DNA of 64,000 nt from Aurantiochytrium sp. KH105. Lineage: Eukaryota; Sar; Bigyra; Thraustochytrida; Thraustochytriidae. Positions 1 to 64,000 of the stretch are shown one piece after another. Location: NCBI GenBank assembly GCA_003116975.1, contig BGKB01000039.1, positions 310,001 to 374,000 of the forward strand, given 5' to 3'. A program made the translations under genes and the position numbers. The notes under the pieces are model-generated. The model was not told the DNA's origin. It was given only the letters and a program-made list of their open reading frames with translations, and did no database searches. The stretch's first letter is position 1. The number at the start of each line of letters is the position of its first letter.

Positions 1-3000
1 GTTCCAGTCGCCTCTGTTGATACTTTACATGTAGACTTCCAAGGTAGTACACCAAGCCTTGAAGACAAGCGTAAATGATGGGCATGAGGAACTGCAGCAC
101 GAACCGATTGATAAAGCTCCAGCTCGACCACCAACAGTTGGGGGCAAAGTAATCGATCTCGAAACCAGTGATTTCAAAAGGTGTGTTCAAAAGGTTCACT
201 GGGTCGGGCCAGTACAGATCAAAGTCTTGGGCAATGCCCACAATCTGCGTGTACAATAGGACCAGGTCAAGGGCGCGGACCTCGTTGGAGAGAATGTTCA
301 GAATCACCCACGCAGCAATCACGCCGCCCCAGCAAAAGATCACAAAGGCCGCGTCAGCCGCTGTCCCGCCACCGCCGGGACACTCGTTGCACTCTCCTAG
401 ACTGTACCACCCATCACGACACTTGAAGCAGAAGATGCCCTCCGTACCATTTGAGCACAGAAACTCGTCTGTCCCGAGGCAGTTTTCCGCATCCTCGCAC
501 TCAAAAAAACGGCTTGGGGCCGCAGGGTCTCCCCAGAACCCAGGAAGCGGAAAGGGTGAGACATTCGCATAAGGCGGCGCTGCGTCGTAGGCGTTTTTGG
601 TGTTTCCTGGACAGTGCCCGTTCTCGGGGCACGTCTCACAAGCGACACCGGTGCGGTTTGTATCGTGCGCAAGTCCATTCCAGTATTCGTACTCGCAAAC
701 ACACTCCGAAATGTCCACGCCATCCGAATTGATGCGCTCCGTATTCGCTGGACATTCGAGACAGGCTGCAAGACCGGTCGTGTCGGCGTACAATTTTGTG
801 CTGATTCTGTTGCAGAGAATGCACTGCGTCAGCCCCTCTTGCGGAGCAAAACTTCCCACTTCACACAGCGTTGCGTTGCGACCATCGCAGCGGGATCCGA
901 GCGGGCAGATCGTGCATTGAATCCCATTGATAGCACTAGCGTTCAACTCCATGAAATGGCCCTGATCCTCGCACTGATCGCGGCAGGCGTACATGCCAGC
1001 CTCGTGAGCGAACGTGCCCGCTTCGCACTCTGTTCGCACGCGACTATCGCATGAATAGCCCGGTTCACACACTCGACACTCACCAATCTCTTCCGGGATG
1101 GAGTCGTCCGAGGTATTCGTCCATTGTGGATTCTGTACGCGCACAATGTACTCTCCAGGCTCGCAGGAGGCTTCCGTGAAGCAGTCAGGTTGTTCATAAA
1201 AGCCATCGCAAATGCAGTCTCCCGTCGACGTCGGTCGGCCGTGGTCGTTACAGGTGTCCGTCGGATCCATTTGCTCTGTTAGATTGAAGACAGCCAAGGT
1301 GGTATAGCCGGCAAAGCTCTCATTGTACCCTTCGTCCAAAAGGCGTCGGCTTTCTTCATCGGAGCCCTCCTGTTGAAGAACAAGAGCGACAAAGGGTTCC
1401 TCCACGGCGACAGCAAGGCCATCGAGCTCCACGAGTAGGAGAATCTCTTCCTTCATGGCTTCGACTTCGGCGACGAGATCCTCCAACGAGGCTACGGGCC
1501 CAGATCGTTTCTCGCAGAACTGGCCACCGAAGAGAGAGTCATCAAAGCAAATGCACCGCGCATTTCCGGTCGAGGTATCCACGAGCGGCTGGCCGCGACC
1601 ATTGCATGTGTTCCACATGGTCAGCTCGCAGGCCTCGCCCGCAACCAGACGTGCCAAGGCCGGGTCCGAATAGCAAGAGCAACGGCGCGTCTTGAGAGTT
1701 CGACCCGTGTTCCAAACGTCCTGGCACTCGCCAGCCAGTACGCCGCGATTCTCTGCGCAACGTCCCAGCGACTGGCTCTCGTCGTCAAAGGCCTGGTAGC
1801 AATCGAGCGTCAGATTGGCTTCCACACGATACAACGCCTCTCGCTCCTTGTCGTTGACGACAAAGCCTTGAAATGTCGCTTCGATGATCACTTTCGAGAC
1901 TTCGCCAGAGGAAATACGATCCGGCGCAAGGATCTCGGTAAGCGTAAGCTCCGCCGATGTCGACGTCGCTGATGACGGCAAAATCGTCGCGACGGGACCA
2001 CCCTCCACGGCGAGCCCGAGCTGCAAAGAGGAAGGAATAGTCGAGCCTTCCGCCTGCTCCAGCCGTTCAATCAAGTCCTTTTGCAGAAAATCCCACTCAA
2101 AGGGGACGCTTTGCACGGATGCTGTGCGGTTCATCCCGCGAGGAACCAGGATCTGCGGTTTCTGAGCGAATACATCAGTACTGGTCGCCCCGTTCTCCGT
2201 GCTCTGGGCGCCAGTGGTGAGCGCCTCCTGCAGCAGCTCGACACGGGCATTAGAAGACTCGAGCTGGCAGTCGGAGGCCGTGTACTCCAAAGCATCATCC
2301 GCAAAAATACCTTCGATCGGGCGTACGCGAATCTTGCCGGAGGCATCTGTGACGAGGCCTGGGGACAAGCTCGATGTGCCGGAAACGCGAATAGCGTCGA
2401 GAACGTGCCATCCTGGGATTTGGGTCGTGTTCAGCTCGAGACGCAAGTATCGTACCGCCAGTTTGCTGGGGCAGACGTCAGGGATGAAAATGCGGGCCTT
2501 GAGCCCTGCGGAGAGCGACGCGAGCGCGCTCTCTTCCTGCGACCAGAGCGTCGTCCATTGTGTCAGGTCCTCACATACATTCTGCCCACTTGTAATATTC
2601 TGATAGCAGCGCGAGTTCTCATCAAGATACTCGGCGGCGACCTTGATTTGCATAATCGAACCAGGATTCAGCACCTCGTAAACCTCAACCGCAGAAACAA
2701 ATACGGCAGTGCTGAGCTCGAGTTCAACAAATTCCGAGCCACCATTCTCACGACGAGGTTTCCAGCCGCGCGGGTCATCTCGCGTGTCTGGATAGACATC
2801 TGGGGCGCCAACGAGCTGATCCGCACTCCATGAGCTCGATGCACGGCAAGACTTGCCAATATCGCACAATGGATCTCCAAAGATGGCACAGCTGTCGCAT
2901 GACGCAAACTGCGACGAGAACCGAAGGGTCTTTGCTGCAAACTGCTGGATTGAAGCTGCAGAGGTCTCGGCCAGAGTTTCGCCCGAGTCCGCCTGAATGA

Positions 3001-6000
3001 GCGTGTAGAAAGCGGGCCACTTTTGAATTCGAAAAATGCTCTGCGCCGTAGAGCTCTCGAGCTGAAGCGACACGCCTGTAGAACGAGTGTCTTCGGCAAA
3101 TTCAAGCGATGTCTCGTCCGGGACAATGGGCTCCATGTCTTGCACAGAGACGGCGGCGCGTACGGTCAGCGACGAAGCTACTGCGCTCTCGCTACTGCGA
3201 GTTGCTTCGAAACGAATCGATATCGGCACCACTCCATCACCGAGATTCGTGCGGTCCAACGAAATGAGATCGAGAATAAGCACGGCGTCACGCGCAAACG
3301 AGGTTCCCTGGTTCTCGACAAGGCAGCTCAGCACTATGTCGGCTTCAGCGAGCACATAGAAACTCCCGCCGGTGTCAGTTGTCGTAGCCAGACGGTACGA
3401 GGGCAAGTCTGCGTCGATTGTGGCCATGGCAACTTCAAAGCCTGGCTGAGGCCACGCCATAATAAGCGGAGCAAGTTCTCCTCCCTCTGCCTGGAATTCA
3501 GCAACGGACAGCGAGACGTCTGGCTCAAAGAGAATGACGACTCTTGCAATGAAGCGCGTGCCGCTGCGTGAAGCAACCAATCGAAACGAGAATTCGTCCG
3601 AGTCTTCCGAACCAACATTGCGGTCACGCACATAGCGTAACGACCCAAGACTGACGAGAACGTCACGCTCGAGATCGTCAGGGTCATTGAGTTGTACTTT
3701 TTCGAGCGAGCCTCGCGACGGGCGATCGTGCAGCGCGACGTTGTAGCGCTCATTCGAAGGCTCGCTGGGCACAAAGCCCGTGAGGTCAACATCAATGCGT
3801 CGGTCCGCGGTTGAGGCGAGCACGACCACCATGTCGGCGCCAGTTAAATTTGCGCTCGAAGGAACAAGAGCCGCGCCCCCTGCAAGCTCACCTGAAACAA
3901 GAGTGGCACTGCTTGTCGAGGATGAAACGTAATTTTCGTCCGCAGCCAGGGGTGCAGCACAAACCGCAGAGGCGTAGTCGCTACTCGACGTGGAGACTAG
4001 CTCATCCATTGACCATTCCAGCACGAGACCTTCTGCTGCTTGTTCGTAATCTGAGCTGCTTGTTAACGCTGCTCCAAAGGTGAGAGGAGCCGTAGTGCGA
4101 ATGTCGCTCGTTGAACGCGTCACATTCCAAACTCGTAAATTGTCGATGACGCCAATCATGCCACGTCCAGCCGTCAGAGTACCTCGGTCTGGAAGCGGAC
4201 GACGACCCGAAAGAATTGAGGCCTCATAAGGCGCAATCGTAAGGAGGAAATCAATCGAGGCCGGCGCGTTCGCAGCGTAAATACTCTCCAAGAGATCCAC
4301 TGCTTCTGGAGAAGCCGTTGCTGAGAGCGCCCAAACCGGTATGTCCAGGGACAAGCCAAGCAAGGCGTTGCGCGGCGCATACCACGATGTTGCATTCACG
4401 ATTCCGTCCGTATAAAAGTCGACGTTGCTCGTATCGGTCAACGAGGAAGCGAAGACCCCGAACTCGCTCAAGCCGACGTAAGCTGCGCTTGAGCTCACGG
4501 CATTGATTCGAAGACGAAACGATGACACAAGAGCACCGGCCCCGAGCTTTGCAGACGCGTTGACGATGGAGAACCAGCGCACCTCGTCCTCTGATGCCCA
4601 AACGAGTCCCGATTGTTCATCCAGGACTACCCAATCCTCGTAAATGCCAGTAGCGTCATAGACCAGGGCCTCAAGCGTCCAAGCTTGCGGTGCAGACGCG
4701 GTGTCGCGAGAAGGCTTTCCAAGTGCGTATCGGTGCACTCGACTCCAATTCTGTGGGTTCGCGTATGTATACAGGAGGCTGAGCATTTCCGCGGACTCAT
4801 CAAGCGGTTCTTCTGGCGCTTCGACAATCCATGACGTGCTGGTGTCTGCGTCAAAGGCGTTTGCGGCGTCAAAGGTATCGAAAGGGTACGTGGCACAATC
4901 CGTTGCGGCATCGGCCTGCGAGGAGGCCTCGCCTTCATACTCATCAGTACCAAAGAGAGCGGCCCCTTCGCTTGCGCAGCGATACGAGGACCCAAGCGCT
5001 CCGGATGAAGCTTCCTGGACGCGTTGCGTTTGCAAACACGTGAGACCGTCGTTAACGATGGCAGGGTAGAGTGCAACCTCCCCGGTCCAAAGCACGAGGA
5101 CCGCGTCCGCCCCAAGATCAGCGACTTCTTGCACAATATCGCGGGTGGGAATCGTTCTATTTGCGACCAACAAAACACTGAACTGCTCCGCCGAACGCGC
5201 CAGACGAACTTGCTCGGGAATATTCGTCACATTATCTTCAAGGTCAACAACGACAAAATTCATCGTGGTCGTGTTGATGGCATCCACAGATGCAGAATAG
5301 GCCACTTGGCGCGTATCGGTTGGAGATAGTGTTCCAAGTGATTGGAGATTATCCCCTACGAGTCCAGAGCGAGCAGCATAGCTCGAGTTTGCAAAAAAGG
5401 GACAATCACAGAATCCCCAATCGTCGGCCCTGCCCGAGGTGTAGCGCGACACGGTGGCGCACCAGAGTCCAAGGCCGGAGACAAGCTGCACATCGCTATC
5501 GTATAGCGGGTCGTCGCGGCTATCCGTGCTGTTAAATGGTAGGCACTCGACTGTGCGTTCGCCACGATTTCGGAAAGGGAGGACACAGTCGAGAATTTCT
5601 CCTTGTGCTAAGCCTCCCCCCACGGCCCTACAGCCCGCGTTTCCCCAAGAATCATCTTGGGCGGGAGCAGCGGGTGCGCTTGCCACGCTGCGCGAAAAAA
5701 ATGTAAATGTTGGTTCGACATCTGCGGGCAAAGCATCTCCATTGACGATAATACTCATGTTATTCGGCCCATAGGTGGCGGCGATGTGATTCCAGACTCC
5801 GGGCAAGACCTCGGCCTCGGCATGAGTCTTGGACACCTCGTCATTTTGGACTTGCCACACGAGACCGTCGGCGTTGAGGGCGAGACGCCAGTCTGTGCCG
5901 AGTTCCGCAAGGACATACTCTTGCGAAATGAGCGCGTACGACGGAATAAAGGCCCACATTTCTACCGTGAGCTCTTCGCCCCATGCGGGATGCTCGATCT

Positions 6001-6142
6001 CGCCGGCGAGCGTCGCGTCCTCGTTCGGGAGCCATAGCGCAAAGCCGCCTGCGCCAGCTTGAGGGGGAACAAGAGGGACGGCTTGGGCCACGGCGGGCCC
6101 AACCCCGAGGCTCGCGAGGGCCAGTGTTACGACCAGGGCCAT
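1..6142 (-). CDS. Giant secreted/cell-surface protein with LamG-like, galactose-binding-like and GCC2/GCC3-like Cys-rich regions; 3' end outside window
   Basis: One stop-free minus-strand frame runs from an ATG at 6142 to the left edge, over 2047 codons with no intron. The start is chosen because it gives a textbook signal peptide (MALVVTLALASLGVGPAVA). Residues about 22-140 look like a concanavalin/laminin-G fold (EMWAFIPS, GVWNHIAATYG). Residues about 1090-1255 resemble a galactose-binding F5/8-like module of the kind recalled from FBXL4 (LVGAPDVYPDTRDDPRGW, FVELELSTAVFVSAVEVYE). Short stretches before and after it resemble VCBS/cadherin-like repeats. Residues about 1480-1925 are cysteine-rich, with EGF-like (CICFDDSLFGGQFC) and GCC2/GCC3-like segments (CRVCEPGYSC, CTICPLGSRC). 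Hydrophobic segments begin near residue 1930 and continue to the edge, so the protein is probably a surface receptor or adhesin with a multi-pass C-terminus. The ligand is unknown. Confidence 0.8.
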   Translation of the reverse strand, partial: MALVVTLALASLGVGPAVAQAVPLVPPQAGAGGFALWLPNEDATLAGEIEHPAWGEELTVEMWAFIPSYALISQEYVLAELGTDWRLALNADGLVWQVQNDEVSKTHAEAEVLPGVWNHIAATYGPNNMSIIVNGDALPADVEPTFTFFSRSVASAPAAPAQDDSWGNAGCRAVGGGLAQGEILDCVLPFRNRGERTVECLPFNSTDSRDDPLYDSDVQLVSGLGLWCATVSRYTSGRADDWGFCDCPFFANSSYAARSGLVGDNLQSLGTLSPTDTRQVAYSASVDAINTTTMNFVVVDLEDNVTNIPEQVRLARSAEQFSVLLVANRTIPTRDIVQEVADLGADAVLVLWTGEVALYPAIVNDGLTCLQTQRVQEASSGALGSSYRCASEGAALFGTDEYEGEASSQADAATDCATYPFDTFDAANAFDADTSTSWIVEAPEEPLDESAEMLSLLYTYANPQNWSRVHRYALGKPSRDTASAPQAWTLEALVYDATGIYEDWVVLDEQSGLVWASEDEVRWFSIVNASAKLGAGALVSSFRLRINAVSSSAAYVGLSEFGVFASSLTDTSNVDFYTDGIVNATSWYAPRNALLGLSLDIPVWALSATASPEAVDLLESIYAANAPASIDFLLTIAPYEASILSGRRPLPDRGTLTAGRGMIGVIDNLRVWNVTRSTSDIRTTAPLTFGAALTSSSDYEQAAEGLVLEWSMDELVSTSSSDYASAVCAAPLAADENYVSSSTSSATLVSGELAGGAALVPSSANLTGADMVVVLASTADRRIDVDLTGFVPSEPSNERYNVALHDRPSRGSLEKVQLNDPDDLERDVLVSLGSLRYVRDRNVGSEDSDEFSFRLVASRSGTRFIARVVILFEPDVSLSVAEFQAEGGELAPLIMAWPQPGFEVAMATIDADLPSYRLATTTDTGGSFYVLAEADIVLSCLVENQGTSFARDAVLILDLISLDRTNLGDGVVPISIRFEATRSSESAVASSLTVRAAVSVQDMEPIVPDETSLEFAEDTRSTGVSLQLESSTAQSIFRIQKWPAFYTLIQADSGETLAETSAASIQQFAAKTLRFSSQFASCDSCAIFGDPLCDIGKSCRASSSWSADQLVGAPDVYPDTRDDPRGWKPRRENGGSEFVELELSTAVFVSAVEVYEVLNPGSIMQIKVAAEYLDENSRCYQNITSGQNVCEDLTQWTTLWSQEESALASLSAGLKARIFIPDVCPSKLAVRYLRLELNTTQIPGWHVLDAIRVSGTSSLSPGLVTDASGKIRVRPIEGIFADDALEYTASDCQLESSNARVELLQEALTTGAQSTENGATSTDVFAQKPQILVPRGMNRTASVQSVPFEWDFLQKDLIERLEQAEGSTIPSSLQLGLAVEGGPVATILPSSATSTSAELTLTEILAPDRISSGEVSKVIIEATFQGFVVNDKEREALYRVEANLTLDCYQAFDDESQSLGRCAENRGVLAGECQDVWNTGRTLKTRRCSCYSDPALARLVAGEACELTMWNTCNGRGQPLVDTSTGNARCICFDDSLFGGQFCEKRSGPVASLEDLVAEVEAMKEEILLLVELDGLAVAVEEPFVALVLQQEGSDEESRRLLDEGYNESFAGYTTLAVFNLTEQMDPTDTCNDHGRPTSTGDCICDGFYEQPDCFTEASCEPGEYIVRVQNPQWTNTSDDSIPEEIGECRVCEPGYSCDSRVRTECEAGTFAHEAGMYACRDQCEDQGHFMELNASAINGIQCTICPLGSRCDGRNATLCEVGSFAPQEGLTQCILCNRISTKLYADTTGLAACLECPANTERINSDGVDISECVCEYEYWNGLAHDTNRTGVACETCPENGHCPGNTKNAYDAAPPYANVSPFPLPGFWGDPAAPSRFFECEDAENCLGTDEFLCSNGTEGIFCFKCRDGWYSLGECNECPGGGGTAADAAFVIFCWGGVIAAWVILNILSNEVRALDLVLLYTQIVGIAQDFDLYWPDPVNLLNTPFEITGFEIDYFAPNCWWSSWSFINRFVLQFLMPIIYACLQGLVYYLGSLHVKYQQRRLE

Positions 6143-6952
6143 GGTGTACGGCACAGTCGCGAGCCTGGCCCCTTCGCGGGAGCTCCCTCCTCGTGTCCGT
6201 TCTCGCCCTCTTGCGCGCTTGCGAGGGCAAGCACGTGCGCGCTGCCCGTGCACTCTTTCGAGTGGCGAGGGCATCATCACCTCCGCCAATTCGCCCTCGT
6301 CCATCAATCTCATCAAATCAGTCCACGACGAAGCAAAGCCGTCTCTCACTGCCACGTCCGCTCTCCCGCTCGTCGCCAGCGGACGCCCACGGGCCGCCCG
6401 CCGGAGAGAGACCAGCGCAGCGCGCGCGCGGCACGGCCCCTCGGACACGCCCGGCCCGCTGTCGCCGCTTGCTTTTTACTTGGCTCGGCCGCGCCGCCGG
6501 GAGGATGTGCGCGTTCGGAGTGGACTCACTGTCAAGTCGCGCACAAGCACGTGCGGAGTACCCAAATTGGACGATTGGGTTCTCATGTTTTGCGCTAGCC
6601 CCAGCAGCAGCCGGCTCGCAGGAAGACTTTGTTTGTCTCGCAACCACGGGGGCTTCGACTAGAAATTCAGTTCCCTCCTGAGAACGATCAGTCGGTGGCA
6701 GGATGGTCAATGCGATTGTTGTTTATTTGCTCTTGATAGACTAGTAATCTTTCAGATTCATCGAGGGCGTCATGCCAGGACCCAAATCTCAAAAACATAA
6801 ATCACGCTTGAGAGACACGATTTGGCCGGCCAGACGGACGTCCGGCCAACAGGAGAGGCGCGAGAACAGAGCTGAGGAAAGGGTACTAAAAGCCTCGCTT
6901 GGCTTAGCGACGGACGGATCGATGTATAAGGAATTTTGGGGCTGTGAATGGA
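6143..6952. promoter_or_regulatory. Intergenic: upstream of the giant surface-protein gene, downstream of the TPT transporter gene
   Basis: About 0.8 kb between two tandem minus-strand genes. The part next to 6142 is GC-rich and probably holds the promoter and 5' UTR of the surface-protein gene; the part next to 6952 is less GC-rich and is presumably the 3' region of the transporter gene. Short frames here are low-complexity and resemble nothing recognisable. No RNA gene was seen. Confidence 0.4.
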
Positions 6953-7960
6953 TCAAAAACTTGATCGCGAAGATCTTGCGCTCGACGTGGAATGAGCAGA
7001 AAAGGCACGAGGAATGGATTTTTCGACATTGTTCTTTGGTGCGCTGTTGGATTGAAAGTAGCTGTACAGGAGTACACCTGTCACGGCAAGCAGGTAGCCT
7101 CCGAATTGCTGAGACAGGACAACCTCTGAGTAGGCGAAAATGCCCCAAAACACGACCAAAGCATTGCGGAATTGTGAGAGAACCTTGACAGTGATAGAGC
7201 TGGTAAGTTTGATAACCTTCATGGTAACGAGCTGCACAACGAATCCCAAACATCCTGCAAGCAGGAACTTCAATGGATGGTTGATGATCTGGACGAGGTC
7301 ACCGGAAGCAAGAATGCGAGGCCCCTCGTAAATGGCAGAGAGTGACAACAAGAAGGCTGCTCCTCCAGGCGTCAAAAAATATTGGCCTTCCATCGTGCCA
7401 AAGTTGCACTCTTGTAGAGTAAATTGGGTAAGAACGAGTCGCACGGCTTCGGAAGTGCTGCTTCCCATGGCCAAAAGAATGCCGACGGCACTGATATCAG
7501 AGGCACCGACGGCGGTGAGGCTTGTCCCTGCACAACACAATAATAGGGAGCCCCAAACCGCCAGGCTGACTTCGCGCTTAAGCAACACCCTTGTGAACAC
7601 GGTGACGACCGCGGGTGTAAAGGCTTTGAAAAACTGCACCGCGGCGACGCCCATAAACATATACTGCGCATTTCCGAACGCCAACGTAGCGGCGTGACAA
7701 GCACCTACGGGCAGAATGTTGCGCAAATAAAACTGTGGCGTGACTACCTCTTCGTGAGGGAGCTCGAGTTTGGACGTTAAGAATAGGATATGCGAGGCGA
7801 TCGCCGTAAAGACAAGCCCTAGTGAGCTCAGAAGAAAAGGGTACGGGAAGACGGTGAGGATTTCCTTGTTGACAACAATGAGCAGGGGCCCGACCACCAT
7901 GTGCACACCACACATGAAGAGCGTCTGCATGGTGCCGCCTACATCGTCCGAGCCCAACAT
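6953..7960 (-). CDS. TPT/SLC35-family (triose-phosphate or nucleotide-sugar type) transporter
   Basis: Complete 335-residue multi-pass membrane protein from an ATG at 7960, with about ten hydrophobic segments filling residues 10-305 and a short Ser/Arg-rich cytosolic tail. The order matches the TPT domain of the drug/metabolite transporter superfamily: an early VVNKEILTVFPYPFLLSS segment (family pattern: N-K followed by a P-F-P-like motif), the VQFFKAFTPAVVTVF segment, EAVRLVLTQ in the middle, and a late lysine-containing helix (TVKVLSQFRNALVVFWGIF). The family exchanges phosphorylated sugars or nucleotide sugars across Golgi, ER or plastid membranes. No plastid-type presequence is visible, so an endomembrane location is more likely. 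Substrate cannot be read from sequence. It diverges from the TLC-domain gene across a 1.2-kb GC-rich spacer. Confidence 0.85.
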   Translation of the reverse strand: MLGSDDVGGTMQTLFMCGVHMVVGPLLIVVNKEILTVFPYPFLLSSLGLVFTAIASHILFLTSKLELPHEEVVTPQFYLRNILPVGACHAATLAFGNAQYMFMGVAAVQFFKAFTPAVVTVFTRVLLKREVSLAVWGSLLLCCAGTSLTAVGASDISAVGILLAMGSSTSEAVRLVLTQFTLQECNFGTMEGQYFLTPGGAAFLLSLSAIYEGPRILASGDLVQIINHPLKFLLAGCLGFVVQLVTMKVIKLTSSITVKVLSQFRNALVVFWGIFAYSEVVLSQQFGGYLLAVTGVLLYSYFQSNSAPKNNVEKSIPRAFSAHSTSSARSSRSSF

Positions 7961-9206
7961 TCTCGCGTGTGACTGCGACGACTGACCTCTTTCTTTGCTT
8001 GCGTTCTACTTTCGGTCAGCCGGGCTTCCGCCGCCTGCCCTCGCGGTAGCAGCGGAGAGCAGAGTGCGACTCCCTCCCTCCCCTTGGTGTTTGTGCGCGT
8101 CGAGGTCTCTGCTCGCCGTCCTTGATATGATACCTCGCACTTCCACCTGGCCGCGTTGACAGGCGGGCAGGCAGGCGGGCGGGCGGGCTCGACGCCCAGC
8201 GTTGCGCCCCGCGTGGCCTCGCCCGATTTCAGATCGCCCTCCTCGCCCTCCTCGTCCCCCGCCGCCGCCGCCCTCTTCTCCTCGTCCTTCTCGCCGCCCT
8301 CGCCCGCGCTCGCGGCGGCGCGCGCTCGCACGCGTCTCTGTTCTGCGCCCCCGCGGCGGCCAGGCGCCCGCGTTCGCGCGCACCCCCCCTGGGGGTCCCC
8401 GCTCAGCACACACCTTCGCGAACGCGAACGCCTGCTTCAGCCCGGTGTCGGCTCATCTGGCTGGGCCTTTTTCTTGCATCTTCTTCTTCTGCGCCCCGAT
8501 CGATCGAGCGCCGCGGCCGATCGAGCGCTCCGCCGCCTCCGCCGCCCGCGTCGCCTTCCGCTCTCCTCCCTCCCGGCCGGCGCCCCTCCGCCCGCGCGGC
8601 CGCCGGCGGAGGGACCGAGGCGGCCGGGTCGAGGGGCGCGCAAACTTTGCGCGGGCGGCGGCGGCGTTCGCGCGCGCGCTGACTGGCGTCTGGGCCCGCG
8701 CCGCCTGCGTCATCCCCCGCCGGCGGGCCGCTGGTACCGGAATGCGGTACTTTCGCGGGCTGCCTGCCAGCCAGCGCCCTGCTAGATTCCCGACGCCTCG
8801 CAAGCTCGATTTCACTTCCCGTTCACTCTCGCGATCCCTGGCAGCCACTCGGCAATCGGGCGTTCCCTGTCTTCCTTTGGCTTCTCAACTCAACTCGACT
8901 CGACTCATTTCAAATTCATTCATTGGCTCATTGCCAATTCGAATCAGGCACTGCCGATTCGCGCGATTCGTTCGTCCATTGAGGCGCGTCGCGCCAGGGC
9001 AGAGCGAGCAGAGCAAAACAAAGCCGCAGCTGCAGCAGCCGGACTGCCTGCCGGAGCGCAGCGCGCAGCGTGGCGCCGAGGGAAGGACGGAACGGACGCA
9101 CGCGGAGCGCGCGGCGCGGACGGGCGGCGGAGCTCGCGCGCGGAGCGTGCGGACTTGAGGGAGGAGGGCTCGTCGACCGTCGCTGTTGCTTCGCGTCGGG
9201 GAGAAA
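7961..9206. promoter_or_regulatory. Divergent GC-rich intergenic region (TPT transporter / TLC-domain gene)
   Basis: About 1.25 kb between two divergently transcribed starts. It is extremely GC-rich in the middle, with CGCC/GGCGGG-type runs near 8160-8400 and 8500-8720. Long frames exist on both strands here, but their translations are Arg/Pro/Ala-rich low complexity, as expected from base composition, so I call none of them genes. It probably holds both promoters and 5' UTRs. Confidence 0.45.
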
Positions 9207-10007
9207 ATGCAGGCAATCGTGGACGACCGCGACATCGCCGAAATCGTCGGCAACATCGCGCGGGGGTCGGCGCCATGGCTCTTTGCGTTCCACGGCCTGT
9301 ACTGGGCCTGCAGGTCCGGGATCGCGCCCATGTTTGAGACCTATCGGAACATCGAGCGCGACAAGCGCGGGTTCTGGTGCGCCAGTATGGTATCGAGCGG
9401 TCATGCGATTCTCATCACCGCGCTCTCCGTGCGAGCGCTCATGAAAGACCCGGGTCTCGTCACCCGGGGCGACTTCTTCTACACAACTCCCGAGTCCACC
9501 AAGGCGGCAGAAATCTTTTTTGGCTACATTGCAAGCGACCTTTTGCTGAGCGTATACTACCGCGCGCGCTGGAATGGCTGGGTCGAAAATCTCCTACACC
9601 ATGTGTGCATTCTCGCTACCTGGGGCATCTTCCTCGCGACTGACTCGGGCGGCTTTTTCACCTCCGTTGCCCATATTTGCGAAATCACGACTCCCTTCGT
9701 CAATCAGCGCTGGTTTCTCTACGAGGCTGGCCTGAAAACGACCACGGGCTACTTTTACAACGGCCTTGCCATGCTCGGCTTGTGGTTTCTCTCGCGCATC
9801 GTTCTTTACACGGCTGCAGGCGTCGCGCTTGTTAACTCCAGGGATCAACTCTTTCAGCTCGGCACGCCCAAAGCAACGCTTGTACTCTTTTGTTACACTG
9901 CCGGCTTCACGCTGCAGTACCAGTGGTTCTACCGTATTGTCAAGGGTGCGCTCAAAAGCCTTCGTTCCCGCCGCAACGACACTGACAAGACAACCAAGCA
10001 GGACTAG
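9207..10007 (+). CDS. TLC-domain (TRAM/LAG1/CLN8) membrane protein, TLCD4/TMEM56-like
   Basis: 266 residues from the first ATG at 9207; the frame is open slightly further upstream but only from a TTG. Five to six hydrophobic segments are spread over residues 30-250. The diagnostic feature is the His-His stretch WVENLLHHVCILATWGIF near residue 130, which matches the TLC domain shared by ceramide synthases, TRAM and CLN8. The downstream segment with EITTPFVNQRW is also typical of the TLCD/TMEM56 branch. It lacks a homeobox-like insert and the full Lag1 motif, so ceramide synthase activity is not supported; TLCD proteins are linked to membrane lipid composition. The C-terminus is basic (SLRSRRNDTDK). 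Probable location: ER or plasma membrane. Confidence 0.85.
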   Translation: MQAIVDDRDIAEIVGNIARGSAPWLFAFHGLYWACRSGIAPMFETYRNIERDKRGFWCASMVSSGHAILITALSVRALMKDPGLVTRGDFFYTTPESTKAAEIFFGYIASDLLLSVYYRARWNGWVENLLHHVCILATWGIFLATDSGGFFTSVAHICEITTPFVNQRWFLYEAGLKTTTGYFYNGLAMLGLWFLSRIVLYTAAGVALVNSRDQLFQLGTPKATLVLFCYTAGFTLQYQWFYRIVKGALKSLRSRRNDTDKTTKQD

Positions 10008-10554
10008 ACCCAAAAATGCAAGACATCTCCACCAAAAAGAAAGTAATGGAAAGACACCCATCACGACTCTTTGCGGGGCCGAAAAGGATAGGCGCGCCGT
10101 TGTCAAGCCCGCCAGGTCACTTTCGAAACGAGGTTGCTCGCCCCTTGAGACCACAAGGACCCGAAGGACCCCAGTCTCACAGTCTACTACGAGCTCTTGG
10201 CTACGAGTAAGCGCATTCGGTTGCTGCAGGAACGAGTTCACGCATGCACATGTGATTAGCAAGTCAAGTCGAGCTCATGTAGGTGCCAAGGCCAGAGTGG
10301 GGGGTGGGGGGATGAGAGGTCCCTTGGAAAAACACAAATAGCATCAGAGTGCTGCTATATATGCATGCATGCTTGCATCCAGGCTTTTGCTTGCTTGCTA
10401 GATCTACACCACCACGTTCGAGGCAGTTTTCATCCGATCACCACGGGTATTTGGCAACTACTTCTCTTTTATTTTCAGCAGAAACGTACGTACATCATTT
10501 ACAATCTCCTCTTTTTTTTTTTTTTAAACTTTTTTTCTTTTTCCCTTGATGCAT

Positions 10555-10582
10555 GTGCAGTGCAGTGCAGTGCAGTGCAGTG
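10555..10582. repeat. (TGCAG)n pentanucleotide repeat
   Basis: About five perfect copies of TGCAG in the spacer between the TLC and HUS1 genes, read directly from the sequence. Confidence 0.9.
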
Positions 10583-10661
10583 GTCGCGATGGCCCAAAGG
10601 AGCAATCAGAAAGATCAGACAGGCCTCAGAACCGTGTCGAGCCTAGCCTAGCCTCAACCGA

Positions 10662-10710
10662 CCCTTGCCTTGCCTTGCCCTGCCCTGCCCTGCCCTGCCC
10701 TGCCCTGCCT
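10662..10710. repeat. (CCTTG/CCCTG)n pentanucleotide repeat
   Basis: A tandem array of about nine pentamers. The first copies are CCTTG and the later ones CCCTG, showing a point variant spread within the array. It ends only about 20 bases from the HUS1 stop codon, so it probably lies in the HUS1 3' UTR. Confidence 0.9.
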
Positions 10711-10727
10711 TACCGAGGCTATATAGC

Positions 10728-11795
10728 CTAGACGCCATCATCCTCCCATGGGCAAGGCAGGTAGTACGTTAGAGTGCCCATGTCATCCTCAAAGGTGACA
10801 TAGATAATCATCGCCTCTTTGCTCACAATACAAAATATCACCTTGTCGTATTCTGAGACCACCCCGAATTGCATTGCGCGAATAAACTCGGTCACGTTCA
10901 GCCTTGCAGATGCCTTGCCGACGCCGCTCCCCTCAACCGGCGAATCGAGACCCTGAAACTTGGTCCGCATCACCGCAATCTCCGTGGCGACTTGCAGTTG
11001 CATTGTGCCTCTGCAGGTGAGCGTCAGAGTTACGAACTTGTCCAGCAGCTTCATGCGCTCCAAGACCATGCGCACGTGCTTCGGATCTGGACTGTAAAGC
11101 GAGATGTCAGGCTTGCGTAAGTTCGGCTCCCGGTACGCATAGAGACCCTCCACGGTCAAAAATGTCGAGATCGGCGCATCTTGCGTCACACTCAGACCAC
11201 TCAACGTCTCCGCAATGATGCTAAAGCAAGGAACCCCCTGCCGTTTGGTGAGCTTGAAGACTACCTTGTCTGATTGCTCTGCAGATTTGAACGCCCGCAA
11301 GAGATTATTGACTTTGATGAGCACAGAGATCGTCGAATCTGCTTTTGAGGCAATGTCATATGAGGTAAAAGCATCCATTCCAAGCGTTGCAAACAGCATC
11401 GCGTCAGACTCCGCATCGGCAACCTTGCGAAACTGAAAGCTCTCCTTGGACATATGAAGAGCGCACTCATCGCAGACCTTGCTGAAGCATTGCGCCGTTG
11501 CTAAGCGCGAGCACCAAGGCAAGAACCAGACGACAAAGGAGAGAGAGAGAGTGGAGGCATCCATTCATAGCCGGCGGGCATCAGCACGGAACCGTGAGTG
11601 TTAGTCGGCTTGTCTCTCTTTGTCGTGCCGCACACGCGGTTCCGTCGCGGCAGCTCAACCATCACCATCCGCACGTCCGTCCACCTCACATCACCCACGA
11701 TCCTTGCCTAGTCACCCTCCCCCCGTTCCGAGAGATCGAGACTTACCGAGGAACGTCCTGAGCCCCGTGTCGTCGAGCGTCGCCTTGAAGCGCAT
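10728..11795 (-). CDS. HUS1: HUS1, sliding-clamp subunit of the 9-1-1 DNA damage checkpoint complex (two exons)
   Basis: The coding sequence is join(10728..11500, 11747..11795) on the minus strand, 273 residues. Exon 1 has 16 codons from the ATG at 11795 (MRFKATLDDTGLRTFL) and ends at a GTAAGT donor; exon 2 follows a TTAG acceptor and continues ATAQCFSKVCDECAL. The spliced N-terminus matches the HUS1 family start (human HUS1 begins MKFRAK). Further matches are LTKRQGVPCFSI, the VTQDAPI segment, KPDISLYSPDPK and the MQLQVATEIAVMRTKF strand. Length is close to the usual 280 or so. HUS1 forms a PCNA-like ring with RAD9 and RAD1 that is loaded at damaged DNA and activates ATR-type signalling. An unspliced reading would give a false hydrophobic N-terminus encoded by the intron. 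Confidence 0.88.
11501..11746 (-). other. Spliceosomal intron in HUS1
   Basis: 246-nt GT-AG intron on the minus strand. The donor is G|GTAAGT; the acceptor is GCGCTTAG|CA. A CT-rich tract (CTCTCTCTCTCTCC) lies about 50 nt upstream of the acceptor. It interrupts a codon after its first base. Splicing restores the conserved MRFKA start of HUS1, which supports it strongly. Confidence 0.8.
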
Positions 11796-12306
11796 GGCAC
11801 CACGTCGCGCTCTCACGGACCTTGCCCCGCCCCGCCCGCGCTCTCACGTTCAAACTTTGATGACCCAGTTGAGCCCCGGGTTTTGCTATAAAAATAAATA
11901 GCCTAAATTCTTTTCGTCTCTCACTCTCTGCCTATTCTGGAGCGAAACCCGTTTGGTATGGGTGACCGAAGCCAGACGTGTTATACATACATACAAATAG
12001 AGGCTTTCGTATCGTTTGCAGGATGACGCACTCATCAAATGAGATGACTTGTTTTCCCTACACTGTTTCTTTTGCAAAACAATGAAAAACGAATGAAAAC
12101 GCGAGCATATTCCAGCGCGATGATCATTCAATCAGTTCATCCTTTTGTCATCGTGTTGCAAATTTCTTCTACGTTTACCTGAATGCATACGTCAAGATCC
12201 AAGACTGACTGCGACAGGAAGTTGTCATTGTTCAAGAACGAAGACTGTCACATCAAACTGTGATTCACTAGATTCTGTCTGAGATAATGAGAAAGTGGAC
12301 GACTGC
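11796..12306. promoter_or_regulatory. Intergenic: upstream of HUS1 and downstream of SPT6
   Basis: About 0.5 kb between two tandem minus-strand genes. The side next to HUS1 is GC-rich and presumably its promoter; the side next to 12306 is AT-richer and presumably the SPT6 3' region. A short TATAAAAATAAATA stretch lies near 11886-11900. No gene recognised. Confidence 0.35.
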
Positions 12307-15300
12307 TCATCGACCATAGGAATAGCTTCCGCCTCCGCTTCCGCCGCCGCCACCACCACCGTAGCTGTAGCTGCCACTTCCGCCACTTCCGCCACCGCCG
12401 CCGCCATAGCCACCACTGCCGCCGCCGCCATAGCTGCCGCCGCCGCCATAGCTGCCGCCGCCGCCATAGCTGCCGCCGTAGCCACCACTGCCGCCGTAGC
12501 CACCACTGCCGCCGTAGCCACCACTGCCGCCGCCGCCATAGCCGCCGCCGTAGCTGCCACCGCCGCCGCCACCACCGCCATAGCCACTGCCGCTACCTTG
12601 GCTTCCATAGTAACTGCTTCCACCGCCACCTCCGCCGCCATAGCCGCCATAGCTGCTGCCGCCATAGCGTCCACTCGATTGGCGGCTGCGCGAACCACGG
12701 AGAAGGTCCTTCCAGTTCGTCTTAAAGTATTGGACGAGGTCCTCGAGGTTGTTGAAATCTCGCTGATCGTGCAACTTATAGCCATCAGGCGTGAGACTGA
12801 TCTTGAGCTTACTCACGGTGCTCGTACCTGGCATAAAGTGCAGCGTAAAGTAGCCAGGCTGGTTTTCCATCGGGTTGATTTTGTACGGGATACGCCTTGG
12901 CTGCTTTGCCTTGGCTGCGCGAAGCTCATGATCGGTTTCCTCATTGTTTTTGCTCACAAAGTATCTGAACTTGTAAAGATCGGCAAGGAACTCTGCCATG
13001 GGCGTAAAGTACCGTGCAAGCATCTCATCCAAATCTTCATACCGCAATTGCTGGCCGCTGCGCATGATCGTGAGCGGCGGCACCAGCTTGGGGTCCTTTT
13101 CTGACTTCTTCGGGTCCTCCTGCACGTCCGTGTGCTGGAACATGGGCTCCGGAACATCTGCAATCTTCCAAGTCACCGTCAGATGTTTCAATCCGTGACT
13201 GCTCGGGCGAATAATGTATTCGCCGACAGGCTTGTCGCGCAAGCTCTCTTCAGCCTCCCCGCGTGTGATGTTCTCAAATGAAGGGTGCGTAATGAGTCGC
13301 TTAAGTGCACCATCCGCAGTGCGATTCTTGTTGCGCTTCGCACGAGATCGGTCCTCAAGCGTCTGAGGACGCATCCAGAATGGATCATCGAATTTGATGT
13401 ACGGCGGCCGGTTCAGAACATCAGGTTTTGCGGTCAACTTGAGCGAAAATCGGTCCTTCTGCACTTCGAGAACGCGCGCAAGTAGCTCAGAGCCCACGCC
13501 AAGCTGGAGCGTGTTCGCCATCCACTCTTTGAGTGGCCGCAACGGGTCTGCGTCCTGGTTCGGGGGCGCCGCCGGGTTCATCGGGTCTATCCCAGCGTTG
13601 GAATGGAAGCCAGAGTCCACAGACGGTGGTCGCTGGTTCGAAAGCTCATTTACGTGGATCGAGCCCCGGAGACCATTGGCAAGCTGCACGTCAATGAATC
13701 GACTTTTAATGCCCGTGATCCGCACCGTCACGTCGCACTCGCGGAACAAGGTGCGGTCATTCTCGCCCGTCAGCGCGTCAAACAGCTCCGCTTGCGGAAG
13801 CTGTCGGCGCGGCGCCAAGCACATGACAAACGGAAGCTGGAGTTCGCGCAAAAAGGTGCGAATCTTAGAGCGCAGATGCGCTGGGTCCTCCGCCATGTGC
13901 GAGAGGGCCTCCGCGATCTGGTCGACGTTAGCGTCACAGATATCGTCACCCGGGACAAGCTGCAAGCTGTGAAGTGCTTCATCTTCGAGTACGACAGGAA
14001 AGAGACTCCGGGGCGCGTCGTACTTGTACGAGAGCGCGGTAGCCTCGTCCGGGTACGCAAACCACGCTTTGGCGCCGTACTTGGCAAGCCACATGGGGTC
14101 TTCGGACAGCTGCGCGTCGACGCGTCGGCGCGACTTTTGCATCACTCTACGCGCGAGGTCAATCACATTACTATCAAGCTTGCCCTCATGGTCCGGCTCC
14201 GGCATTTGTCTATCGAGTCCCTTGCGCACGGCCCATAGCAAGGCGCCCTCAAGCAAACGATCCTTGGGGTGGATCCGTGTCGCGTCGAATGGGTTCGACT
14301 CGATTGTGTTGTAGCCCTCGTCTTCGTCCATGTAAGCCCGACTCCCGTCCGCGCTCACATGCGTGTTAAAGTCGATACGCAAAAACCCCGCTGCGTTGAG
14401 GTAGACGATAAGACGCCGCGACTGTAGTCCTGCGCCATCCCCGTTGTACATTGCACCGCGTGCTGCGTCATCATCATCGTTGTCCTCCTCCATTGCCGCG
14501 TCCACGTCCTTCAGCGCAGCGCCCGCGGGAACGCTGTACTTGCGCAGCCAGCTCGCAATGCTATCGCGCGAGGCAACGATGCGCGAGGAGCGCTCGAGCG
14601 ACTCTACCAAAGCCTTGGCCTTGCGGAATCCCAGACCCGGAACGAAAGGCAAGATCGTGCGGGCATGTGTGTAACGAACAATGTGGTTTACGTCCACACC
14701 GGTCAAGGAGACGGCATTGACCAGGACGCGCTCTAGCTGGCGCAGGTACGGCATCGCCGCCACTTTACCCTGCATAGGGTGCAGGTCAATGGCGAAGATC
14801 TCGCTTCGCTCGTACTGCGTCACATCCTCGCGGGTTACGTCCGTCCACAATGCGCAGACCTCTTGCAGCGGGTTGAGCATGAAGCGCGCCATGGCAGTGG
14901 CGCGGCGCAGATTCATGTCTGCCTCCGGGTCCTCCTTGGTGCGCCGCGAACTCGCCGCTGCCGCGCAAGCGATTGAATCATCGATGATCAAGGGAATGAA
15001 AAGCCCGTCCGGGTTCTCCTCCGCGACGTCTCGTTCTGTGGCGTTGCGCACATCCGTTTCCAAGAGCTCCGCAAGATCGTGTGCAGGCCGTGCCCGCTGC
15101 GCACGATCTTGCGCCTCGCGTTCAAGACCAATCGTCATGCCGCGCATGCGCATGCCGGCGCTCGCATTCAAAAGAATATAATGTGGCTTGTGCTGCTCGC
15201 GTAAAGCCGTGAGACCTGCCTCCACCTCCTTTCGCTTGACAATCGAAGGAAGCTTCGTGGATTCTTGCACAGTGCCTTGAGCGTCGACGACCACCGCGTA

Positions 15301-18300
15301 GTTTGTCACCTTGTTCTCGTCGGTCAGATACACGGCCATGATCTTGACAGCGTCGGGGCCAACGTAGCGGTCTTTCGGGATCGCCACCTGACTGTGGTCG
15401 ATAGGAAAACTCAGCGGAGCGGTCGTGACTTCCCGCCAGAGACGCGCCGCACTCTTGCGAACGATGAGGTCGCGCGCGCGGTCCGCCAGTTCCGAGAACA
15501 TCGCCTTTTCGACAAATTTAAGCATGTGCTTGGTGACTGCACGCAATAGTACGTCGAAGCGGATGCGGTCCCACGGACGAAAGACATCCTTTTGCGGAAG
15601 TTCGATGGTCTGGTGCTCGTCCGCGCTGCGCGGGACTTCACCGAGACGCATTCCCGTTGTCACACACTGCACTCCCTCCGCCGTCAAGAGGTATTTGCTG
15701 AACTCGAGAAGGATAATCTGCGTGAGTTCTGCGCGGTTCACGCTCTTGGTCAAAAGATTCTCTGCCTCGGCGCTCAGGATCAAAAGAACTTGCGTTTCGT
15801 GTTCGGGAACGCGACCGTTGTTGGCGTTACGCGTCGCAGCTGCTGGCGCCTGCGCATACGGGTCGCTGATGCTCATGGCGTCGGCATTTTCCGCGGCTGG
15901 CTGACCGGCAACAGCTGCAGCCTCTGCAGCGGCCAAGATCTTTTGATGGCCTAAGAACTCACTGAACGGCTTGTAGCACAGCGAAGCGACTTCATAGTAC
16001 TCGCTAAGCGGATTGGAGGCAATTTGGGCGCGCCCGCGCACTGTGAGACGCGTTCGCACCTTGCCATGCTGTCTGTACAGCTTTCGCAAGAATGCCAAAA
16101 CGCGGGGCTCCGATGAGATTTCGTATGCGAGTGACTGGATGGCAGCCGCCTCGACGGCTTCTTCGTTGCGAAGCTCCGCTCCAATAGCAACGTGCGCCAA
16201 GAGGTTGGGAGCATCCGTCTCGTCTTGCGGCTCGCGAGGCTTCCACAGCACGCGGCCCTCTTCGACGCAGGCGCCAAAGCGGGCCGCAGACCCAATCATG
16301 TTGCAAAAACGCATGAGCCCCCAGGCCTCGAGGCGCCCGTGCTGTCCGGTGCTATTGCCGGTCTTGCGCTTAAGAAGAGTTGTCTGCTGCTTGCGTCTCT
16401 CCGCACGCTTCTTGCGTTTCTCCTTGAGCATTTTGGCGCGCTCGCGTTGGGCCTGCAGCTCATCGCGCATCATCCTGTCGTGCTCATTGTCCGAGACTGC
16501 ATCGAGGTCGTCCGGCTTGCCACCAAAGTCTTCCTCATCTGAGTCGCTCAAGTCCGAGTCATCGCTGAGATCGCTGAGGTCATCCTGGCCTCCGCCACTC
16601 TTGGAGGGCACGATTGCCGCGCTTCGGGGTGCTTCTCCCTTGTTGCCGCTCTCCCCGGCCGCGTTTGAGTCCGCACTGCCGGCGCCGTTCGTGGCGTCAT
16701 CTTCTTTCGTCTCGGTCGTCGTTCCGGCGGCGGCGGCAGCGGCGCCACCTTCTTGGGCTTGCTGCTGCGTCGAAGCATCGGCGCCAGCCTCGGCGGCTGG
16801 AGCGTTTTCGCCTGCCGCTGCCTCCTGCCCAGGGGGCACGTAGTTCTCGTCGTCGCTCTCACCACCCTGAAAGAGGGCATCGATCTCCTCACTTTGTCCG
16901 TCGCCGGGCTTTTTCGAGTCTGACGATGTGGCGGCGCGGCTCGCCTTGGCCTTTTCCTTCTTTTGGCGCAAAAGCTCGCGGTGGCGCTTACGGCGCGCTC
17001 GACGCGCAGCGTGTGCCTGAGCCTCCGTGAGGCCATCGCCAAACATAAAGGTCACGTACGTGTGAATCTCCTTGAGACGCTGGATGCTCAAATCCTGCCC
17101 GCGAAGGCGCTTGATGCGCTCGATTAGCGCATCCCGATAAAAGGTGACATTGTCGCTCACGCCGGCAGCAGCGCCTGAGGCATCGACAGCGACCGACTCT
17201 TCGTCCTCAATGTTGACCGGCACAACGCGACGGACAAGCTTACACAGCAAGTCCCGCCAGTCCAGTGTTCGCGCATACTTTATGCCGAGATCGAAAATAT
17301 TCCAGAGATCGTCGAGCGTAAGAGGCGTGATGTCCGGCGCGCAATACATGTACACGTAGGGGACCTCCATGGACTCCCGCTGCATGTGTTCAAGTGCCTT
17401 GCGAATCGGCTCGCGCAGATCGGAGAGTGGTTTAGGAAGGCCAATACCGAACCGGTCCGTGTAAAGCTTGTCGAGGTGCGTGTACACCCACTCAGCCTGC
17501 GCGACACGCTGCTGTGCCTCGCTATTACTTCCAGCAGCCTCGACAGTAGCGCCGAGCGTCGCGGACCCAAGCATCATCTCGTCATCACCGTAGCCCGTTT
17601 CCTTCGACTCCGTGGTCGCACCGCCCGACTGAGACAGCTCCTCGGGGCTCCGCATAAAGTACTCGCCGCCAAAGCGAGGCGACCGCTTTAGGTTGACCGT
17701 GCGCTCGAGCAGCTGAATGCGCTCAGGGAGGTCAGTCTTGCGGATCAGCTCGTCTTCCTCGAGCATGTAGTTCTCGGCACGCGTTGCAAAGTCGAACATC
17801 TCTTCCATTTGGCGCTTGCGCTGTTTGAGCATCTGGCGCCTGCGAGCCTCCTCGACATCGCCGTACTCGAGCTCACGGTCGGCCTCAGGATCGAGTTCGA
17901 ATTCCTCTTTCGAAAAGCCAAAGAGGTCGTTGAAAGTCTCGTCTTGCTCGCGCAGTTTTTCTTCCTCCTTGGAGAGGTTGCCTTTCGGCTTTTTCGCTCG
18001 CCTGCGCTCTTCACCCTCCTCAAAGTCGTCGTCCACAATAAAGTCGGCGTCTTCATCGAACTCGTCCTCGCCGTCGAGCGGCTCCTCCTCGGGAATGCGT
18101 TCCCCGCGAAAGAGACGGTCCTCCTGTTCGGCGCCAAACACCTGCACCCCGCTTTGTTTTTGATTCTCGCGCACAAGATCAAGATCATCCTGGGAGATCT
18201 TGGGGCGCTTGCGACCTTTACGAAGCCTCTTTTTCGTTCGCTTGCGCTTGTTGCTTTCGCTGTCCGAGTCTGAATCGCTGTCCGAGCCTTCTTCGTCTTC

Positions 18301-18726
18301 TTCTCCGTCGCCAACAACAAAGTCGTCAAAGACGTACTCGTTTTCGGCTTTTTCGTCGCCGTCTTCCTCGTCATCGTTCTTGTCCTGGTCGCTTTCCTCT
18401 GCCTCGTCGTCGAGAAAGTTAGCGCCAGTGGGACCAGACGAAGAGGCGCCCTTCTTTTTCTTTTTCTTCAGCTTATTGTTCTTGGGCGCCGCTTTGTCCT
18501 CATCATTGTCACCACCACCACCACCATCATCATCATCGTCGTCGTCGTCATCATCGTCGCTGTTGGCCTTTTTCTCGTCGGCAACAGGGTCCTTTTTCTT
18601 TTGCTCTGTCTTTTTCTCCTCGTCTGAGGATTCGGAGATGTCGCTTCCGGAATCGGAGCCCGAGTCAGAGTCCGAGTCGAGGACCTTGGACTTGGCGCCC
18701 ACGCCATTGGCTGAGGGGTCCGCCAT
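12307..18726 (-). CDS. SPT6: SPT6, histone chaperone and transcription elongation factor, with a Gly/Tyr-rich C-terminal tail
   Basis: 2139 residues in one frame from an ATG at 18726. Order: a long Asp/Glu/Lys-rich acidic N-terminus (1-330) with segments such as DFIVDDDFEEGEE; the Tex-like helical core; a YqgF/RNase-H-like region (TVQESTKLPSIVKRK, PHYILLNASAGMRMRG); a helix-hairpin-helix stretch (ILPFVPGLGFRKAKALVESL); an S1 domain (VRITGIKSRFIDVQLANG); and tandem SH2 domains, the first with the phosphate-binding GEYIIRPSSHGLKHLTVTW. Spt6 travels with RNA polymerase II, binds the phosphorylated Rpb1 linker through its SH2 pair, and rebuilds nucleosomes. Unusually, the last 115-130 residues are almost only Gly, Ser and Tyr in GGYGG/SYGGG repeats. 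A GC-rich divergent spacer separates it from the WW/SPIN90-like gene. Confidence 0.96.
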   Translation of the reverse strand: MADPSANGVGAKSKVLDSDSDSGSDSGSDISESSDEEKKTEQKKKDPVADEKKANSDDDDDDDDDDDGGGGGDNDEDKAAPKNNKLKKKKKKGASSSGPTGANFLDDEAEESDQDKNDDEEDGDEKAENEYVFDDFVVGDGEEDEEGSDSDSDSDSESNKRKRTKKRLRKGRKRPKISQDDLDLVRENQKQSGVQVFGAEQEDRLFRGERIPEEEPLDGEDEFDEDADFIVDDDFEEGEERRRAKKPKGNLSKEEEKLREQDETFNDLFGFSKEEFELDPEADRELEYGDVEEARRRQMLKQRKRQMEEMFDFATRAENYMLEEDELIRKTDLPERIQLLERTVNLKRSPRFGGEYFMRSPEELSQSGGATTESKETGYGDDEMMLGSATLGATVEAAGSNSEAQQRVAQAEWVYTHLDKLYTDRFGIGLPKPLSDLREPIRKALEHMQRESMEVPYVYMYCAPDITPLTLDDLWNIFDLGIKYARTLDWRDLLCKLVRRVVPVNIEDEESVAVDASGAAAGVSDNVTFYRDALIERIKRLRGQDLSIQRLKEIHTYVTFMFGDGLTEAQAHAARRARRKRHRELLRQKKEKAKASRAATSSDSKKPGDGQSEEIDALFQGGESDDENYVPPGQEAAAGENAPAAEAGADASTQQQAQEGGAAAAAAGTTTETKEDDATNGAGSADSNAAGESGNKGEAPRSAAIVPSKSGGGQDDLSDLSDDSDLSDSDEEDFGGKPDDLDAVSDNEHDRMMRDELQAQRERAKMLKEKRKKRAERRKQQTTLLKRKTGNSTGQHGRLEAWGLMRFCNMIGSAARFGACVEEGRVLWKPREPQDETDAPNLLAHVAIGAELRNEEAVEAAAIQSLAYEISSEPRVLAFLRKLYRQHGKVRTRLTVRGRAQIASNPLSEYYEVASLCYKPFSEFLGHQKILAAAEAAAVAGQPAAENADAMSISDPYAQAPAAATRNANNGRVPEHETQVLLILSAEAENLLTKSVNRAELTQIILLEFSKYLLTAEGVQCVTTGMRLGEVPRSADEHQTIELPQKDVFRPWDRIRFDVLLRAVTKHMLKFVEKAMFSELADRARDLIVRKSAARLWREVTTAPLSFPIDHSQVAIPKDRYVGPDAVKIMAVYLTDENKVTNYAVVVDAQGTVQESTKLPSIVKRKEVEAGLTALREQHKPHYILLNASAGMRMRGMTIGLEREAQDRAQRARPAHDLAELLETDVRNATERDVAEENPDGLFIPLIIDDSIACAAAASSRRTKEDPEADMNLRRATAMARFMLNPLQEVCALWTDVTREDVTQYERSEIFAIDLHPMQGKVAAMPYLRQLERVLVNAVSLTGVDVNHIVRYTHARTILPFVPGLGFRKAKALVESLERSSRIVASRDSIASWLRKYSVPAGAALKDVDAAMEEDNDDDDAARGAMYNGDGAGLQSRRLIVYLNAAGFLRIDFNTHVSADGSRAYMDEDEGYNTIESNPFDATRIHPKDRLLEGALLWAVRKGLDRQMPEPDHEGKLDSNVIDLARRVMQKSRRRVDAQLSEDPMWLAKYGAKAWFAYPDEATALSYKYDAPRSLFPVVLEDEALHSLQLVPGDDICDANVDQIAEALSHMAEDPAHLRSKIRTFLRELQLPFVMCLAPRRQLPQAELFDALTGENDRTLFRECDVTVRITGIKSRFIDVQLANGLRGSIHVNELSNQRPPSVDSGFHSNAGIDPMNPAAPPNQDADPLRPLKEWMANTLQLGVGSELLARVLEVQKDRFSLKLTAKPDVLNRPPYIKFDDPFWMRPQTLEDRSRAKRNKNRTADGALKRLITHPSFENITRGEAEESLRDKPVGEYIIRPSSHGLKHLTVTWKIADVPEPMFQHTDVQEDPKKSEKDPKLVPPLTIMRSGQQLRYEDLDEMLARYFTPMAEFLADLYKFRYFVSKNNEETDHELRAAKAKQPRRIPYKINPMENQPGYFTLHFMPGTSTVSKLKISLTPDGYKLHDQRDFNNLEDLVQYFKTNWKDLLRGSRSRQSSGRYGGSSYGGYGGGGGGGSSYYGSQGSGSGYGGGGGGGGSYGGGYGGGGSGGYGGSGGYGGSGGYGGSYGGGGSYGGGGSYGGGGSGGYGGGGGGSGGSGSYSYGGGGGGGSGGGSYSYGR
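12310..12663 (-). repeat. GGN/TAY triplet-rich repeat encoding the Gly/Tyr/Ser tail of SPT6
   Basis: Imperfect tandem repeats, seen on the plus strand as GCCGCCGCC(ATA/GTA)GC, encode about 115 residues of GGYGG, GGSYGGG and SGGYGG units. They stay in frame to the natural stop codon, so the repeat is translated. Confidence 0.9.
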
Positions 18727-19347
18727 TCTGTAAAAATAAAGAGTATCTGCGCCCCCTCAGATGACTGACCTCTGCGACGTTTTTGGTGACCGCCTTTAGC
18801 CCGAACTCGACACCTGCCTGCGACTACCTCTCAACGTGACGCGCAAGAAGACCTCCTCCCTGTTTCGGCCGGCCTCGCCGCCTTTCTCGCGCGCCCCCGT
18901 GGTGGGCCACCTCGCCCGCTAGCTGTCTAGCGTTCGGTTGCTGTCAATTGATTCTCGCAACGAGCACCTCGCGCCTGACGCCTTCGCGAGCGAAGACCGC
19001 GGCAGTCGCAGCCGTCTTCGCCTCGCGCAGAGCCGCGCCGCGCCGCGCAGCGCCCTGCCGTTCGTCTCCCGTCGTTCGTTCGACGTCCGCGCGCTCGCTG
19101 CTGCTGCTGCCGCTGGCGCAAGCCTGCTATCTCGCCGCTTTTCAAACCGCCCGCCAGCCTGCCTGCCTGCCGCGCCGCCGCCGCTCGCGCGCGCGATCGC
19201 GCACGCGCTCGCTCGCGCGCGCTCTCTCTCGCGCGCGCCGCCCGCCCGCTCGCCCGCGCCCGCTCGCACGCTCGCGCGCGCGGGGCCGCAAGAGGATCGC
19301 GCCGCCGCCGCCGCCGGAGATCGATCGATAGTTTGCTTTGCCTCTGT

Positions 19348-19370
19348 TCGATCGATCGATCGATCGATCC
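19348..19370. repeat. (GATC)n tetranucleotide repeat
   Basis: Five to six perfect copies of the self-complementary tetramer GATC/CGAT in the SPT6 upstream region, with another short ATCGATCG block at 19319-19329. Confidence 0.85.
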
Positions 19371-19710
19371 TCCTTCACTGATTCCCCTTCGAGGATAGGG
19401 CCGCCCGCGCCTGCTTAGACTCGTATCAGCCCGGGCCTGCGCGCCGCCCGCGGCAGGGGCAGGGGGGCCCCGCGCGAGTCTGCGGGCCCTTCCCGCGCTC
19501 CGCTGCGCCTTGGGCCGCGGGGGGGCGGCCGGGAAAGGGGCCGGGGTCATGCAGAGTGCCCCCGCCCCCGCTGCGTGCTTGCGAGGCGCACGAGCGCGCG
19601 GTTTGCGCGACTTGGAGCGGGGCGCGGGAAGGGGTTATAGCGCGGCCGGGAAGTGCAGAATGGGCGGCGGCAAAGTGGCGAAGCGCCTTGGCTTGACTGG
19701 CGAACAACCA

Positions 19711-19733
19711 AGAGAGAGAGAGAGAGAGAGAGA
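19711..19733. repeat. (GA)n dinucleotide repeat
   Basis: About eleven perfect AG repeats in the divergent SPT6/WW-gene spacer. Confidence 0.9.
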
Positions 19734-20118
19734 AGGAAAAGCGAAAAGCGAAAGCGAAAAGAGAGAAACAAGAGGGCTTTCCCAGACGGCGAAGAGCAGC
19801 AGGCTGAGCAGCCCAGACCAGATCGGCAAGACGCTCGCGCGCAGGGCCAGGCTCGGGGTCGGAGACGTCTGCGGACGGGATCGGGAGCGCCCGGACCGGA
19901 GACGCGACCGGGCCTCGGAGTCGCGGTGACCTGGCACGTCGCGTGGGCGGGCTGCAAGTTGCGAGGGACTTGAGAGTCGAGTCAACGCGCAGGCGAGCTG
20001 ACAAGCACGCGCACACGCGCGCACACACACACGCGCGCGCGCGAGAGAGAGAAGGAGGGAGAGCGGCGCAAGAGGACTCTCGCGCGCGGCGAACGTGTCG
20101 CGTGAGGCCGCTTCTAAG

Positions 20119-22155
20119 ATGGCGGAGGTCACCAATGTGTGGTACCTGATGCATACCGAGGACGGCAAGCCATATTACTACAATCGCGCGCGCAAAGTCA
20201 CCCAGTGGGAAGAGCCCGAAGGCTACGTTATCGACGCACAGCGTGTCGAGGACCAGGACCAGGACCAAGGCGCAGAAGCCGGCGCCGAGGGGGCTGCCGA
20301 GTCCAATGAAGATGGCATGGATCCAAGTCGCAAGCGTGATTCCTTTGTGCAGCGTCTTCGCAACGCTGGATCGCGAATCCAACGCTCAAACCAAATGAAA
20401 CGCGGAGGCGCTGCTGCAGAATCATCGCCGGGCAAAAGTGGGGCAGCGTCCGTAGTCTCGAGTACTTCGGCATCTGCAAAACAATCTCCCTCTGTATCAT
20501 CCTCCCTACTTGCGGCAGGGAGTCGCTTCGGTGGTGGTGCCGCACGATCCCCCTCGCAGCGTTTCCAAAAGGGCTCAATCTTGCAGCGCCGGTTGCACGC
20601 CAAGCCTCCAGCGGCGCCTTCTGGGAAAAGTTCTAGCTCCAGCAGTTCCTCATCGTCTTCTTCGAGTGGCAGTAGTAGCGATCGCGATGATGATGAAGAC
20701 GACGGCGTTGATGACGATGATCAAGCCACGCACAGCATTGCGCCCTCAATGAGGACCGATGGTGCTCTCATCATGTCGTCTCTGCCCGCTCCGCGGAGCA
20801 GTCGGGCCTTGTCAACTGCAGTCAGCACAAGTAGAGCGACGAAGAAGTCGCAACGGCGACCGAACATGTGGGAGAAAATGAGGACCGTCACCATTGGCAA
20901 GGCCACGGACGACGACGATGCCGGCGAATACTACTACGTCAACAAAGAAACGGGCGAGTCGCAGTGGAACCGTCCCGATGATTACGAGTCCGACGACGAG
21001 GCCATTCGAAATGAGGAACTTGCAGAAGCCGCCTTTGATACCGAAGCTTCGGTGGAAGATATCCTCATCGAACTCGGCTTCATTTCCGATAGCGGCGACA
21101 CGCCGTCAGTCGTACGCGATCGTGAGGAGATGCTCGATACTGGCATCGACGAGGATTATCGATGCGAGGCGAGATTGCGACAGCTTTTCCTTGCTGTCAA
21201 GTACGCCGGTTCCGTAGACGCTTGGGACGAAGCGATTCGCAAAGATGACTATCTGGTCGTGCGCGAGATCTATCTCCACCTTGGCGATGGATCCAAGGTC
21301 TCCGATTCCGTCCGTTCCCTTACCCTCGTGCTGCTCGAGACGTTTCAGAAGCTCGATGGTCTCCTCATTCGCAACTACGTCGACGGCGAGTGGGGGCTCA
21401 ACCCTGAAGATTTCATGACAAATCTTGCGCTGAGCATTGATGCCTTTGGCGAGGGCAATGCGGAAACCAAATTCTCGATCCTTGCTCTTTGCTACAGCTT
21501 TTTGACTGAGGTGCCGAATCTCGATAGTGACTCGTTGCCCTCCAATGCAACGATCAATAGGCTTATGGAGTGCATGGAAGCTCCCGACGAGGATGTCTTT
21601 CTCATGGCAACATACGTTCTCGTCGCTTTGAACTCTCATTTCCCTTTTACGGCGCATCCAAATCGTACCATGGGTCCCGAAACTGGAGATGAGGATATGA
21701 CTGAGACATTGGACGATGAGCCAAATTTGGTGGTCAGCGTGCTCAAGAGCGACTCCCACAAGGCAGAGTTTTTTAGCGAGGCTATTTTGCACTTGCTAAA
21801 CTCATCGACCTACCCTTATGAGGACCCTGTCCTCTTGGGTCAGTTGCTGTACATGTTTCGCGCCCTATTTTCCACGAGGGCTACTCGCGACTTTTTCCAT
21901 CTCAACGATCTCAAGGTCATGATCGATATCGTGTTGCTCCAGATTCGGGACCTTCCTCTTGATGATGAGTTTCGCTCCGAGTACCTTCGTGTATTGCACC
22001 TGACTATCATTAACTCGCCATGGAAGGGATATCGTCGGGCCGAGATCCTCGAGTCGCTCGATGCTGTGCTCGAGGCCGCGCAAGACGGCATGCTTGAGCT
22101 CGCCTGCAAATGCGCGCTGCGGATTCTCCTCGACTGCGTTGTTCAGCTTTCCTGA
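20119..22155 (+). CDS. Double WW-domain protein with SPIN90/Ldb17-like leucine-rich domain
   Basis: 678 residues from an ATG at 20119 in good context (AAGATGG); a GTG-started extension is ignored. WW1 is at residues about 7-40 (VWYLMHTEDGKPYYYNR with a later TQWEEP) and WW2 at about 253-292 (GEYYYVNKETGESQWNRP). Between them lies a Ser-rich, basic linker with a long Ser run, probably disordered. Residues about 350-670 are all-helical and match the SPIN90/Ldb17 leucine-rich domain; the best segments are LLYMFRALFSTRATRDFF and LNDLKVMIDIVLLQIRDLP. That domain activates Arp2/3 to make linear actin filaments, so a role in actin nucleation or endocytosis is inferred. WW domains bind proline-rich ligands; animal SPIN90 carries an SH3 domain instead. 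Confidence 0.75.
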   Translation: MAEVTNVWYLMHTEDGKPYYYNRARKVTQWEEPEGYVIDAQRVEDQDQDQGAEAGAEGAAESNEDGMDPSRKRDSFVQRLRNAGSRIQRSNQMKRGGAAAESSPGKSGAASVVSSTSASAKQSPSVSSSLLAAGSRFGGGAARSPSQRFQKGSILQRRLHAKPPAAPSGKSSSSSSSSSSSSSGSSSDRDDDEDDGVDDDDQATHSIAPSMRTDGALIMSSLPAPRSSRALSTAVSTSRATKKSQRRPNMWEKMRTVTIGKATDDDDAGEYYYVNKETGESQWNRPDDYESDDEAIRNEELAEAAFDTEASVEDILIELGFISDSGDTPSVVRDREEMLDTGIDEDYRCEARLRQLFLAVKYAGSVDAWDEAIRKDDYLVVREIYLHLGDGSKVSDSVRSLTLVLLETFQKLDGLLIRNYVDGEWGLNPEDFMTNLALSIDAFGEGNAETKFSILALCYSFLTEVPNLDSDSLPSNATINRLMECMEAPDEDVFLMATYVLVALNSHFPFTAHPNRTMGPETGDEDMTETLDDEPNLVVSVLKSDSHKAEFFSEAILHLLNSSTYPYEDPVLLGQLLYMFRALFSTRATRDFFHLNDLKVMIDIVLLQIRDLPLDDEFRSEYLRVLHLTIINSPWKGYRRAEILESLDAVLEAAQDGMLELACKCALRILLDCVVQLS

Positions 22156-22882
22156 TTTGTCTGTGGACTTCGCGTTGCTGGTGCTGGTGCTGTCTTCTTT
22201 CTCTTCTTCTTCTCCTTCTTCAAAAAACATGTTGTTCTCTTTGTTCTTGCAAGGAATTATTTGGCGTCGCTGGGCCGAGCGGGACCTTGAGCGGGACCTT
22301 GAGCGGGCGGGCAGGCGGGATCACGACGGACCGAGAAAGAGAGTCGTTCTGGTGGCGACCTTTTCGAAGGTCGGGCCTGAAACATACAATGTGTTCTGTG
22401 AGCTTTGTGAGGGTGTGCACAGGATTGCGAGCGGCTCGACCGACCGCTCGATGCGATTTACTCGGGCTCATCATTTGCGTACCTCTCACACTACCCACCC
22501 GGCGGCCGGATCACCATCGCCAAGTGCGGGTCATCTTACTCATAACAAGGATGGTCGGTGTGACTTACACGTGAATTGATGAGGTAAGGGCTTCCGTCCA
22601 AATCGATGACTGCCGCAAGGCGGCGGACGTGCGCTCGACGTACGGATCGCCGCGGCGCCTGCGGGGCGGCGCGCGCTGCAGCGGCTCGGCGCGAAAGAAA
22701 GTCCTGCCAACGCCAAGGCCGAAGACGGTAGCCCTACAAAGGCAGACACTCGTTCATTCGAGCGCTGAGCTGCGGTTAGAGTAAGGGCGGCGATCACGAC
22801 CAAGTACGGACCTGCGCGGCGCGACGTCTCGAGACGCACGCACGGAACAGGAAAGCGATTGATTGCAAACGTGGGCCCAAGA
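22156..22882. promoter_or_regulatory. Intergenic between WW/SPIN90-like gene and alpha/beta hydrolase
   Basis: About 0.7 kb between two plus-strand genes. A CT-rich tract (22192-22225) follows the first stop; direct GCGGGACCTTGA repeats occur near 22275-22305. The right part is presumably the hydrolase promoter. No gene recognised. Confidence 0.35.
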
Positions 22883-24175
22883 ATGGCAACGACGAAAGAT
22901 CAGCGGCACTTGTACGCCAGACTTGGCGGCGGTGACGATGGAAGTATTCATTGCGATAAATTGCAAATGGCTCGTCCGGATTACCTTCGGTACGAGGAGA
23001 GTCGTGCCCGGTACTGCGTCGTTTGCAACAGCCACCAGGGCACGCACAAGATTTACTATGAGGTATATGGAAATGGACCTCAAGCAATGCTCCTTCTGAT
23101 GGGCTTGGCTGGAACTCACGCTCACCTAGAGCCTCAGCTCGAGTATTTTGGCATCGAGCGTGGTGATCAGTACTCCATTTGTGTAGTAGATAATCGTGGC
23201 ATCGGCTGCAGCGAGACACCTATCGGACGCTGGAGGACGACAGATTTGGCTTCCGACGCCTTGCAGCTCCTCGAGCATCTTGCAGTCGCTGAAGGTCCAC
23301 GCTGGGCCGCTAATGTTGGCCTGCTCGGGTTCTCACTGGGCGGGATGGTCGCTCAAGAGCTTGTGCTTTTGGACCCGAGGCGCTTCAGCTCATTGACGCT
23401 CGTGTCAACCCATGCCGGAGGTGTCATGGGCACGCTGCCGCCGCCTCGCGGAATCATTCCTGGACTGCGTGCGTGCTGGGGGCTTGCAAGAGGCGGCACG
23501 CATGCGATCGATGCTGGTCTGGATATGCTATTTCCCCCAAGCTTCCTCGACACGCCCTGTCCCAAAGATCACACGTACAATGGATTCGCCCCGACCGAGG
23601 TGTTGCGTACGAACCGCGAACACTCCGCCTTTCTCCTCATTCGTCGAGCGCGCAAATACGTTGAAGCAGGGCTGGCTCCCGAGATCCGACTCAACGGCGC
23701 CCTTCGCCAGCTCATGGCAGTGATCACACATTATGTGAGTTGGCGCCGATTAGCGCGTTTGAGAGCCTACCAGCTGGAGGTCCTCGTAGTAAGTGGCGAG
23801 CGGGATAATATTGTGGGATATCGAAATGCTCGTCTTCTGGCCGAGGCTCTCTGCGGCAAATGGCTGCATTTTGTCGACGCTGGGCATGGTGTCTCGGAGC
23901 AGCATGCCGCAGAAGTAAATGCAGCAGTAGAGGCGCTTGTGAATCGTGCGTCTCGCAAGACACAGGAGAAACCTTTTCTTGCGGCACAGCGAAAGCCAGT
24001 GCGTCCAGGAATTCATCCTCTCCAAGTATTGGTTCTTTGGTCAATAGTAGCCTTTGTGTTGTTGCGACGGCGTCTTCTCGGCCGCTTCATATCCTTTCGT
24101 TTTGGATCCTGCTGGGCTGCGGCGTTTGCCGCCATCTACGTTCGTCGCACTTTTGGCGGGTTTTTCGCACGGTGA
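22883..24175 (+). CDS. Alpha/beta hydrolase with C-terminal transmembrane segment
   Basis: 430 residues from the first ATG at 22883. The fold is clear: an oxyanion-hole loop after strand 3 (LLLMGLAGTHAH), the strand-4 segment CVVDNRGIGCSETP, the nucleophile elbow LGFSLGGMVAQEL with Ser near residue 155, an acid residue in VVSGERDNIVG, and the catalytic His in VDAGHGVSEQH. Between the elbow and the acid lies a longer cap region. After residue about 370 there is a basic linker and a hydrophobic segment (LQVLVLWSIVAFVLL) followed by Arg-rich sequence, so it is probably tail-anchored or C-terminally membrane-attached with a cytosolic or luminal esterase/lipase domain. The substrate cannot be assigned. 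A small upstream exon is possible but not visible. Confidence 0.85.
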   Translation: MATTKDQRHLYARLGGGDDGSIHCDKLQMARPDYLRYEESRARYCVVCNSHQGTHKIYYEVYGNGPQAMLLLMGLAGTHAHLEPQLEYFGIERGDQYSICVVDNRGIGCSETPIGRWRTTDLASDALQLLEHLAVAEGPRWAANVGLLGFSLGGMVAQELVLLDPRRFSSLTLVSTHAGGVMGTLPPPRGIIPGLRACWGLARGGTHAIDAGLDMLFPPSFLDTPCPKDHTYNGFAPTEVLRTNREHSAFLLIRRARKYVEAGLAPEIRLNGALRQLMAVITHYVSWRRLARLRAYQLEVLVVSGERDNIVGYRNARLLAEALCGKWLHFVDAGHGVSEQHAAEVNAAVEALVNRASRKTQEKPFLAAQRKPVRPGIHPLQVLVLWSIVAFVLLRRRLLGRFISFRFGSCWAAAFAAIYVRRTFGGFFAR

Positions 24176-24739
24176 TACTGGCCCAGGCAAATCCTCGTCA
24201 CGCAGAACCGAATCTGCATTCTCCTCATACACCTTTTTTCATTTTATTTTTGCTTTGCACAAGTGCTCAGACGAGCCAGACAGCCTTCGACTCATTCCAT
24301 GCATCGAATTGCGCGCTCGTTGGTTAAAGATGATCTTATTTTATTCTTATTAGCTCACCACGACGCAGTATAACTTCTTCTTATCTCCTGATACAAGGAG
24401 CCTTTTGCCAACTCACAGTCAAGCTTGTTACGTCATCGAATTCTCCCCCACCCCTTTTTATTCTTCACAAATCACGAAAGGACAAGACGTGACGGGCTGG
24501 GAAACTGTTCTTTCACTCGTTCGCACAAAGTCTTCGTGATGCCCTTCGCAGAATGAGGAAAAGAAGACATCAGCACGTTTAGTGTAGTATAGCAAGATTG
24601 GCTTTAACCGCGAGCTGAGACTGTATTCAAGAAAAGCTATTTTACGATATACGAGTTGTAAAACTTGAACGGAACAGGCTAACACACGCTTGGCTGCAGC
24701 CAGCCGCTCCTTGGGGCTATGCCAACACTCAACTCTTGT
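24176..24739. other. Convergent 3' intergenic region
   Basis: About 0.56 kb between the stops of the alpha/beta hydrolase (plus) and the glycosyltransferase (minus). AT-richer than its surroundings with T-rich stretches near 24235-24250 and 24335-24350, as expected for two 3' UTRs. No gene recognised. Confidence 0.4.
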
Positions 24740-27292
24740 CTAACTACGAAGAAGACCATCTTTGACGATGGTGAAAAGTATAGCCCAAAAGGCCTCCTCA
24801 GGCAGTCTCGAAGGGACAAGCTGGTAGCGTACCTTTGCCACCACGGGTAAATTGATCAGAAACCCGGCCCAACTTCCAGCGTGTGGCGACTTTGCTGCAT
24901 CGAGTTTGGTGCGAAGCGTCGCCTTGGCTTGAGAAAAACGAGGTTGCGAAGCTGCTGTGAGACGGAGAGTTTCAGTCTCCTGCTCGAGCAGCCTCGTGTA
25001 CTCGAGCTCAATTGCAGAAGCCAAGTCGGCATCGTCTCGATCACCCAATTGCTGAATGACCCTGCGCACGTCGGAAACATGCGCGTCGACAACTCGTCCG
25101 GTCGATAAAGCCGATGCTGTGGCCCATTCCAGCATGTTTGCGCACATCTCAGCTTCATCGGGTTCGAGACCATTCTGCTCATCAAAGCCGCCATTACCAT
25201 TGACCATCTCCGCAGATGTCGAGGCAAGGCCACGAGAGCTCAACGACGGAAGCGCTCGCGACGGCGGCGATGGCAGAGGGCTGCCAAGGGGGGTTGCGTG
25301 ACGACCAAGGTCTTCAAGGCTCTCGAACGAGGGGCGGCTCGACATGTGAAAGACGTTGAAGCGGTTAAGCACGGCGCTTTCCAAGAGCGCGGAGAGCCCA
25401 ATGGCAAAGGCTTCGTCATCCCAGCCGATGGAGGCGTGGCAAGCCTCCGTACCAATGCTTGCGAGAATATCGCTTCGCTCAGGGCAAAGAAGTGACTTGA
25501 CGATTGATGCAGCTTGCTTCGGGTTGGTCATGTCGGCGAGAATGGCCCGACGCGGTGCGGACAAAAGGTCCTGCGCGCCAATTTCACCGTCGCCGTGCAT
25601 GAGCGTTGGCGCGCCAAAGGCACCGGCCTCAACAATGGTCATCCCGTAGGCTTCGTAGAGCGCGGGGTGCACATTGAGAACGGTTCGCCCAAAGATTTCG
25701 CCGAGTTCGCGCGACGAGACAAACTTGGGAATGACTTTGGACGTCGTGCCCGGGAAGGCCCTGTCGAGCTGCAGATACAGCTTATTGGCAAATGCCTCGT
25801 CCGTAGGCGGACCCACGAGACAGGGGACGAGATGGTGCTGTTTGAGAAAGTCCTTTAGACGGACCATGACCTCAACGAAGAGCTGCACATTCTTTTCCGG
25901 GCAGATTCGGCAGCAACAGGTGACCAGATTGCGACGGAATCCGTAACGACCACGATTTGCTTTGCGCGACTTAAGATACGTGAGCACAAGAGGTCGAGGC
26001 CCACCGAAGCCATGCTGAACATGGGAGGAGGCTGCGCAGCCAAAGTCCTCTCGCGAACTAAAGGATCCAATCCTTGGTATCGTAGAGGTGGTACCGTTAC
26101 CGTTGTTACTTCCCAAACTTCTGCGCTTCCCATGCGATGTCATTGGCTTGTCGCTACTTGCGCTGACAAAGCTCGAATATGAACCGCGTGGTGACGCGGA
26201 CGCGGACGAAGCGCTTGACGACATTGAATTTTGTCGATGTAGGAGGGTAGCCGATGCATGCTTGCGAGTTCGAGGGGCTTCGTCCGACGGCGCGCCATCC
26301 ATGGAGCGTGAGCGGGCTCCAGCGTAGTCCTTGTCATCTTGCGAGTCGTTTTCGTCGTCGTCAAAGCCGCGTGTGTCGGAAATACTTCGACGATAAAGAA
26401 TGAGCTGACGCGCTGCATCACGCGACACACGCGCTTGGCGTAGCGCGAGGGTGCGCATGTCCGCTCGTAGAGGCGGGTTAAGCACATGAACGATGCAACG
26501 ACGTCCCTGCTCATTCGTGGTGACAAGTCCGCGAAGTAAGGCTGCGTCGTGCTCGCAAAGCGCCACAGAGAGATGCGACGTGCGAATTGCGAGCGCTTCG
26601 CGCTCACGATAGAATGTAGCGTCTTCCTCTGAGATCCCTGTCGAGGAGGAAAAAACGCGAAAGTTTAAATAGATGCTCGGCACCTCGCGCACCACGTCCA
26701 AACTGCGCAGCGTCTGCAGCGCGAGAGTACTGGTCCAATCGACGCCAAGGATCACGTCGGGTTTGAAGGCTTGCACCTTGGCAGCAAATTGGCTGACTCC
26801 TCGACCAAAGTCTTCCCATGCAGAGGTTCTGTCGAGTTTATACCAGTGCGAGAGGGTTACCTGAAGGACTTCAAGGTTTCCTTGCGGAGCCGTCCCGGGA
26901 CCCGAGACTAGAGGGACCGAAGAAGACGCGTTTGACGACGCCGACGATCTCCGTTGTCGAAGAGTGTCTACATCGATGCTAGTACGTCGTCGCGGTGTGC
27001 CTGATCCTTCAGCGAGATGCGAGAGAAGGCCGTTGTTGTCTGTGCGATCCTTGACAACCTGGCCTGCCGGACAACCGCAAATCACCATGACGTTGGCGGG
27101 CGATCCGGACTCTAGGTTTTCGGCATCGCCGTTTTCTTCTGCAGCGCGTGGCCGTACGTGCGATCTCAAATTGCGCACAATGGAACGCGCATAGACGCCG
27201 TTGCCGGAAAAAATGGGATCTGCGAATTCTAGCGAAAGAAAGAGCACGCGCCAGCCACGCCGCGTTTCCCCGAGGCGTTCTGCGGACCCCAT
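24740..27292 (-). CDS. GT-B fold glycosyltransferase (GT4-like) with long disordered insert
   Basis: 850 residues from an ATG at 27292. The N-terminal domain starts WRVLFLSLEFADPIFSGNGVYARSI, the usual opening of a GT4-type donor/acceptor domain with a Gly-containing loop after strand 1, and includes PDVILGVDWTSTLALQTL. Residues about 310-430 are Ser/Asp/Arg-rich and look like a disordered insert. The second Rossmann domain follows: RNLVTCCCRICPEKNVQLF, then VPCLVGPPTDEAF, then the sugar-nucleotide-binding ALYEAYGMTIVEAGAFGAP, matching the E-x7-E type motif of the family. The enzyme should transfer a sugar from an activated donor with retention of configuration; donor and acceptor are unknown. 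No signal peptide or TM segment is seen, so a cytosolic location is likely. The C-terminal 150 residues are helical and lineage-specific. Confidence 0.8.
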   Translation of the reverse strand: MGSAERLGETRRGWRVLFLSLEFADPIFSGNGVYARSIVRNLRSHVRPRAAEENGDAENLESGSPANVMVICGCPAGQVVKDRTDNNGLLSHLAEGSGTPRRRTSIDVDTLRQRRSSASSNASSSVPLVSGPGTAPQGNLEVLQVTLSHWYKLDRTSAWEDFGRGVSQFAAKVQAFKPDVILGVDWTSTLALQTLRSLDVVREVPSIYLNFRVFSSSTGISEEDATFYREREALAIRTSHLSVALCEHDAALLRGLVTTNEQGRRCIVHVLNPPLRADMRTLALRQARVSRDAARQLILYRRSISDTRGFDDDENDSQDDKDYAGARSRSMDGAPSDEAPRTRKHASATLLHRQNSMSSSASSASASPRGSYSSFVSASSDKPMTSHGKRRSLGSNNGNGTTSTIPRIGSFSSREDFGCAASSHVQHGFGGPRPLVLTYLKSRKANRGRYGFRRNLVTCCCRICPEKNVQLFVEVMVRLKDFLKQHHLVPCLVGPPTDEAFANKLYLQLDRAFPGTTSKVIPKFVSSRELGEIFGRTVLNVHPALYEAYGMTIVEAGAFGAPTLMHGDGEIGAQDLLSAPRRAILADMTNPKQAASIVKSLLCPERSDILASIGTEACHASIGWDDEAFAIGLSALLESAVLNRFNVFHMSSRPSFESLEDLGRHATPLGSPLPSPPSRALPSLSSRGLASTSAEMVNGNGGFDEQNGLEPDEAEMCANMLEWATASALSTGRVVDAHVSDVRRVIQQLGDRDDADLASAIELEYTRLLEQETETLRLTAASQPRFSQAKATLRTKLDAAKSPHAGSWAGFLINLPVVAKVRYQLVPSRLPEEAFWAILFTIVKDGLLRS

Positions 27293-28021
27293 GCTCTTGG
27301 TGTCTGCTCTCCTTGTCGCCTCCAGCCGGCTTTGACGTACGTGCGCAGCACGCTGCGCGCTAGCTGGCTGCTGAGCCCAGCTCTATTGCGCGAGCGGCCA
27401 GCACCTTCTTGCCTCCCCGCGACGACGATGATGTCGATTTGGTCTGCCGGCTTTATCTCACGTGAGAAGCCGCTAGCAGCCCCTGCGCTGCGTCGACAAG
27501 GTACTCGCGCAGCAGCGCGTCTTCCGTCGCCGACTCGTGCACACGCGTGCGTGCGCGCACCACCCGCCCCGACCACCGGGCCTTGCCAAGCTGTTTTGCA
27601 AATCTTGCTCCTCGACGAGGCACGGACAAAAATAGGATGAGGTCAAAATGCTGGCGCGCATAGAATCGGCTTGTTGAGTCAGAGGATGAGGCTCGCTCAC
27701 CGTCATGTCGTTGGGAAAATGAAGAAGAAGAAGAAGAAGAAGAAGAAGATATACTGCCGCAAGCACCTCATCGATTTGACGCAAAAAAGAACGGGCGGGG
27801 GCTGATTAAAGTAAAACGAACGTTCGTGCTTTCATCTCGCTCATACATGGCCGATGAAGCCAGCTAGCCCTTGGCCGGGCGGAGCAATTAACAAGGCAAG
27901 GCAAGGAGCGAGTGAGTGGTGGAGCCTCGATTTCATCATTGGTCTTGCTGTAGATTAGGAAAGAAATTTACATACGAAAATCATCAATTACACCATGCTA
28001 ACTTCCTGGTACTTTTTGCGG
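27293..28021. other. Intergenic: glycosyltransferase promoter side plus duplicated 3' flank of paralog A
   Basis: The left half is GC-rich upstream DNA of the glycosyltransferase gene. From about 27610 the sequence is the left copy of a segmental duplication; it matches 31057-31440 almost base for base. It contains a (GAA)n repeat. In the +1 frame relative to paralog A it still encodes the C-terminal tail that paralog B uses. Confidence 0.7.
27721..27749. repeat. (GAA)n trinucleotide repeat, expanded in copy A
   Basis: Nearly ten GAA units in the 3' flank of paralog A. The same site in the duplicate at about 31168-31179 has only about four units, so the tract length changed after the duplication. 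Confidence 0.9.
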
Positions 28022-28684
28022 TCAGTGTCGCCATCCTTCAGGAACGGGCTGCGCCACTGGGATACTCTCCTGGCCATACTGGCCGCTTTGATAAAAAGCG
28101 CTGGACTGGGCCGTGGGATAGGCGCGCTGAAGCGTCTTGTGTCCTTTGAACTCGTTAAGATTCTGGTTCTGGCGCGTAACGACAACACAGAGCATGAGGG
28201 CAAAGCCAATTCCACCGCAGCACAAGGTAACCCAAACCCACGTGTAAATAGTGCCTCCTTGGAGCGCCTGCATGCTTTGAGGCAGGTGCTGCTCGCGACG
28301 CCGCAAGCAGCAAATCGAGGCCACGAGCAGGATGATAAAGAGACCCCAATAGAGGGCAACAACTAAAAGAAAAGTGGTGCCCACTGCCACTGTATTCGAG
28401 CAGAGGAACGCGACACCGCCCGAGTCGGAGTACTCCAGATGACACTCAAAGTCGCTCGGGCAATGACGCGAGCAACAGTTGGATCCGGCAGGGTTCCACC
28501 CGTTATTGCATTCGGACGGCACAGACTGCAAGTCCCGTTCCTCGTGGCCCAAGTCGATCTCCACGATCCCCATAAACTCCTCGGCCGCATCCAGCATGCT
28601 CCGCGACTCCACGGCGGCGCTCACCGTCGTCGCCAACGCGGCCAGGAGCACTGCCGCCAAGAGCTTCGCGCGCACGAGCCCCAT
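28022..28684 (-). CDS. Small Cys-rich two-TM membrane protein, paralog A (C-terminal tail frameshifted)
   Basis: 220 residues from an ATG at 28684. A clean signal peptide (VRAKLLAAVLLAALATTVSA) is followed by a short ectodomain with clustered cysteines (CNNGWNPAGSNCCSRHC and a later C), a first TM segment (LLVVALYWGLFIILLVASICC), a short basic loop (LRRREQH), a second TM (CCGGIGFALMLCVVV) and a Gln/Tyr/Ser-rich cytosolic tail. I do not recognise the family; the layout recalls small Cys-rich one- or two-pass adaptors, but no homology is claimed. Its duplicate B lies 3.4 kb away. A one-base insertion near 28038-28041 relative to B changes the end to EGWRH and stop, replacing about 15 residues by four. 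The lost tail is still readable downstream in another frame. Confidence 0.75.
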   Translation of the reverse strand: MGLVRAKLLAAVLLAALATTVSAAVESRSMLDAAEEFMGIVEIDLGHEERDLQSVPSECNNGWNPAGSNCCSRHCPSDFECHLEYSDSGGVAFLCSNTVAVGTTFLLVVALYWGLFIILLVASICCLRRREQHLPQSMQALQGGTIYTWVWVTLCCGGIGFALMLCVVVTRQNQNLNEFKGHKTLQRAYPTAQSSAFYQSGQYGQESIPVAQPVPEGWRH

Positions 28685-29446
28685 CGTCCCCCTTGTTTTC
28701 CCGCGGCTCTGCTGCGCTGCTGCCGCGCTGCGGCTGCTGCTGCTGCTGCGTCGTGGCCGGGGTGAGCGAGCGAAGGACTTGCTTGGGTTCCAGGCTTGTT
28801 TTTTCTGAAGTGCATTTTGGTTCTGGGCACTGATTTATTATTACTCGGACAATTGCGGCGTCTTTCGCACGGTCGCGTCTCCACGAACTATCGGTTCAAT
28901 CGCTTGTCAAATAGGGCTGTTTTCCTCTTCCAAGCGTCTACAATAGCTATCCAGCAAGTCGAGCAATTCGCAAGTGGCAGCCAGTCATCTGCAGCTGCTC
29001 TACTGCTCTACTAGCATCCAGTCATCAGTGACCAGCCCGCCTCACTGTCAATCCCTTAACCGGCCACCTCTCAACACCCCGCTTCCCAGCGGATGACATG
29101 TGAAACCAGAATCTAGGCCTCTTCTTGTAATTTCCCCGAACTAACTTATTTTTCCGGGCAAGATTCAATCGGACTTCCATCAATTCCCGCCGGAACGTAT
29201 TCGCTCGAGGTGGAATCAACAATGTATTCGTACCCGCTGTACCTTTTGAATGCGGGGGAGTCTGGCCGTATCAGCGCTCAATTCTGGGTCGCCAAGAGGC
29301 GCAGAGAGCTGAAGCATCCTCTGCGTCTCGAGCCTGATGGTGAGCGAAACTACTGTCATTCCTTGCATGCTCTTCTTCCAATAAGTTTCCACTGCCTTTC
29401 GAATCGATCTCATGCGAAGTCTGTAGTGCTGACACTTGATAGGCTG
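28685..29446. other. Intergenic: promoter side of paralog A and 3' side of the frameshifted zinc-ribbon-like gene
   Basis: About 0.76 kb. The first 115 bases belong to the duplicated segment and hold a GCTGCTGCTGCTGCTGC run near 28731-28750. The rest is moderate GC, has no match to the second copy, and shows no recognisable gene. Confidence 0.4.
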
Positions 29447-30578
29447 TTAGTACCCCTTAGCTTTACTCTTCGTTGAAGCATTCGATTTTTTCGCGTCATG
29501 CCTCTTGACTAAGGAAGCGACATTGTTCTTTTTCCAGGCAAGACAGGCTGTGTCACTGAAGAAGTCATCGGTCCACTGCTCGAGAATCTCGACTGCACGT
29601 TTTGGACGGATGACATTTTCGCCAGTCTCATCAGTCCCGCAAGACACAGCAACCGCCTTCACCTTCTTCCTTTCTTCTTTTCTTTTGGAGCAAATCGTTT
29701 TCCATGCCTCTAGATTGATCATCTTCTCGGCTTCTTGTTCTCTATGCTGTAGCCAGTGTGATGCAGACTCACGTTCCATCTTCTTTGCCCTGCTCGTTGA
29801 CGAGGCAAAGAGGCCTGGAACTGTGGCCCTGTTGGAAAAGTTATTGGAGGCGCGAGGCAACGCGGTTGCCACCCAGTGCAAAAGATATGCTTCCCGAACG
29901 CGTTCGTACTCGCGCACGTGTGCCCCGAGAAGCAAATCAAACGCGGCTTGCGCGTTTGTCACCCATAATGGGTAGATGAATTGCGCCACGGCTCGTTCGA
30001 TTGCCAATCTTCGTCGCAAAATGATGGAGAAACGAAGACGAGTTAACTCCGGGCACTGCTTCAAGAATCTCTCGCCAGTGTTCCGGAAAGAGGCATTGCA
30101 ATTGGCAGCAGGACAGCGGTACTCACGTCCAAGAAAAAGCCACGTGGAGGAGAAGGAGATGACCTCCCGAACTTCGTCAAGGGGAACCAATGGCGCGACT
30201 GATGCTTCGCTCGCACTTGGGGCAAACAATGCTTCGCCCTTGCATTTCCTCGAACATCTTCCATGGCCACCATAGGCCGACTGCTCGGGTCACAAATCGG
30301 TCTTTCTCTGGTTGACTCCCGCGCCTCGATGGCCAGAAAACCCAGGAGCGGTCGTTGTTTGTGCAGAAACGTTGAAGAGCCTTCTCATCGCGCATCGCCT
30401 CCACCTCCTCGATGCAAGCCTCCATGAAGTCGCGTTCGGAGGGACGAACGCGCTTCAAACGAGCAGTCTTATCATCGTTTCCGACAATCTCCACATCGCC
30501 GTCTTGTTCAGGCTCTCTAAAAGCCTCCGCAAAGATGTCAGGCGTCACGAAGTTGTCCATGATGCAAGATTGCTGCAT
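29447..30578 (-). pseudogene. Frameshifted gene for a protein with paired CxxC zinc-ribbon-like motifs (DUF6729-like)
   Basis: Two overlapping minus-strand frames make one plausible protein. The upstream part (ATG at 30578, stop 30177) ends RSIVCPKCERSISRAIGS; the downstream part is open from about 30287 to the stop at 29447 and reads LDEVREVISFSSTWLFLGREYRCPAANCNASF then KQCPELTRLRF. The CPKC plus a later CPxxxC, separated by an aromatic LGREYRC strand, resembles the zinc-ribbon-like domain I recall as DUF6729, common in expanded, poorly known protein families. One extra base in the four-G run at 30181-30184 would explain the switch. Combined length would be about 375-380 residues with a Lys-rich end. 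It may be a true pseudogene, a recent break or an assembly error. It sits between the two copies of a segmental duplication. Confidence 0.6.
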
Positions 30579-31417
30579 GCGATGCTTGCGCGTAATAACC
30601 ACCAACGGGAAAAGTTCTTGTATCTACACACGGGACTGAGTCCACTGCTGGGATCCATTTCGAAAGTGGCATACTAAAACAAGAATAATTATATCAGTGT
30701 ATAAGAGGCAACAGTAGCGAAAGAATTCACAGTGTGTAGGGCGGAAAGGTCATTTAAGGTAGGTCTCCAAATTTCTAGCATATTTTCCCACACTCGACTG
30801 TTTTGGGGTCGCGAGAATTGAGTTGTAAAATGCCTTAATTTCACCACAGCCATCAATCTCCGGAAAAAAAAGTTAAAAGGACACATTGAATTTGTCCCTT
30901 TCAGTGCCGCTTAGAAACTTACCACAGCTGACTCAGGCCGTCTACGACGGCAGCTCCTCTTGCCAGAAACCTTCCAAGCGTCTCCTCATTCTTTTCGCTT
31001 TCTTTTATTCTTGTGTAATAAAAGTCGTCTTGTCATGGGGGGCAGTAAAATATGAACCTCGACGAGGCACGGACAAAATCAGGATGAGGTCAAAATGCTG
31101 GCGCGCAGAGAATCGGCTTGTTGAGTCAGAGGATGAGGCTCGCTCACCGTCATGTCGTTGGGAAAGATGAAGAAGAAGATATACTGCCGCAAGCACCTCA
31201 TCGATTTGACGCAAAAAAGAACGGGCGGGGGCTGATTAAAGTAAAACGAACGTTCGTGCTTTCATCTCGCTCATACATGGCCGATGAAGCCAGCTAGCCC
31301 TTGGCCGGGCGGAGCAATTAACAAGGCAAGGCAAGGAGCGAGTGAGTGGTGGAGCCTCGATTTCATCATTGGTCTTGCTGTAGATTAGGAAAGAAATTTA
31401 CATACGAAAATCATCAA
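30579..31417. other. Intergenic: upstream of the frameshifted gene, then duplicated 3' flank of paralog B
   Basis: The left part (to about 31056) is AT-richer, unique DNA without recognisable genes. From 31057 it is the second copy of the duplicated 3' flank, nearly identical to 27610-28008, including the short (GAA)4 tract. Confidence 0.6.
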
Positions 31418-32650
31418 TTACACCATGCTAACTTCCTGATGCTTTTTGCGGTCAGTGTCGCCATCCTCGGGAACGGGCTGCGCCACCGGGACACTCTCCT
31501 GGCCATTGTTATTGTTGTTGTGCTGAGGATAATGCTGCTGGTAATGAGACTGGCCATTTTGATGAAAAGCGCTGGACTGGGCCGTAGGAAATGCGCGCTG
31601 ATTGCGCGTCTTGTGTCCTTTGAACTTGTTAAGATTATGGTTCTGGCGCGTAACGACAACACAGAGCATGACGGCAAAGCCAATTCCACCGCAGCACAAG
31701 GTAGCCAAAACCCACATGAAAATAGTGCCTCCTCGGAGCGTCTGCATGCTTTTAGGCAGATGCTGCTCGCGACGCCGCAAGCAGCAAATCAAGGCCACGA
31801 GCAGGATCATAAAGAGACCCCAATAGAGGACAATAAATGCAAACACACCGATGCTCATGCCAAATCTGTACGAGCACTGGTACGAGACACGGCCCGAGTA
31901 GGAGTACTCCAGATAGCAGTCAGCGTCGCTCGAGCACAGACGCGAGCAACAGTTGGACCCGGCAAGGTTCCACCCGTAGTTGCATCCGGACGGCACAGAC
32001 TGCAAGTCACGCTCCTCGTGGCCCATGTCGATCTCCACGATCCCCATAAACTCCTTGGCCGCATCCAGCATGCTCCGCGCCTCCGCGGCGGCGCTCACCG
32101 TCGTCGCCAGCGCGGCCAGGAGCACTGCCGCCAAGAGCTTCGCGCGCACGAGCCCCATCGTCCCCTCGTTTTCCCCGCGGCTCTGCTGCCGCTGCTGCCG
32201 CTGCCGCTGCCGCTGCCGCTGTGTCCTCGGCACGTCTGCGTCCGCTGCGTCTGCGCGTGCGGCCCGTGTCCAGGCGCGGGCGATGCCGGCGAGGTCCGGG
32301 GCTCGAGTTCAGGTTCTGCCGCAAGTCCCGCGGCAAGCCCGCCAGTTCCTCGCGCAGAGCGGGCACAGCAGAGCGGCGCAGAGCAGAGCACACACACCGT
32401 CCCGAGTCGCCCGCCGAGAGAGTCGCAGACAGCCGCAGCCGCGCCTCGGAACGCCGCCGAGGCTCACCTCGCGCCTCGGCTCGCCTGGCGTCGCGAAGCG
32501 CCGCGAAGCGCCGCGAAGCGTGCTCCAGCCGCAGCTGCTGCGGCTGCGGCTGCGTCGTGGCGTCCGGGACGGGTGATTGAGAGCGCGAAGAGGAGGCCGA
32601 GGGCTTGCTTGGTTTTTCGCGCCTGGATTTTCCGTTCAGGCTTGGGGTTT
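31057..32650. repeat. Segmental duplication, copy B
   Basis: Direct-repeat partner of 27610-28800. It contains gene B and a block of about 300-330 nt (roughly 32216-32545) in the 5' region with no match in copy A. That block includes three tandem copies of a GCGAAGCGCC-like decamer near 32490-32520. Confidence 0.9.
31418..32158 (-). CDS. Small Cys-rich two-TM membrane protein, paralog B (intact tail)
   Basis: 246 residues from an ATG at 32158; the longer open frame starts only at a GTG. Same layout as paralog A: identical signal peptide, Cys-cluster ectodomain (CNYGWNLAGSNCCSRLC and CYLEYSYSGRVSYQC), first TM (VFAFIVLYWGLFMILLVALIC), basic LRRREQH loop, second TM (CCGGIGFAVMLCVVV). The cytosolic tail carries an extra His/Gln/Asn stretch (HYQQHYPQHNNNNN) from an AAC/CAA triplet expansion, and ends DTDRKKHQEVSMV. 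The last three residues, S-M-V, fit the class I PDZ-ligand pattern S/T-x-hydrophobic; this is only a pattern match. The ectodomain and first TM differ from A at many amino acids. No known family recognised. Confidence 0.78.
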   Translation of the reverse strand: MGLVRAKLLAAVLLAALATTVSAAAEARSMLDAAKEFMGIVEIDMGHEERDLQSVPSGCNYGWNLAGSNCCSRLCSSDADCYLEYSYSGRVSYQCSYRFGMSIGVFAFIVLYWGLFMILLVALICCLRRREQHLPKSMQTLRGGTIFMWVLATLCCGGIGFAVMLCVVVTRQNHNLNKFKGHKTRNQRAFPTAQSSAFHQNGQSHYQQHYPQHNNNNNGQESVPVAQPVPEDGDTDRKKHQEVSMV

Positions 32651-33157
32651 CAGGCCTCCGGTTGCCTCCTTGCGCGCGCGCGGGACGGGGAGGCCTCGGC
32701 CCGAGCGCAGGGAGCCGCAAGGAGCCGGGAAGAATGCGGGCGAGACAGCGCGCGGTACGGAGCGGTGGGAAAGAGAGTGGCTCGTGCCATGCCGTGCCGT
32801 GCGCGAGGGAAGGTTAAGATTGGCGGGGTCGGGAAGAGGGACCCCAAGGCGGTGCAGAGCCTCGTCGCAGCTCGGAAAGGCAACGATCCATCGATCACGA
32901 TCCAGACCGCCGAGCATGCCTGCGGCAGCGGCTGCGGCTGCTGCAGCTGCAGAGGGTTCACACCAGCATCCGTGCCGCAACGCGTGGTGAAGGTATAACC
33001 TAGATGGACTAGAGTCTTAGCGCAGATGATGAAGATGAAGACGAAAGATGAAGATGAAGATGAGGATGGAGAACGAAGATGAGGAGGCCAGCGTCCATCG
33101 TGGTAGGGGGAAAAAAAAGCACGCCACGACGAACCGAGTCGGTCAGCGGCCAGGTTG
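32159..33157. promoter_or_regulatory. Intergenic: upstream of paralog B, downstream of the DHHC gene
   Basis: About 1 kb between two tandem minus-strand genes. Holds a GCTGCCGCTGCCGCT run (32183-32220), the copy-B-specific block, a (GAAGAT)n-like purine tract near 33027-33080 and Ala-type GCTGCGGCTGC triplets near 32925-32945. Long frames on the plus strand cross this region but are low-complexity and lack an ATG-supported start. Confidence 0.4.
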
Positions 33158-34393
33158 TCAGACGATCTGTTCGTGGTTGAGCATGACAAGGCTCTTGGCA
33201 GTGGGCCAGGAAAGCCCGTCTCCAGGAGGCTTGCGCGTCGAGGGGCGCGCCCAGGCCATCGGGAAGCGACTCTTGCCGAAGACGAGCTCCCAGTTCCGGG
33301 TGTTGCCAAGGTCGAAATCGTTCCGAAAGAGCTTGCCAGCGTATTGAGCACGTGCGTTAAAGGTCTGTCGCCCGTAAAACTCAATTGTGGTCTGGGCAGT
33401 GAGAATCAGATACGTGTGGAAGCCGAGCAGAGCGCCCACCGAAGGGACGATGACTGCGCTCAAGAGACACGCAAAGGAGAGGGCCGGAGAGATGCGAAGG
33501 GGCTTCGAAGCCAACGACAGATGAAAACCGCTTTCGTCGTTCATTGGCATGTGCTCGTGTCCTTGACGGGATGACGGCTTCGCATATACCGGGCCCGAAG
33601 AGGATTGTCCAAAGATCTGAGCAAAGTCATAGTATGACACGGCGATCACCGAAACGTACGCACATGCAATCACGAGGTAGAACAAAAAGAGGTAAAAGTA
33701 GCGATAGTTGTAGTAACCAACGCAGGAGGCCACCCAGGGACAGTGATGGTCCATGGCTAAGATACAGTTGTCACAAATGCTGCAGTGATGGGCGCGCGGC
33801 GGCTTGGGCTTGACGCACTTTTTGCATTGTTTCCATCCCGGTCGCATGGAACCATCCGAACCTCCGACAGAGCCAACTCCATCGGAGCTTCCGCCTGTCG
33901 TTGCTCCGGCAAACGGGTCAAGAGAGTGTGGTGTGGAGGATGCGCTCGGAATGGCGCGGCGTTGCGTCACGTGCGTGTCGCTCGAGGTGTTGATCAGAAC
34001 ATCCTCGAGCTGATCATCTTCTGGTAAAGTCCTATTCTTGGAATAGCCATCGCGTCTGGAGCGACTGTGCTTTGAGCTTGAAGGGTTGCCCGGGTTCGTC
34101 CGCGCGCACATGATCCAATTAAAGTAGATGTTGAACACGAATACAAGGCCTACACCGTTAATGATATTTCGTTTCCAGAGCGGTTCGGAGAGCGGAACGA
34201 GTGGGTCCCACCAGAGAGCAATGAAGCAGACAGATGCAACGAGAGACATGCCAAACAGCATAAAGACCGGTCCTAGCGACCTGCAAAAGGTGCTACCCAG
34301 CTGCTCGATAAACGCCATGCAAACAAAGAGACCTCCTGCAGGACGCGGTGCGAGCTTGCGCCGCGCGGGTCTCGCGGCTCCATCACTGAGCAT
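33158..34393 (-). CDS. DHHC-type palmitoyltransferase (ZDHHC16-like)
   Basis: 411 residues from the ATG at 34393; the frame is open a little further upstream but only from a TTG. Four hydrophobic segments flank a DHHC cysteine-rich domain at residues about 180-235: [18 protein letters not shown] followed by [20 protein letters not shown], with the catalytic Cys of DHHC near residue 215. The KxCxKCxxPKPxRxHHCSIC form and the NYRYFYLF continuation resemble the ZDHHC16/APH2 branch. The enzyme forms an acyl-Cys intermediate and S-acylates cytosolic cysteines of membrane proteins, usually at ER or Golgi. Residues about 105-175 form a Ser/Thr/Gly-rich cytosolic insert, longer than usual, before the DHHC domain. 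Neighbours do not suggest a specific substrate. Confidence 0.93.
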
Positions 34394-34572
34394 CGTGCAG
34401 ACACCGGTGCTCCGGTCTTCGGCCAAATTTCTTTTGGGGCTTTCGAGCTCGTGTTACAAGGTTGTGTGCTTTGTTTGCTTTTTTGCTCACTTGATCAGTG
34501 CCAGCCTGCCTGCCCACCTGCCTGCCGCGCGCGCGTCCTGTCAGCTTGGCACTCTGGCTGTCTGCGCTAGCA

Positions 34573-34607
<35 letters not shown>

Positions 34608-35030
34608 GCGAAGCCCTTGCGCGGCCGTCCGCCGTCTCGTGCGGCGCGCGCCTCTTGCTTTTGCTTTGTTTTGCTTTATTACCTCTGCTCGCTCACGTCA
34701 ATCCTCCCCTCTCTCTCGCCTATACTCACAGTCAGGCCTATTCTTCACTGGCCAAAAAGGGGTTAATATGTTACTGCCCCCCATGACAAGACGACTTCTT
34801 TTACACTGGAAAAAAAGAAAGGAAAAAGAATGAAGAGACGCTTGGGAGGTTTCAAGTTCTGCAAAGAGGAGCCGCCCCCCCAAAAAAGGCTTTCTTCGGG
34901 TTTCTTTTTATAAATTACAATGGAAGTAGGCACACAAGACAACGGCGCAAGGCGCAGTTACTGGGCTTAGAATTCCGGCCTCATCAGCCAGGGAAGAGCA
35001 ATCCGGGACAAAATGAAAGATGGCATCGCT
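34394..35030. other. Intergenic with (GGCT)n: DHHC upstream region and 3' side of the FANCE-like gene
   Basis: About 0.64 kb between two tandem minus-strand genes. Contains a GGCT tetranucleotide array. No gene recognised. Confidence 0.4.
34572..34607. repeat. (GGCT)n tetranucleotide repeat
   Basis: About nine perfect GGCT units upstream of the DHHC gene. A shorter array of the same unit lies at about 36762-36779. Confidence 0.9.
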
Positions 35031-36470
35031 TTATTTTGCTCGCTTTCGGAGCAGTGACGAGAGCTGCTTCCGCGCGGGACCGATCATATTGCCCTTGAGA
35101 TTCGGGTCGACAACTGCCCGCTCAAGAGACGCAAGCAATGGGCTTGACAATAGCTGAGACCCAAGCTTACTGGCCGTGGCAAAGACCAAGGTAGTGTACT
35201 TGTTGAGCTCGTCCTTGCAGCTTGAAACTTTGGAAGGATCCGCGGCGATTTCGGTACTCAGCTCGTGCGCCCGCGCAGTCAAAATTTCAAGAAGACGAGA
35301 GACGGCTGACTCGCTTAGGGCCGGGCGTAAGTTTACAAAGAGCTGCAGAACAGATGCGGCGCTCGCGGACAGTTTACTCGTGGCATCTCCCTCTGTAGCG
35401 AGGCCGAACTCGAGGGCCTCGCTCACGGCATCTGGGGACGCCTTGCTAACGGCCTTGAGAGCAAGGCCAACAAGCTGGAGCTGTGGACGCAATTCGCCAG
35501 CCGGCGGTGCATGCGTGCCAGCAAGAACACGCCCCAGGAAAGATCCCGTCACACCATTCGCAACTGCGCGAGGACGCGCGCGAATGGTCGCCTCCAGACA
35601 CGCTTGTAGAGCTCGCGGCGGGGCAGACTTGAGAACAAGAATGTGCACAAGCAATGTGTTTTCGACAAGACGTGCACAATTTTCCTCTCGTGAGGTTCTT
35701 GCCTCGAGTAAAGGGCAAAGAAGGGCGGAGAGCGCTTCGGGAGAGGCCGCATGTCGGTCAGGGCGAATTTGCAAACACATAATCGCAGCTGACACCTCTT
35801 CTGGACGCCCGGCACTCAGAATCCGACTCAGAATTTCACTTGCTTGTTGCATACAAGCATTGTCACCGTCAAGATCCCATTCCTTGAGCTCACCTAGAGC
35901 CTCCCAAGCGGCGTGCTCACGGGCTGCAGCATTTCCCCGTTCCTGGGACGTTGGGCCAAGAGAGGCGACGCTATCTTGAGAGGCAGTCCACTGCGAGTTG
36001 ACGGACTCTTGCGATGCGATACCGAAGGCCATATCGTCGGCGGCGCGTGCTGCTTTGCCTGCTCGCTTTGGTCGGTTGCTGCTGGGTAGACGGCGGGGCC
36101 TCGTTCTCTTGCGGCCTCGGTTCCTCCTTTGTTGACGCGTTTCCTCGCTCTTGCGACGCGCACGATCAGCAGCAAATTTTGCAAACGTTTCACTGCACCC
36201 TAATCTATTGTCATTTGCGCAGAGATCCCGCACGTGCTCACGTCGCTGTCGATTTGCCTCTTTTGCGAGCAGAAAGCGCAGGCGTTGCGTCCATAACCAT
36301 GGCGCAGCCGCGTCTTCTTCTCCCAGTCCTTGTCCTTCTTCTCCTCGCTCGTCTTCGTCTCGGTCTCTCGTAAGAATACGCCTCAGATCTGCGTCCTCTA
36401 CCCTGCGCAGATCACCGAGCGCGCTCGCGAGCTCCGCCGCCTCGCGAGCGGCGCCGCTCGCGCGCAGCAT
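35031..36470 (-). CDS. All-helical protein, possibly Fanconi anaemia group E-like (FANCE C-terminal domain)
   Basis: 479 residues from the ATG at 36470; the frame is open to a GTG further upstream. The N-terminal 190 residues are charged and Arg-rich (RRNRGRKRTRPRR), followed by a Ser/Gln stretch with repeated SQ/SQE motifs (ASQESVNSQWTASQDSVAS), the type phosphorylated by ATM/ATR kinases. Residues about 200-479 are regular amphipathic helices in repeat style (EALSALLCPLLEA, ASVLQLFVNLRP, VSRLLEILTARAHEL) ending NMIGPARKQLSSLLRK. The helical repeats and final helix resemble the C-terminal domain of FANCE, which bridges the Fanconi core complex to FANCD2. The likeness is by pattern only; another HEAT-like scaffold is possible. 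The SQ cluster fits a DNA-damage role. It is head-to-head with the OTU gene. Confidence 0.4.
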   Translation of the reverse strand: MLRASGAAREAAELASALGDLRRVEDADLRRILTRDRDEDERGEEGQGLGEEDAAAPWLWTQRLRFLLAKEANRQRREHVRDLCANDNRLGCSETFAKFAADRARRKSEETRQQRRNRGRKRTRPRRLPSSNRPKRAGKAARAADDMAFGIASQESVNSQWTASQDSVASLGPTSQERGNAAAREHAAWEALGELKEWDLDGDNACMQQASEILSRILSAGRPEEVSAAIMCLQIRPDRHAASPEALSALLCPLLEARTSREENCARLVENTLLVHILVLKSAPPRALQACLEATIRARPRAVANGVTGSFLGRVLAGTHAPPAGELRPQLQLVGLALKAVSKASPDAVSEALEFGLATEGDATSKLSASAASVLQLFVNLRPALSESAVSRLLEILTARAHELSTEIAADPSKVSSCKDELNKYTTLVFATASKLGSQLLSSPLLASLERAVVDPNLKGNMIGPARKQLSSLLRKRAK

Positions 36471-36990
36471 CCCCGCGTTTCGACATCGCCCGAGTTGCAC
36501 CGCGGCACGGAGAGGAGAGGAGAGGAAGGGGGTCCCCGCGCGCACACCGTGTGTACCTACTTTCGTGTGTCGCTGTTAGTTCGTTGTTAGGGCGTCTGAG
36601 GCCGCTGCGAGCGGGGGAGAGCGAGGGAGGGAGGGAGAGAGGGTGAGAAAGAAGGGCAAATCCTGGACGCGCAGAGCGCACGCAGCCGCGCGGCGCGGCG
36701 CGAAGCGGGTGCGGCCGGCGGGAGCACGCGGCGCAGACCGCGGCGGTGGCCGCGCGGCAGCTGGCTGGCTGGCTGGCTGCGCGCCTGCACGGCATCGCTC
36801 ACGCGGCGTCGCCTCGTCGGCGCACGTACATTCAGGCAGACAAGCCGCAGGAATCCAGCGTAGACAAACAGACACTGCAGGCAAACAGGCATCGCGCCGA
36901 CACGTGCCTGCGGAACCCAAGCGAGGGCAAGCCCCCGAGCGTCGAGCGTCGCGACGGCGCAGCGAGGGAGGTGTCCAGGACAGAGCCAGG
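36471..36990. promoter_or_regulatory. Short divergent promoter region (FANCE-like / OTU genes)
   Basis: About 0.5 kb between divergent ATGs, GC-rich, with GAGGGAGGGAGG purine repeats near 36615-36640 and a short (GGCT)n array near 36762-36779. The OTU reading frame is open through it from a GTG but has no ATG before 36991. Confidence 0.45.
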
Positions 36991-38868
36991 ATGGGCAACG
37001 GGTCAGGGAAGCTGCCTCTGGCGGGCGAGGTGGTGGACGTATTCGTCTCCGCGTACAACATGTGGGCCCCGGGTGTTGTGGAGAGCGTCGATCCCAAAAA
37101 GGGCACCGTCTCGGTGCAGGCCATTGTGGACGACCAAGAGTTTCTCGTGCCAATCGCGCGCAAGAACGCCAAGTCGTATCTGGCTGCCCGAGGGCAATAT
37201 ACAGGCGTGAGTCGACAACACCAAAAACCACAACAAAATCAACAGCAGGGACGACGTCTGGAGCCCGAACCGGAGCTATCTCGCGCGCAGTCCAAGCAGC
37301 AGTACGCGGCCCAACTCAAGTCGGAACGCGAGGCTGAAGCCCTTGAGGAGGCCCGAGCCAAGGCGCGCGCTCGCCCAAAATCGAAAAGGCGATCCAGAGG
37401 CGTGGTTGTAGCGCGCTCTGTGGCTGTGGCCGGGCGCTACGCTGACGACGATGAAGAACTTGGGCTCGCCACTGCCGTCCCCGACGACGACGACGACGAA
37501 GGCGACGACGATAACGACAAAGACTCTTTCAAGAAACCCGCGCCTGCGCCCGTGGCATCTTCTGTACCTCTTCCTCTTCAGTCTGCGAACGGCGCCCTGG
37601 CCCTCAATGACGACGATATGGCCCTCATGCAGTCGGCCGTGGGCGAGGCCATTGAAGACGACGGCATGGTGCAGTTCACGGATGTCTTGGACAAGTCGGT
37701 TCCCCTAGTGGAGAGTTATGGAGACTTTGGGGCCTCTGCTGGTCATGCACCGGGATCCTTTCCGCCACCTCCGCAACGTGGCTGGCGTTGGCGGCCCGCC
37801 ATGGTCCTCGGCGCGACGGATAACGGCCGCGTGATGGTTCGTTATCTTGACGTGGACTCCATCCCTCGAGAATACCCGGAAACGGGGGAGGTGGATCTGG
37901 ATGACGGAGACACCTTTTCAGCGTATGAGACCATGTCTTCTTCGCACATTGTGCACCATTCCTATGCAGTCGACGACGTTCTTGATGTAGAAGACCACTT
38001 TCCCAGCAAAAAGGGCAACGGCATTTGCAAAAGGTGGCGCAAGTGCCAGATTGTTGCACTTTCAGGTCCGTACTTTATCCGCGTTACCTTTGTGGGTTGG
38101 TCGAAGGCCTTTGACGCCTGGTTCCACGTACTCGAGCAGGCAGACCGCCTCGCTCCTTTCGGCAGCCACACCGAGAAGGGTCTTGAATCATCTGCGGGAC
38201 TCGACGGCGTCTTCTTGAAGAACTTGCAAAAGGATCGCGAGCTGACCGTGTACAGCGTGGAACCTGATGGCAATTGCCTTTTCCGGGCCGTCGCACACCA
38301 GGTCTACGGGGATCCAGAGCGACACGACATTGTGCGCTCGGATTGCTGCGACTACCTGGAAAAGAACCGCGAGCGCTTCGCGCCACTGCTCGGTTCCGAC
38401 CAATTTGACGACTACGTCGCGAACAAGCGCCAACTCAAGGTTTGGGGCGACGATCCGGAGATTCGTGCCATGGAGGAGCTCTACGATCGACCTGTCGAAA
38501 TTTACGCCGCCACTGGCCTTGGAAGCAATACGGAGCCACTCAAACTGCACTTTGAAGGCGACCTTCCCTCGGACAGCAAGATGGGTCGCTATCTGCCGAT
38601 TCGCATTTCCTTCCACGGCAACAACCACTACAACTCGGTCATTCCCTATGTGTCTCGTCAAGAGGTGACGAGCAAAGGTCGCAAGGTCAATGTGGATGTT
38701 TCAGCTGACGCGTGGGACCCGCCAGCGATTCGCACAAAGGGTGTCATTCGTAAATACCGCACGGGTCGTGGATCAAGACGTCTCTCTGGCGTGGCAGGAT
38801 ACCGTCTCGCTACGCAAAACCTTGACGAGGTTGATGCAGAAGAGGATGAGGGCAAATTCGCCGACTAG
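36991..38868 (+). CDS. OTU-family deubiquitinase (OTUD5-like) with tudor/chromo-barrel-like N-terminal region
   Basis: 625 residues from the first ATG at 36991 (MGNGSGKLP; Gly2 makes N-myristoylation conceivable but the context is not ideal). Residues about 8-65 look like an Agenet/tudor-like barrel (GEVVDVFVSAYNMWAPGVVE). A charged, Gln- and Asp-rich linker follows. Residues about 260-390 form a second barrel-like region, with a typical chromo-barrel/tudor-knot phrase IRVTFVGWSKAFDAWFHV. The OTU protease covers about 418-555: PDGNCLFRAVAHQVYGD carries Asp426 and the catalytic Cys429, and HGNNHYNSV carries the catalytic His546. MEELYDRPVEIYA and RISFHGNNHYNSV match the OTUD5 branch. It should cleave ubiquitin chains; the barrel regions suggest methyl-lysine or nucleic-acid contact, which is inference. 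Confidence 0.88.
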   Translation: MGNGSGKLPLAGEVVDVFVSAYNMWAPGVVESVDPKKGTVSVQAIVDDQEFLVPIARKNAKSYLAARGQYTGVSRQHQKPQQNQQQGRRLEPEPELSRAQSKQQYAAQLKSEREAEALEEARAKARARPKSKRRSRGVVVARSVAVAGRYADDDEELGLATAVPDDDDDEGDDDNDKDSFKKPAPAPVASSVPLPLQSANGALALNDDDMALMQSAVGEAIEDDGMVQFTDVLDKSVPLVESYGDFGASAGHAPGSFPPPPQRGWRWRPAMVLGATDNGRVMVRYLDVDSIPREYPETGEVDLDDGDTFSAYETMSSSHIVHHSYAVDDVLDVEDHFPSKKGNGICKRWRKCQIVALSGPYFIRVTFVGWSKAFDAWFHVLEQADRLAPFGSHTEKGLESSAGLDGVFLKNLQKDRELTVYSVEPDGNCLFRAVAHQVYGDPERHDIVRSDCCDYLEKNRERFAPLLGSDQFDDYVANKRQLKVWGDDPEIRAMEELYDRPVEIYAATGLGSNTEPLKLHFEGDLPSDSKMGRYLPIRISFHGNNHYNSVIPYVSRQEVTSKGRKVNVDVSADAWDPPAIRTKGVIRKYRTGRGSRRLSGVAGYRLATQNLDEVDAEEDEGKFAD

Positions 38869-39244
38869 GTTTCTCTTACATCCCTTTTGGGTCCTCTGTT
38901 TGCACGGGGAGGTTCATCCATTCGATTTTTCTGTTCGGTGCGCTGCTGCCTGCAAATATTTTATTGCAATGTTTGTTTGTTTGTTTGTTTGTTTGTTTGT
39001 TTGTTTGTTTGTTTGTTTGTTTGTTTGTTTGTTTGTTTGTTTGTTTGATAATCATTCCATTTCTGAGGAGTCTCGGCACGTGTCAAGAAGTGGGTCAAGC
39101 AAGGACGGAGCGAAAGAGCGATTGAGAAGGGGAAAAGCAAAGTAGAGTAGGAAAAATGCAGGGAGTTGATAATAGACTTTCGAATCGTAATAGAGGAATT
39201 CATTCACGGCCGAGCGTAAAATACAGAGATTGGCCAGAGTCTAC
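38869..39244. other. Convergent 3' intergenic region with a long (TTTG)n array
   Basis: 0.38 kb between the stops of the OTU gene and a small one-TM protein gene, dominated by a tetranucleotide repeat. No gene recognised. Confidence 0.5.
38971..39048. repeat. (GTTT)n tetranucleotide repeat
   Basis: About nineteen uninterrupted GTTT units, the longest perfect microsatellite in the window. It is in the presumed 3' UTR of the OTU gene. Confidence 0.95.
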
Positions 39245-39523
39245 TCATCGGATGACCTTTTCGGAAGTTACGCTGCGGCGGTACTCCTTGTACCTTTCAA
39301 GCAAGTAGCGGCCCGTGAAGAAATCGATAATGCTCGTCGGTCGGGGCGTGGAGGCCTCTTTGTCATCCGTTTGCTGCATATCATCGCTGTCCCCATCCTT
39401 GCCAGTGAGCAATTTCTCCCTCTTGTCGTCCTCTACGGCGACCGACTTGGGGCCTCCCCAGACCAGCACCACCAGCGCCACCAAGGCGCTCACCGCAAAG
39501 ACAATGTACCGGAGCGGGCACAT
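39245..39523 (-). CDS. Small single-pass membrane protein, function unknown
   Basis: 92 residues from the ATG at 39523. A larger open frame continues upstream, but there it reads through a (CAGA/CACA)n microsatellite and GC-rich low complexity, so the short start is preferred. The N-terminus is a signal anchor (CPLRYIVFAVSALVALVVLVWGG), followed by an acidic, Asp-rich linker and a conserved-looking basic amphipathic end (SIIDFFTGRYLLERYKEYRR). It is not recognised as any family; the size would fit a small ER/Golgi or mitochondrial membrane subunit. Splicing to an upstream exon cannot be excluded, because a minus-strand CAAG|GTAAGG donor-like site lies near 40110. Confidence 0.5.
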   Translation of the reverse strand: MCPLRYIVFAVSALVALVVLVWGGPKSVAVEDDKREKLLTGKDGDSDDMQQTDDKEASTPRPTSIIDFFTGRYLLERYKEYRRSVTSEKVIR

Positions 39524-39757
39524 GCTCTTCTTTCTCTGCTTGCTCGCTTGCTTGCTCGCTGGCTGTCCGTCTTCTCCCCCGCCCTCGCCTCCTCCCCCCT
39601 CGCTCGCTCGCTGCAACCCCCCGCGCCTGGCCCCGCCGCGCCGGCTCGCGGTCCCCGCGCCGCGTCTCGCCGCGCCCGCTGCTTCCGCCGCGAGCCGCGC
39701 CCTCCCTCGATTGCGGAACTGCTGCAGCTGCCTCCGCGCCGCGGCGGCAGTCACATA

Positions 39758-39827
39758 AACACACAGACAGACAGACACACAGACAGACAGACACACAGAC
39801 ACACAGACAGACAGACAGACAGACAGA
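39758..39827. repeat. (CAGA/CACA)n tetranucleotide repeat
   Basis: About seventy bases of interspersed ACAG and ACAC units, read directly. It lies upstream of the small one-TM protein gene. Confidence 0.9.
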
Positions 39828-40253
39828 GAAGCCGCCTCAGTTTTTCCGGGGTTTCCATAAACAACTTCAACGTGTGTCTCGCGCAGGGAGACCACTGGTC
39901 GCGAGTCTTGGGACCTCGCAGCGCGCGCGCGCAGCTGCGGACACGGAGCGCGCTTTCGCGTGGCGGGACCTTTTGCAACGGCCGCCTTCGCGGCGCGGCA
40001 AGACGAGAAGACTCGGCTCGGGATCACGGCGAGCCGAGCCGAGCCGAGCCGAGCCGACTCGAAGCGCGAAGACGAAGACAATGGTAAGTCAGAGAGCCGC
40101 AGCCCCTTACCTTGAGACCATCACTCGTGCGCCACACTTTGCGAGCTGTCGGTCGAGCGCTGATCGGCCGGCCGCGACGGCTTGTTGCGGAAGGACCGTG
40201 ACGTGCCGGCCGGCTGCGGCCATCTTGCGCAACGGGCCTGCCTGCTCGAGTTT

Positions 40254-40285
40254 CGCTCGCTCGCTCGCTCGCTCGCTCGCTCGCT
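40254..40285. repeat. (CGCT)n tetranucleotide repeat
   Basis: About eight perfect CGCT units. Confidence 0.9.
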
Positions 40286-40856
40286 TAACTCGTGAGTGTC
40301 GTCCTGTCAAGCAGGTGCGTTGGAAAACCTGCAGAGTGCAAAGCGCTTGAAAGACAAGGACGATGAAGCTCTCTCTTCGTGCGTTTGAGTTAGAGGGGGT
40401 GGGAAAATGGGGAGGATCAGTGCAACTAGCAACTGCAGCCTTCGCGGATTGGCTGGCAGTGGGTCACACGCATGCATATATAGGGTTGAACAATTCTGGC
40501 CGAATGGTGGTTTGATGGAACGCAAAATATCGCGGTTGTTCGGAGAGCAATCCCAGTTCGTGTTGCGGGGTCTGTCACTGTTGCGAAAATCTTTCGAGAT
40601 GCGAGACAAGGAGCCAAAGCTCCCTCTAGGCCTATGCGCCAGTGATGAACTCCGAGGAGCGTGCACAAGGATCGAATGAGCCAAGTATCTCTCTCCGAAA
40701 TGAACTCCGAAAAGCTAGCACGTGATCAGCAGCCAGCAAAAGGTGCCATCTGACCATTTGAGAGAACGAGACATTTTGACCACCACTCGAAGCAAAGTCT
40801 TGTTAAATGTTTTATAAAATAAGTCACACCTGTTAGAACCTTTCAGCTAGAACGAG

Positions 40857-42137
40857 TTAGCACAGCTGGACGTGGAAACGTCGCTTCCACTTGAGCGAAC
40901 CGTGCATTCGTGCCTTTACATTTGCCTGAAAGTCACGGACACGCTCTTTGAAAATCTTGACGAGCGCAGCAAAGTCAGGTCCCGCTTTCTCAACAAAGCT
41001 CGTGAACTTTTGCGCAGCATGCTCATACACCTTGGCCTCCTGTGAGGTCATTATCCTGAGACGGTCCACCGCCCAGGCATGTTCTCCGACTAGATGGCGC
41101 GGCGAGACCTTGACCGCGCCTTGATCTTTACACTTATGATAAATCATTGTGTCCAGTGACCATCCATACCGAAGCGCCAGCATGACAATGAACTCGTCGA
41201 GATGCTCTGTTGTGGCGTAGAGCGCATATTCCTTTTCAAGAGCAGCAATGGCTTGCTTGGGTTCATTGCTTTTTGACCTCGTGATCGACATGCAAGACTC
41301 CCCGCATGGGGCGGGATGGTCGCGGCGTTGCTTGAGACGCTTCAAAAAGCTTTGAAGCGTGTAGTTGTGTCGAAACGCATCGTCGTGGCACGCGAACTTG
41401 CCATACTTGGAATCAGGTTTCCTGTCGCCAGCCTTGTAGTCGCATGCACGATCGGGATAGTACTGAAAGTAATCGCGATTCGTGGCCCAGGTCATGGCGC
41501 TAACTGCGCGGCTCACTGGCTCGCGAAAGAGCGTCACCTTGGCAGCGCCAGGCATGCATGCGTCAAACCATTGACCATTGGTGTTGTGGCTAAAGTACAC
41601 ATCATATGGCGGGTGCTCTTCCTGGCACTTTTCCACGTTCGCATAGGTCGGCATCTCCGTGAGGTTGTAAGCTCTCGAGGCATTGTTAAGTGCCAGAGCG
41701 ACGCTCGTGCCTCCGACCTTGTGCAATTTGAGAAAGACCAGTCCAGATGGCTGTTTGACATCTCGGAAAAGAGTAAACTCGGCGTCTTCGATGCGTAAGA
41801 GCGCCTCGAGACTCTTTTGACGAAGTTCGCCTTCCTCAGCGTTAGAAAAAAGAGGCGGTGGCTTTGGGGCTGTTATGCGAGCTTCTGCCAAATTGAATTG
41901 CTCAGCGTCTGCGTGGTGCTCTGTCTCGTCATGGTCATATACGCCGAAACTAGCTTCGGTGTTAAATTCATCGGGTAGGGAAGTTGCTTCGGGCTCAAAC
42001 TCTGAAAGGGTAATGTAAAAACCAGGTGTGGAAGGTGAAATCTCGGGCACGCTAGCGACCATGTACAAGAAGACAAGTGTCGCTACAAGGAGAGCGAGCT
42101 TGGCGTGGCTCCAGGGAAAGTTGGCGTTCAAGCTCAT
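40857..42137 (-). CDS. Golgi-type membrane-anchored carbohydrate sulfotransferase
   Basis: 426 residues from an ATG at 42137. Type II topology: a short N-terminus, a signal anchor at residues about 13-32 (KLALLVATLVFLYMVASV), a stem of about 100 acidic residues, then the catalytic domain. The PAPS 5'-phosphosulfate loop is VFLKLHKVGGTSVALAL (near residue 135) and the 3'-phosphate motif is KVTLFREPVSRAVSAM. These are the two signatures of the galactose-3-O-/heparan-type Golgi sulfotransferase families. It should transfer sulfate from PAPS to a sugar hydroxyl of glycans in the Golgi lumen. Sulfated exopolysaccharides are typical of marine protists, which fits but is inference. A second, differently built sulfotransferase gene lies at 56905-58308. 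Confidence 0.85.
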   Translation of the reverse strand: MSLNANFPWSHAKLALLVATLVFLYMVASVPEISPSTPGFYITLSEFEPEATSLPDEFNTEASFGVYDHDETEHHADAEQFNLAEARITAPKPPPLFSNAEEGELRQKSLEALLRIEDAEFTLFRDVKQPSGLVFLKLHKVGGTSVALALNNASRAYNLTEMPTYANVEKCQEEHPPYDVYFSHNTNGQWFDACMPGAAKVTLFREPVSRAVSAMTWATNRDYFQYYPDRACDYKAGDRKPDSKYGKFACHDDAFRHNYTLQSFLKRLKQRRDHPAPCGESCMSITRSKSNEPKQAIAALEKEYALYATTEHLDEFIVMLALRYGWSLDTMIYHKCKDQGAVKVSPRHLVGEHAWAVDRLRIMTSQEAKVYEHAAQKFTSFVEKAGPDFAALVKIFKERVRDFQANVKARMHGSLKWKRRFHVQLC

Positions 42138-42776
42138 CACCCTCGTTGAGCACTGCTCAAAGCGCCAGGGTAAGAAGCAGGTATAGAACCAAGGACCGAA
42201 ACAAACAAGAGGGTTTCAGACGTTTTTCTCCGCCTTGCGTGAGGCCGCAACGTGCTTTTCGAGACCCACTTCACACGCGCTCGCTCGCTCGCTTGCTCGC
42301 TCGTCAACCTTGGATCGGCCCCCAAAGCAAAGAAGAACCAGCTGCAGCGCGATCTGACGGGGAAAGAGCGTGGTGGCACCGCACAACGCCTTTACCGCAC
42401 CTCCACACGCCACGCCTCTCCACACGCCACGCCTCTCCACTCGCCCTAGGCGGTCTGGCTAGTGGTCCGCTTCGCACGCCGCACGCTCGACGCGCTCACG
42501 AGTTCTACTCAGTTGTTCAGACCTGCGGCTGGCCGACTCACTACCAGCAAAGGTTGCTTCAAAGTGGAGTCCACTTTGATAAACCAATAAAAAGACAAAG
42601 ACAAAGACAGAAAAGAAAGAGTCAGCCCCTTCCCAAAAAACTATTTTCTGGTTGGATTCGCTTTCTCCATTTCTCACTCGCATTCTCGAAGAACCTGCCA
42701 GCCAAGTGGGGAGACAAAAAGAAAGAAAAGAAAGGACGAAGGGCACAAAGAGAGAAGAAAGAAGACTAGCGCAGAC
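42138..42776. other. Intergenic: sulfotransferase upstream region; possible extra 3' exon of the TTL gene
   Basis: About 0.64 kb between tandem minus-strand genes. The part 42695-42784 has strong intron features and 42459-42694 would be the following exon of the TTL-family gene. The pyrimidine-rich tract at 42700-42775 (minus strand) supports this. The left part holds direct CCACACGCCACGCCTCT repeats near 42400-42440. Confidence 0.4.
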
Positions 42777-42784
42777 TCACATAC
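42695..42784 (-). other. Possible 90-nt intron at the 3' end of the TTL-family gene
   Basis: Minus strand: donor G|GTATGTGAG, a 65-nt CT-rich tract, and acceptor GGCTGGCAG|G. The unspliced frame stops at a TGA inside the donor (GGT ATG TGA). If spliced, the frame stays open and adds about 78 residues, ending at 42459. The added sequence (GSSRMRVRNGESES and a FVFVF stretch) does not look conserved, so it could also be an intron near a UTR or an alternative form. Confidence 0.45.
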
Positions 42785-44732
42785 CTGCCGTGAAGGTATT
42801 GATGAGCTCCCACTCTGTGATCTCCTTAAAAGTCTGCGTAAACTTGCGGCGACGCTCGGCCTTCATGAGCTTGGAACAGTCCGGAGACTTGACATCGACG
42901 TTCTGCGTCTTGCAAATGTCCTGCGCGCGACGCGCATCTGCCTTGACCTTTTGATTGGCCTGGAAACGGGTGCGACGGCCCGTATCGTGAATACGAGCAA
43001 TGGCCTCTGCAGCTTTCTTCATGGGCACTGCATTAAAGTGCGCAAAATCGTAGCAGGGATTGTACATTTTCTCGTCACAGTCGTCCTCGAGCTCGTTGTA
43101 AATGCATTCAAAGCCACCATACATATCACCCTGCGTCATGCGCTGGAATGCTGACCCAGATTCGTGCAGCTCAATGAGCATGTCGAACATTTGCGTCACA
43201 AGGGTGCGCGTGGGGAAATCGTTACTCCAGGTAAAGCCTGGGTATCCGTTTGCCTCAATAAAGTGCACGCGCAGCTCTTCATCGATCATGAAATCGAGAC
43301 CAAATAAATGGTACGAGCCGCGACGTCGCACAAGCTCGTCGCGAGCGCTCATAAAGTTGAAGAGCAGACCCTTTTTGATTGCAGAGTTCAGCACAGTTGA
43401 CACGTACTGTGAGCCGGCGACATTATGGTCCGAGAGATACTTTTGAAAACGCGGGAAGCCCCAAATGTGGTCCTTGAGCTCGAAGTTCTCGACGAGGGAC
43501 TGGAAATGGGTGTTTGTGAGAAAGTTGGTGCGATCTGTGCTCGCTGCTGCGTAACTTGTGATGGACCGCCGTAGGTAACCTGGGTGGTAAAAGACAATGT
43601 AAGGCATGGCCGATGCCACGAGCATGTAGACACGAATGTCAAATTTTCGGCCATTGAGGAGCAGAGGCTTCTTGATGTAGTCTTGAATAATGTACTTGTT
43701 GTCCACGCCCTCTTTGGCCTTTTTGCAGGCTCGAAGACTCTCGAACTCGGAATGGTCCTGATGCAGCGAAATGCCTACACCACCCTGACCAAGAATCGGT
43801 TTTTTAATCCACATTTGCTTGGGATGTGAGTCGGCAAACGCGAAAAAGTTGCGGCACTCCTTGGGTTTGTGCATTGTGTACTGGGCAGGCTGCAGACGCA
43901 GCGAATTGTAGTCGCAACCGAACTGCTCGGAGAAGTTGCGCTTCACCTCGAGCTGTTTGGCCTTGTTTCCACTGATAGCGTCTCCGCCATCGAGGGCGCT
44001 CACATAGTTCTCGCCCTCGCTTTGCCACATAATCTTATCAAAGTTGTCCTTGTCGTCGCGCTTGAGTCGGTTCAACGCCGTCGTGTCGGTCATGAAGAAA
44101 CTTGCCTCGAAGACGTCATACTTTTTGTAGTAGCGACGATTCCACAGATCTTCCATGGCTTGACCACGGCATCGGCCCTTGTCAAAGCGAAGACACACAT
44201 AGGAGCGCTTCACAAAGCCAAACTGATTCTCGGACTGGAATGGGTTGTCGACTTGGACGGGGATAAATGGTTTCCGGCAAATGCTTGCGTGGACACTACG
44301 TTGCTCCGCGCTGAGACTGCGTCGCACGGCGTCATGCGCGCGAAGCTGCCATGGTTGAGGTGATCTTAGCTCCTCGCTGGTGACGAGGGCGTCATGTTCG
44401 GACCAAACGTCTGCGGAGATGGTCTCCACGGAGCCGCTCACGCGTACTCTTCGCGCGTGCGAGTGTCGGACGCGCGTCCCGATCTTGTAGATGAGGCCTG
44501 CCACCAAGGCCCAGATGAAAAGGTGCACAAAGGGCGCGCTCCCGATGCCGCCGCCACCGCCTGCGCCGCCGGCCTTCTTCTTGTCGTCGTCGTCGTCGTC
44601 GACGACGTCCATGTTGTGGTCGTCCGCATGCTGTTTTTTGGACGCGGCAAACCCTGCTGCGCCGCGCGCCGCGTAGCCTCCGCGCGCGGTCAGCCCGCCC
44701 CCGGGAGGCGCACCTCCGCGTCCGCCGATCAT
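42777..44732 (-). CDS. Membrane-anchored tubulin-tyrosine-ligase (TTL) family protein
   Basis: 651 residues from an ATG at 44732. The N-terminus is Gly/Ala-rich with an Asp-run then KKK, followed by a TM segment at about 66-85 (FVHLFIWALVAGLIYKIG) and an Arg-rich stretch. The TTL/ATP-grasp domain fills about 230-560: the MWIKKPILGQGGVGI lysine and Gly loop, the hallmark YIKKPLLLNGRKFDIRVYM, and FGLDFMIDEELRVHFIEANG with the Glu and Asn that bind Mg-ATP. Family members ligate Tyr, Glu or Gly to tubulin or other proteins. The positive residues right after the TM favour a cytosolic catalytic domain. A TM anchor is unusual for TTL enzymes. The 3' end may be spliced; see the intron feature at 42695-42784. 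Confidence 0.85.
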   Translation of the reverse strand: MIGGRGGAPPGGGLTARGGYAARGAAGFAASKKQHADDHNMDVVDDDDDDKKKAGGAGGGGGIGSAPFVHLFIWALVAGLIYKIGTRVRHSHARRVRVSGSVETISADVWSEHDALVTSEELRSPQPWQLRAHDAVRRSLSAEQRSVHASICRKPFIPVQVDNPFQSENQFGFVKRSYVCLRFDKGRCRGQAMEDLWNRRYYKKYDVFEASFFMTDTTALNRLKRDDKDNFDKIMWQSEGENYVSALDGGDAISGNKAKQLEVKRNFSEQFGCDYNSLRLQPAQYTMHKPKECRNFFAFADSHPKQMWIKKPILGQGGVGISLHQDHSEFESLRACKKAKEGVDNKYIIQDYIKKPLLLNGRKFDIRVYMLVASAMPYIVFYHPGYLRRSITSYAAASTDRTNFLTNTHFQSLVENFELKDHIWGFPRFQKYLSDHNVAGSQYVSTVLNSAIKKGLLFNFMSARDELVRRRGSYHLFGLDFMIDEELRVHFIEANGYPGFTWSNDFPTRTLVTQMFDMLIELHESGSAFQRMTQGDMYGGFECIYNELEDDCDEKMYNPCYDFAHFNAVPMKKAAEAIARIHDTGRRTRFQANQKVKADARRAQDICKTQNVDVKSPDCSKLMKAERRRKFTQTFKEITEWELINTFTAGM

Positions 44733-46766
44733 CCTCGCCCGCGCGAAGGCCTGCCGCTTCGACGATGGATTGCTTTGATGGCCTCTTGTCTTGGAGCCGA
44801 CGGCTCATCCATCACCTCTCCCATTATAGATAGTATGATGATGCGAGACTCGGACCAAGCGAGGACTCGGAAGGAGGAGATGGGACGAGTTCGAGGGCGC
44901 AAAGGAGGACTGCTCCGAAATGAGATGGACGCGACCGTGCTCTGCACTCCCCCCTCAGCCTGCCGTGCTACGCTGGCCTGCAAGAACGAAGATCGATTTG
45001 AGGAATGGCAAGAAGGCGGGGAAGAGCGATGGGCGGGCTTTGTTTGATGTGTCTCTTTGTCTCCGATAAGGATGATGGGTGAGTGAGTTTGTTCGAAAAT
45101 GGACAAAGCACGTTGTGGCGTAGGCCTATACAGCACATTTTTCGCCATAGTTATTTTCAGATGCTCGTGACAAATCATCAAAAACAACAAAGAAAGAACA
45201 AGAGCGGGCGCGTCCCCTGCATACTTGGTCACGCTCGAAATCAACTGCAACGCAAGAGGCACCATCATTCATTGTTCGGGCGCAACGGTTCCCATGGACC
45301 GTTCAAGCCTCGCAGATTCTCTGTGCCGCGACAATCGCAATGTCGTCGTCCACTCGCTGAGGCCCCGAGAGCTCTGCTCGGTGTGTGCTCCACGCGAAAG
45401 AAGGGGGGATGATTTCTCACAGAAGCGTGAAGAGGTGTCCCTCGATGCCCGCGCAACGATGCGGAGTCTGTCTCCACCGTGCGCTCCATGGCCCTCCTCG
45501 CCTTCTCTGCGGCTATACATGCGCGCTCTTTCCGGCCGCTGTTGTCAGCCAGCTGCAGCTGCAGCTGCAGCTGCAGCTTCTTCCCTCGCGCTCGTCTGTC
45601 GGAGAGCGTCGCAGCCGCCGTGCGTCCAAGGCTGCTCTGCTGAACCCGCGACATCGTCACGATCGCTAAGTTACTTACTGTTGGTAGGCCACTTCTATGA
45701 CGGACGCTCTGCGCGGAGTCATTCATGGCCGGGTCAACGATCTCCGCCGCGCCAGTGGCCCCGGTCCGGGAGCCCGCGACGCCGGCGCTCGCGAGAGAGA
45801 AGGCAAGCGCGGGTCGCCTGCAGGCGTCGGCAGGAGTGCGTCTCGGCTGCCCGTCGATACTTGCTCTCTTGCCGGGCTGCCGGGCTGGGCGGAGGAAGAG
45901 ACCTCTTCACTCGAAACGCGCAAGTTGAAACGCGCAAGTAAGTTGCGGTCGCAGTCGCGGCCGCACCGATCATCGAGGTTTGTTTGGGGCCTCAGGCCCA
46001 GGCTGCGCCCGCGCGGCGCGACACGTCGACCGCGCGGGGGGGCGTCCCGAGGAGGGCAGGGGGAGGAGGCACGAGGACGGGAGACGGACGGGTGGAGGGA
46101 GGCCCAGAGCCACTGACTTCTTCAAGCTGCAGCTGGTTGGACGAAGGGCGCGCGTTTCGCTCGAAGACTGGCAGGCCGGCTGCACGTGCGCGCGCACGTG
46201 CATTGCTCGCTCGCAGCACGTGCAGGCTGACCGAGCCAAGCCCAAGACAAGGCAACTCACGTCAACTCAAGTCAAGCCGAGCGCACCGCACCGGGCCGGG
46301 CCGAGCCGAGCCGAGCCACAGCCTGGCAGAGCCTCCCCCCTCGCCCCGCTTTCCGCACGTCGCGTCGCGTCGCGTCTGGTTCGCTCGGCGCGGGCTCCGT
46401 GGTTGCTCTCGCTTCATTCTTCCCTCGCGACTCCATCCATCCATCCATCCATCCATCCATCGATCCCGCTCACCAAGATCTGCCGCGGCTCCCGGCCCGC
46501 GGAGGCGCCTCTCCTCTCCGCGCGGCGCGCGCCAGGACCAGCGCAGCGCAGCAGCGCAGCGCGGCGCGGCGCGGCGCGGCGCAGCGCAGAGTATCCCTGG
46601 CGCAGAGCACAATACCTTCGCGGCGCGGTCGGGCGCGGCGCGCTTCTCGCCCCGGGGAGGAGGGAGACCCCTAACCGAGGCGGGCGCGGCGGGCGCGGCG
46701 GGCGAGGCGAGGCGAGGCGAGGCGAGGCCCTCTCTCTGCGCGCGGCGCGGCGCGGCGGGCGGGACG
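44733..46766. promoter_or_regulatory. 2-kb divergent intergenic region (TTL-family gene / PH-like unknown gene)
   Basis: The longest spacer in the window. The first 500 bases are moderate GC; 45540-46760 is very GC-rich with (AGCTGC)n at 45550-45578, (CATC)n at 46434-46462 and GCGCGGC runs near 46550-46600 and 46680-46760. A GTAAGT donor-like site near 45937 on the plus strand could start a 5' UTR intron. The open frames are low-complexity. No gene recognised. Confidence 0.4.
46434..46462. repeat. (CATC)n tetranucleotide repeat
   Basis: Seven CATC units in the GC-rich upstream region of the PH-like gene. Confidence 0.9.
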
Positions 46767-48080
46767 ATGCAGCGCGTGCTGAGCGGCGTGGAGGAGATGC
46801 CGGTCTTCGACCGCGAGGGCAGCGCGGAGAGCCTGGGCAGCGCGCCGAGCAGGGGCGCGAGGAGCGGCGGCGATGAGGGGGGCGACGCGGAGGGAAACGA
46901 CTTCGTGAAGACCGCGCGCGAGGACGGGCTCCGGCTGCGCAACGACGTCCGCGACGCCAACGCGCTGCTGCCGCCCAGGAAGTACCGCTTCGTGGGCCTC
47001 TTCGAGGACGTGACGATCCGGGAGATCACGCGGGCTCCGGACGGCCAACGACAAGAAAACTACCAGCCTCCGTGCGTGAGCGGCTGTATTTTCCTCATGC
47101 ACAACGCGATCATCATCGCCGGCGCGCGAGAGGACATCGACGAGTCCGAAGATGGCTGGGTACCGGGTCTCGTCGACACAGAACACATGCAACATCGCTT
47201 TCATGCGGGCGTCGAGTCCGCCGCATATCCAGACGAGGAGCTCGGCGAGGACGGCGAGTTCTTTGTCAAACATCTCGGACAGGAAACGACACAGGCGATC
47301 GACAATTCTGACCGCGGCGTCGTGGCCTCGATGCGACTCTCAAGGCTCAGACGCAGTGCGCGTCCCAAAGTCCTTACCGGTCAAGACGACCAGAAATCGA
47401 GTCTTGATGAGGCAGGCATTCAGCAGCAGCAGCAGCAGCACGAGGACGCAGATGACGATGATGTCGACGAAAGCGAAGACGACGATGGTCACGTTCACGA
47501 TGTTGACGACGAAGCATCCATGCAACTCTTGTACATGCTCAAGCTTGACAGGGTCAAGCTAGGATCAAGCCCAGCTTCGAGTTCAACGGTCCGCTTTCGC
47601 TACGCTCTCCGCACCAGTGCCCAAAGCAAGTCCACGGGCCGCGTGCGCTTTTCGACACACATCTTCTCCGTCGAACTCGGGTTCGTGACACCTCGCCACT
47701 GCGCAGAGTTTCGTCGGCAGATCGTACTCAGCAAGGTCAAGGCGAATGTGGAAGCAGATTTTGACCAGCAAAAAAAGTCTGCAGCCTCGTCGGGCGCCGC
47801 AAAAAAGGTTCGAAGGTGGAACCGTGAGAAGATGCATCGGCCAAGTCGACCGCAGCCTCACTTTTCGGGAATCGCCATGCCCCCACGAAGTAACATAAGT
47901 AACGCGCGGCGACTTTCCTTGTTGCGCCTTACCGCAGCACTACCGCGTGCCAATCGCCCTGGTGCCAATCGCCCTGGTCTTAATGGTTCTTTCGTCGGCC
48001 CTCCAGGCGCTCAAAGAGAAAGACGCGACAGTATGGCGAGGCGAGGTTTCCCGCAACGATTTGGAACACCCCCAAATTAA
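46767..48080 (+). CDS. Unrecognised protein, PH-like region with poly-Gln/acidic insert
   Basis: 437 residues from the first ATG at 46767; the open frame further upstream is GC-rich low complexity without an ATG. Residues about 70-120 (YRFVGLFEDVTIREI then VSGCIFLMHNAIIIAGA) and about 250-325 (LLYMLKLDRVKL, then HIFSVELGFVTPRHCAEFRRQIVLSK) together look like a pleckstrin-homology-type beta barrel ending in a helix, split by an insert of about 130 residues. The insert holds a run of Gln (CAG repeat at about 47419-47441) and Asp/Glu-rich sequence. If the PH reading is right, it would bind phosphoinositides or protein partners, as in RhoGEF-type proteins, but no GEF domain is present. The C-terminus is basic and Asn/Pro/Arg-rich with two copies of RANRPG-like repeats. 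Confidence 0.6.
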   Translation: MQRVLSGVEEMPVFDREGSAESLGSAPSRGARSGGDEGGDAEGNDFVKTAREDGLRLRNDVRDANALLPPRKYRFVGLFEDVTIREITRAPDGQRQENYQPPCVSGCIFLMHNAIIIAGAREDIDESEDGWVPGLVDTEHMQHRFHAGVESAAYPDEELGEDGEFFVKHLGQETTQAIDNSDRGVVASMRLSRLRRSARPKVLTGQDDQKSSLDEAGIQQQQQQHEDADDDDVDESEDDDGHVHDVDDEASMQLLYMLKLDRVKLGSSPASSSTVRFRYALRTSAQSKSTGRVRFSTHIFSVELGFVTPRHCAEFRRQIVLSKVKANVEADFDQQKKSAASSGAAKKVRRWNREKMHRPSRPQPHFSGIAMPPRSNISNARRLSLLRLTAALPRANRPGANRPGLNGSFVGPPGAQRERRDSMARRGFPQRFGTPPN

Positions 48081-49010
48081 TGAAAAGACGTCACTCCTCT
48101 TCTGTCCACTGGAGCTACTCATTTCTTTTCACATGTCGTACTTCTTCTTCTCCTCCTCCTTCTTCGTCAACCTTTTCTTTCCGTTTTTATTTGTACGATC
48201 GATCACGAGACCCATCCCTTCTTCAAGCAAATATGATAATTACTTTTCATCAACATGAATGTTTCGTTGTTTTATTTTATATCACTTATAATGTTTCTCT
48301 CCGGCCACGTAAAACGACAACGCAAAAGTCGAATTCAATAAATGAGGTCCTACAAATCGTACTTTGAAATTCTGCATTTTACTTTTCCCGAAACAATCAT
48401 GTGGCAATCCCGACATTTGATCTCATGGAAAGAAGTCGTCTCGTTCGCAGGAAAAGCAAGATAAAGTTATTGACAGTGATTGAAATTCTGCGGACACTCG
48501 CAGGAGGAGGTTAGAAAACCCCGCGGGAACCATTGAATTGAGTGGCGAGAGTCTTCAGATTGACCCAAAGTCAAATAAGTACGAATACATCCGGGTATAA
48601 AAAGGCACAAACCGTTCATCTTCACCTATTCGGATCACGTCGAAATGGAAACTGGCTTTTTTCTCTCCTTTCTTTCTGATCTGGCTCGAGTAAGCTACAA
48701 AACCCACCCGAAGTGCATTGTTTCATTGGTTTTATCCTATTCCTGCCTGTACCATGAAGAGTTCGACCGGCGTGGCGACAAGTAAAACTTTCAGTTTTTC
48801 AGTTGAGATGCTCAAGATGCGACCGCCACATCTCACAAAGAAAAACGTACGCTGTTGTTTCTCTTTCTTGCCTTGGGCCTCTTTTTAGAAAAAGCAGTGC
48901 AAAGATATTGATTGTTCTGTTTTCATTTTTTAAAAGTCCTCCTTCGTCGTCTCATCTTGTCTCGTTTTCGAAAAAAAGCGCGGAACCAAACAACTACGCT
49001 CATCTTGGAT
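48081..49010. other. Convergent 3' intergenic region, AT-rich
   Basis: 0.93 kb between the stops of the PH-like gene and the CHD-like gene. It is clearly AT-richer than the rest, with T-rich stretches near 48130-48195 and 48275-48300 and an AATAAA at about 48338. No open reading frame of interest or RNA gene was seen. Confidence 0.45.
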
Positions 49011-52000
49011 CTAGGAAAGAGAAGAGCGGCGACGTGTTGACGCGCGGCGATTATGTAGCCTGCGGGCAAGAGCTTCGTCTTCTTCAATGCTCGGAACCTT
49101 GCCTGAGCCTTGATGCCCATTCTCTTCCGCATCGGTATCGGGGTCGCTGTCCTTGTTATTCTTATCTCTCGATCTCGAACCAGCGCTTGACCTCCGCTTG
49201 ACCTTGGTCTTTGCTCCCTCGGCGCTAAATCCTTTACCGTTCGGAGCGTCCCCAGTTTCGCTTCCGCTACCGGCTTCTCCATCAGAATCATCCTGTTGAG
49301 ATGCTTTGGATGCCGCCTTCTTCGCGGTGCTCTTTCTCGACGATTTTTTGCTCGCTGAACCTCGCTTGCCAGAAGACGAATTTTTTCCTTCTTCGTACTC
49401 TTCATCCTCGTCATCGTCATCGTCATCAGCCTCCTCCTCGTCCTCACCTTCATCAGCGGCTGAACCATCGTCTCCAGCGCCATGCGACTTCCCGTTGGCG
49501 TTCTTCGAAGCACCACCTTCCTTTTTCGTTGCCGTGGTACTGTTCGACTCCTTGCCGTTTTCCTTGGGGCTGTCCTGCATGTCCGCATCTTCATCATCAT
49601 CATCATCGCCGTCGTCATCATCGTCTTCCTCAGCCTTGACGGCAGCCGCGAGAGCCTCCGCAGCAGCTGCTGCACTTCGTCGACGAGACGAAGACGCGCG
49701 TCTGCGAAGGCTTGCACGACGCGTAACCCTGCGCGAACGACCACGTCCATAGTTGCTGTCGTTGTCCTCGTCCTCGTCGACATCAAGATCATCATCGAGG
49801 CCCAGTTCCTCGTCGCCCACCATGCTTCCATCCTCACGCAAACGTTCCTCTTTCGCCTTCTTCCGGGCAAGATACTTGAACTGCGTATTCGCCTCGGGAT
49901 TGATGGGCTGTTTCGGAAGCTCTGGGTACTCGCTGAGATCAAGCGACTTCTTCTGGTAATGCTGCGAGTAGTGAGCAATGCACAGAGTCTGCGAGCCCCA
50001 AGGTCCACGCGACCACGATGACGTCTCCGTGGCACCGCAGTAGCGGCACCAAGGCTTGCCTTCTTCGTCAAGCTTTTCGTACGTGGAAGGATCAAGAATC
50101 TCGACCTTGACCTCTTGGTTCTTGCGCGCAGGACGAGCCCGGCTCGAAGTGCTTCCCGAAGCGCTCGCAGCGCTCGAGTCGCGCGATCGCTTCGCCTTCT
50201 TGGCGGAGCGCTGCCGCTTTGTCCCGCCCTCGGAACGGCGCCGCTTGCGCTCGGCCGTCTCCTCCTGCTGACGCTTCTCCTTCTGTGCCTTCTTCACGCG
50301 GCGCGCTTCGTCCACATCGACAATGGGAACCTGGCTAGGGTCTGCGTAAAAGTACTTTTTGTAAGCCTTGTGGATCTGATGTCCGCACGAAGACGTCTCA
50401 CGAAGTTCGAGCTTTCGACGGATCGACTGCCACAGCCGCTCCACCACTACCTTTTCGTAGCCACCAAAGTCGTCGACCGTTTGGCGCAGAATCTCCGGGT
50501 CAATCCACTTGCCCTGGATAATGAGCATCTCCACCTTGCGGCCATCAACGTCAGCCCATCGGCGAGGCTTCTTGTTGTTCGAAGATGAGCCTCCTCCCGT
50601 GTAGTCGTCGTCATTGGCGTCATCATCGCCGCCATCATCAAAAGAAACCTTCTCCGGACCACCCTGTGCGGGAGACGGCTCGTCGCTGCCAGGGAGTCTC
50701 TCGCCATCGAAAAAGGTCTTGATCTTGCTCACGTCGTAGTTGCGGCGCGAGGGACGCTCAATTTGCTTCACAAACTGGTTGGCGGCAGCCTGTTCACGAT
50801 CCGAAAAGGTGCGCTTCATGGTTACGATCATTTGCAGACAGTTTACCACGTCCTGCTCATAGTCTGGGGTTGGGTTGCCACGCAGCTTTTCCTCAATAAC
50901 TTGGTGCCCCACCACACGAAGCTCGGTGAAAAATGCCTGCTTCTTCTCCTCTGTCTCGTACGCCGAGCCATCCGTGAGACGAGCCACCATCGTGCCACGC
51001 GGATCCTCACCGAGAACCTTGGTCCAGAACTTGGGGTCCTGGACGTCAATTTCCTGGTCAGTTCCGGCGGCCACAAAAGACGCCTTGGAAAAGGAAAAGC
51101 CGCCAGTATTGTCTGCGTCCGCGGCGCGATCCCAGTTCACCTTACGACTGTCCTTGAGCAAGTCGTCAATGTTTGCCTCCGAGTAGGCCTTTTGCTTTTT
51201 GGCCGCCTCCTCGTCATCCTCCAAAAGACGATAGGCACCGTACTTGAGAAGTTCCTCAATTTCCTCCTTGGAGGCCGGTTCGGCCACAGCGCTCGAGCCC
51301 TGACGACCCAGCACGGCCTGTTCGAGTCCGAGCTTCTTCGCAGCGCGATCAAAGAGGTGAGCCTCGTAGGTAAGCCGCGTCACAAATCGATACACGTTGA
51401 CAGACTTTTTCTGCCCGATGCGATGGCAACGTGCCATGGCCTGCAGATCGTTTTGCGGGTTCCAATCGCTGTCAAAAATGATCACCGTGTCGGCCGCGGT
51501 CAGATTGATACCTACACCACCGGCACGAGTGGACAGCAAAAAGACAAAGCTCTTGGCGACGGGGTCACAGAATCGGTCAATGGCCTTTTGACGCGCGTTG
51601 CCCGAAACATTGCCATCGATGCGCTCCACAGGGTAGGCCCGCCGAGGGTGCGCACAGTAATCGGAAATGATATCGAGCATCATCTTGAACTGAGAAAAGA
51701 TGAGCACCTTGCGATCCTCCTTGCGCAGCTTGGCCAGCAGCTTGTCGAGAAGCACCATCTTGCCGCTCGCGTTGATCATGTGCACGAGCCACTCTTCCGA
51801 ATCGTACTTGACGTCCGTGGTGAGGGCTTCGCGCTGCTCGACACCAGAGATTAAAAAGGGATGATTGCAACACTTGCGCAGTTCCATTTCAATACTGATG
51901 AGCTGGGGCGAAACGCCGCGACTCGACGTCACCACACCAGGACCGCCACCGAGAAACTCGCGATTACGCTCAAAGATGGCGCGGTAGTACTTCTTTTGCA

Positions 52001-55000
52001 ACGTCGTCAGCTCCACGTCAATGACGGTCTCCTCCTTGGCAGGGATGTCCTTTTCCACGTGCTCCTTGAGGCGACGGAGCATAAAAGGTTTGACGCGTGC
52101 CTGCAAGGCCTGGACCTGCTCGGCATTCTGCATGTCACCAAAGTGCTCGAGGAAGTCCGCCTTGTCCGGGAACTCGCGCGGTTCGATAAAGTTCAAGAGT
52201 GCCCAGAGCTCACCCACGTTGTTTTGCAAGGGCGTTCCCGTAAGAATAACGCGCACGTCCGCGCGAATGTACTCTGCAAAGGTTTGCGCAAGTTTGCTCT
52301 TTTTCGACTTGAGGCGATGACCTTCGTCCACGATGACGCCAGCCCACTTGATGTCGGCGAACTCGGCCCCGTCTGCACTAAGTGCTTCGTACGAAGTAAC
52401 CATGACGTCAAACTTGTACAGACCCGGGACCACCTTGGCCTGGCCGGTCTTCGAATTCTTGCGCCAATAGTAGAACTCGTGCTCGCGAATGAGCGCCCGG
52501 GCCTGCTGACCCGTGATTCGCCGGTTTCCTCCATCATGGTACACGACGCAGTTCAGGTCCGTCCAGCGCTCGAATTCGTTGCGCCAGTGGCCAAGTGTGG
52601 ACAGCGGGGCAACGACGAGAGAAGGCCGGTTCGGCGGGTTGCCGTGCAGCTTAAGGTGGCGCACAAAAGAGACGGTCTGGCAGGTTTTACCGAGACCCAT
52701 CTCATCCGCTAGCAAGGAGCCGCGTTTGTTGGCATAGTTGAAGGCGAGCCAGTTGAGGCCCTCGAGCTGGTAGGACCGAAGCTTGAGGCCGTCCTTGAAC
52801 GAGGGCGACTCCGTGTACTTGAAGAAGCGCGACCCCGAGGCCGAGGTAGCCATGCTCCCTTCTGCTGCGTTGGCGACGGCCGCCGAGTCGACTTCCTCAT
52901 TTTGCTGCATCTGCGTGCGCCAGTGCTCGTGGCGCTGCTGAAGTTGCTGATCCTGCGCTTCGAGCTGCGAATTCATGTGGCGAATGTGCTGCTTTTGCTG
53001 CATATGCAGCGCGCGCTGCTGCTCCGCGTGCTGCTGATTGAGCTGCTCAATCACTCCGTGATGCGTCTGCTGCACGTGCTGCACATAGGCAGAGAAGTTG
53101 GGAAAGTTGCCGTAGGCAGCGTCTCCCTTGGCGAGGTTGGGATCATTTTGCTGCTGGTACTGAAACTGTGCGATCTGTTGGCGGTGGCGCTCGCGCACGG
53201 CGTTTAGTTCATGCTCCTGGCGTTGACGCAATGCCTGGTCCTGACGCTGCAGGTGTTCTTGGACGCGGTGGCGGTGGAGGTTTTGCTGTTGCGCAAGGAC
53301 CTGACGTTCCGTGGTAATTTTGGACTCGATGCTCGTGTTTTGTATTGCCTGACGCTTGACGGCGGGGATCTTGGACCTGCGATGATAGGCCGCGATGGCC
53401 TGGTCATCGAGAATGTCCGAGGCGTTTTCCCACGTGGCATCGGCGTAGCTCATGTTTTTCCATTTGACCAGATACATGGGTCCGGCAGCCTTGTCATCGT
53501 CTTTGTTCGCTTGGTTCTCCTGCCCAGCCTTGAGTGTCGCAAACTTCTTCTCAAAGAGGTCGGAGAGACGCTCGCAGCAGTCGCGGACAAAGAGCTCTGG
53601 ATTTGTGTTGTAGATGCGGCAGTTGGCAAAGACAAGGCGCACGTCCGCGGCGAATTGGTCAACGTTTTCGTAGACGCGACCGCCCATAAGTCGCTGGCGG
53701 ATCGTGCCAAAGTCCATGGGCCGCGAGATCATGTCGTAGTAGCCCGGAGCCCCGTCGCGCTCCTCGTCGACGGGCTCCATAAAGTACACGGAGAGCTTGA
53801 CGCCCTTGTACCGGTGGTTGATGAGTTTAGAGAGGATCTGAGTGGCCTCGCGCACCCAGGATGGCGTCCGCTTGCGCTGCGTGCCGGGCTCCTCCTGGGC
53901 CTCGTCGAGAATGCGGTCGACCTCGACATAGCTGGGATCAAAATACTCGGTATCCTCGCGGCCGCGAGCCACGGCACTGGCCTCGTGCTGCTCGGGAGGC
54001 AGCGCGTTGACGTACCTTTTGAGACGCTGTGATCCATTCACGTCCTGGTCAATGAGGTCGGGGCTGACCCACTCGACGTGCAGGTATGACTTGCCGCGCC
54101 ATTTGACGAGGAATTCAAACTTGTCCTGCTCGCGCCTGCGCTTCTCGTCTTCTTCCTCGAGGAGCTCGCGGCGTGTTTTCTTTTTCTTTGGGGTCTCGAC
54201 GCTTTCCAGGAGCGCACCGGAAGGTTTGTCGCCGTCCTCGTCACCGCTGGCCGGGGCCTCCTCTTGCTCTGGGTCGTAGTCGGCGCGGAGTCGGCGACCG
54301 AGGATGTTCTCGATGAGGGGTTCTTCGCGTTCGCGGGGAGCTGCGGCATCCTCGCGATCCATTTCCTCGAAGAATGCCTCGTGTTCGCCCATGAGTTTGT
54401 CTTCTGCGAGGGACTTTTTCTTTTTCCGCGCCGAGGTGCCCCCGCGGCCGTTGTAGTCGTCGTCGTCATCTCGCATTGCACTGGTTGCAGGGGGGAGACC
54501 TGGAGGCCTCGTCGGCCTCGGTGCTGTCCTCGCGGTATTTGCCACGGGCATGTGCATATGCTGCATGTGCTGCATGTGCTGCTGCTGCATGTGCTGCTGC
54601 TGCTGCGAATATCCGCCCTGCATCACGGCCCCATGCCCTGCATGGTGTCCGTGCTGCTGGCCTGCCGCGTACTGCTGTCCATACTGCTGCTGGTGCTGCT
54701 GCTGCGGCACGTGCCCGGTCCCATATCCTGCGCCGCTTTGCGAGCCTTGGAGCTGCTGCTGCTGCTGCTGCTGCTGCAGCTGCTGCTGCTGTTGCTGCTG
54801 CTGCTGTTGCTGCTGAAGAAGCAGCTGTTGCCGCTGCTGCTCCGCGAGCGCGCGTTGGTCCTGCTGCGGCACAAAGTGCGCCGCCGCCGCCGCCGCCGCG
54901 AGCGCGCCTCCTGCCGCCGCCGCCGCCTCCTCCGCCGCGCCGCCGCCGGGCTCCTGCCTGCCGCCGACGCCCTCCAGCCCGCCCAGCGCATCGAGGTCCA

Positions 55001-55001
55001 T
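49011..55001 (-). CDS. CHD-like SNF2 chromatin remodeller: chromo-bromo-chromo-SNF2-ARID-like-GATA-like
   Basis: 1996 residues from the first ATG at 55001 (MDLDALGGLEGVGG); the longer open frame is GC-rich low complexity from a TTG. Order: Gln-rich N-terminus (40-110); chromodomain 1 at about 285-340 (KFEFLVKWRGKSYLHVEW); bromodomain at about 380-485 (YYDMISRPMDFGTIRQRL, FANCRIYNTNPE, including the acetyl-lysine-binding Asn); chromodomain 2 at about 504-540 (YLVKWKNMSYADATWENA); Gln/His coiled region; SNF2 ATPase from about 733 (DEMGLGKT near 768, VDEGH near 891 in place of DEAH) with helicase C (STRAGGVGINL, ARCHRIGQKKSVNVYR); an ARID-like stretch at about 1480-1540 (DFGGYEKVVVERLWQSI); a GATA-like finger near 1645-1680 (CRYCGATETSSWSRGPWG then LCIAH). 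The tail is acidic and Ser/Lys-rich. It should slide or remodel nucleosomes at acetylated/methylated histones. Confidence 0.92.
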   Translation of the reverse strand: MDLDALGGLEGVGGRQEPGGGAAEEAAAAAGGALAAAAAAAHFVPQQDQRALAEQQRQQLLLQQQQQQQQQQQQLQQQQQQQQLQGSQSGAGYGTGHVPQQQHQQQYGQQYAAGQQHGHHAGHGAVMQGGYSQQQQHMQQQHMQHMQHMHMPVANTARTAPRPTRPPGLPPATSAMRDDDDDYNGRGGTSARKKKKSLAEDKLMGEHEAFFEEMDREDAAAPREREEPLIENILGRRLRADYDPEQEEAPASGDEDGDKPSGALLESVETPKKKKTRRELLEEEDEKRRREQDKFEFLVKWRGKSYLHVEWVSPDLIDQDVNGSQRLKRYVNALPPEQHEASAVARGREDTEYFDPSYVEVDRILDEAQEEPGTQRKRTPSWVREATQILSKLINHRYKGVKLSVYFMEPVDEERDGAPGYYDMISRPMDFGTIRQRLMGGRVYENVDQFAADVRLVFANCRIYNTNPELFVRDCCERLSDLFEKKFATLKAGQENQANKDDDKAAGPMYLVKWKNMSYADATWENASDILDDQAIAAYHRRSKIPAVKRQAIQNTSIESKITTERQVLAQQQNLHRHRVQEHLQRQDQALRQRQEHELNAVRERHRQQIAQFQYQQQNDPNLAKGDAAYGNFPNFSAYVQHVQQTHHGVIEQLNQQHAEQQRALHMQQKQHIRHMNSQLEAQDQQLQQRHEHWRTQMQQNEEVDSAAVANAAEGSMATSASGSRFFKYTESPSFKDGLKLRSYQLEGLNWLAFNYANKRGSLLADEMGLGKTCQTVSFVRHLKLHGNPPNRPSLVVAPLSTLGHWRNEFERWTDLNCVVYHDGGNRRITGQQARALIREHEFYYWRKNSKTGQAKVVPGLYKFDVMVTSYEALSADGAEFADIKWAGVIVDEGHRLKSKKSKLAQTFAEYIRADVRVILTGTPLQNNVGELWALLNFIEPREFPDKADFLEHFGDMQNAEQVQALQARVKPFMLRRLKEHVEKDIPAKEETVIDVELTTLQKKYYRAIFERNREFLGGGPGVVTSSRGVSPQLISIEMELRKCCNHPFLISGVEQREALTTDVKYDSEEWLVHMINASGKMVLLDKLLAKLRKEDRKVLIFSQFKMMLDIISDYCAHPRRAYPVERIDGNVSGNARQKAIDRFCDPVAKSFVFLLSTRAGGVGINLTAADTVIIFDSDWNPQNDLQAMARCHRIGQKKSVNVYRFVTRLTYEAHLFDRAAKKLGLEQAVLGRQGSSAVAEPASKEEIEELLKYGAYRLLEDDEEAAKKQKAYSEANIDDLLKDSRKVNWDRAADADNTGGFSFSKASFVAAGTDQEIDVQDPKFWTKVLGEDPRGTMVARLTDGSAYETEEKKQAFFTELRVVGHQVIEEKLRGNPTPDYEQDVVNCLQMIVTMKRTFSDREQAAANQFVKQIERPSRRNYDVSKIKTFFDGERLPGSDEPSPAQGGPEKVSFDDGGDDDANDDDYTGGGSSSNNKKPRRWADVDGRKVEMLIIQGKWIDPEILRQTVDDFGGYEKVVVERLWQSIRRKLELRETSSCGHQIHKAYKKYFYADPSQVPIVDVDEARRVKKAQKEKRQQEETAERKRRRSEGGTKRQRSAKKAKRSRDSSAASASGSTSSRARPARKNQEVKVEILDPSTYEKLDEEGKPWCRYCGATETSSWSRGPWGSQTLCIAHYSQHYQKKSLDLSEYPELPKQPINPEANTQFKYLARKKAKEERLREDGSMVGDEELGLDDDLDVDEDEDNDSNYGRGRSRRVTRRASLRRRASSSRRRSAAAAAEALAAAVKAEEDDDDDGDDDDDEDADMQDSPKENGKESNSTTATKKEGGASKNANGKSHGAGDDGSAADEGEDEEEADDDDDDEDEEYEEGKNSSSGKRGSASKKSSRKSTAKKAASKASQQDDSDGEAGSGSETGDAPNGKGFSAEGAKTKVKRRSSAGSRSRDKNNKDSDPDTDAEENGHQGSGKVPSIEEDEALARRLHNRRASTRRRSSLS
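54745..54850 (-). repeat. CAG/CTG triplet repeat encoding the poly-Gln stretch of the CHD-like protein
   Basis: Seen as (CTG)n with interruptions on the plus strand; translated as runs of Gln with a few Leu and Pro near residues 50-85. A further out-of-gene CTG run lies at about 55168-55192. Confidence 0.85.
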
Positions 55002-56904
55002 CGCGCCCTCGCGCGCGCGGGCTCCCGCGCGCTCCTCCTCCTCCTCGCGCGCCGCCCGCCCTCCCTCCTCCCTCCCTCCCTCGCTCGCTCGCGCCCGCGC
55101 ACGCCGCGGCGCCCTCGCCCTCCGCTCGCCTCTGCCGCCCGGCCTGAGCCGGCGCCTGCCGCCGAGCTGCTGCTGCTGCTGCTGCTGCTGCTGTGCTGCT
55201 GTGCTGCCGCGCGCGTCGCCGCCTGCCTCCCCGCCGCTGCTTTCCTTTCTTTGCCGCTCCGCCCGCTCTGCCTGCCGCCTTCCCTGCCTGCCTGTCCTTT
55301 CTGCTTGTCTCGCCTTCTCGCCTTGGCCTCGCCTTCTCGCCTTGGCCTCGACTCCACTCTCCCTGCCTGCCTGCCCGCCCGCCTGCGTCCGCTTCTTGGC
55401 CAGTGGCCGGCCACTGCGGCTGCGGGAGCGGGCTGGGTTTTTCCCCTGGCTGGCGCGCCCTGTGTGGGCCGGCCGCGGCAAGTGGGCTATGCGCGCCGCC
55501 AAGGGCGGGCTGGCGCCAGAGCGGACTTGGGCGCACAGGTCGAACTGCCGCCGCGGCGAGCACTGGCCGCGCGGGGAGGGGGCTGTGGGACGTGGAGCGG
55601 GCAGAGCGAGCGTGAAGAGGGAAGGAGGACAGCTGGCTGGGAGGGCACAGAGGCGAGAACACGACCCGCAGCTGTGAGGGGGAGGTCGAAGAGGAGAGGT
55701 GAGTGGGGCGGAAGAGGGGAGAGGGACGCAGAGACGGGAGGGGAAAAAATGGAGAGAGGGAGCGTGGAGCCGCGTGTGGGAGATACGACGTCAGTGGTAG
55801 GTGGGCGAACGTGGCAGTTAGGTTGCAAGCTACGTCGACCGCAAGCTCAAGCTGGCACCCTTGCAGCCAACATCATCGACCACGCAACGCCGCGTAGGCG
55901 ACTCTTCCTTCCTTCCTTCCCTCCTTCCTTCGTTCCTTCATCTCCTTTTTCTTTTCTGGGTGGTATAATAATATACACCAACCTCACACAAATCAAGCAC
56001 CTGTAGTAGCCAGCCAGCTGTAGCCAGAAACGAAGTGGAGCGCTCTCAGATTGTATCTTATGTCGTAGGCTGGCTCGTGAAGGATCCCGAAGACTGGCGA
56101 GATCGCGTGGTGACTGAGATGGACAATGTATGTATGAAAGCGAGACGGCAGAGGCGGCGGGTTGCGGATACAAATAGGGTATATAGGGACAATAATTGTA
56201 CTAATTGTCAGCGCCAGAAAGCATATGCGCACTCGTGCGCGCGCGCAATTTGACAAGGCAAATTTGTTGAAGACACGAGAAAGAGATTCATCAAGGCCCA
56301 TGAGTGTTGCTGGAATTGAAAGTGAGATATCTCGCGCGTGCACCACCAGAAATGAGTGAAAACGCAAGCCTCGTTTTCGTCCGCTCTCCAAAACACAACG
56401 TCGATGTTCGCGCACATCCCGCATGTGGGAGCGCACCACATCGGGACCCCGACTGTCTCCAGCAATCGCTTCGCAGCAAAACAAGAGGCGAGTCGAGGCG
56501 CGGTACGGCGCGGCGTGGAGGCTAGCTGGCTCACGCAAGGTCTCCTTGACCGTGACGTAGCGCGAAGAAAACTCTGCGAGCCGTGAGGCAGCGGAGCGAA
56601 GACAGGACCAGAGACGCCACCTTGTTGTCACATAGTATATTCTGACAGCTGAAGAAACTCTGGGCTGACGCATAGAGTCGCCTGCGCAAGCCGACAAGGG
56701 TGCTTGCTATCCCTCCCAAGGTAATCAAGTTTTTGGGGGCTTGCCTTCGACGAAGGACGCGGCCCAGGGCTATCGACGCCCAGCAACAAGTCTGGCCTTC
56801 CAGTCTGACAAGCCAAGGCAAGCTATCAAGCAAAGCAGGTTTGCTCTTTTCCAACGTCAAACGCAAGAGAGCGTTGCTCAATTGATCGCTATCACCTGCT
56901 CGGT
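55002..56904. promoter_or_regulatory. Divergent intergenic region (CHD-like gene / sulfotransferase 2)
   Basis: 1.9 kb. The CHD side to about 55680 is GC-rich with CCTCCCTCCCTCC tracts, CTG repeats and CCTGCCTGCC repeats; 55680-55780 is a GGGGAGAGGGA purine tract; (TTCC)n lies at about 55907-55940. From 55950 on the DNA has balanced base composition. Open frames on both strands were not convincing as genes. Confidence 0.4.
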
Positions 56905-58308
56905 ATGAGTTCCACCGACGACGAAGACGCGCCATTGACACCACGTGCATGCCATGACTCTCGCTCAAAGCCAAAATCAGAGATCGGCATCCGATATATT
57001 GCGACCGGCGCCGTCACCATCGCGGCAGCTCTTCTCGTCTTCTTCGCTATTGTCTCCGAACTTCCGCAGCAACTTCAAAGCACGCCACTCTTGCAGATTC
57101 AGGTCCAGCCATCAATTGGCTCTGCAGAGCAAGCCGTAAAGCCTGCAAACCAAGATCTTTCATCGTCTTTTTCCGACGAAAGTGTGGAACATACGGCACT
57201 CTCGTTTCGAGATGACGTTGACGTCGAGGTGCTCCAAGGGAATGAGCCATGTCAAACCGCGACAAAAGCGCTCTTGGACACTTTTATGAACACATTAAAC
57301 CCTCAAGACCCAGGCCCCCTCCTCGTCGGAGGCATTGGGGACAGCGGCACCCGTGGTGCACAGCAGCTATTGAGCAAGATCGGTGTGGATATGGGCCACT
57401 ATAGGTTTCCTGGCATCCCAGATTCGGTGTTTTTCACCTACGACTCGCTGCTCTATATGAGCGAGTTCGACGTGCAAACGTGCGAGAACGGCAACGCGCG
57501 CCGCCTCGTGAAAACCCGTCACGTGTATGGCAAGGCTATTCAGGTTGCGCATACCGTGGGGTATTCGCGAGATCAAGTCGACAACGATGTATGGCTTCGT
57601 GGCATGCAGCTGGTCTTGAATATGACAATTGAAATGCAACATCTTGCGCGGCATGATGTAGTCCATGACCCTGAAATTCTTCCTGCGCTCTTGTTTGGCT
57701 TCAAACACCCTCGCACATCTCTTATGCTCCCGATCTTCAAGGCTGCGTTAGGTCGCCAGTTTAGGTTCGTCCATATCCTTCGCGACGGACGCGACGTGGC
57801 CAATGGCTCGAATCAGCAAATGTTCAATGGGCTTTGTCAAATGTACTTTGGTCGCACGTGTCGCAGGTCCCTTAAGGACCGCCTCGTGTTTTGGGCCACC
57901 ATGAATGTCGATGTGGCGCATTGGGCTGCGACGCATTTGCATGAGAATCAGTACCACGTTCTGCGTACAGAAGATCTTATTGACTCGCATTTGTCATGCT
58001 TTAAATCGCTCGCAATGTTTGTCGGCGTCAATGACGCCATTTTTGAGGAGCGTGTCACGCCGAGCTTTGTACATGACAACTTTCACTCTCACGCATATTC
58101 GTACTCGGGTCGCAAATGGACCCACGAACAATCTGTCAAGTTCACAGAGGCTGCGGCTGCCATTCCCGTCGTCAGGCAGGCGATGCAACTTTTTGGCTAC
58201 GATTTGCGTCCTGATCAGCCATGGTCACGCCTAAACTCATGCACTGAGCTCACTGCAGACTTTCGCGCACGCGCCGCAGAAGCGGACCCTTTCAACCCGC
58301 CTCTCTGA
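56905..58308 (+). CDS. Membrane-anchored sulfotransferase-family protein (second, different type)
   Basis: 467 residues from an ATG at 56905. A short cytosolic N-terminus, a signal anchor at about 30-52 (YIATGAVTIAAALLVFFAIV), a stem to residue about 130, then the catalytic domain. The PAPS 5' loop appears as LLVGGIGDSGTRGAQQLL near residue 140, and the 3'-phosphate motif as FVHILRDGRDVANGSNQ near residue 293; both match sulfotransferase family signatures. FGFKHPRTSLMLPIF and QYHVLRTEDLID are also typical of the fold. The lysine expected in the first loop is not present there (GDSGTRG has Arg instead), so activity should be treated with some caution. It should act in the Golgi lumen on glycans or other secretory products. 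It is not a close paralog of the gene at 40857-42137. Confidence 0.8.
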   Translation: MSSTDDEDAPLTPRACHDSRSKPKSEIGIRYIATGAVTIAAALLVFFAIVSELPQQLQSTPLLQIQVQPSIGSAEQAVKPANQDLSSSFSDESVEHTALSFRDDVDVEVLQGNEPCQTATKALLDTFMNTLNPQDPGPLLVGGIGDSGTRGAQQLLSKIGVDMGHYRFPGIPDSVFFTYDSLLYMSEFDVQTCENGNARRLVKTRHVYGKAIQVAHTVGYSRDQVDNDVWLRGMQLVLNMTIEMQHLARHDVVHDPEILPALLFGFKHPRTSLMLPIFKAALGRQFRFVHILRDGRDVANGSNQQMFNGLCQMYFGRTCRRSLKDRLVFWATMNVDVAHWAATHLHENQYHVLRTEDLIDSHLSCFKSLAMFVGVNDAIFEERVTPSFVHDNFHSHAYSYSGRKWTHEQSVKFTEAAAAIPVVRQAMQLFGYDLRPDQPWSRLNSCTELTADFRARAAEADPFNPPL

Positions 58309-58769
58309 TCACAAAGACTCCCTCCCGCCTTGCTCGTTGAAGGCCCTATCGTTGTAGAACCTTTGTATACTAGTATATACCAGATTGAAAATTCATCTCT
58401 TGCTTCGCTGGTGGGAGGTTAACGGGGAAGGGCTCTCGTCGCCTGTCGCATGGCATCTTTGAGGTTTTCTGACTGCTTCTGTCACCAGGCTGATGTGGCC
58501 GCCAAATCGATCGGTTTGCACGTTTTACTTCGACAAAGGCCCAGCTTGATCATCAATGCGTGCGACTTGAAGTCGCGCTTGGTATCTTCACGCAGACAGA
58601 CGCTCGTGAGCGGAAAGGCTTGGCAGCGAGGGGCCAGGTGTTTGGGACGGGAAGGGGGGAGAGAAGAAAAGGGTGCTGACGCCCATAGAGCGTGGCGCGA
58701 ACGGCATCAAAGTCTTGTTCGACTTTAGCGGCGTTTGCGCAGGTAGCAAAGGCCCACGAGCGACCGACC
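58309..58769. promoter_or_regulatory. Intergenic between sulfotransferase 2 and VPS11
   Basis: 0.46 kb between two plus-strand genes. AT-richer near 58350-58400 (TATACTAGTATATACC), then GC-richer toward VPS11. The right part is presumably the VPS11 promoter. No gene recognised. Confidence 0.4.
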
Positions 58770-61700
58770 ATGCTCAAGCGCTTCAACTTCTTCGTCACCG
58801 AAGAGACGCGCCTCGATCATGAGGCGTCAGGGAGCGGCGCAGACAAGAGCAAGAATGAGATCGGGACGCTAACGCGTGCCGCTGGCGGTGCTAGTAGATT
58901 TCTTCTCGTGGCCAATAACCAAGGCAAGATCCTGGCGGTGAACCGCAAAATGCACGTCGCAGGCCAGGTGGCTGCTCACACACGACAAGTCGACATCCTC
59001 AAGCAGCTGTCCTCGCGACCTCTGGCCATCACGATTGGCGATGGTCCCATTGCCAAGAACAGCAAGGAGTCTACGGGAGGAAAATCGCTCGCAAGCGACG
59101 CCACAACGCTGGATATCACCGTCAAGTTTTGGAGCATTGCAGCCGACACCAGCGTAGACCATGAAACATTACAAGCCGAGGAACGCGCTGATTTATCGCT
59201 CGTCCGATCCTTCAAACTGGGCGCGGTGCTTGCTCGGGAGAGGAGTCGGCCTCGCTGGGCCGTGTCAGATCCAGCCCAAATGGGCGCCAACTTTGCTTGG
59301 CCCCGCCTCACTTGTGCCGAAGTCACCGAGGACCTGACCCAGATGGCGCTTGGTTTTTCTGATGGTCATGTTGTGCTCATTCGCTCCGATCCGCACGGCG
59401 CCGGCCCGCTCCTTTCCAATTTGGTCGAACTCGCAACCTCCCGCGGCCACACCAGCGCCGGAAGCGCGAGTACGGACGCCAAGCATTCATTGCTACACGA
59501 ACGCGGGCATTTGTACACCACCATTCAGACCGCTGCCGACGCCTCGTCCATGCCCGCGGTGACAGGTCTTGGCTTTTGCCGCACCGACGCAGACGGCTTG
59601 CACCTGTGGGTCGCTACGGAACGTAACTTGCGCGCATACAAGACGAACGCGACGCAGGCCGGGGCATCAGGAGCTGCAAGACGTAGCTCTTTTTCCGGCA
59701 AGAACGCTCGTCTCGGGGAAGTTGAGCCTGGGCCCGAGCTCGACGCCGACGGCTGCGCTCTCAACTGTTGCTGCCTTGCCTACCCACTTCCCCCGGCCCC
59801 GACGATTGGCGCCCAGGTCTCCTTCCTTTCTCTTCCTCTTGACGCGGAGCCTGGTGCACTTGATGCGGAAGACCGTGCGGCGCTCAATGAAGACGCTACG
59901 CGTCGTCAGACCGAATTCGTTATTGCAAAGGGTGATCACGTCGAGTTCTTCTCGCATGAAGATCCCCGCGCAGTATATGCCGTTGCGGGGCAAAAACGTT
60001 TGCTCACATGGTTTCGAAACTGCCTCGTCGTCGTGACACATGGCAAACCAGGGCTCGCGTCGACACAGCGTGCAACTCCAGCTGCCGATTCAAGCGCCCC
60101 TCCTGATGTTGTCCACCTTTACGACTTTCGCAACAAGTTTATCGCGGCCAGTCTCACGCTGCGGGGCAGTGAGAGCGGCCACGTTCTCGCGGTCACAAAT
60201 CAGTGGAACAGGCTCGTCGTGCTCACGACGACGCGTCGCGCCTACATGCTCAAAGAAAAGGACACACAAACCAAACTCGACGATCTCCTGCGTCGAAATC
60301 TCTACGCTACTGCACTTTCGCTGGCTCGTTCCTCCGGAGTGGATGATGCGCAAGTGATGGATATTCACCGCATGTACGGTGACCATCTCTATGCCAAGGG
60401 AAGCTTTGACGACAGCATTGTCCAATACTGTCAGACCATTGGTCGTCTCGAGCCATCGTACGTGATTCGCCGCTTTCTCGACTCGCAGCGTCTCGAGAAT
60501 CTCATCTCGTACTTGGAGGCGCTGCACACAAGTACTGTCCAGGCCCCCACTGGAGACCACACCACTTTGCTTTTGAATTGCTACACAAAACAAAAAATGG
60601 AGGACAAGCTCGAAAAGTTCGTCTCGAACCAAGCCATCACAGCTGCTATTGATGTGCATGCTGCAGTCGCGGTACTTCGTACTGCGCGGTACTTCGACCT
60701 AGCCATTCAACTTGCCAAGGAACACGCGGAACACGCGCTCTGTTTGCGCATCTTACTCGAAGAGACGGACCAGCACGAGCAAGCTCTCGCATACTTGCGC
60801 GACCTGCCCGTAAAGATCGCGAATTCGCACCTTCAGGCATACGGCAAGTCGCTCATGCGCAAGCTCCCAGATGCAACCACCGCGGCGATCCAACAAATGT
60901 GCTGCTCTCCTCAGGAGTGGGGGGCGGGCTCAGCCTCTTCGGAAAGTCCGACCTCACGCGCAGTGCAAGCAGAAGCCCCGCATCCTGAGGAGTTCATCCA
61001 CATCTTTGTTGACCATCGCGAGCACCTTGGTCGCTTTTTAGAAGCCGTCGTCGACCAAGACGGTGGCCGAACCGCAACACCAGCCATCTGGAATACCTAC
61101 CTTGAGCTCTTGCTTGCTCCGGGCGACGGTGGCGCGAAGCGAAGCGAAACGGCGGAGCAGCAGGCCATGAGTGTGCTCAAGAACTCATCGGCCTCCTATG
61201 ACCCGCATCACGCCCTAGTGCTGGTGCAGTCAGCTGGCTTCCAGCGCGGGCTCCTCTACCTGTACGAGCGTCTACAAATGTATCATATGCTGATTCGCCA
61301 CTACATGAAGGTTGGAGACAGCGCGGCAATTCTCGCAAATTGCAAAGCCTATGGGGCGAAAGATCCCAACCTCTGGGTTCAGGTACTCAAACATTTTGCT
61401 GCGCAGTACGAGGCTCCAGAAGGCGGCGATGACGCCAGCGAGAGCGAGCGTCGCAAGGCGGCAGCTGTGGAGCGGGACCTACAGGAGGTGCTCAAGCAGA
61501 TTGAACGTTTTCGCATCTTGCCGCCTCTCGTCGTGGTTGAAACGCTTTCGTCGAACCCAGAAATCCGACTGCATATGATTCGGCCGTACATTCGCAGTCA
61601 GCTCGATGTCTCTCAACGGCAAATCGACGAGCTTGCCCATGATATACAGCACTTACGCAAAGACACGGCCAGCATGAAGCGCGAGGCGGATGAGCTCCGC

Positions 61701-62066
61701 TCGCATCCCAAAGTCTTTACAAACTCCAAGTGCAACTGGACAGGGGCACCTCTGGAGCTGCCCACAGTCCATTTTCTGAGCGGCAACTCTTATAACCTGA
61801 GCAGTTTGCCTGGAGGCGGGCCTGCCGCGGACACAGCTGCAGCAGCTACTGCGCACACGCAGGGCCCAGCACCGCACGATCGCATGCTCGAGGATCCAGA
61901 GTGTATTGCCGAGCAACATGCAGTTGCTGATATTATGCACAAGCTCCGCCAGAACGCCGAGCATGTGGACGAAGAGTTTTTCAATCAGCTAGAAATTGCA
62001 CCCGACGGCTTCTCCGCCGTTGCAGAGTACTTTTCGAAGTGTCTCTTTGAGCCACCACAAGAATGA
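58770..62066 (+). CDS. VPS11: VPS11, core subunit of HOPS/CORVET tethering complexes, with degenerate RING
   Basis: 1098 residues from the first ATG at 58770 (MLKRFNFFVTEE, the usual VPS11 start pattern with a F-x-FF phrase); an upstream GTG frame is ignored. The N-terminal 500 residues form the beta-propeller region, with Ala/Ser-rich inserts making it longer than the usual 930-1000 residues. The clathrin-repeat helical region is clear: LLRRNLYATALSLARSSG, IHRMYGDHLYAKGSFDDSI, YVIRRFLDSQRLENLI and LLLNCYTKQKMEDKLEKF. VPS11 scaffolds the class C core that tethers endosomes, vacuoles and lysosomes. The C-terminal RING site keeps the frame CNWTGAPLELPTVHFLSGNSY but lacks nearly all zinc ligands. 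A coiled coil (DELAHDIQHLRKDTASMKRE) precedes it. Confidence 0.95.
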   Translation: MLKRFNFFVTEETRLDHEASGSGADKSKNEIGTLTRAAGGASRFLLVANNQGKILAVNRKMHVAGQVAAHTRQVDILKQLSSRPLAITIGDGPIAKNSKESTGGKSLASDATTLDITVKFWSIAADTSVDHETLQAEERADLSLVRSFKLGAVLARERSRPRWAVSDPAQMGANFAWPRLTCAEVTEDLTQMALGFSDGHVVLIRSDPHGAGPLLSNLVELATSRGHTSAGSASTDAKHSLLHERGHLYTTIQTAADASSMPAVTGLGFCRTDADGLHLWVATERNLRAYKTNATQAGASGAARRSSFSGKNARLGEVEPGPELDADGCALNCCCLAYPLPPAPTIGAQVSFLSLPLDAEPGALDAEDRAALNEDATRRQTEFVIAKGDHVEFFSHEDPRAVYAVAGQKRLLTWFRNCLVVVTHGKPGLASTQRATPAADSSAPPDVVHLYDFRNKFIAASLTLRGSESGHVLAVTNQWNRLVVLTTTRRAYMLKEKDTQTKLDDLLRRNLYATALSLARSSGVDDAQVMDIHRMYGDHLYAKGSFDDSIVQYCQTIGRLEPSYVIRRFLDSQRLENLISYLEALHTSTVQAPTGDHTTLLLNCYTKQKMEDKLEKFVSNQAITAAIDVHAAVAVLRTARYFDLAIQLAKEHAEHALCLRILLEETDQHEQALAYLRDLPVKIANSHLQAYGKSLMRKLPDATTAAIQQMCCSPQEWGAGSASSESPTSRAVQAEAPHPEEFIHIFVDHREHLGRFLEAVVDQDGGRTATPAIWNTYLELLLAPGDGGAKRSETAEQQAMSVLKNSSASYDPHHALVLVQSAGFQRGLLYLYERLQMYHMLIRHYMKVGDSAAILANCKAYGAKDPNLWVQVLKHFAAQYEAPEGGDDASESERRKAAAVERDLQEVLKQIERFRILPPLVVVETLSSNPEIRLHMIRPYIRSQLDVSQRQIDELAHDIQHLRKDTASMKREADELRSHPKVFTNSKCNWTGAPLELPTVHFLSGNSYNLSSLPGGGPAADTAAAATAHTQGPAPHDRMLEDPECIAEQHAVADIMHKLRQNAEHVDEEFFNQLEIAPDGFSAVAEYFSKCLFEPPQE

Positions 62067-62315
62067 ATGATCAAGAAAGGCCGTCAGCGAAGGAGCCAAA
62101 CAGAACTGGGATGCCTAGGTTATAGTGATAGCACTCGCTTATTCGTATGTTTGTCGCATCCATTTGGCTGTCTGGCTAATTGGCTGGCAGTTTGTTGAGA
62201 GATGAAGGCTCACGATAGGCTCAAATATTCTTTTCCTTCTCTTCACTTGCTTTACTTCTTTTCCCCTCCTCTTTCAGAGGAACGAGGCCGTTAGGCTGTT
62301 GATATCATTTCCGGT

Positions 62316-62780
62316 CTACTTGGTTTCCGAATCATCAGCGCTAGCTTCTCCAAATGCTTCCTGCGTTGCGACGCGCAGAGCCAGCGTATCAAAGGCGGAA
62401 CGAATCTTGAGCTGAAGCGTTTCTACCGGATCAGAGCTCGCGGCCGTGGCCTTTGCGGCAGACGTCCAGTCCTCGGCCAGAATGAGATCCTTCACGCGAG
62501 TGACGTCAACCTCTCGCACCACATCTGCCGCAGGTGCGCCACTTTCTGCGCGTTCTGCCTCCATTTGCTTAATCTGTTTGGTCTTTTGGGCAACCTGGAT
62601 GCCAAGGGCCATGGCCAGCGAAGCCCAGACAATGTGCGAAGCGTTGCTCGGGCCCTGCTTTGCGCCCGAGCCTGCTCCGCTTGGCTGACTTGCTGCGCTC
62701 AGCCACCGCGTGGTGGAGGGCCGCCGCAATGAAACCCGGGCCTCCATCACCAGGCCTCGCCTTCCAGCTGCGGCGAGCAT
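62316..62780 (-). CDS. Small putative mitochondrial membrane protein, function unknown
   Basis: 154 residues from the ATG at 62780. The N-terminus (MLAAAGRRGLVMEARVSLRR, then PSTTRWLSAAS) is rich in Arg, Ser and Ala with no acids apart from one Glu, typical of a mitochondrial presequence. One hydrophobic segment follows at about 48-65 (IVWASLAMALGIQVA), then a charged coiled stretch (KTKQIKQMEAERAES) and a helical C-terminus. No family recognised. It is convergent with VPS11, separated by about 250 bases without features. Confidence 0.55.
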   Translation of the reverse strand: MLAAAGRRGLVMEARVSLRRPSTTRWLSAASQPSGAGSGAKQGPSNASHIVWASLAMALGIQVAQKTKQIKQMEAERAESGAPAADVVREVDVTRVKDLILAEDWTSAAKATAASSDPVETLQLKIRSAFDTLALRVATQEAFGEASADDSETK

Positions 62781-63012
62781 CCTCAAGCACGTAAGCAAGC
62801 ACGCAAGCGAATGAGCCCTTGGTGCGTGATGCAGCCCTTCGCGTACGCTCTGTACTCACGCTCCCGGCGTCGGCCCCGCTCGGTAGCTGCGCAAAAGATG
62901 CGTCAATGCTTTCTCGCTTCGTCCAGGGAAGGCTGTCAGGCATCAATCACCCAAACTCAATTTAGGGACTCATTTGGTTTATAAGTAAAAAAACATCATG
63001 CATGCATTTAGC

Positions 63013-63987
63013 CTATTTTCGAAGCAGAGGGATCTCCGGGATTTCCTGAAGAAAGTCGTAGACCAGCTTCTGAATGCGTGACCCGTGGTCTCCGCAATCA
63101 AAGATTTCTCGAAGACCTTCTAGGTCAATCTCGGCCTCCTCACCATTGCCAACTTGGACGAGCTGTTCAGCAATCGCCTCTGCGATTTTCGAAGCATGCT
63201 TCTTGAACTTGGCCGGTCCACGCTTCACCCATGCCTTGAGCTCGTCACATGCTTGGTCCGAAGCTCTCACCTCTTCCTTGGTCTTTACGTAGGCGCCGGC
63301 CTCCGCAGACTTGAGTTCTGCGCAAGCGCCACTCATGATCGTTGGCTGCTTCGTGGACAAAAACTTGACACGGCGGAAGAAGTCCACGAGGGCCTTATGC
63401 CCTTGCTCTGCGGTTTCCCGTTGCCGCCGAGGCGACTCAAGCACCAGGTCGATGTATTGCTGCGTCATCATCACCGTCGGGCGGCGCTTGCGGGGGTCCT
63501 CCTCTCCTCCAAAAGCACTCTTGAAAAAGGGACTATCCGTGAGACCATGATCGACGCGACCGAGCTTCTGAAGAAGACGAACGAGATCGAAGCGCTCGTT
63601 CGGCTTTCGAAGGTACATGAGATGAGTTGATTGAAGCTGACGACATTTGGACTCGACATTCACACTCTGCTTGAGCAGAGTGCTGCCAACAACACCAAGC
63701 TGCAAAGGGGCGGAGTCGTAATTGTACTTGTTGCTCCTGAATCTGGACTCGTGGATGAAGCGAATGATACTGAGCACAGCCTTAATTTCGAGCCGCGGAA
63801 GACGCAAGGAGAAAGTAAACAGAGTCTTCCTCTCCTCTCGCTTGGTCCGGTAACAAATGAAGTGGCTGCCCCTTTTCGTGCGCTTGTTCTCGTATACATC
63901 CCATGCATCCTGTGCTGCCTGCTCAAAGTGCTCCGTGATGGTCTCTAGCGCCTTGCTCGTCACGAGCACGCGGTCGTTGGAGCGCAT
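63013..63987 (-). CDS. Unrecognised soluble protein at the right edge; N-terminus may lie outside the window
   Basis: 324 residues if the ATG at 63987 is used, but the frame stays open to the window edge, so the true start may be outside. The sequence is charged and mostly helical: a basic segment (RTKREERKTLFTFSLRLPR), a middle part with VVGSTLLKQSVNVESKCRQ, and Lys-rich helices (KRGPAKFKKHASKIAEAIAEQ) ending in EIPEIPLLRK. No signal peptide, TM segment or zinc motif is visible. I do not recognise the family. Codon use looks like its neighbours and the frame has no interruptions, so it is probably real. Confidence 0.6.
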   Translation of the reverse strand: MRSNDRVLVTSKALETITEHFEQAAQDAWDVYENKRTKRGSHFICYRTKREERKTLFTFSLRLPRLEIKAVLSIIRFIHESRFRSNKYNYDSAPLQLGVVGSTLLKQSVNVESKCRQLQSTHLMYLRKPNERFDLVRLLQKLGRVDHGLTDSPFFKSAFGGEEDPRKRRPTVMMTQQYIDLVLESPRRQRETAEQGHKALVDFFRRVKFLSTKQPTIMSGACAELKSAEAGAYVKTKEEVRASDQACDELKAWVKRGPAKFKKHASKIAEAIAEQLVQVGNGEEAEIDLEGLREIFDCGDHGSRIQKLVYDFLQEIPEIPLLRK

Positions 63988-64000
63988 TGGATCAGCCGTG

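Follow-up and report, generated by a model that had tools for sequence, protein, structure and literature searches.

The window analysed here, a stretch of 64,000 nucleotides from Aurantiochytrium sp. KH105, carries on its minus strand a gene whose product is, as judged from its sequence, probably a chromatin remodeller of the CHD subfamily III type with a bromodomain nested in its second chromodomain. The features of this gene are collected in Table 1. A Pfam search with the whole protein (E ≤10) listed eight families, and the order from the N- to the C-terminus is chromodomain 1, bromodomain with chromodomain 2, SNF2, Helicase_C, ARID, and a GATA-like finger. Matches to HDA2-3 and Chromo_MIT1 remained below the cut-off in the same search. 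The scores of the named domains, other than the GATA-like finger, far exceed what chance would give. Tandem chromodomains that precede an SNF2 ATPase and Helicase_C, as found by Pfam, place the protein in the CHD family, with the second chromodomain apparently interrupted by the bromodomain. The initial annotation had described a single open frame with the order chromodomain, bromodomain, chromodomain, SNF2, and helicase, and the profile search on the 1996-codon frame confirmed this. The check by domain profiles that it proposed matched both the bromodomain and the ARID.

Table 1. Features of the KH105 gene and its predicted protein (positions are those of the window).
Feature	Residues (aa)	Positions	Strand	Evidence
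Whole coding sequence	1996 aa	49011..55001	minus	ATG start, TAG stop, no internal stop
Chromodomain 1, candidate first strand	228-237	54291-54320	minus	By eye; motif scan gives no support
Chromodomain 1, body	288-328	54018..54140	minus	Isolated piece 28.8 bits, cut-off 25.1
Chromodomain 2, putative first strand, YFDPSYVEVDRILDEAQ	354-370	53892..53942	minus	CHD7 (non-database sequence) and CHD6 2epb motif scans
Bromodomain	389-468	53598..53837	minus	Pfam, 4.3e-16; isolated piece 65 bits
Chromodomain 2, strands 2-3 and C-terminal part	501-542	53376..53501	minus	Pfam, phmmer
Q/H-rich stretch, chromodomain 2 to ATPase	556-722 (~165 aa)	52836..53336	minus	No Pfam family above cut-off
SNF2 ATPase N-lobe	744-1049	51855..52772	minus	Pfam SNF2-rel_dom, 6.2e-74
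Helicase C lobe	1081-1196	51414..51761	minus	Pfam Helicase_C, 3.5e-25; motif VI MARCHRIGQ
Post-ATPase segment	1240-1328	51018..51284	minus	Aligns with human CHD7 (non-database sequence): EIEELLKYGAY..., SFSKASFVAAG...DPKFW
ARID-like DNA-binding domain	1493-1552	50346..50525	minus	Pfam PF01388, 3.4e-7, 31.0 bits, cut-off 24.1
GATA-like zinc finger, C-x2-C-x18-C-x2-H	1652-1677	49971..50048	minus	PF00320 below cut-off

The bromodomain most likely interrupts chromodomain 2 rather than sitting between two complete chromodomains. The first strand of chromodomain 2 (aa 354-370) and its second and third strands (from aa 509) are split by approximately 138 residues (insert at about aa 371-508). When this insert is omitted, the chromodomain match extends over profile positions 2-53 of 53 and scores 55.9 bits; the native second part alone reaches 48.4 bits with a match starting at profile position 11, and the joined domain with a shuffled first strand reaches 45.6 bits (one shuffle). 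Motif scans point to the same place. The first-strand motif of CHD7 (a non-database sequence) scored best among all positions at aa 354 (59, next 15; 0 of 300 shuffles), and that of CHD6 (PDB 2epb) at aa 355 (50, next 17; 0 of 200 shuffles). The residues YVEVDRIL are the same as in strand 1 of CHD6 chromodomain 2. Moreover, the phmmer alignment with yeast Chd1 runs across the removed insert, and BLAST with the native protein aligns aa 297-369, from chromodomain 1 through strand 1, with the non-database CHD7 (1e-8). The order of a bromodomain between two chromodomains, as originally annotated, thus stands, but the second chromodomain is very probably split rather than complete.

Some alignments are contrary to nesting, and they bear on the rather improbable alternative that two complete chromodomains are joined by a linker that contains the bromodomain. 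The strand-1-like stretch would then be a remnant of the linker, and strand 1 of chromodomain 2 would come from elsewhere, e.g., aa 481-508. BLAST places native aa 481-535, including the last part of the bromodomain, over chromodomain 2 of the non-database CHD7 including strand 1 (33.9 bits, 1.6e-4), and the high score of the second part from profile position 11 onwards also fits this arrangement. The BLAST alignment with yeast Chd1 puts the putative strand 1 opposite the helix that lies between the two chromodomains; the first-strand motif of yeast Chd1 missed the site at aa 354-370, its best score being attained by 133 of 300 shuffles. However, with aa 345-375 added, the second part gains 7.5 bits and its match starts at position 2 of 53; with this piece shuffled, the score falls instead. 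The identity of the strand with that of CHD6, and the CHD6 and CHD7 motifs having no notable second place in the protein, likewise favour the split chromodomain. For aa 218-560, the AlphaFold2 model from the single sequence had a pLDDT of 37.4 and gave no information on the nested fold. An intron covering the bromodomain stretch appears unlikely, because this stretch codes in frame and keeps its pocket residues.

The bromodomain itself is predicted to be of the acetyl-lysine-binding type. Alignment with BRD4 indicates that Asn465, Tyr421, and Phe407 of the pocket are kept, and we take the Asn and Tyr to be the residues that matter for acetyl-lysine. The BRD4 shelf WPF corresponds to VYF in the KH105 protein. 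By sequence, BET and BPTF bromodomains are among the best-scoring solved bromodomains (best 60 of 406), although their host proteins are unrelated to the KH105 remodeller. Acetyl-lysine reading within the chromodomain gate had been proposed in the initial annotation; the candidate reader is indeed located inside the double-chromodomain module, and more intimately than was claimed, while gating is plausible only. A passive bromodomain, placed in an insert-tolerant loop and without influence on the motor, is unlikely. Such tolerance could be read from chromodomain 1, which by eye shows a loop of about 55 residues at the corresponding place. Against it, the Asn and Tyr of the pocket are preserved, and an oomycete chromo-SNF2 protein likewise has a bromodomain beside a chromodomain, as listed in a table of PMC4030286. 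Pocket and recurrence together suggest that the bromodomain has been retained for use.

The Chromo family is represented by two stretches in the whole-protein Pfam search (2e-17). In chromodomain 1, the loop that by eye separates the candidate first strand from the body is charged; the first-strand motif of CHD7 chromodomain 1 located no strand here, its best score being reached by 28 of 300 shuffles. Chromodomain 2, joined without the insert, scores higher against yeast Chd1 (2h1e, 39.4 bits) than against CHD6 (2epb, 32.7 bits). Methyl-lysine reading by either chromodomain appears doubtful, because neither has a full aromatic cage at what are presumably the cage positions of CHD1 chromodomain 1 and HP1. 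By eye, chromodomain 1 keeps Trp301 and has Lys304 at the place of the second CHD1 cage Trp, while chromodomain 2 has Trp514, and Met517 where the third cage residue of HP1 would be. Support for the methylation reading suggested in the initial annotation is thus weak.

The ATPase motifs are intact as read from the sequence. Walker A is DEMGLGKT, and motif II has the form DEGH, where DEAH is usual. The ATPase appears to belong with CHD subfamily III (CHD6-9/Kismet) and not with CHD1. In a tree of six rows, whose CHD7 reference is not a database sequence, the KH105 protein groups with CHD7 with a support of 100/99; grouping with CHD1 (p-AU 0.0003) and with CHD4 (p 0.0006) is rejected. The identity of the ATPase is 52% to this CHD7 versus 43-44% to the four other rows, and BLAST gives 626 bits to the core of this CHD7 versus 470 bits to yeast Chd1. 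Kinship with CHD1, the point of comparison in the initial annotation, is not supported. The usual domains of subfamily III, SANT and BRK, are missing, which is a point against this placement. No Pfam match to either was obtained with the whole protein (E ≤10) or with C-terminal pieces (E ≤1 and ≤10), in searches whose HMMER filters may drop weak matches, and no SLIDE was found in the whole protein or the C-terminal pieces.

It is very unlikely that the protein is a remodeller of the CHD1 type (subfamily I) that carries additional domains. CHD1 chains are the best PDB matches among those listed, and chromodomain 2 alone is nearest to yeast Chd1. However, no CHD6-9 ATPase chain is present among the best 60 of 455 PDB matches or among the 40 matches of a second PDB search, so kinship with subfamily III could not be revealed by the PDB. 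The tree with the non-database CHD7 rejects CHD1, and the DNA-binding and C-terminal families of CHD1 are absent from the eight Pfam families listed.

Between chromodomain 2 and the ATPase, a Q/H-rich spacer is present that had not been mentioned before. Towards the C-terminus, the ARID had been described as a half-domain. It exceeds the curated cut-off in the whole protein, where profile positions 24-86 are matched, and as an isolated piece it scores 36.3 bits over profile positions 23-86 of 89; about 23 positions at the start are unmatched, and the coverage of approximately 72% of the model is more than half. The zinc finger is less convincing. Its Pfam stretch (aa 1652-1674) scores 17.5 bits in the whole protein and 23.0 bits when isolated, versus a cut-off of 26.8, and a His is the probable fourth ligand, so it lacks the four Cys of a GATA finger. 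The GATA-factor reading was rejected, and the case for sequence-specific DNA reading is weak.

The protein is probably an ATP-dependent nucleosome remodeller with a subfamily III-type ATPase. The bromodomain most likely occupies the loop that joins strands 1 and 2 of chromodomain 2, so that the folded chromodomain bears it as an outgrowth, and the double chromodomain may dock on the ATPase in the manner of yeast Chd1. By binding an acetylated histone tail of the substrate nucleosome, the bromodomain could recruit the motor to acetylated chromatin or stabilise it there, while the C-terminal ARID and finger might contact DNA in place of the SANT and BRK of other subfamily III proteins. Tethering to acetylated nucleosomes is considered reasonably likely and is rated above true allosteric gating by acetyl-lysine, which is plausible but of low probability. 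An equally tentative extension is that the chromodomain fold has the bromodomain threaded through it, so that an acetylated histone tail, once bound, directly moves the double chromodomain onto the ATPase or away from it. If oomycete protein D is likewise nested, this arrangement would perhaps be ancestral to stramenopiles. Such a protein would hold an acetylation-controlled gate within one polypeptide in a subfamily III-type remodeller. In CHD1, the action of histone marks on the gate is hard to separate. A natural protein whose gate module contains an acetyl-lysine reader would make this directly testable by one point mutation. For Chd1, gating by the chromodomains has been reported (PMC8197500).

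With CHD6-9, the KH105 protein has tandem chromodomains and the ATPase in common, and with CHD6 in particular the YVEVDRIL strand. Relative to the subfamily III type, to which CHD6-9, Kismet, and Dictyostelium ChdC belong, it adds the nested bromodomain, the long Q/H-rich spacer, the ARID, and the finger, while SANT and BRK were not found. CHD1 and yeast Chd1 also carry a double chromodomain ahead of the SNF2 ATPase, and strands 2-3 of yeast chromodomain 2 are very similar to those of KH105. In the phmmer alignment, 11 residues of the stretch that separates the yeast chromodomains are left without a partner, whereas BLAST aligns that stretch otherwise; a further difference is that Pfam listed no C-terminal DNA-binding family of CHD1. 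Relatives were confirmed neither in a viral collection (whole-protein, ATPase, and chromo-bromo queries) nor in a prokaryote collection (ATPase), which has no bearing on rarity among eukaryotes.

The arrangement is not unprecedented. A 2014 oomycete survey lists the order "[Chromo], Bromodomain, PHD, Chromo, SNF2" for "Chromodomain-containing protein (D)", PITG_03401 of Phytophthora infestans (Table 2 of PMC4030286), and this table is the sole record of a bromodomain between chromodomains in an SNF2 protein found in the portions of open-licence literature covered. The chromo-bromo-chromo SNF2 architecture was not found in the excerpts of PMC8638923 and PMC4751559. As far as the table description goes, PITG_03401 resembles the KH105 protein in its bromodomain between the chromodomains of a chromo-SNF2-Helicase_C protein. 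It differs in carrying PHD fingers, one next to the bromodomain and several at the C-terminus, with no ARID or GATA-like finger listed there; for some species, the table marks its first chromodomain as absent or not significant. The KH105 protein can thus be regarded as a refined variant of an order already known from oomycetes, in which the new elements are the probable nested position of the bromodomain, the subfamily III-type ATPase, and an ARID and finger instead of PHD fingers.

The CHD-type gene forms a single frame on the minus strand (window 55001 to 49011), with an ATG start and 1996 codons followed by TAG. In its protein, P0001, Pfam profiles upheld the initially annotated order of chromodomain, bromodomain, chromodomain, SNF2 and Helicase_C in one frame, followed by an ARID domain and a GATA-like finger. 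The ARID claim was borne out by a match over the curated cut-off that lacks the first 23 profile positions. The finger (C-x2-C-x18-C-x2-H) was also matched, but its score is under the cut-off. The ATPase carries both Walker A and motif VI. Motif II reads DEGH (aa 892-895, window 52317-52328); the usual SNF2 form is DEAH. At third codon positions, the G+C content of the bromodomain part (0.80) matches that of the flanking parts (0.72-0.80; aa 200-560), so there is no mark of recent foreign origin.

Features of P0001 (aa) and of its surroundings (window)
Feature	Position	Strand	Details
Bromodomain	aa 389-468		Pfam 4.3e-16
Chromodomain 2 (Pfam stretch)	aa 501-542		Pfam
SNF2	aa 744-1049		Pfam 6.2e-74
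Helicase_C	aa 1081-1196		Pfam 3.5e-25
ARID	aa 1493-1552		Pfam 3.4e-7, exceeds curated cut-off
GATA-like finger	aa 1652-1674		Pfam, under cut-off
Spt6-like elongation factor gene	12307-18726	-	one frame, 2139 aa; SH2_2, HHH_7
WW domains and SPIN90/Ldb17 leucine-rich domain, single protein	20095-22155	+	Pfam
OTU-type cysteine protease domain, long unmatched N-terminal region ahead	36643-38868	+	Pfam
698-aa frame	45984-48080	+	adjoins CHD gene; no Pfam match at E <= 0.001

The Pfam order places the bromodomain between two chromodomains, as had been annotated, but profile and motif scores indicate that it is most probably nested inside the second one. In native P0001 the second chromodomain match begins late, at profile position 12. 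When aa 345-375 were joined to aa 506-556, positions 2-53 of 53 were matched with 55.9 bits; the second part by itself gave 48.4 bits, and the joined form with its first stretch shuffled (one shuffle) gave 45.6 bits. The joined protein, with the insert omitted, aligns through the second chromodomain with yeast Chd1 (phmmer). The strand-1 motif of CHD7 chromodomain 2, taken from a provisional reference sequence, had its top site at aa 354 (score 59, runner-up 15; 0/300 shuffled proteins scored at least 59), and that of human CHD6 (PDB 2epb) at aa 355 (score 50, runner-up 17; 0/200 shuffles). Since motif scans located strands 2 and 3 at aa 509, about 138 residues lie between strands 1 and 2, and the bromodomain occupies this gap. 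With BLAST, aa 297-369, comprising chromodomain 1 and the proposed strand 1, matched the provisional CHD7 sequence with 47.8 bits, in the order that nesting predicts.

Other results point away from nesting and slightly lower the confidence in it. With the strand-1 motif of yeast Chd1 the proposed site was missed, the best score of this motif (21) lying elsewhere and being equalled by 133 of 300 shuffles, and BLAST aligned the proposed strand to the inter-chromodomain stretch of yeast Chd1, not to its strand 1. Native aa 481-535, including the last part of the bromodomain, were aligned over CHD7 chromodomain 2 with its strand 1 (33.9 bits). The strand-1 motif of CHD7 chromodomain 1 found no significant place in P0001 (best score equalled by 28/300 shuffles), and the sole structure model, from a single sequence, was uninformative (pLDDT 37.4).

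A CHD1-like kinship did not hold for the ATPase. The closest PDB chains, among the best 60 of 455 matches, are CHD1, and no CHD6-9 ATPase chain occurs among these or among all 40 of a second search. The human CHD7 core used as reference was a provisional, non-database sequence; as a control, CHD4 and SNF2H stretches written out in this manner agreed with PDB (SNF2H 513/514). Without bromodomain and spacer, P0001 gave 626 BLAST bits with the provisional CHD7 core (348/751 identical) and 470 bits with yeast Chd1 (290/721). In a six-row ATPase tree P0001 joined the provisional CHD7 with support 100/99, with 52.1% identity to it versus 42.8-44.3% to the four other rows. Trees of these six rows constrained to place P0001 with CHD1 or CHD4 were rejected (p 0.0003 and 0.0006, respectively). 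SANT and BRK are listed as subfamily III features in PMC13360762. Neither was found in P0001 by Pfam, on the whole protein or pieces, and chromodomain 2 alone is closer to yeast Chd1 (39.4 bits) than to CHD6 (32.7 bits). Given this mixture, P0001 is classed as a CHD whose ATPase is of subfamily III type, and not as a canonical member of that subfamily. According to PMC5378177, type III CHDs occur in animals and in Dictyostelium but are lacking in plants and yeast.

The bromodomain's top-scoring solved matches (best 60 of 406) are chiefly BET and BPTF. The acetyl-lysine pocket residues Tyr421 and Asn465 are retained, whereas VYF stands in place of the WPF shelf of BRD4. An acetyl reader built into the double chromodomain, as initially proposed, is thus consistent with the pocket and with the probable position within chromodomain 2; binding itself is predicted. 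The proposed methylation reading is doubtful, because neither chromodomain has a full aromatic cage: at the presumed cage positions, Trp301 is accompanied by Lys304 in the first and Trp514 by Met517 in the second. Gating in yeast Chd1 is described in a review (PMC8197500). Chd1-like gating cannot simply be assumed in P0001, since 11 residues of the Chd1 inter-chromodomain stretch have no counterpart (phmmer) and a Q/H-rich stretch of ~165 aa separates chromodomain 2 from the ATPase. Judging by the families, the motor would translocate nucleosomes, and the bromodomain, as an outgrowth of chromodomain 2, would tether it to acetylated chromatin, which is the best supported reading; the C-terminal ARID and finger would supply additional DNA contacts. 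It is possible that acetyl-lysine binding could shift the chromodomain gate, since the gate domain would have the reader covalently inserted in its own chain.

In the surroundings, 11 of 14 neighbouring frames (7/10 and 4/4) have a Pfam match at E <= 0.001 and three have none; those matched include the Spt6-like gene, Vps11, a DHHC transferase and a tubulin-tyrosine-ligase-like protein. The Spt6-like gene lies ~30 kb away on the same strand as the CHD gene, has HTH_44 and S1 matches under the cut-off, and encodes a long Gly/Tyr-rich C-terminal tail. The first part of the 698-aa frame may be a 5' leader read through. No tRNA and no Rfam family at gathering score were found in the window.

The original observation is confirmed; two points of its interpretation are corrected, and the prior art is partial. 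Table 2 of PMC4030286 includes, for oomycetes, a chromodomain-containing protein (D), with PITG_03401 as its reference (an identifier found in no other paper of the searched literature) and with the domains [Chromo], Bromodomain, PHD, Chromo, [PDZ], SNF2, Helicase_C, PHD, [PHD], PHD-like and PHD, where brackets mark domains missing or non-significant in some species. Judging from this table, P0001 is not the first case of a bromodomain placed between two chromodomains. Protein (D), known here by its listed domains, shares that arrangement with P0001, but P0001 differs in having no PHD matches and an ARID and finger instead; these features are what is new in P0001, together with its ATPase of subfamily III type and the bromodomain's position, which is probably nested.
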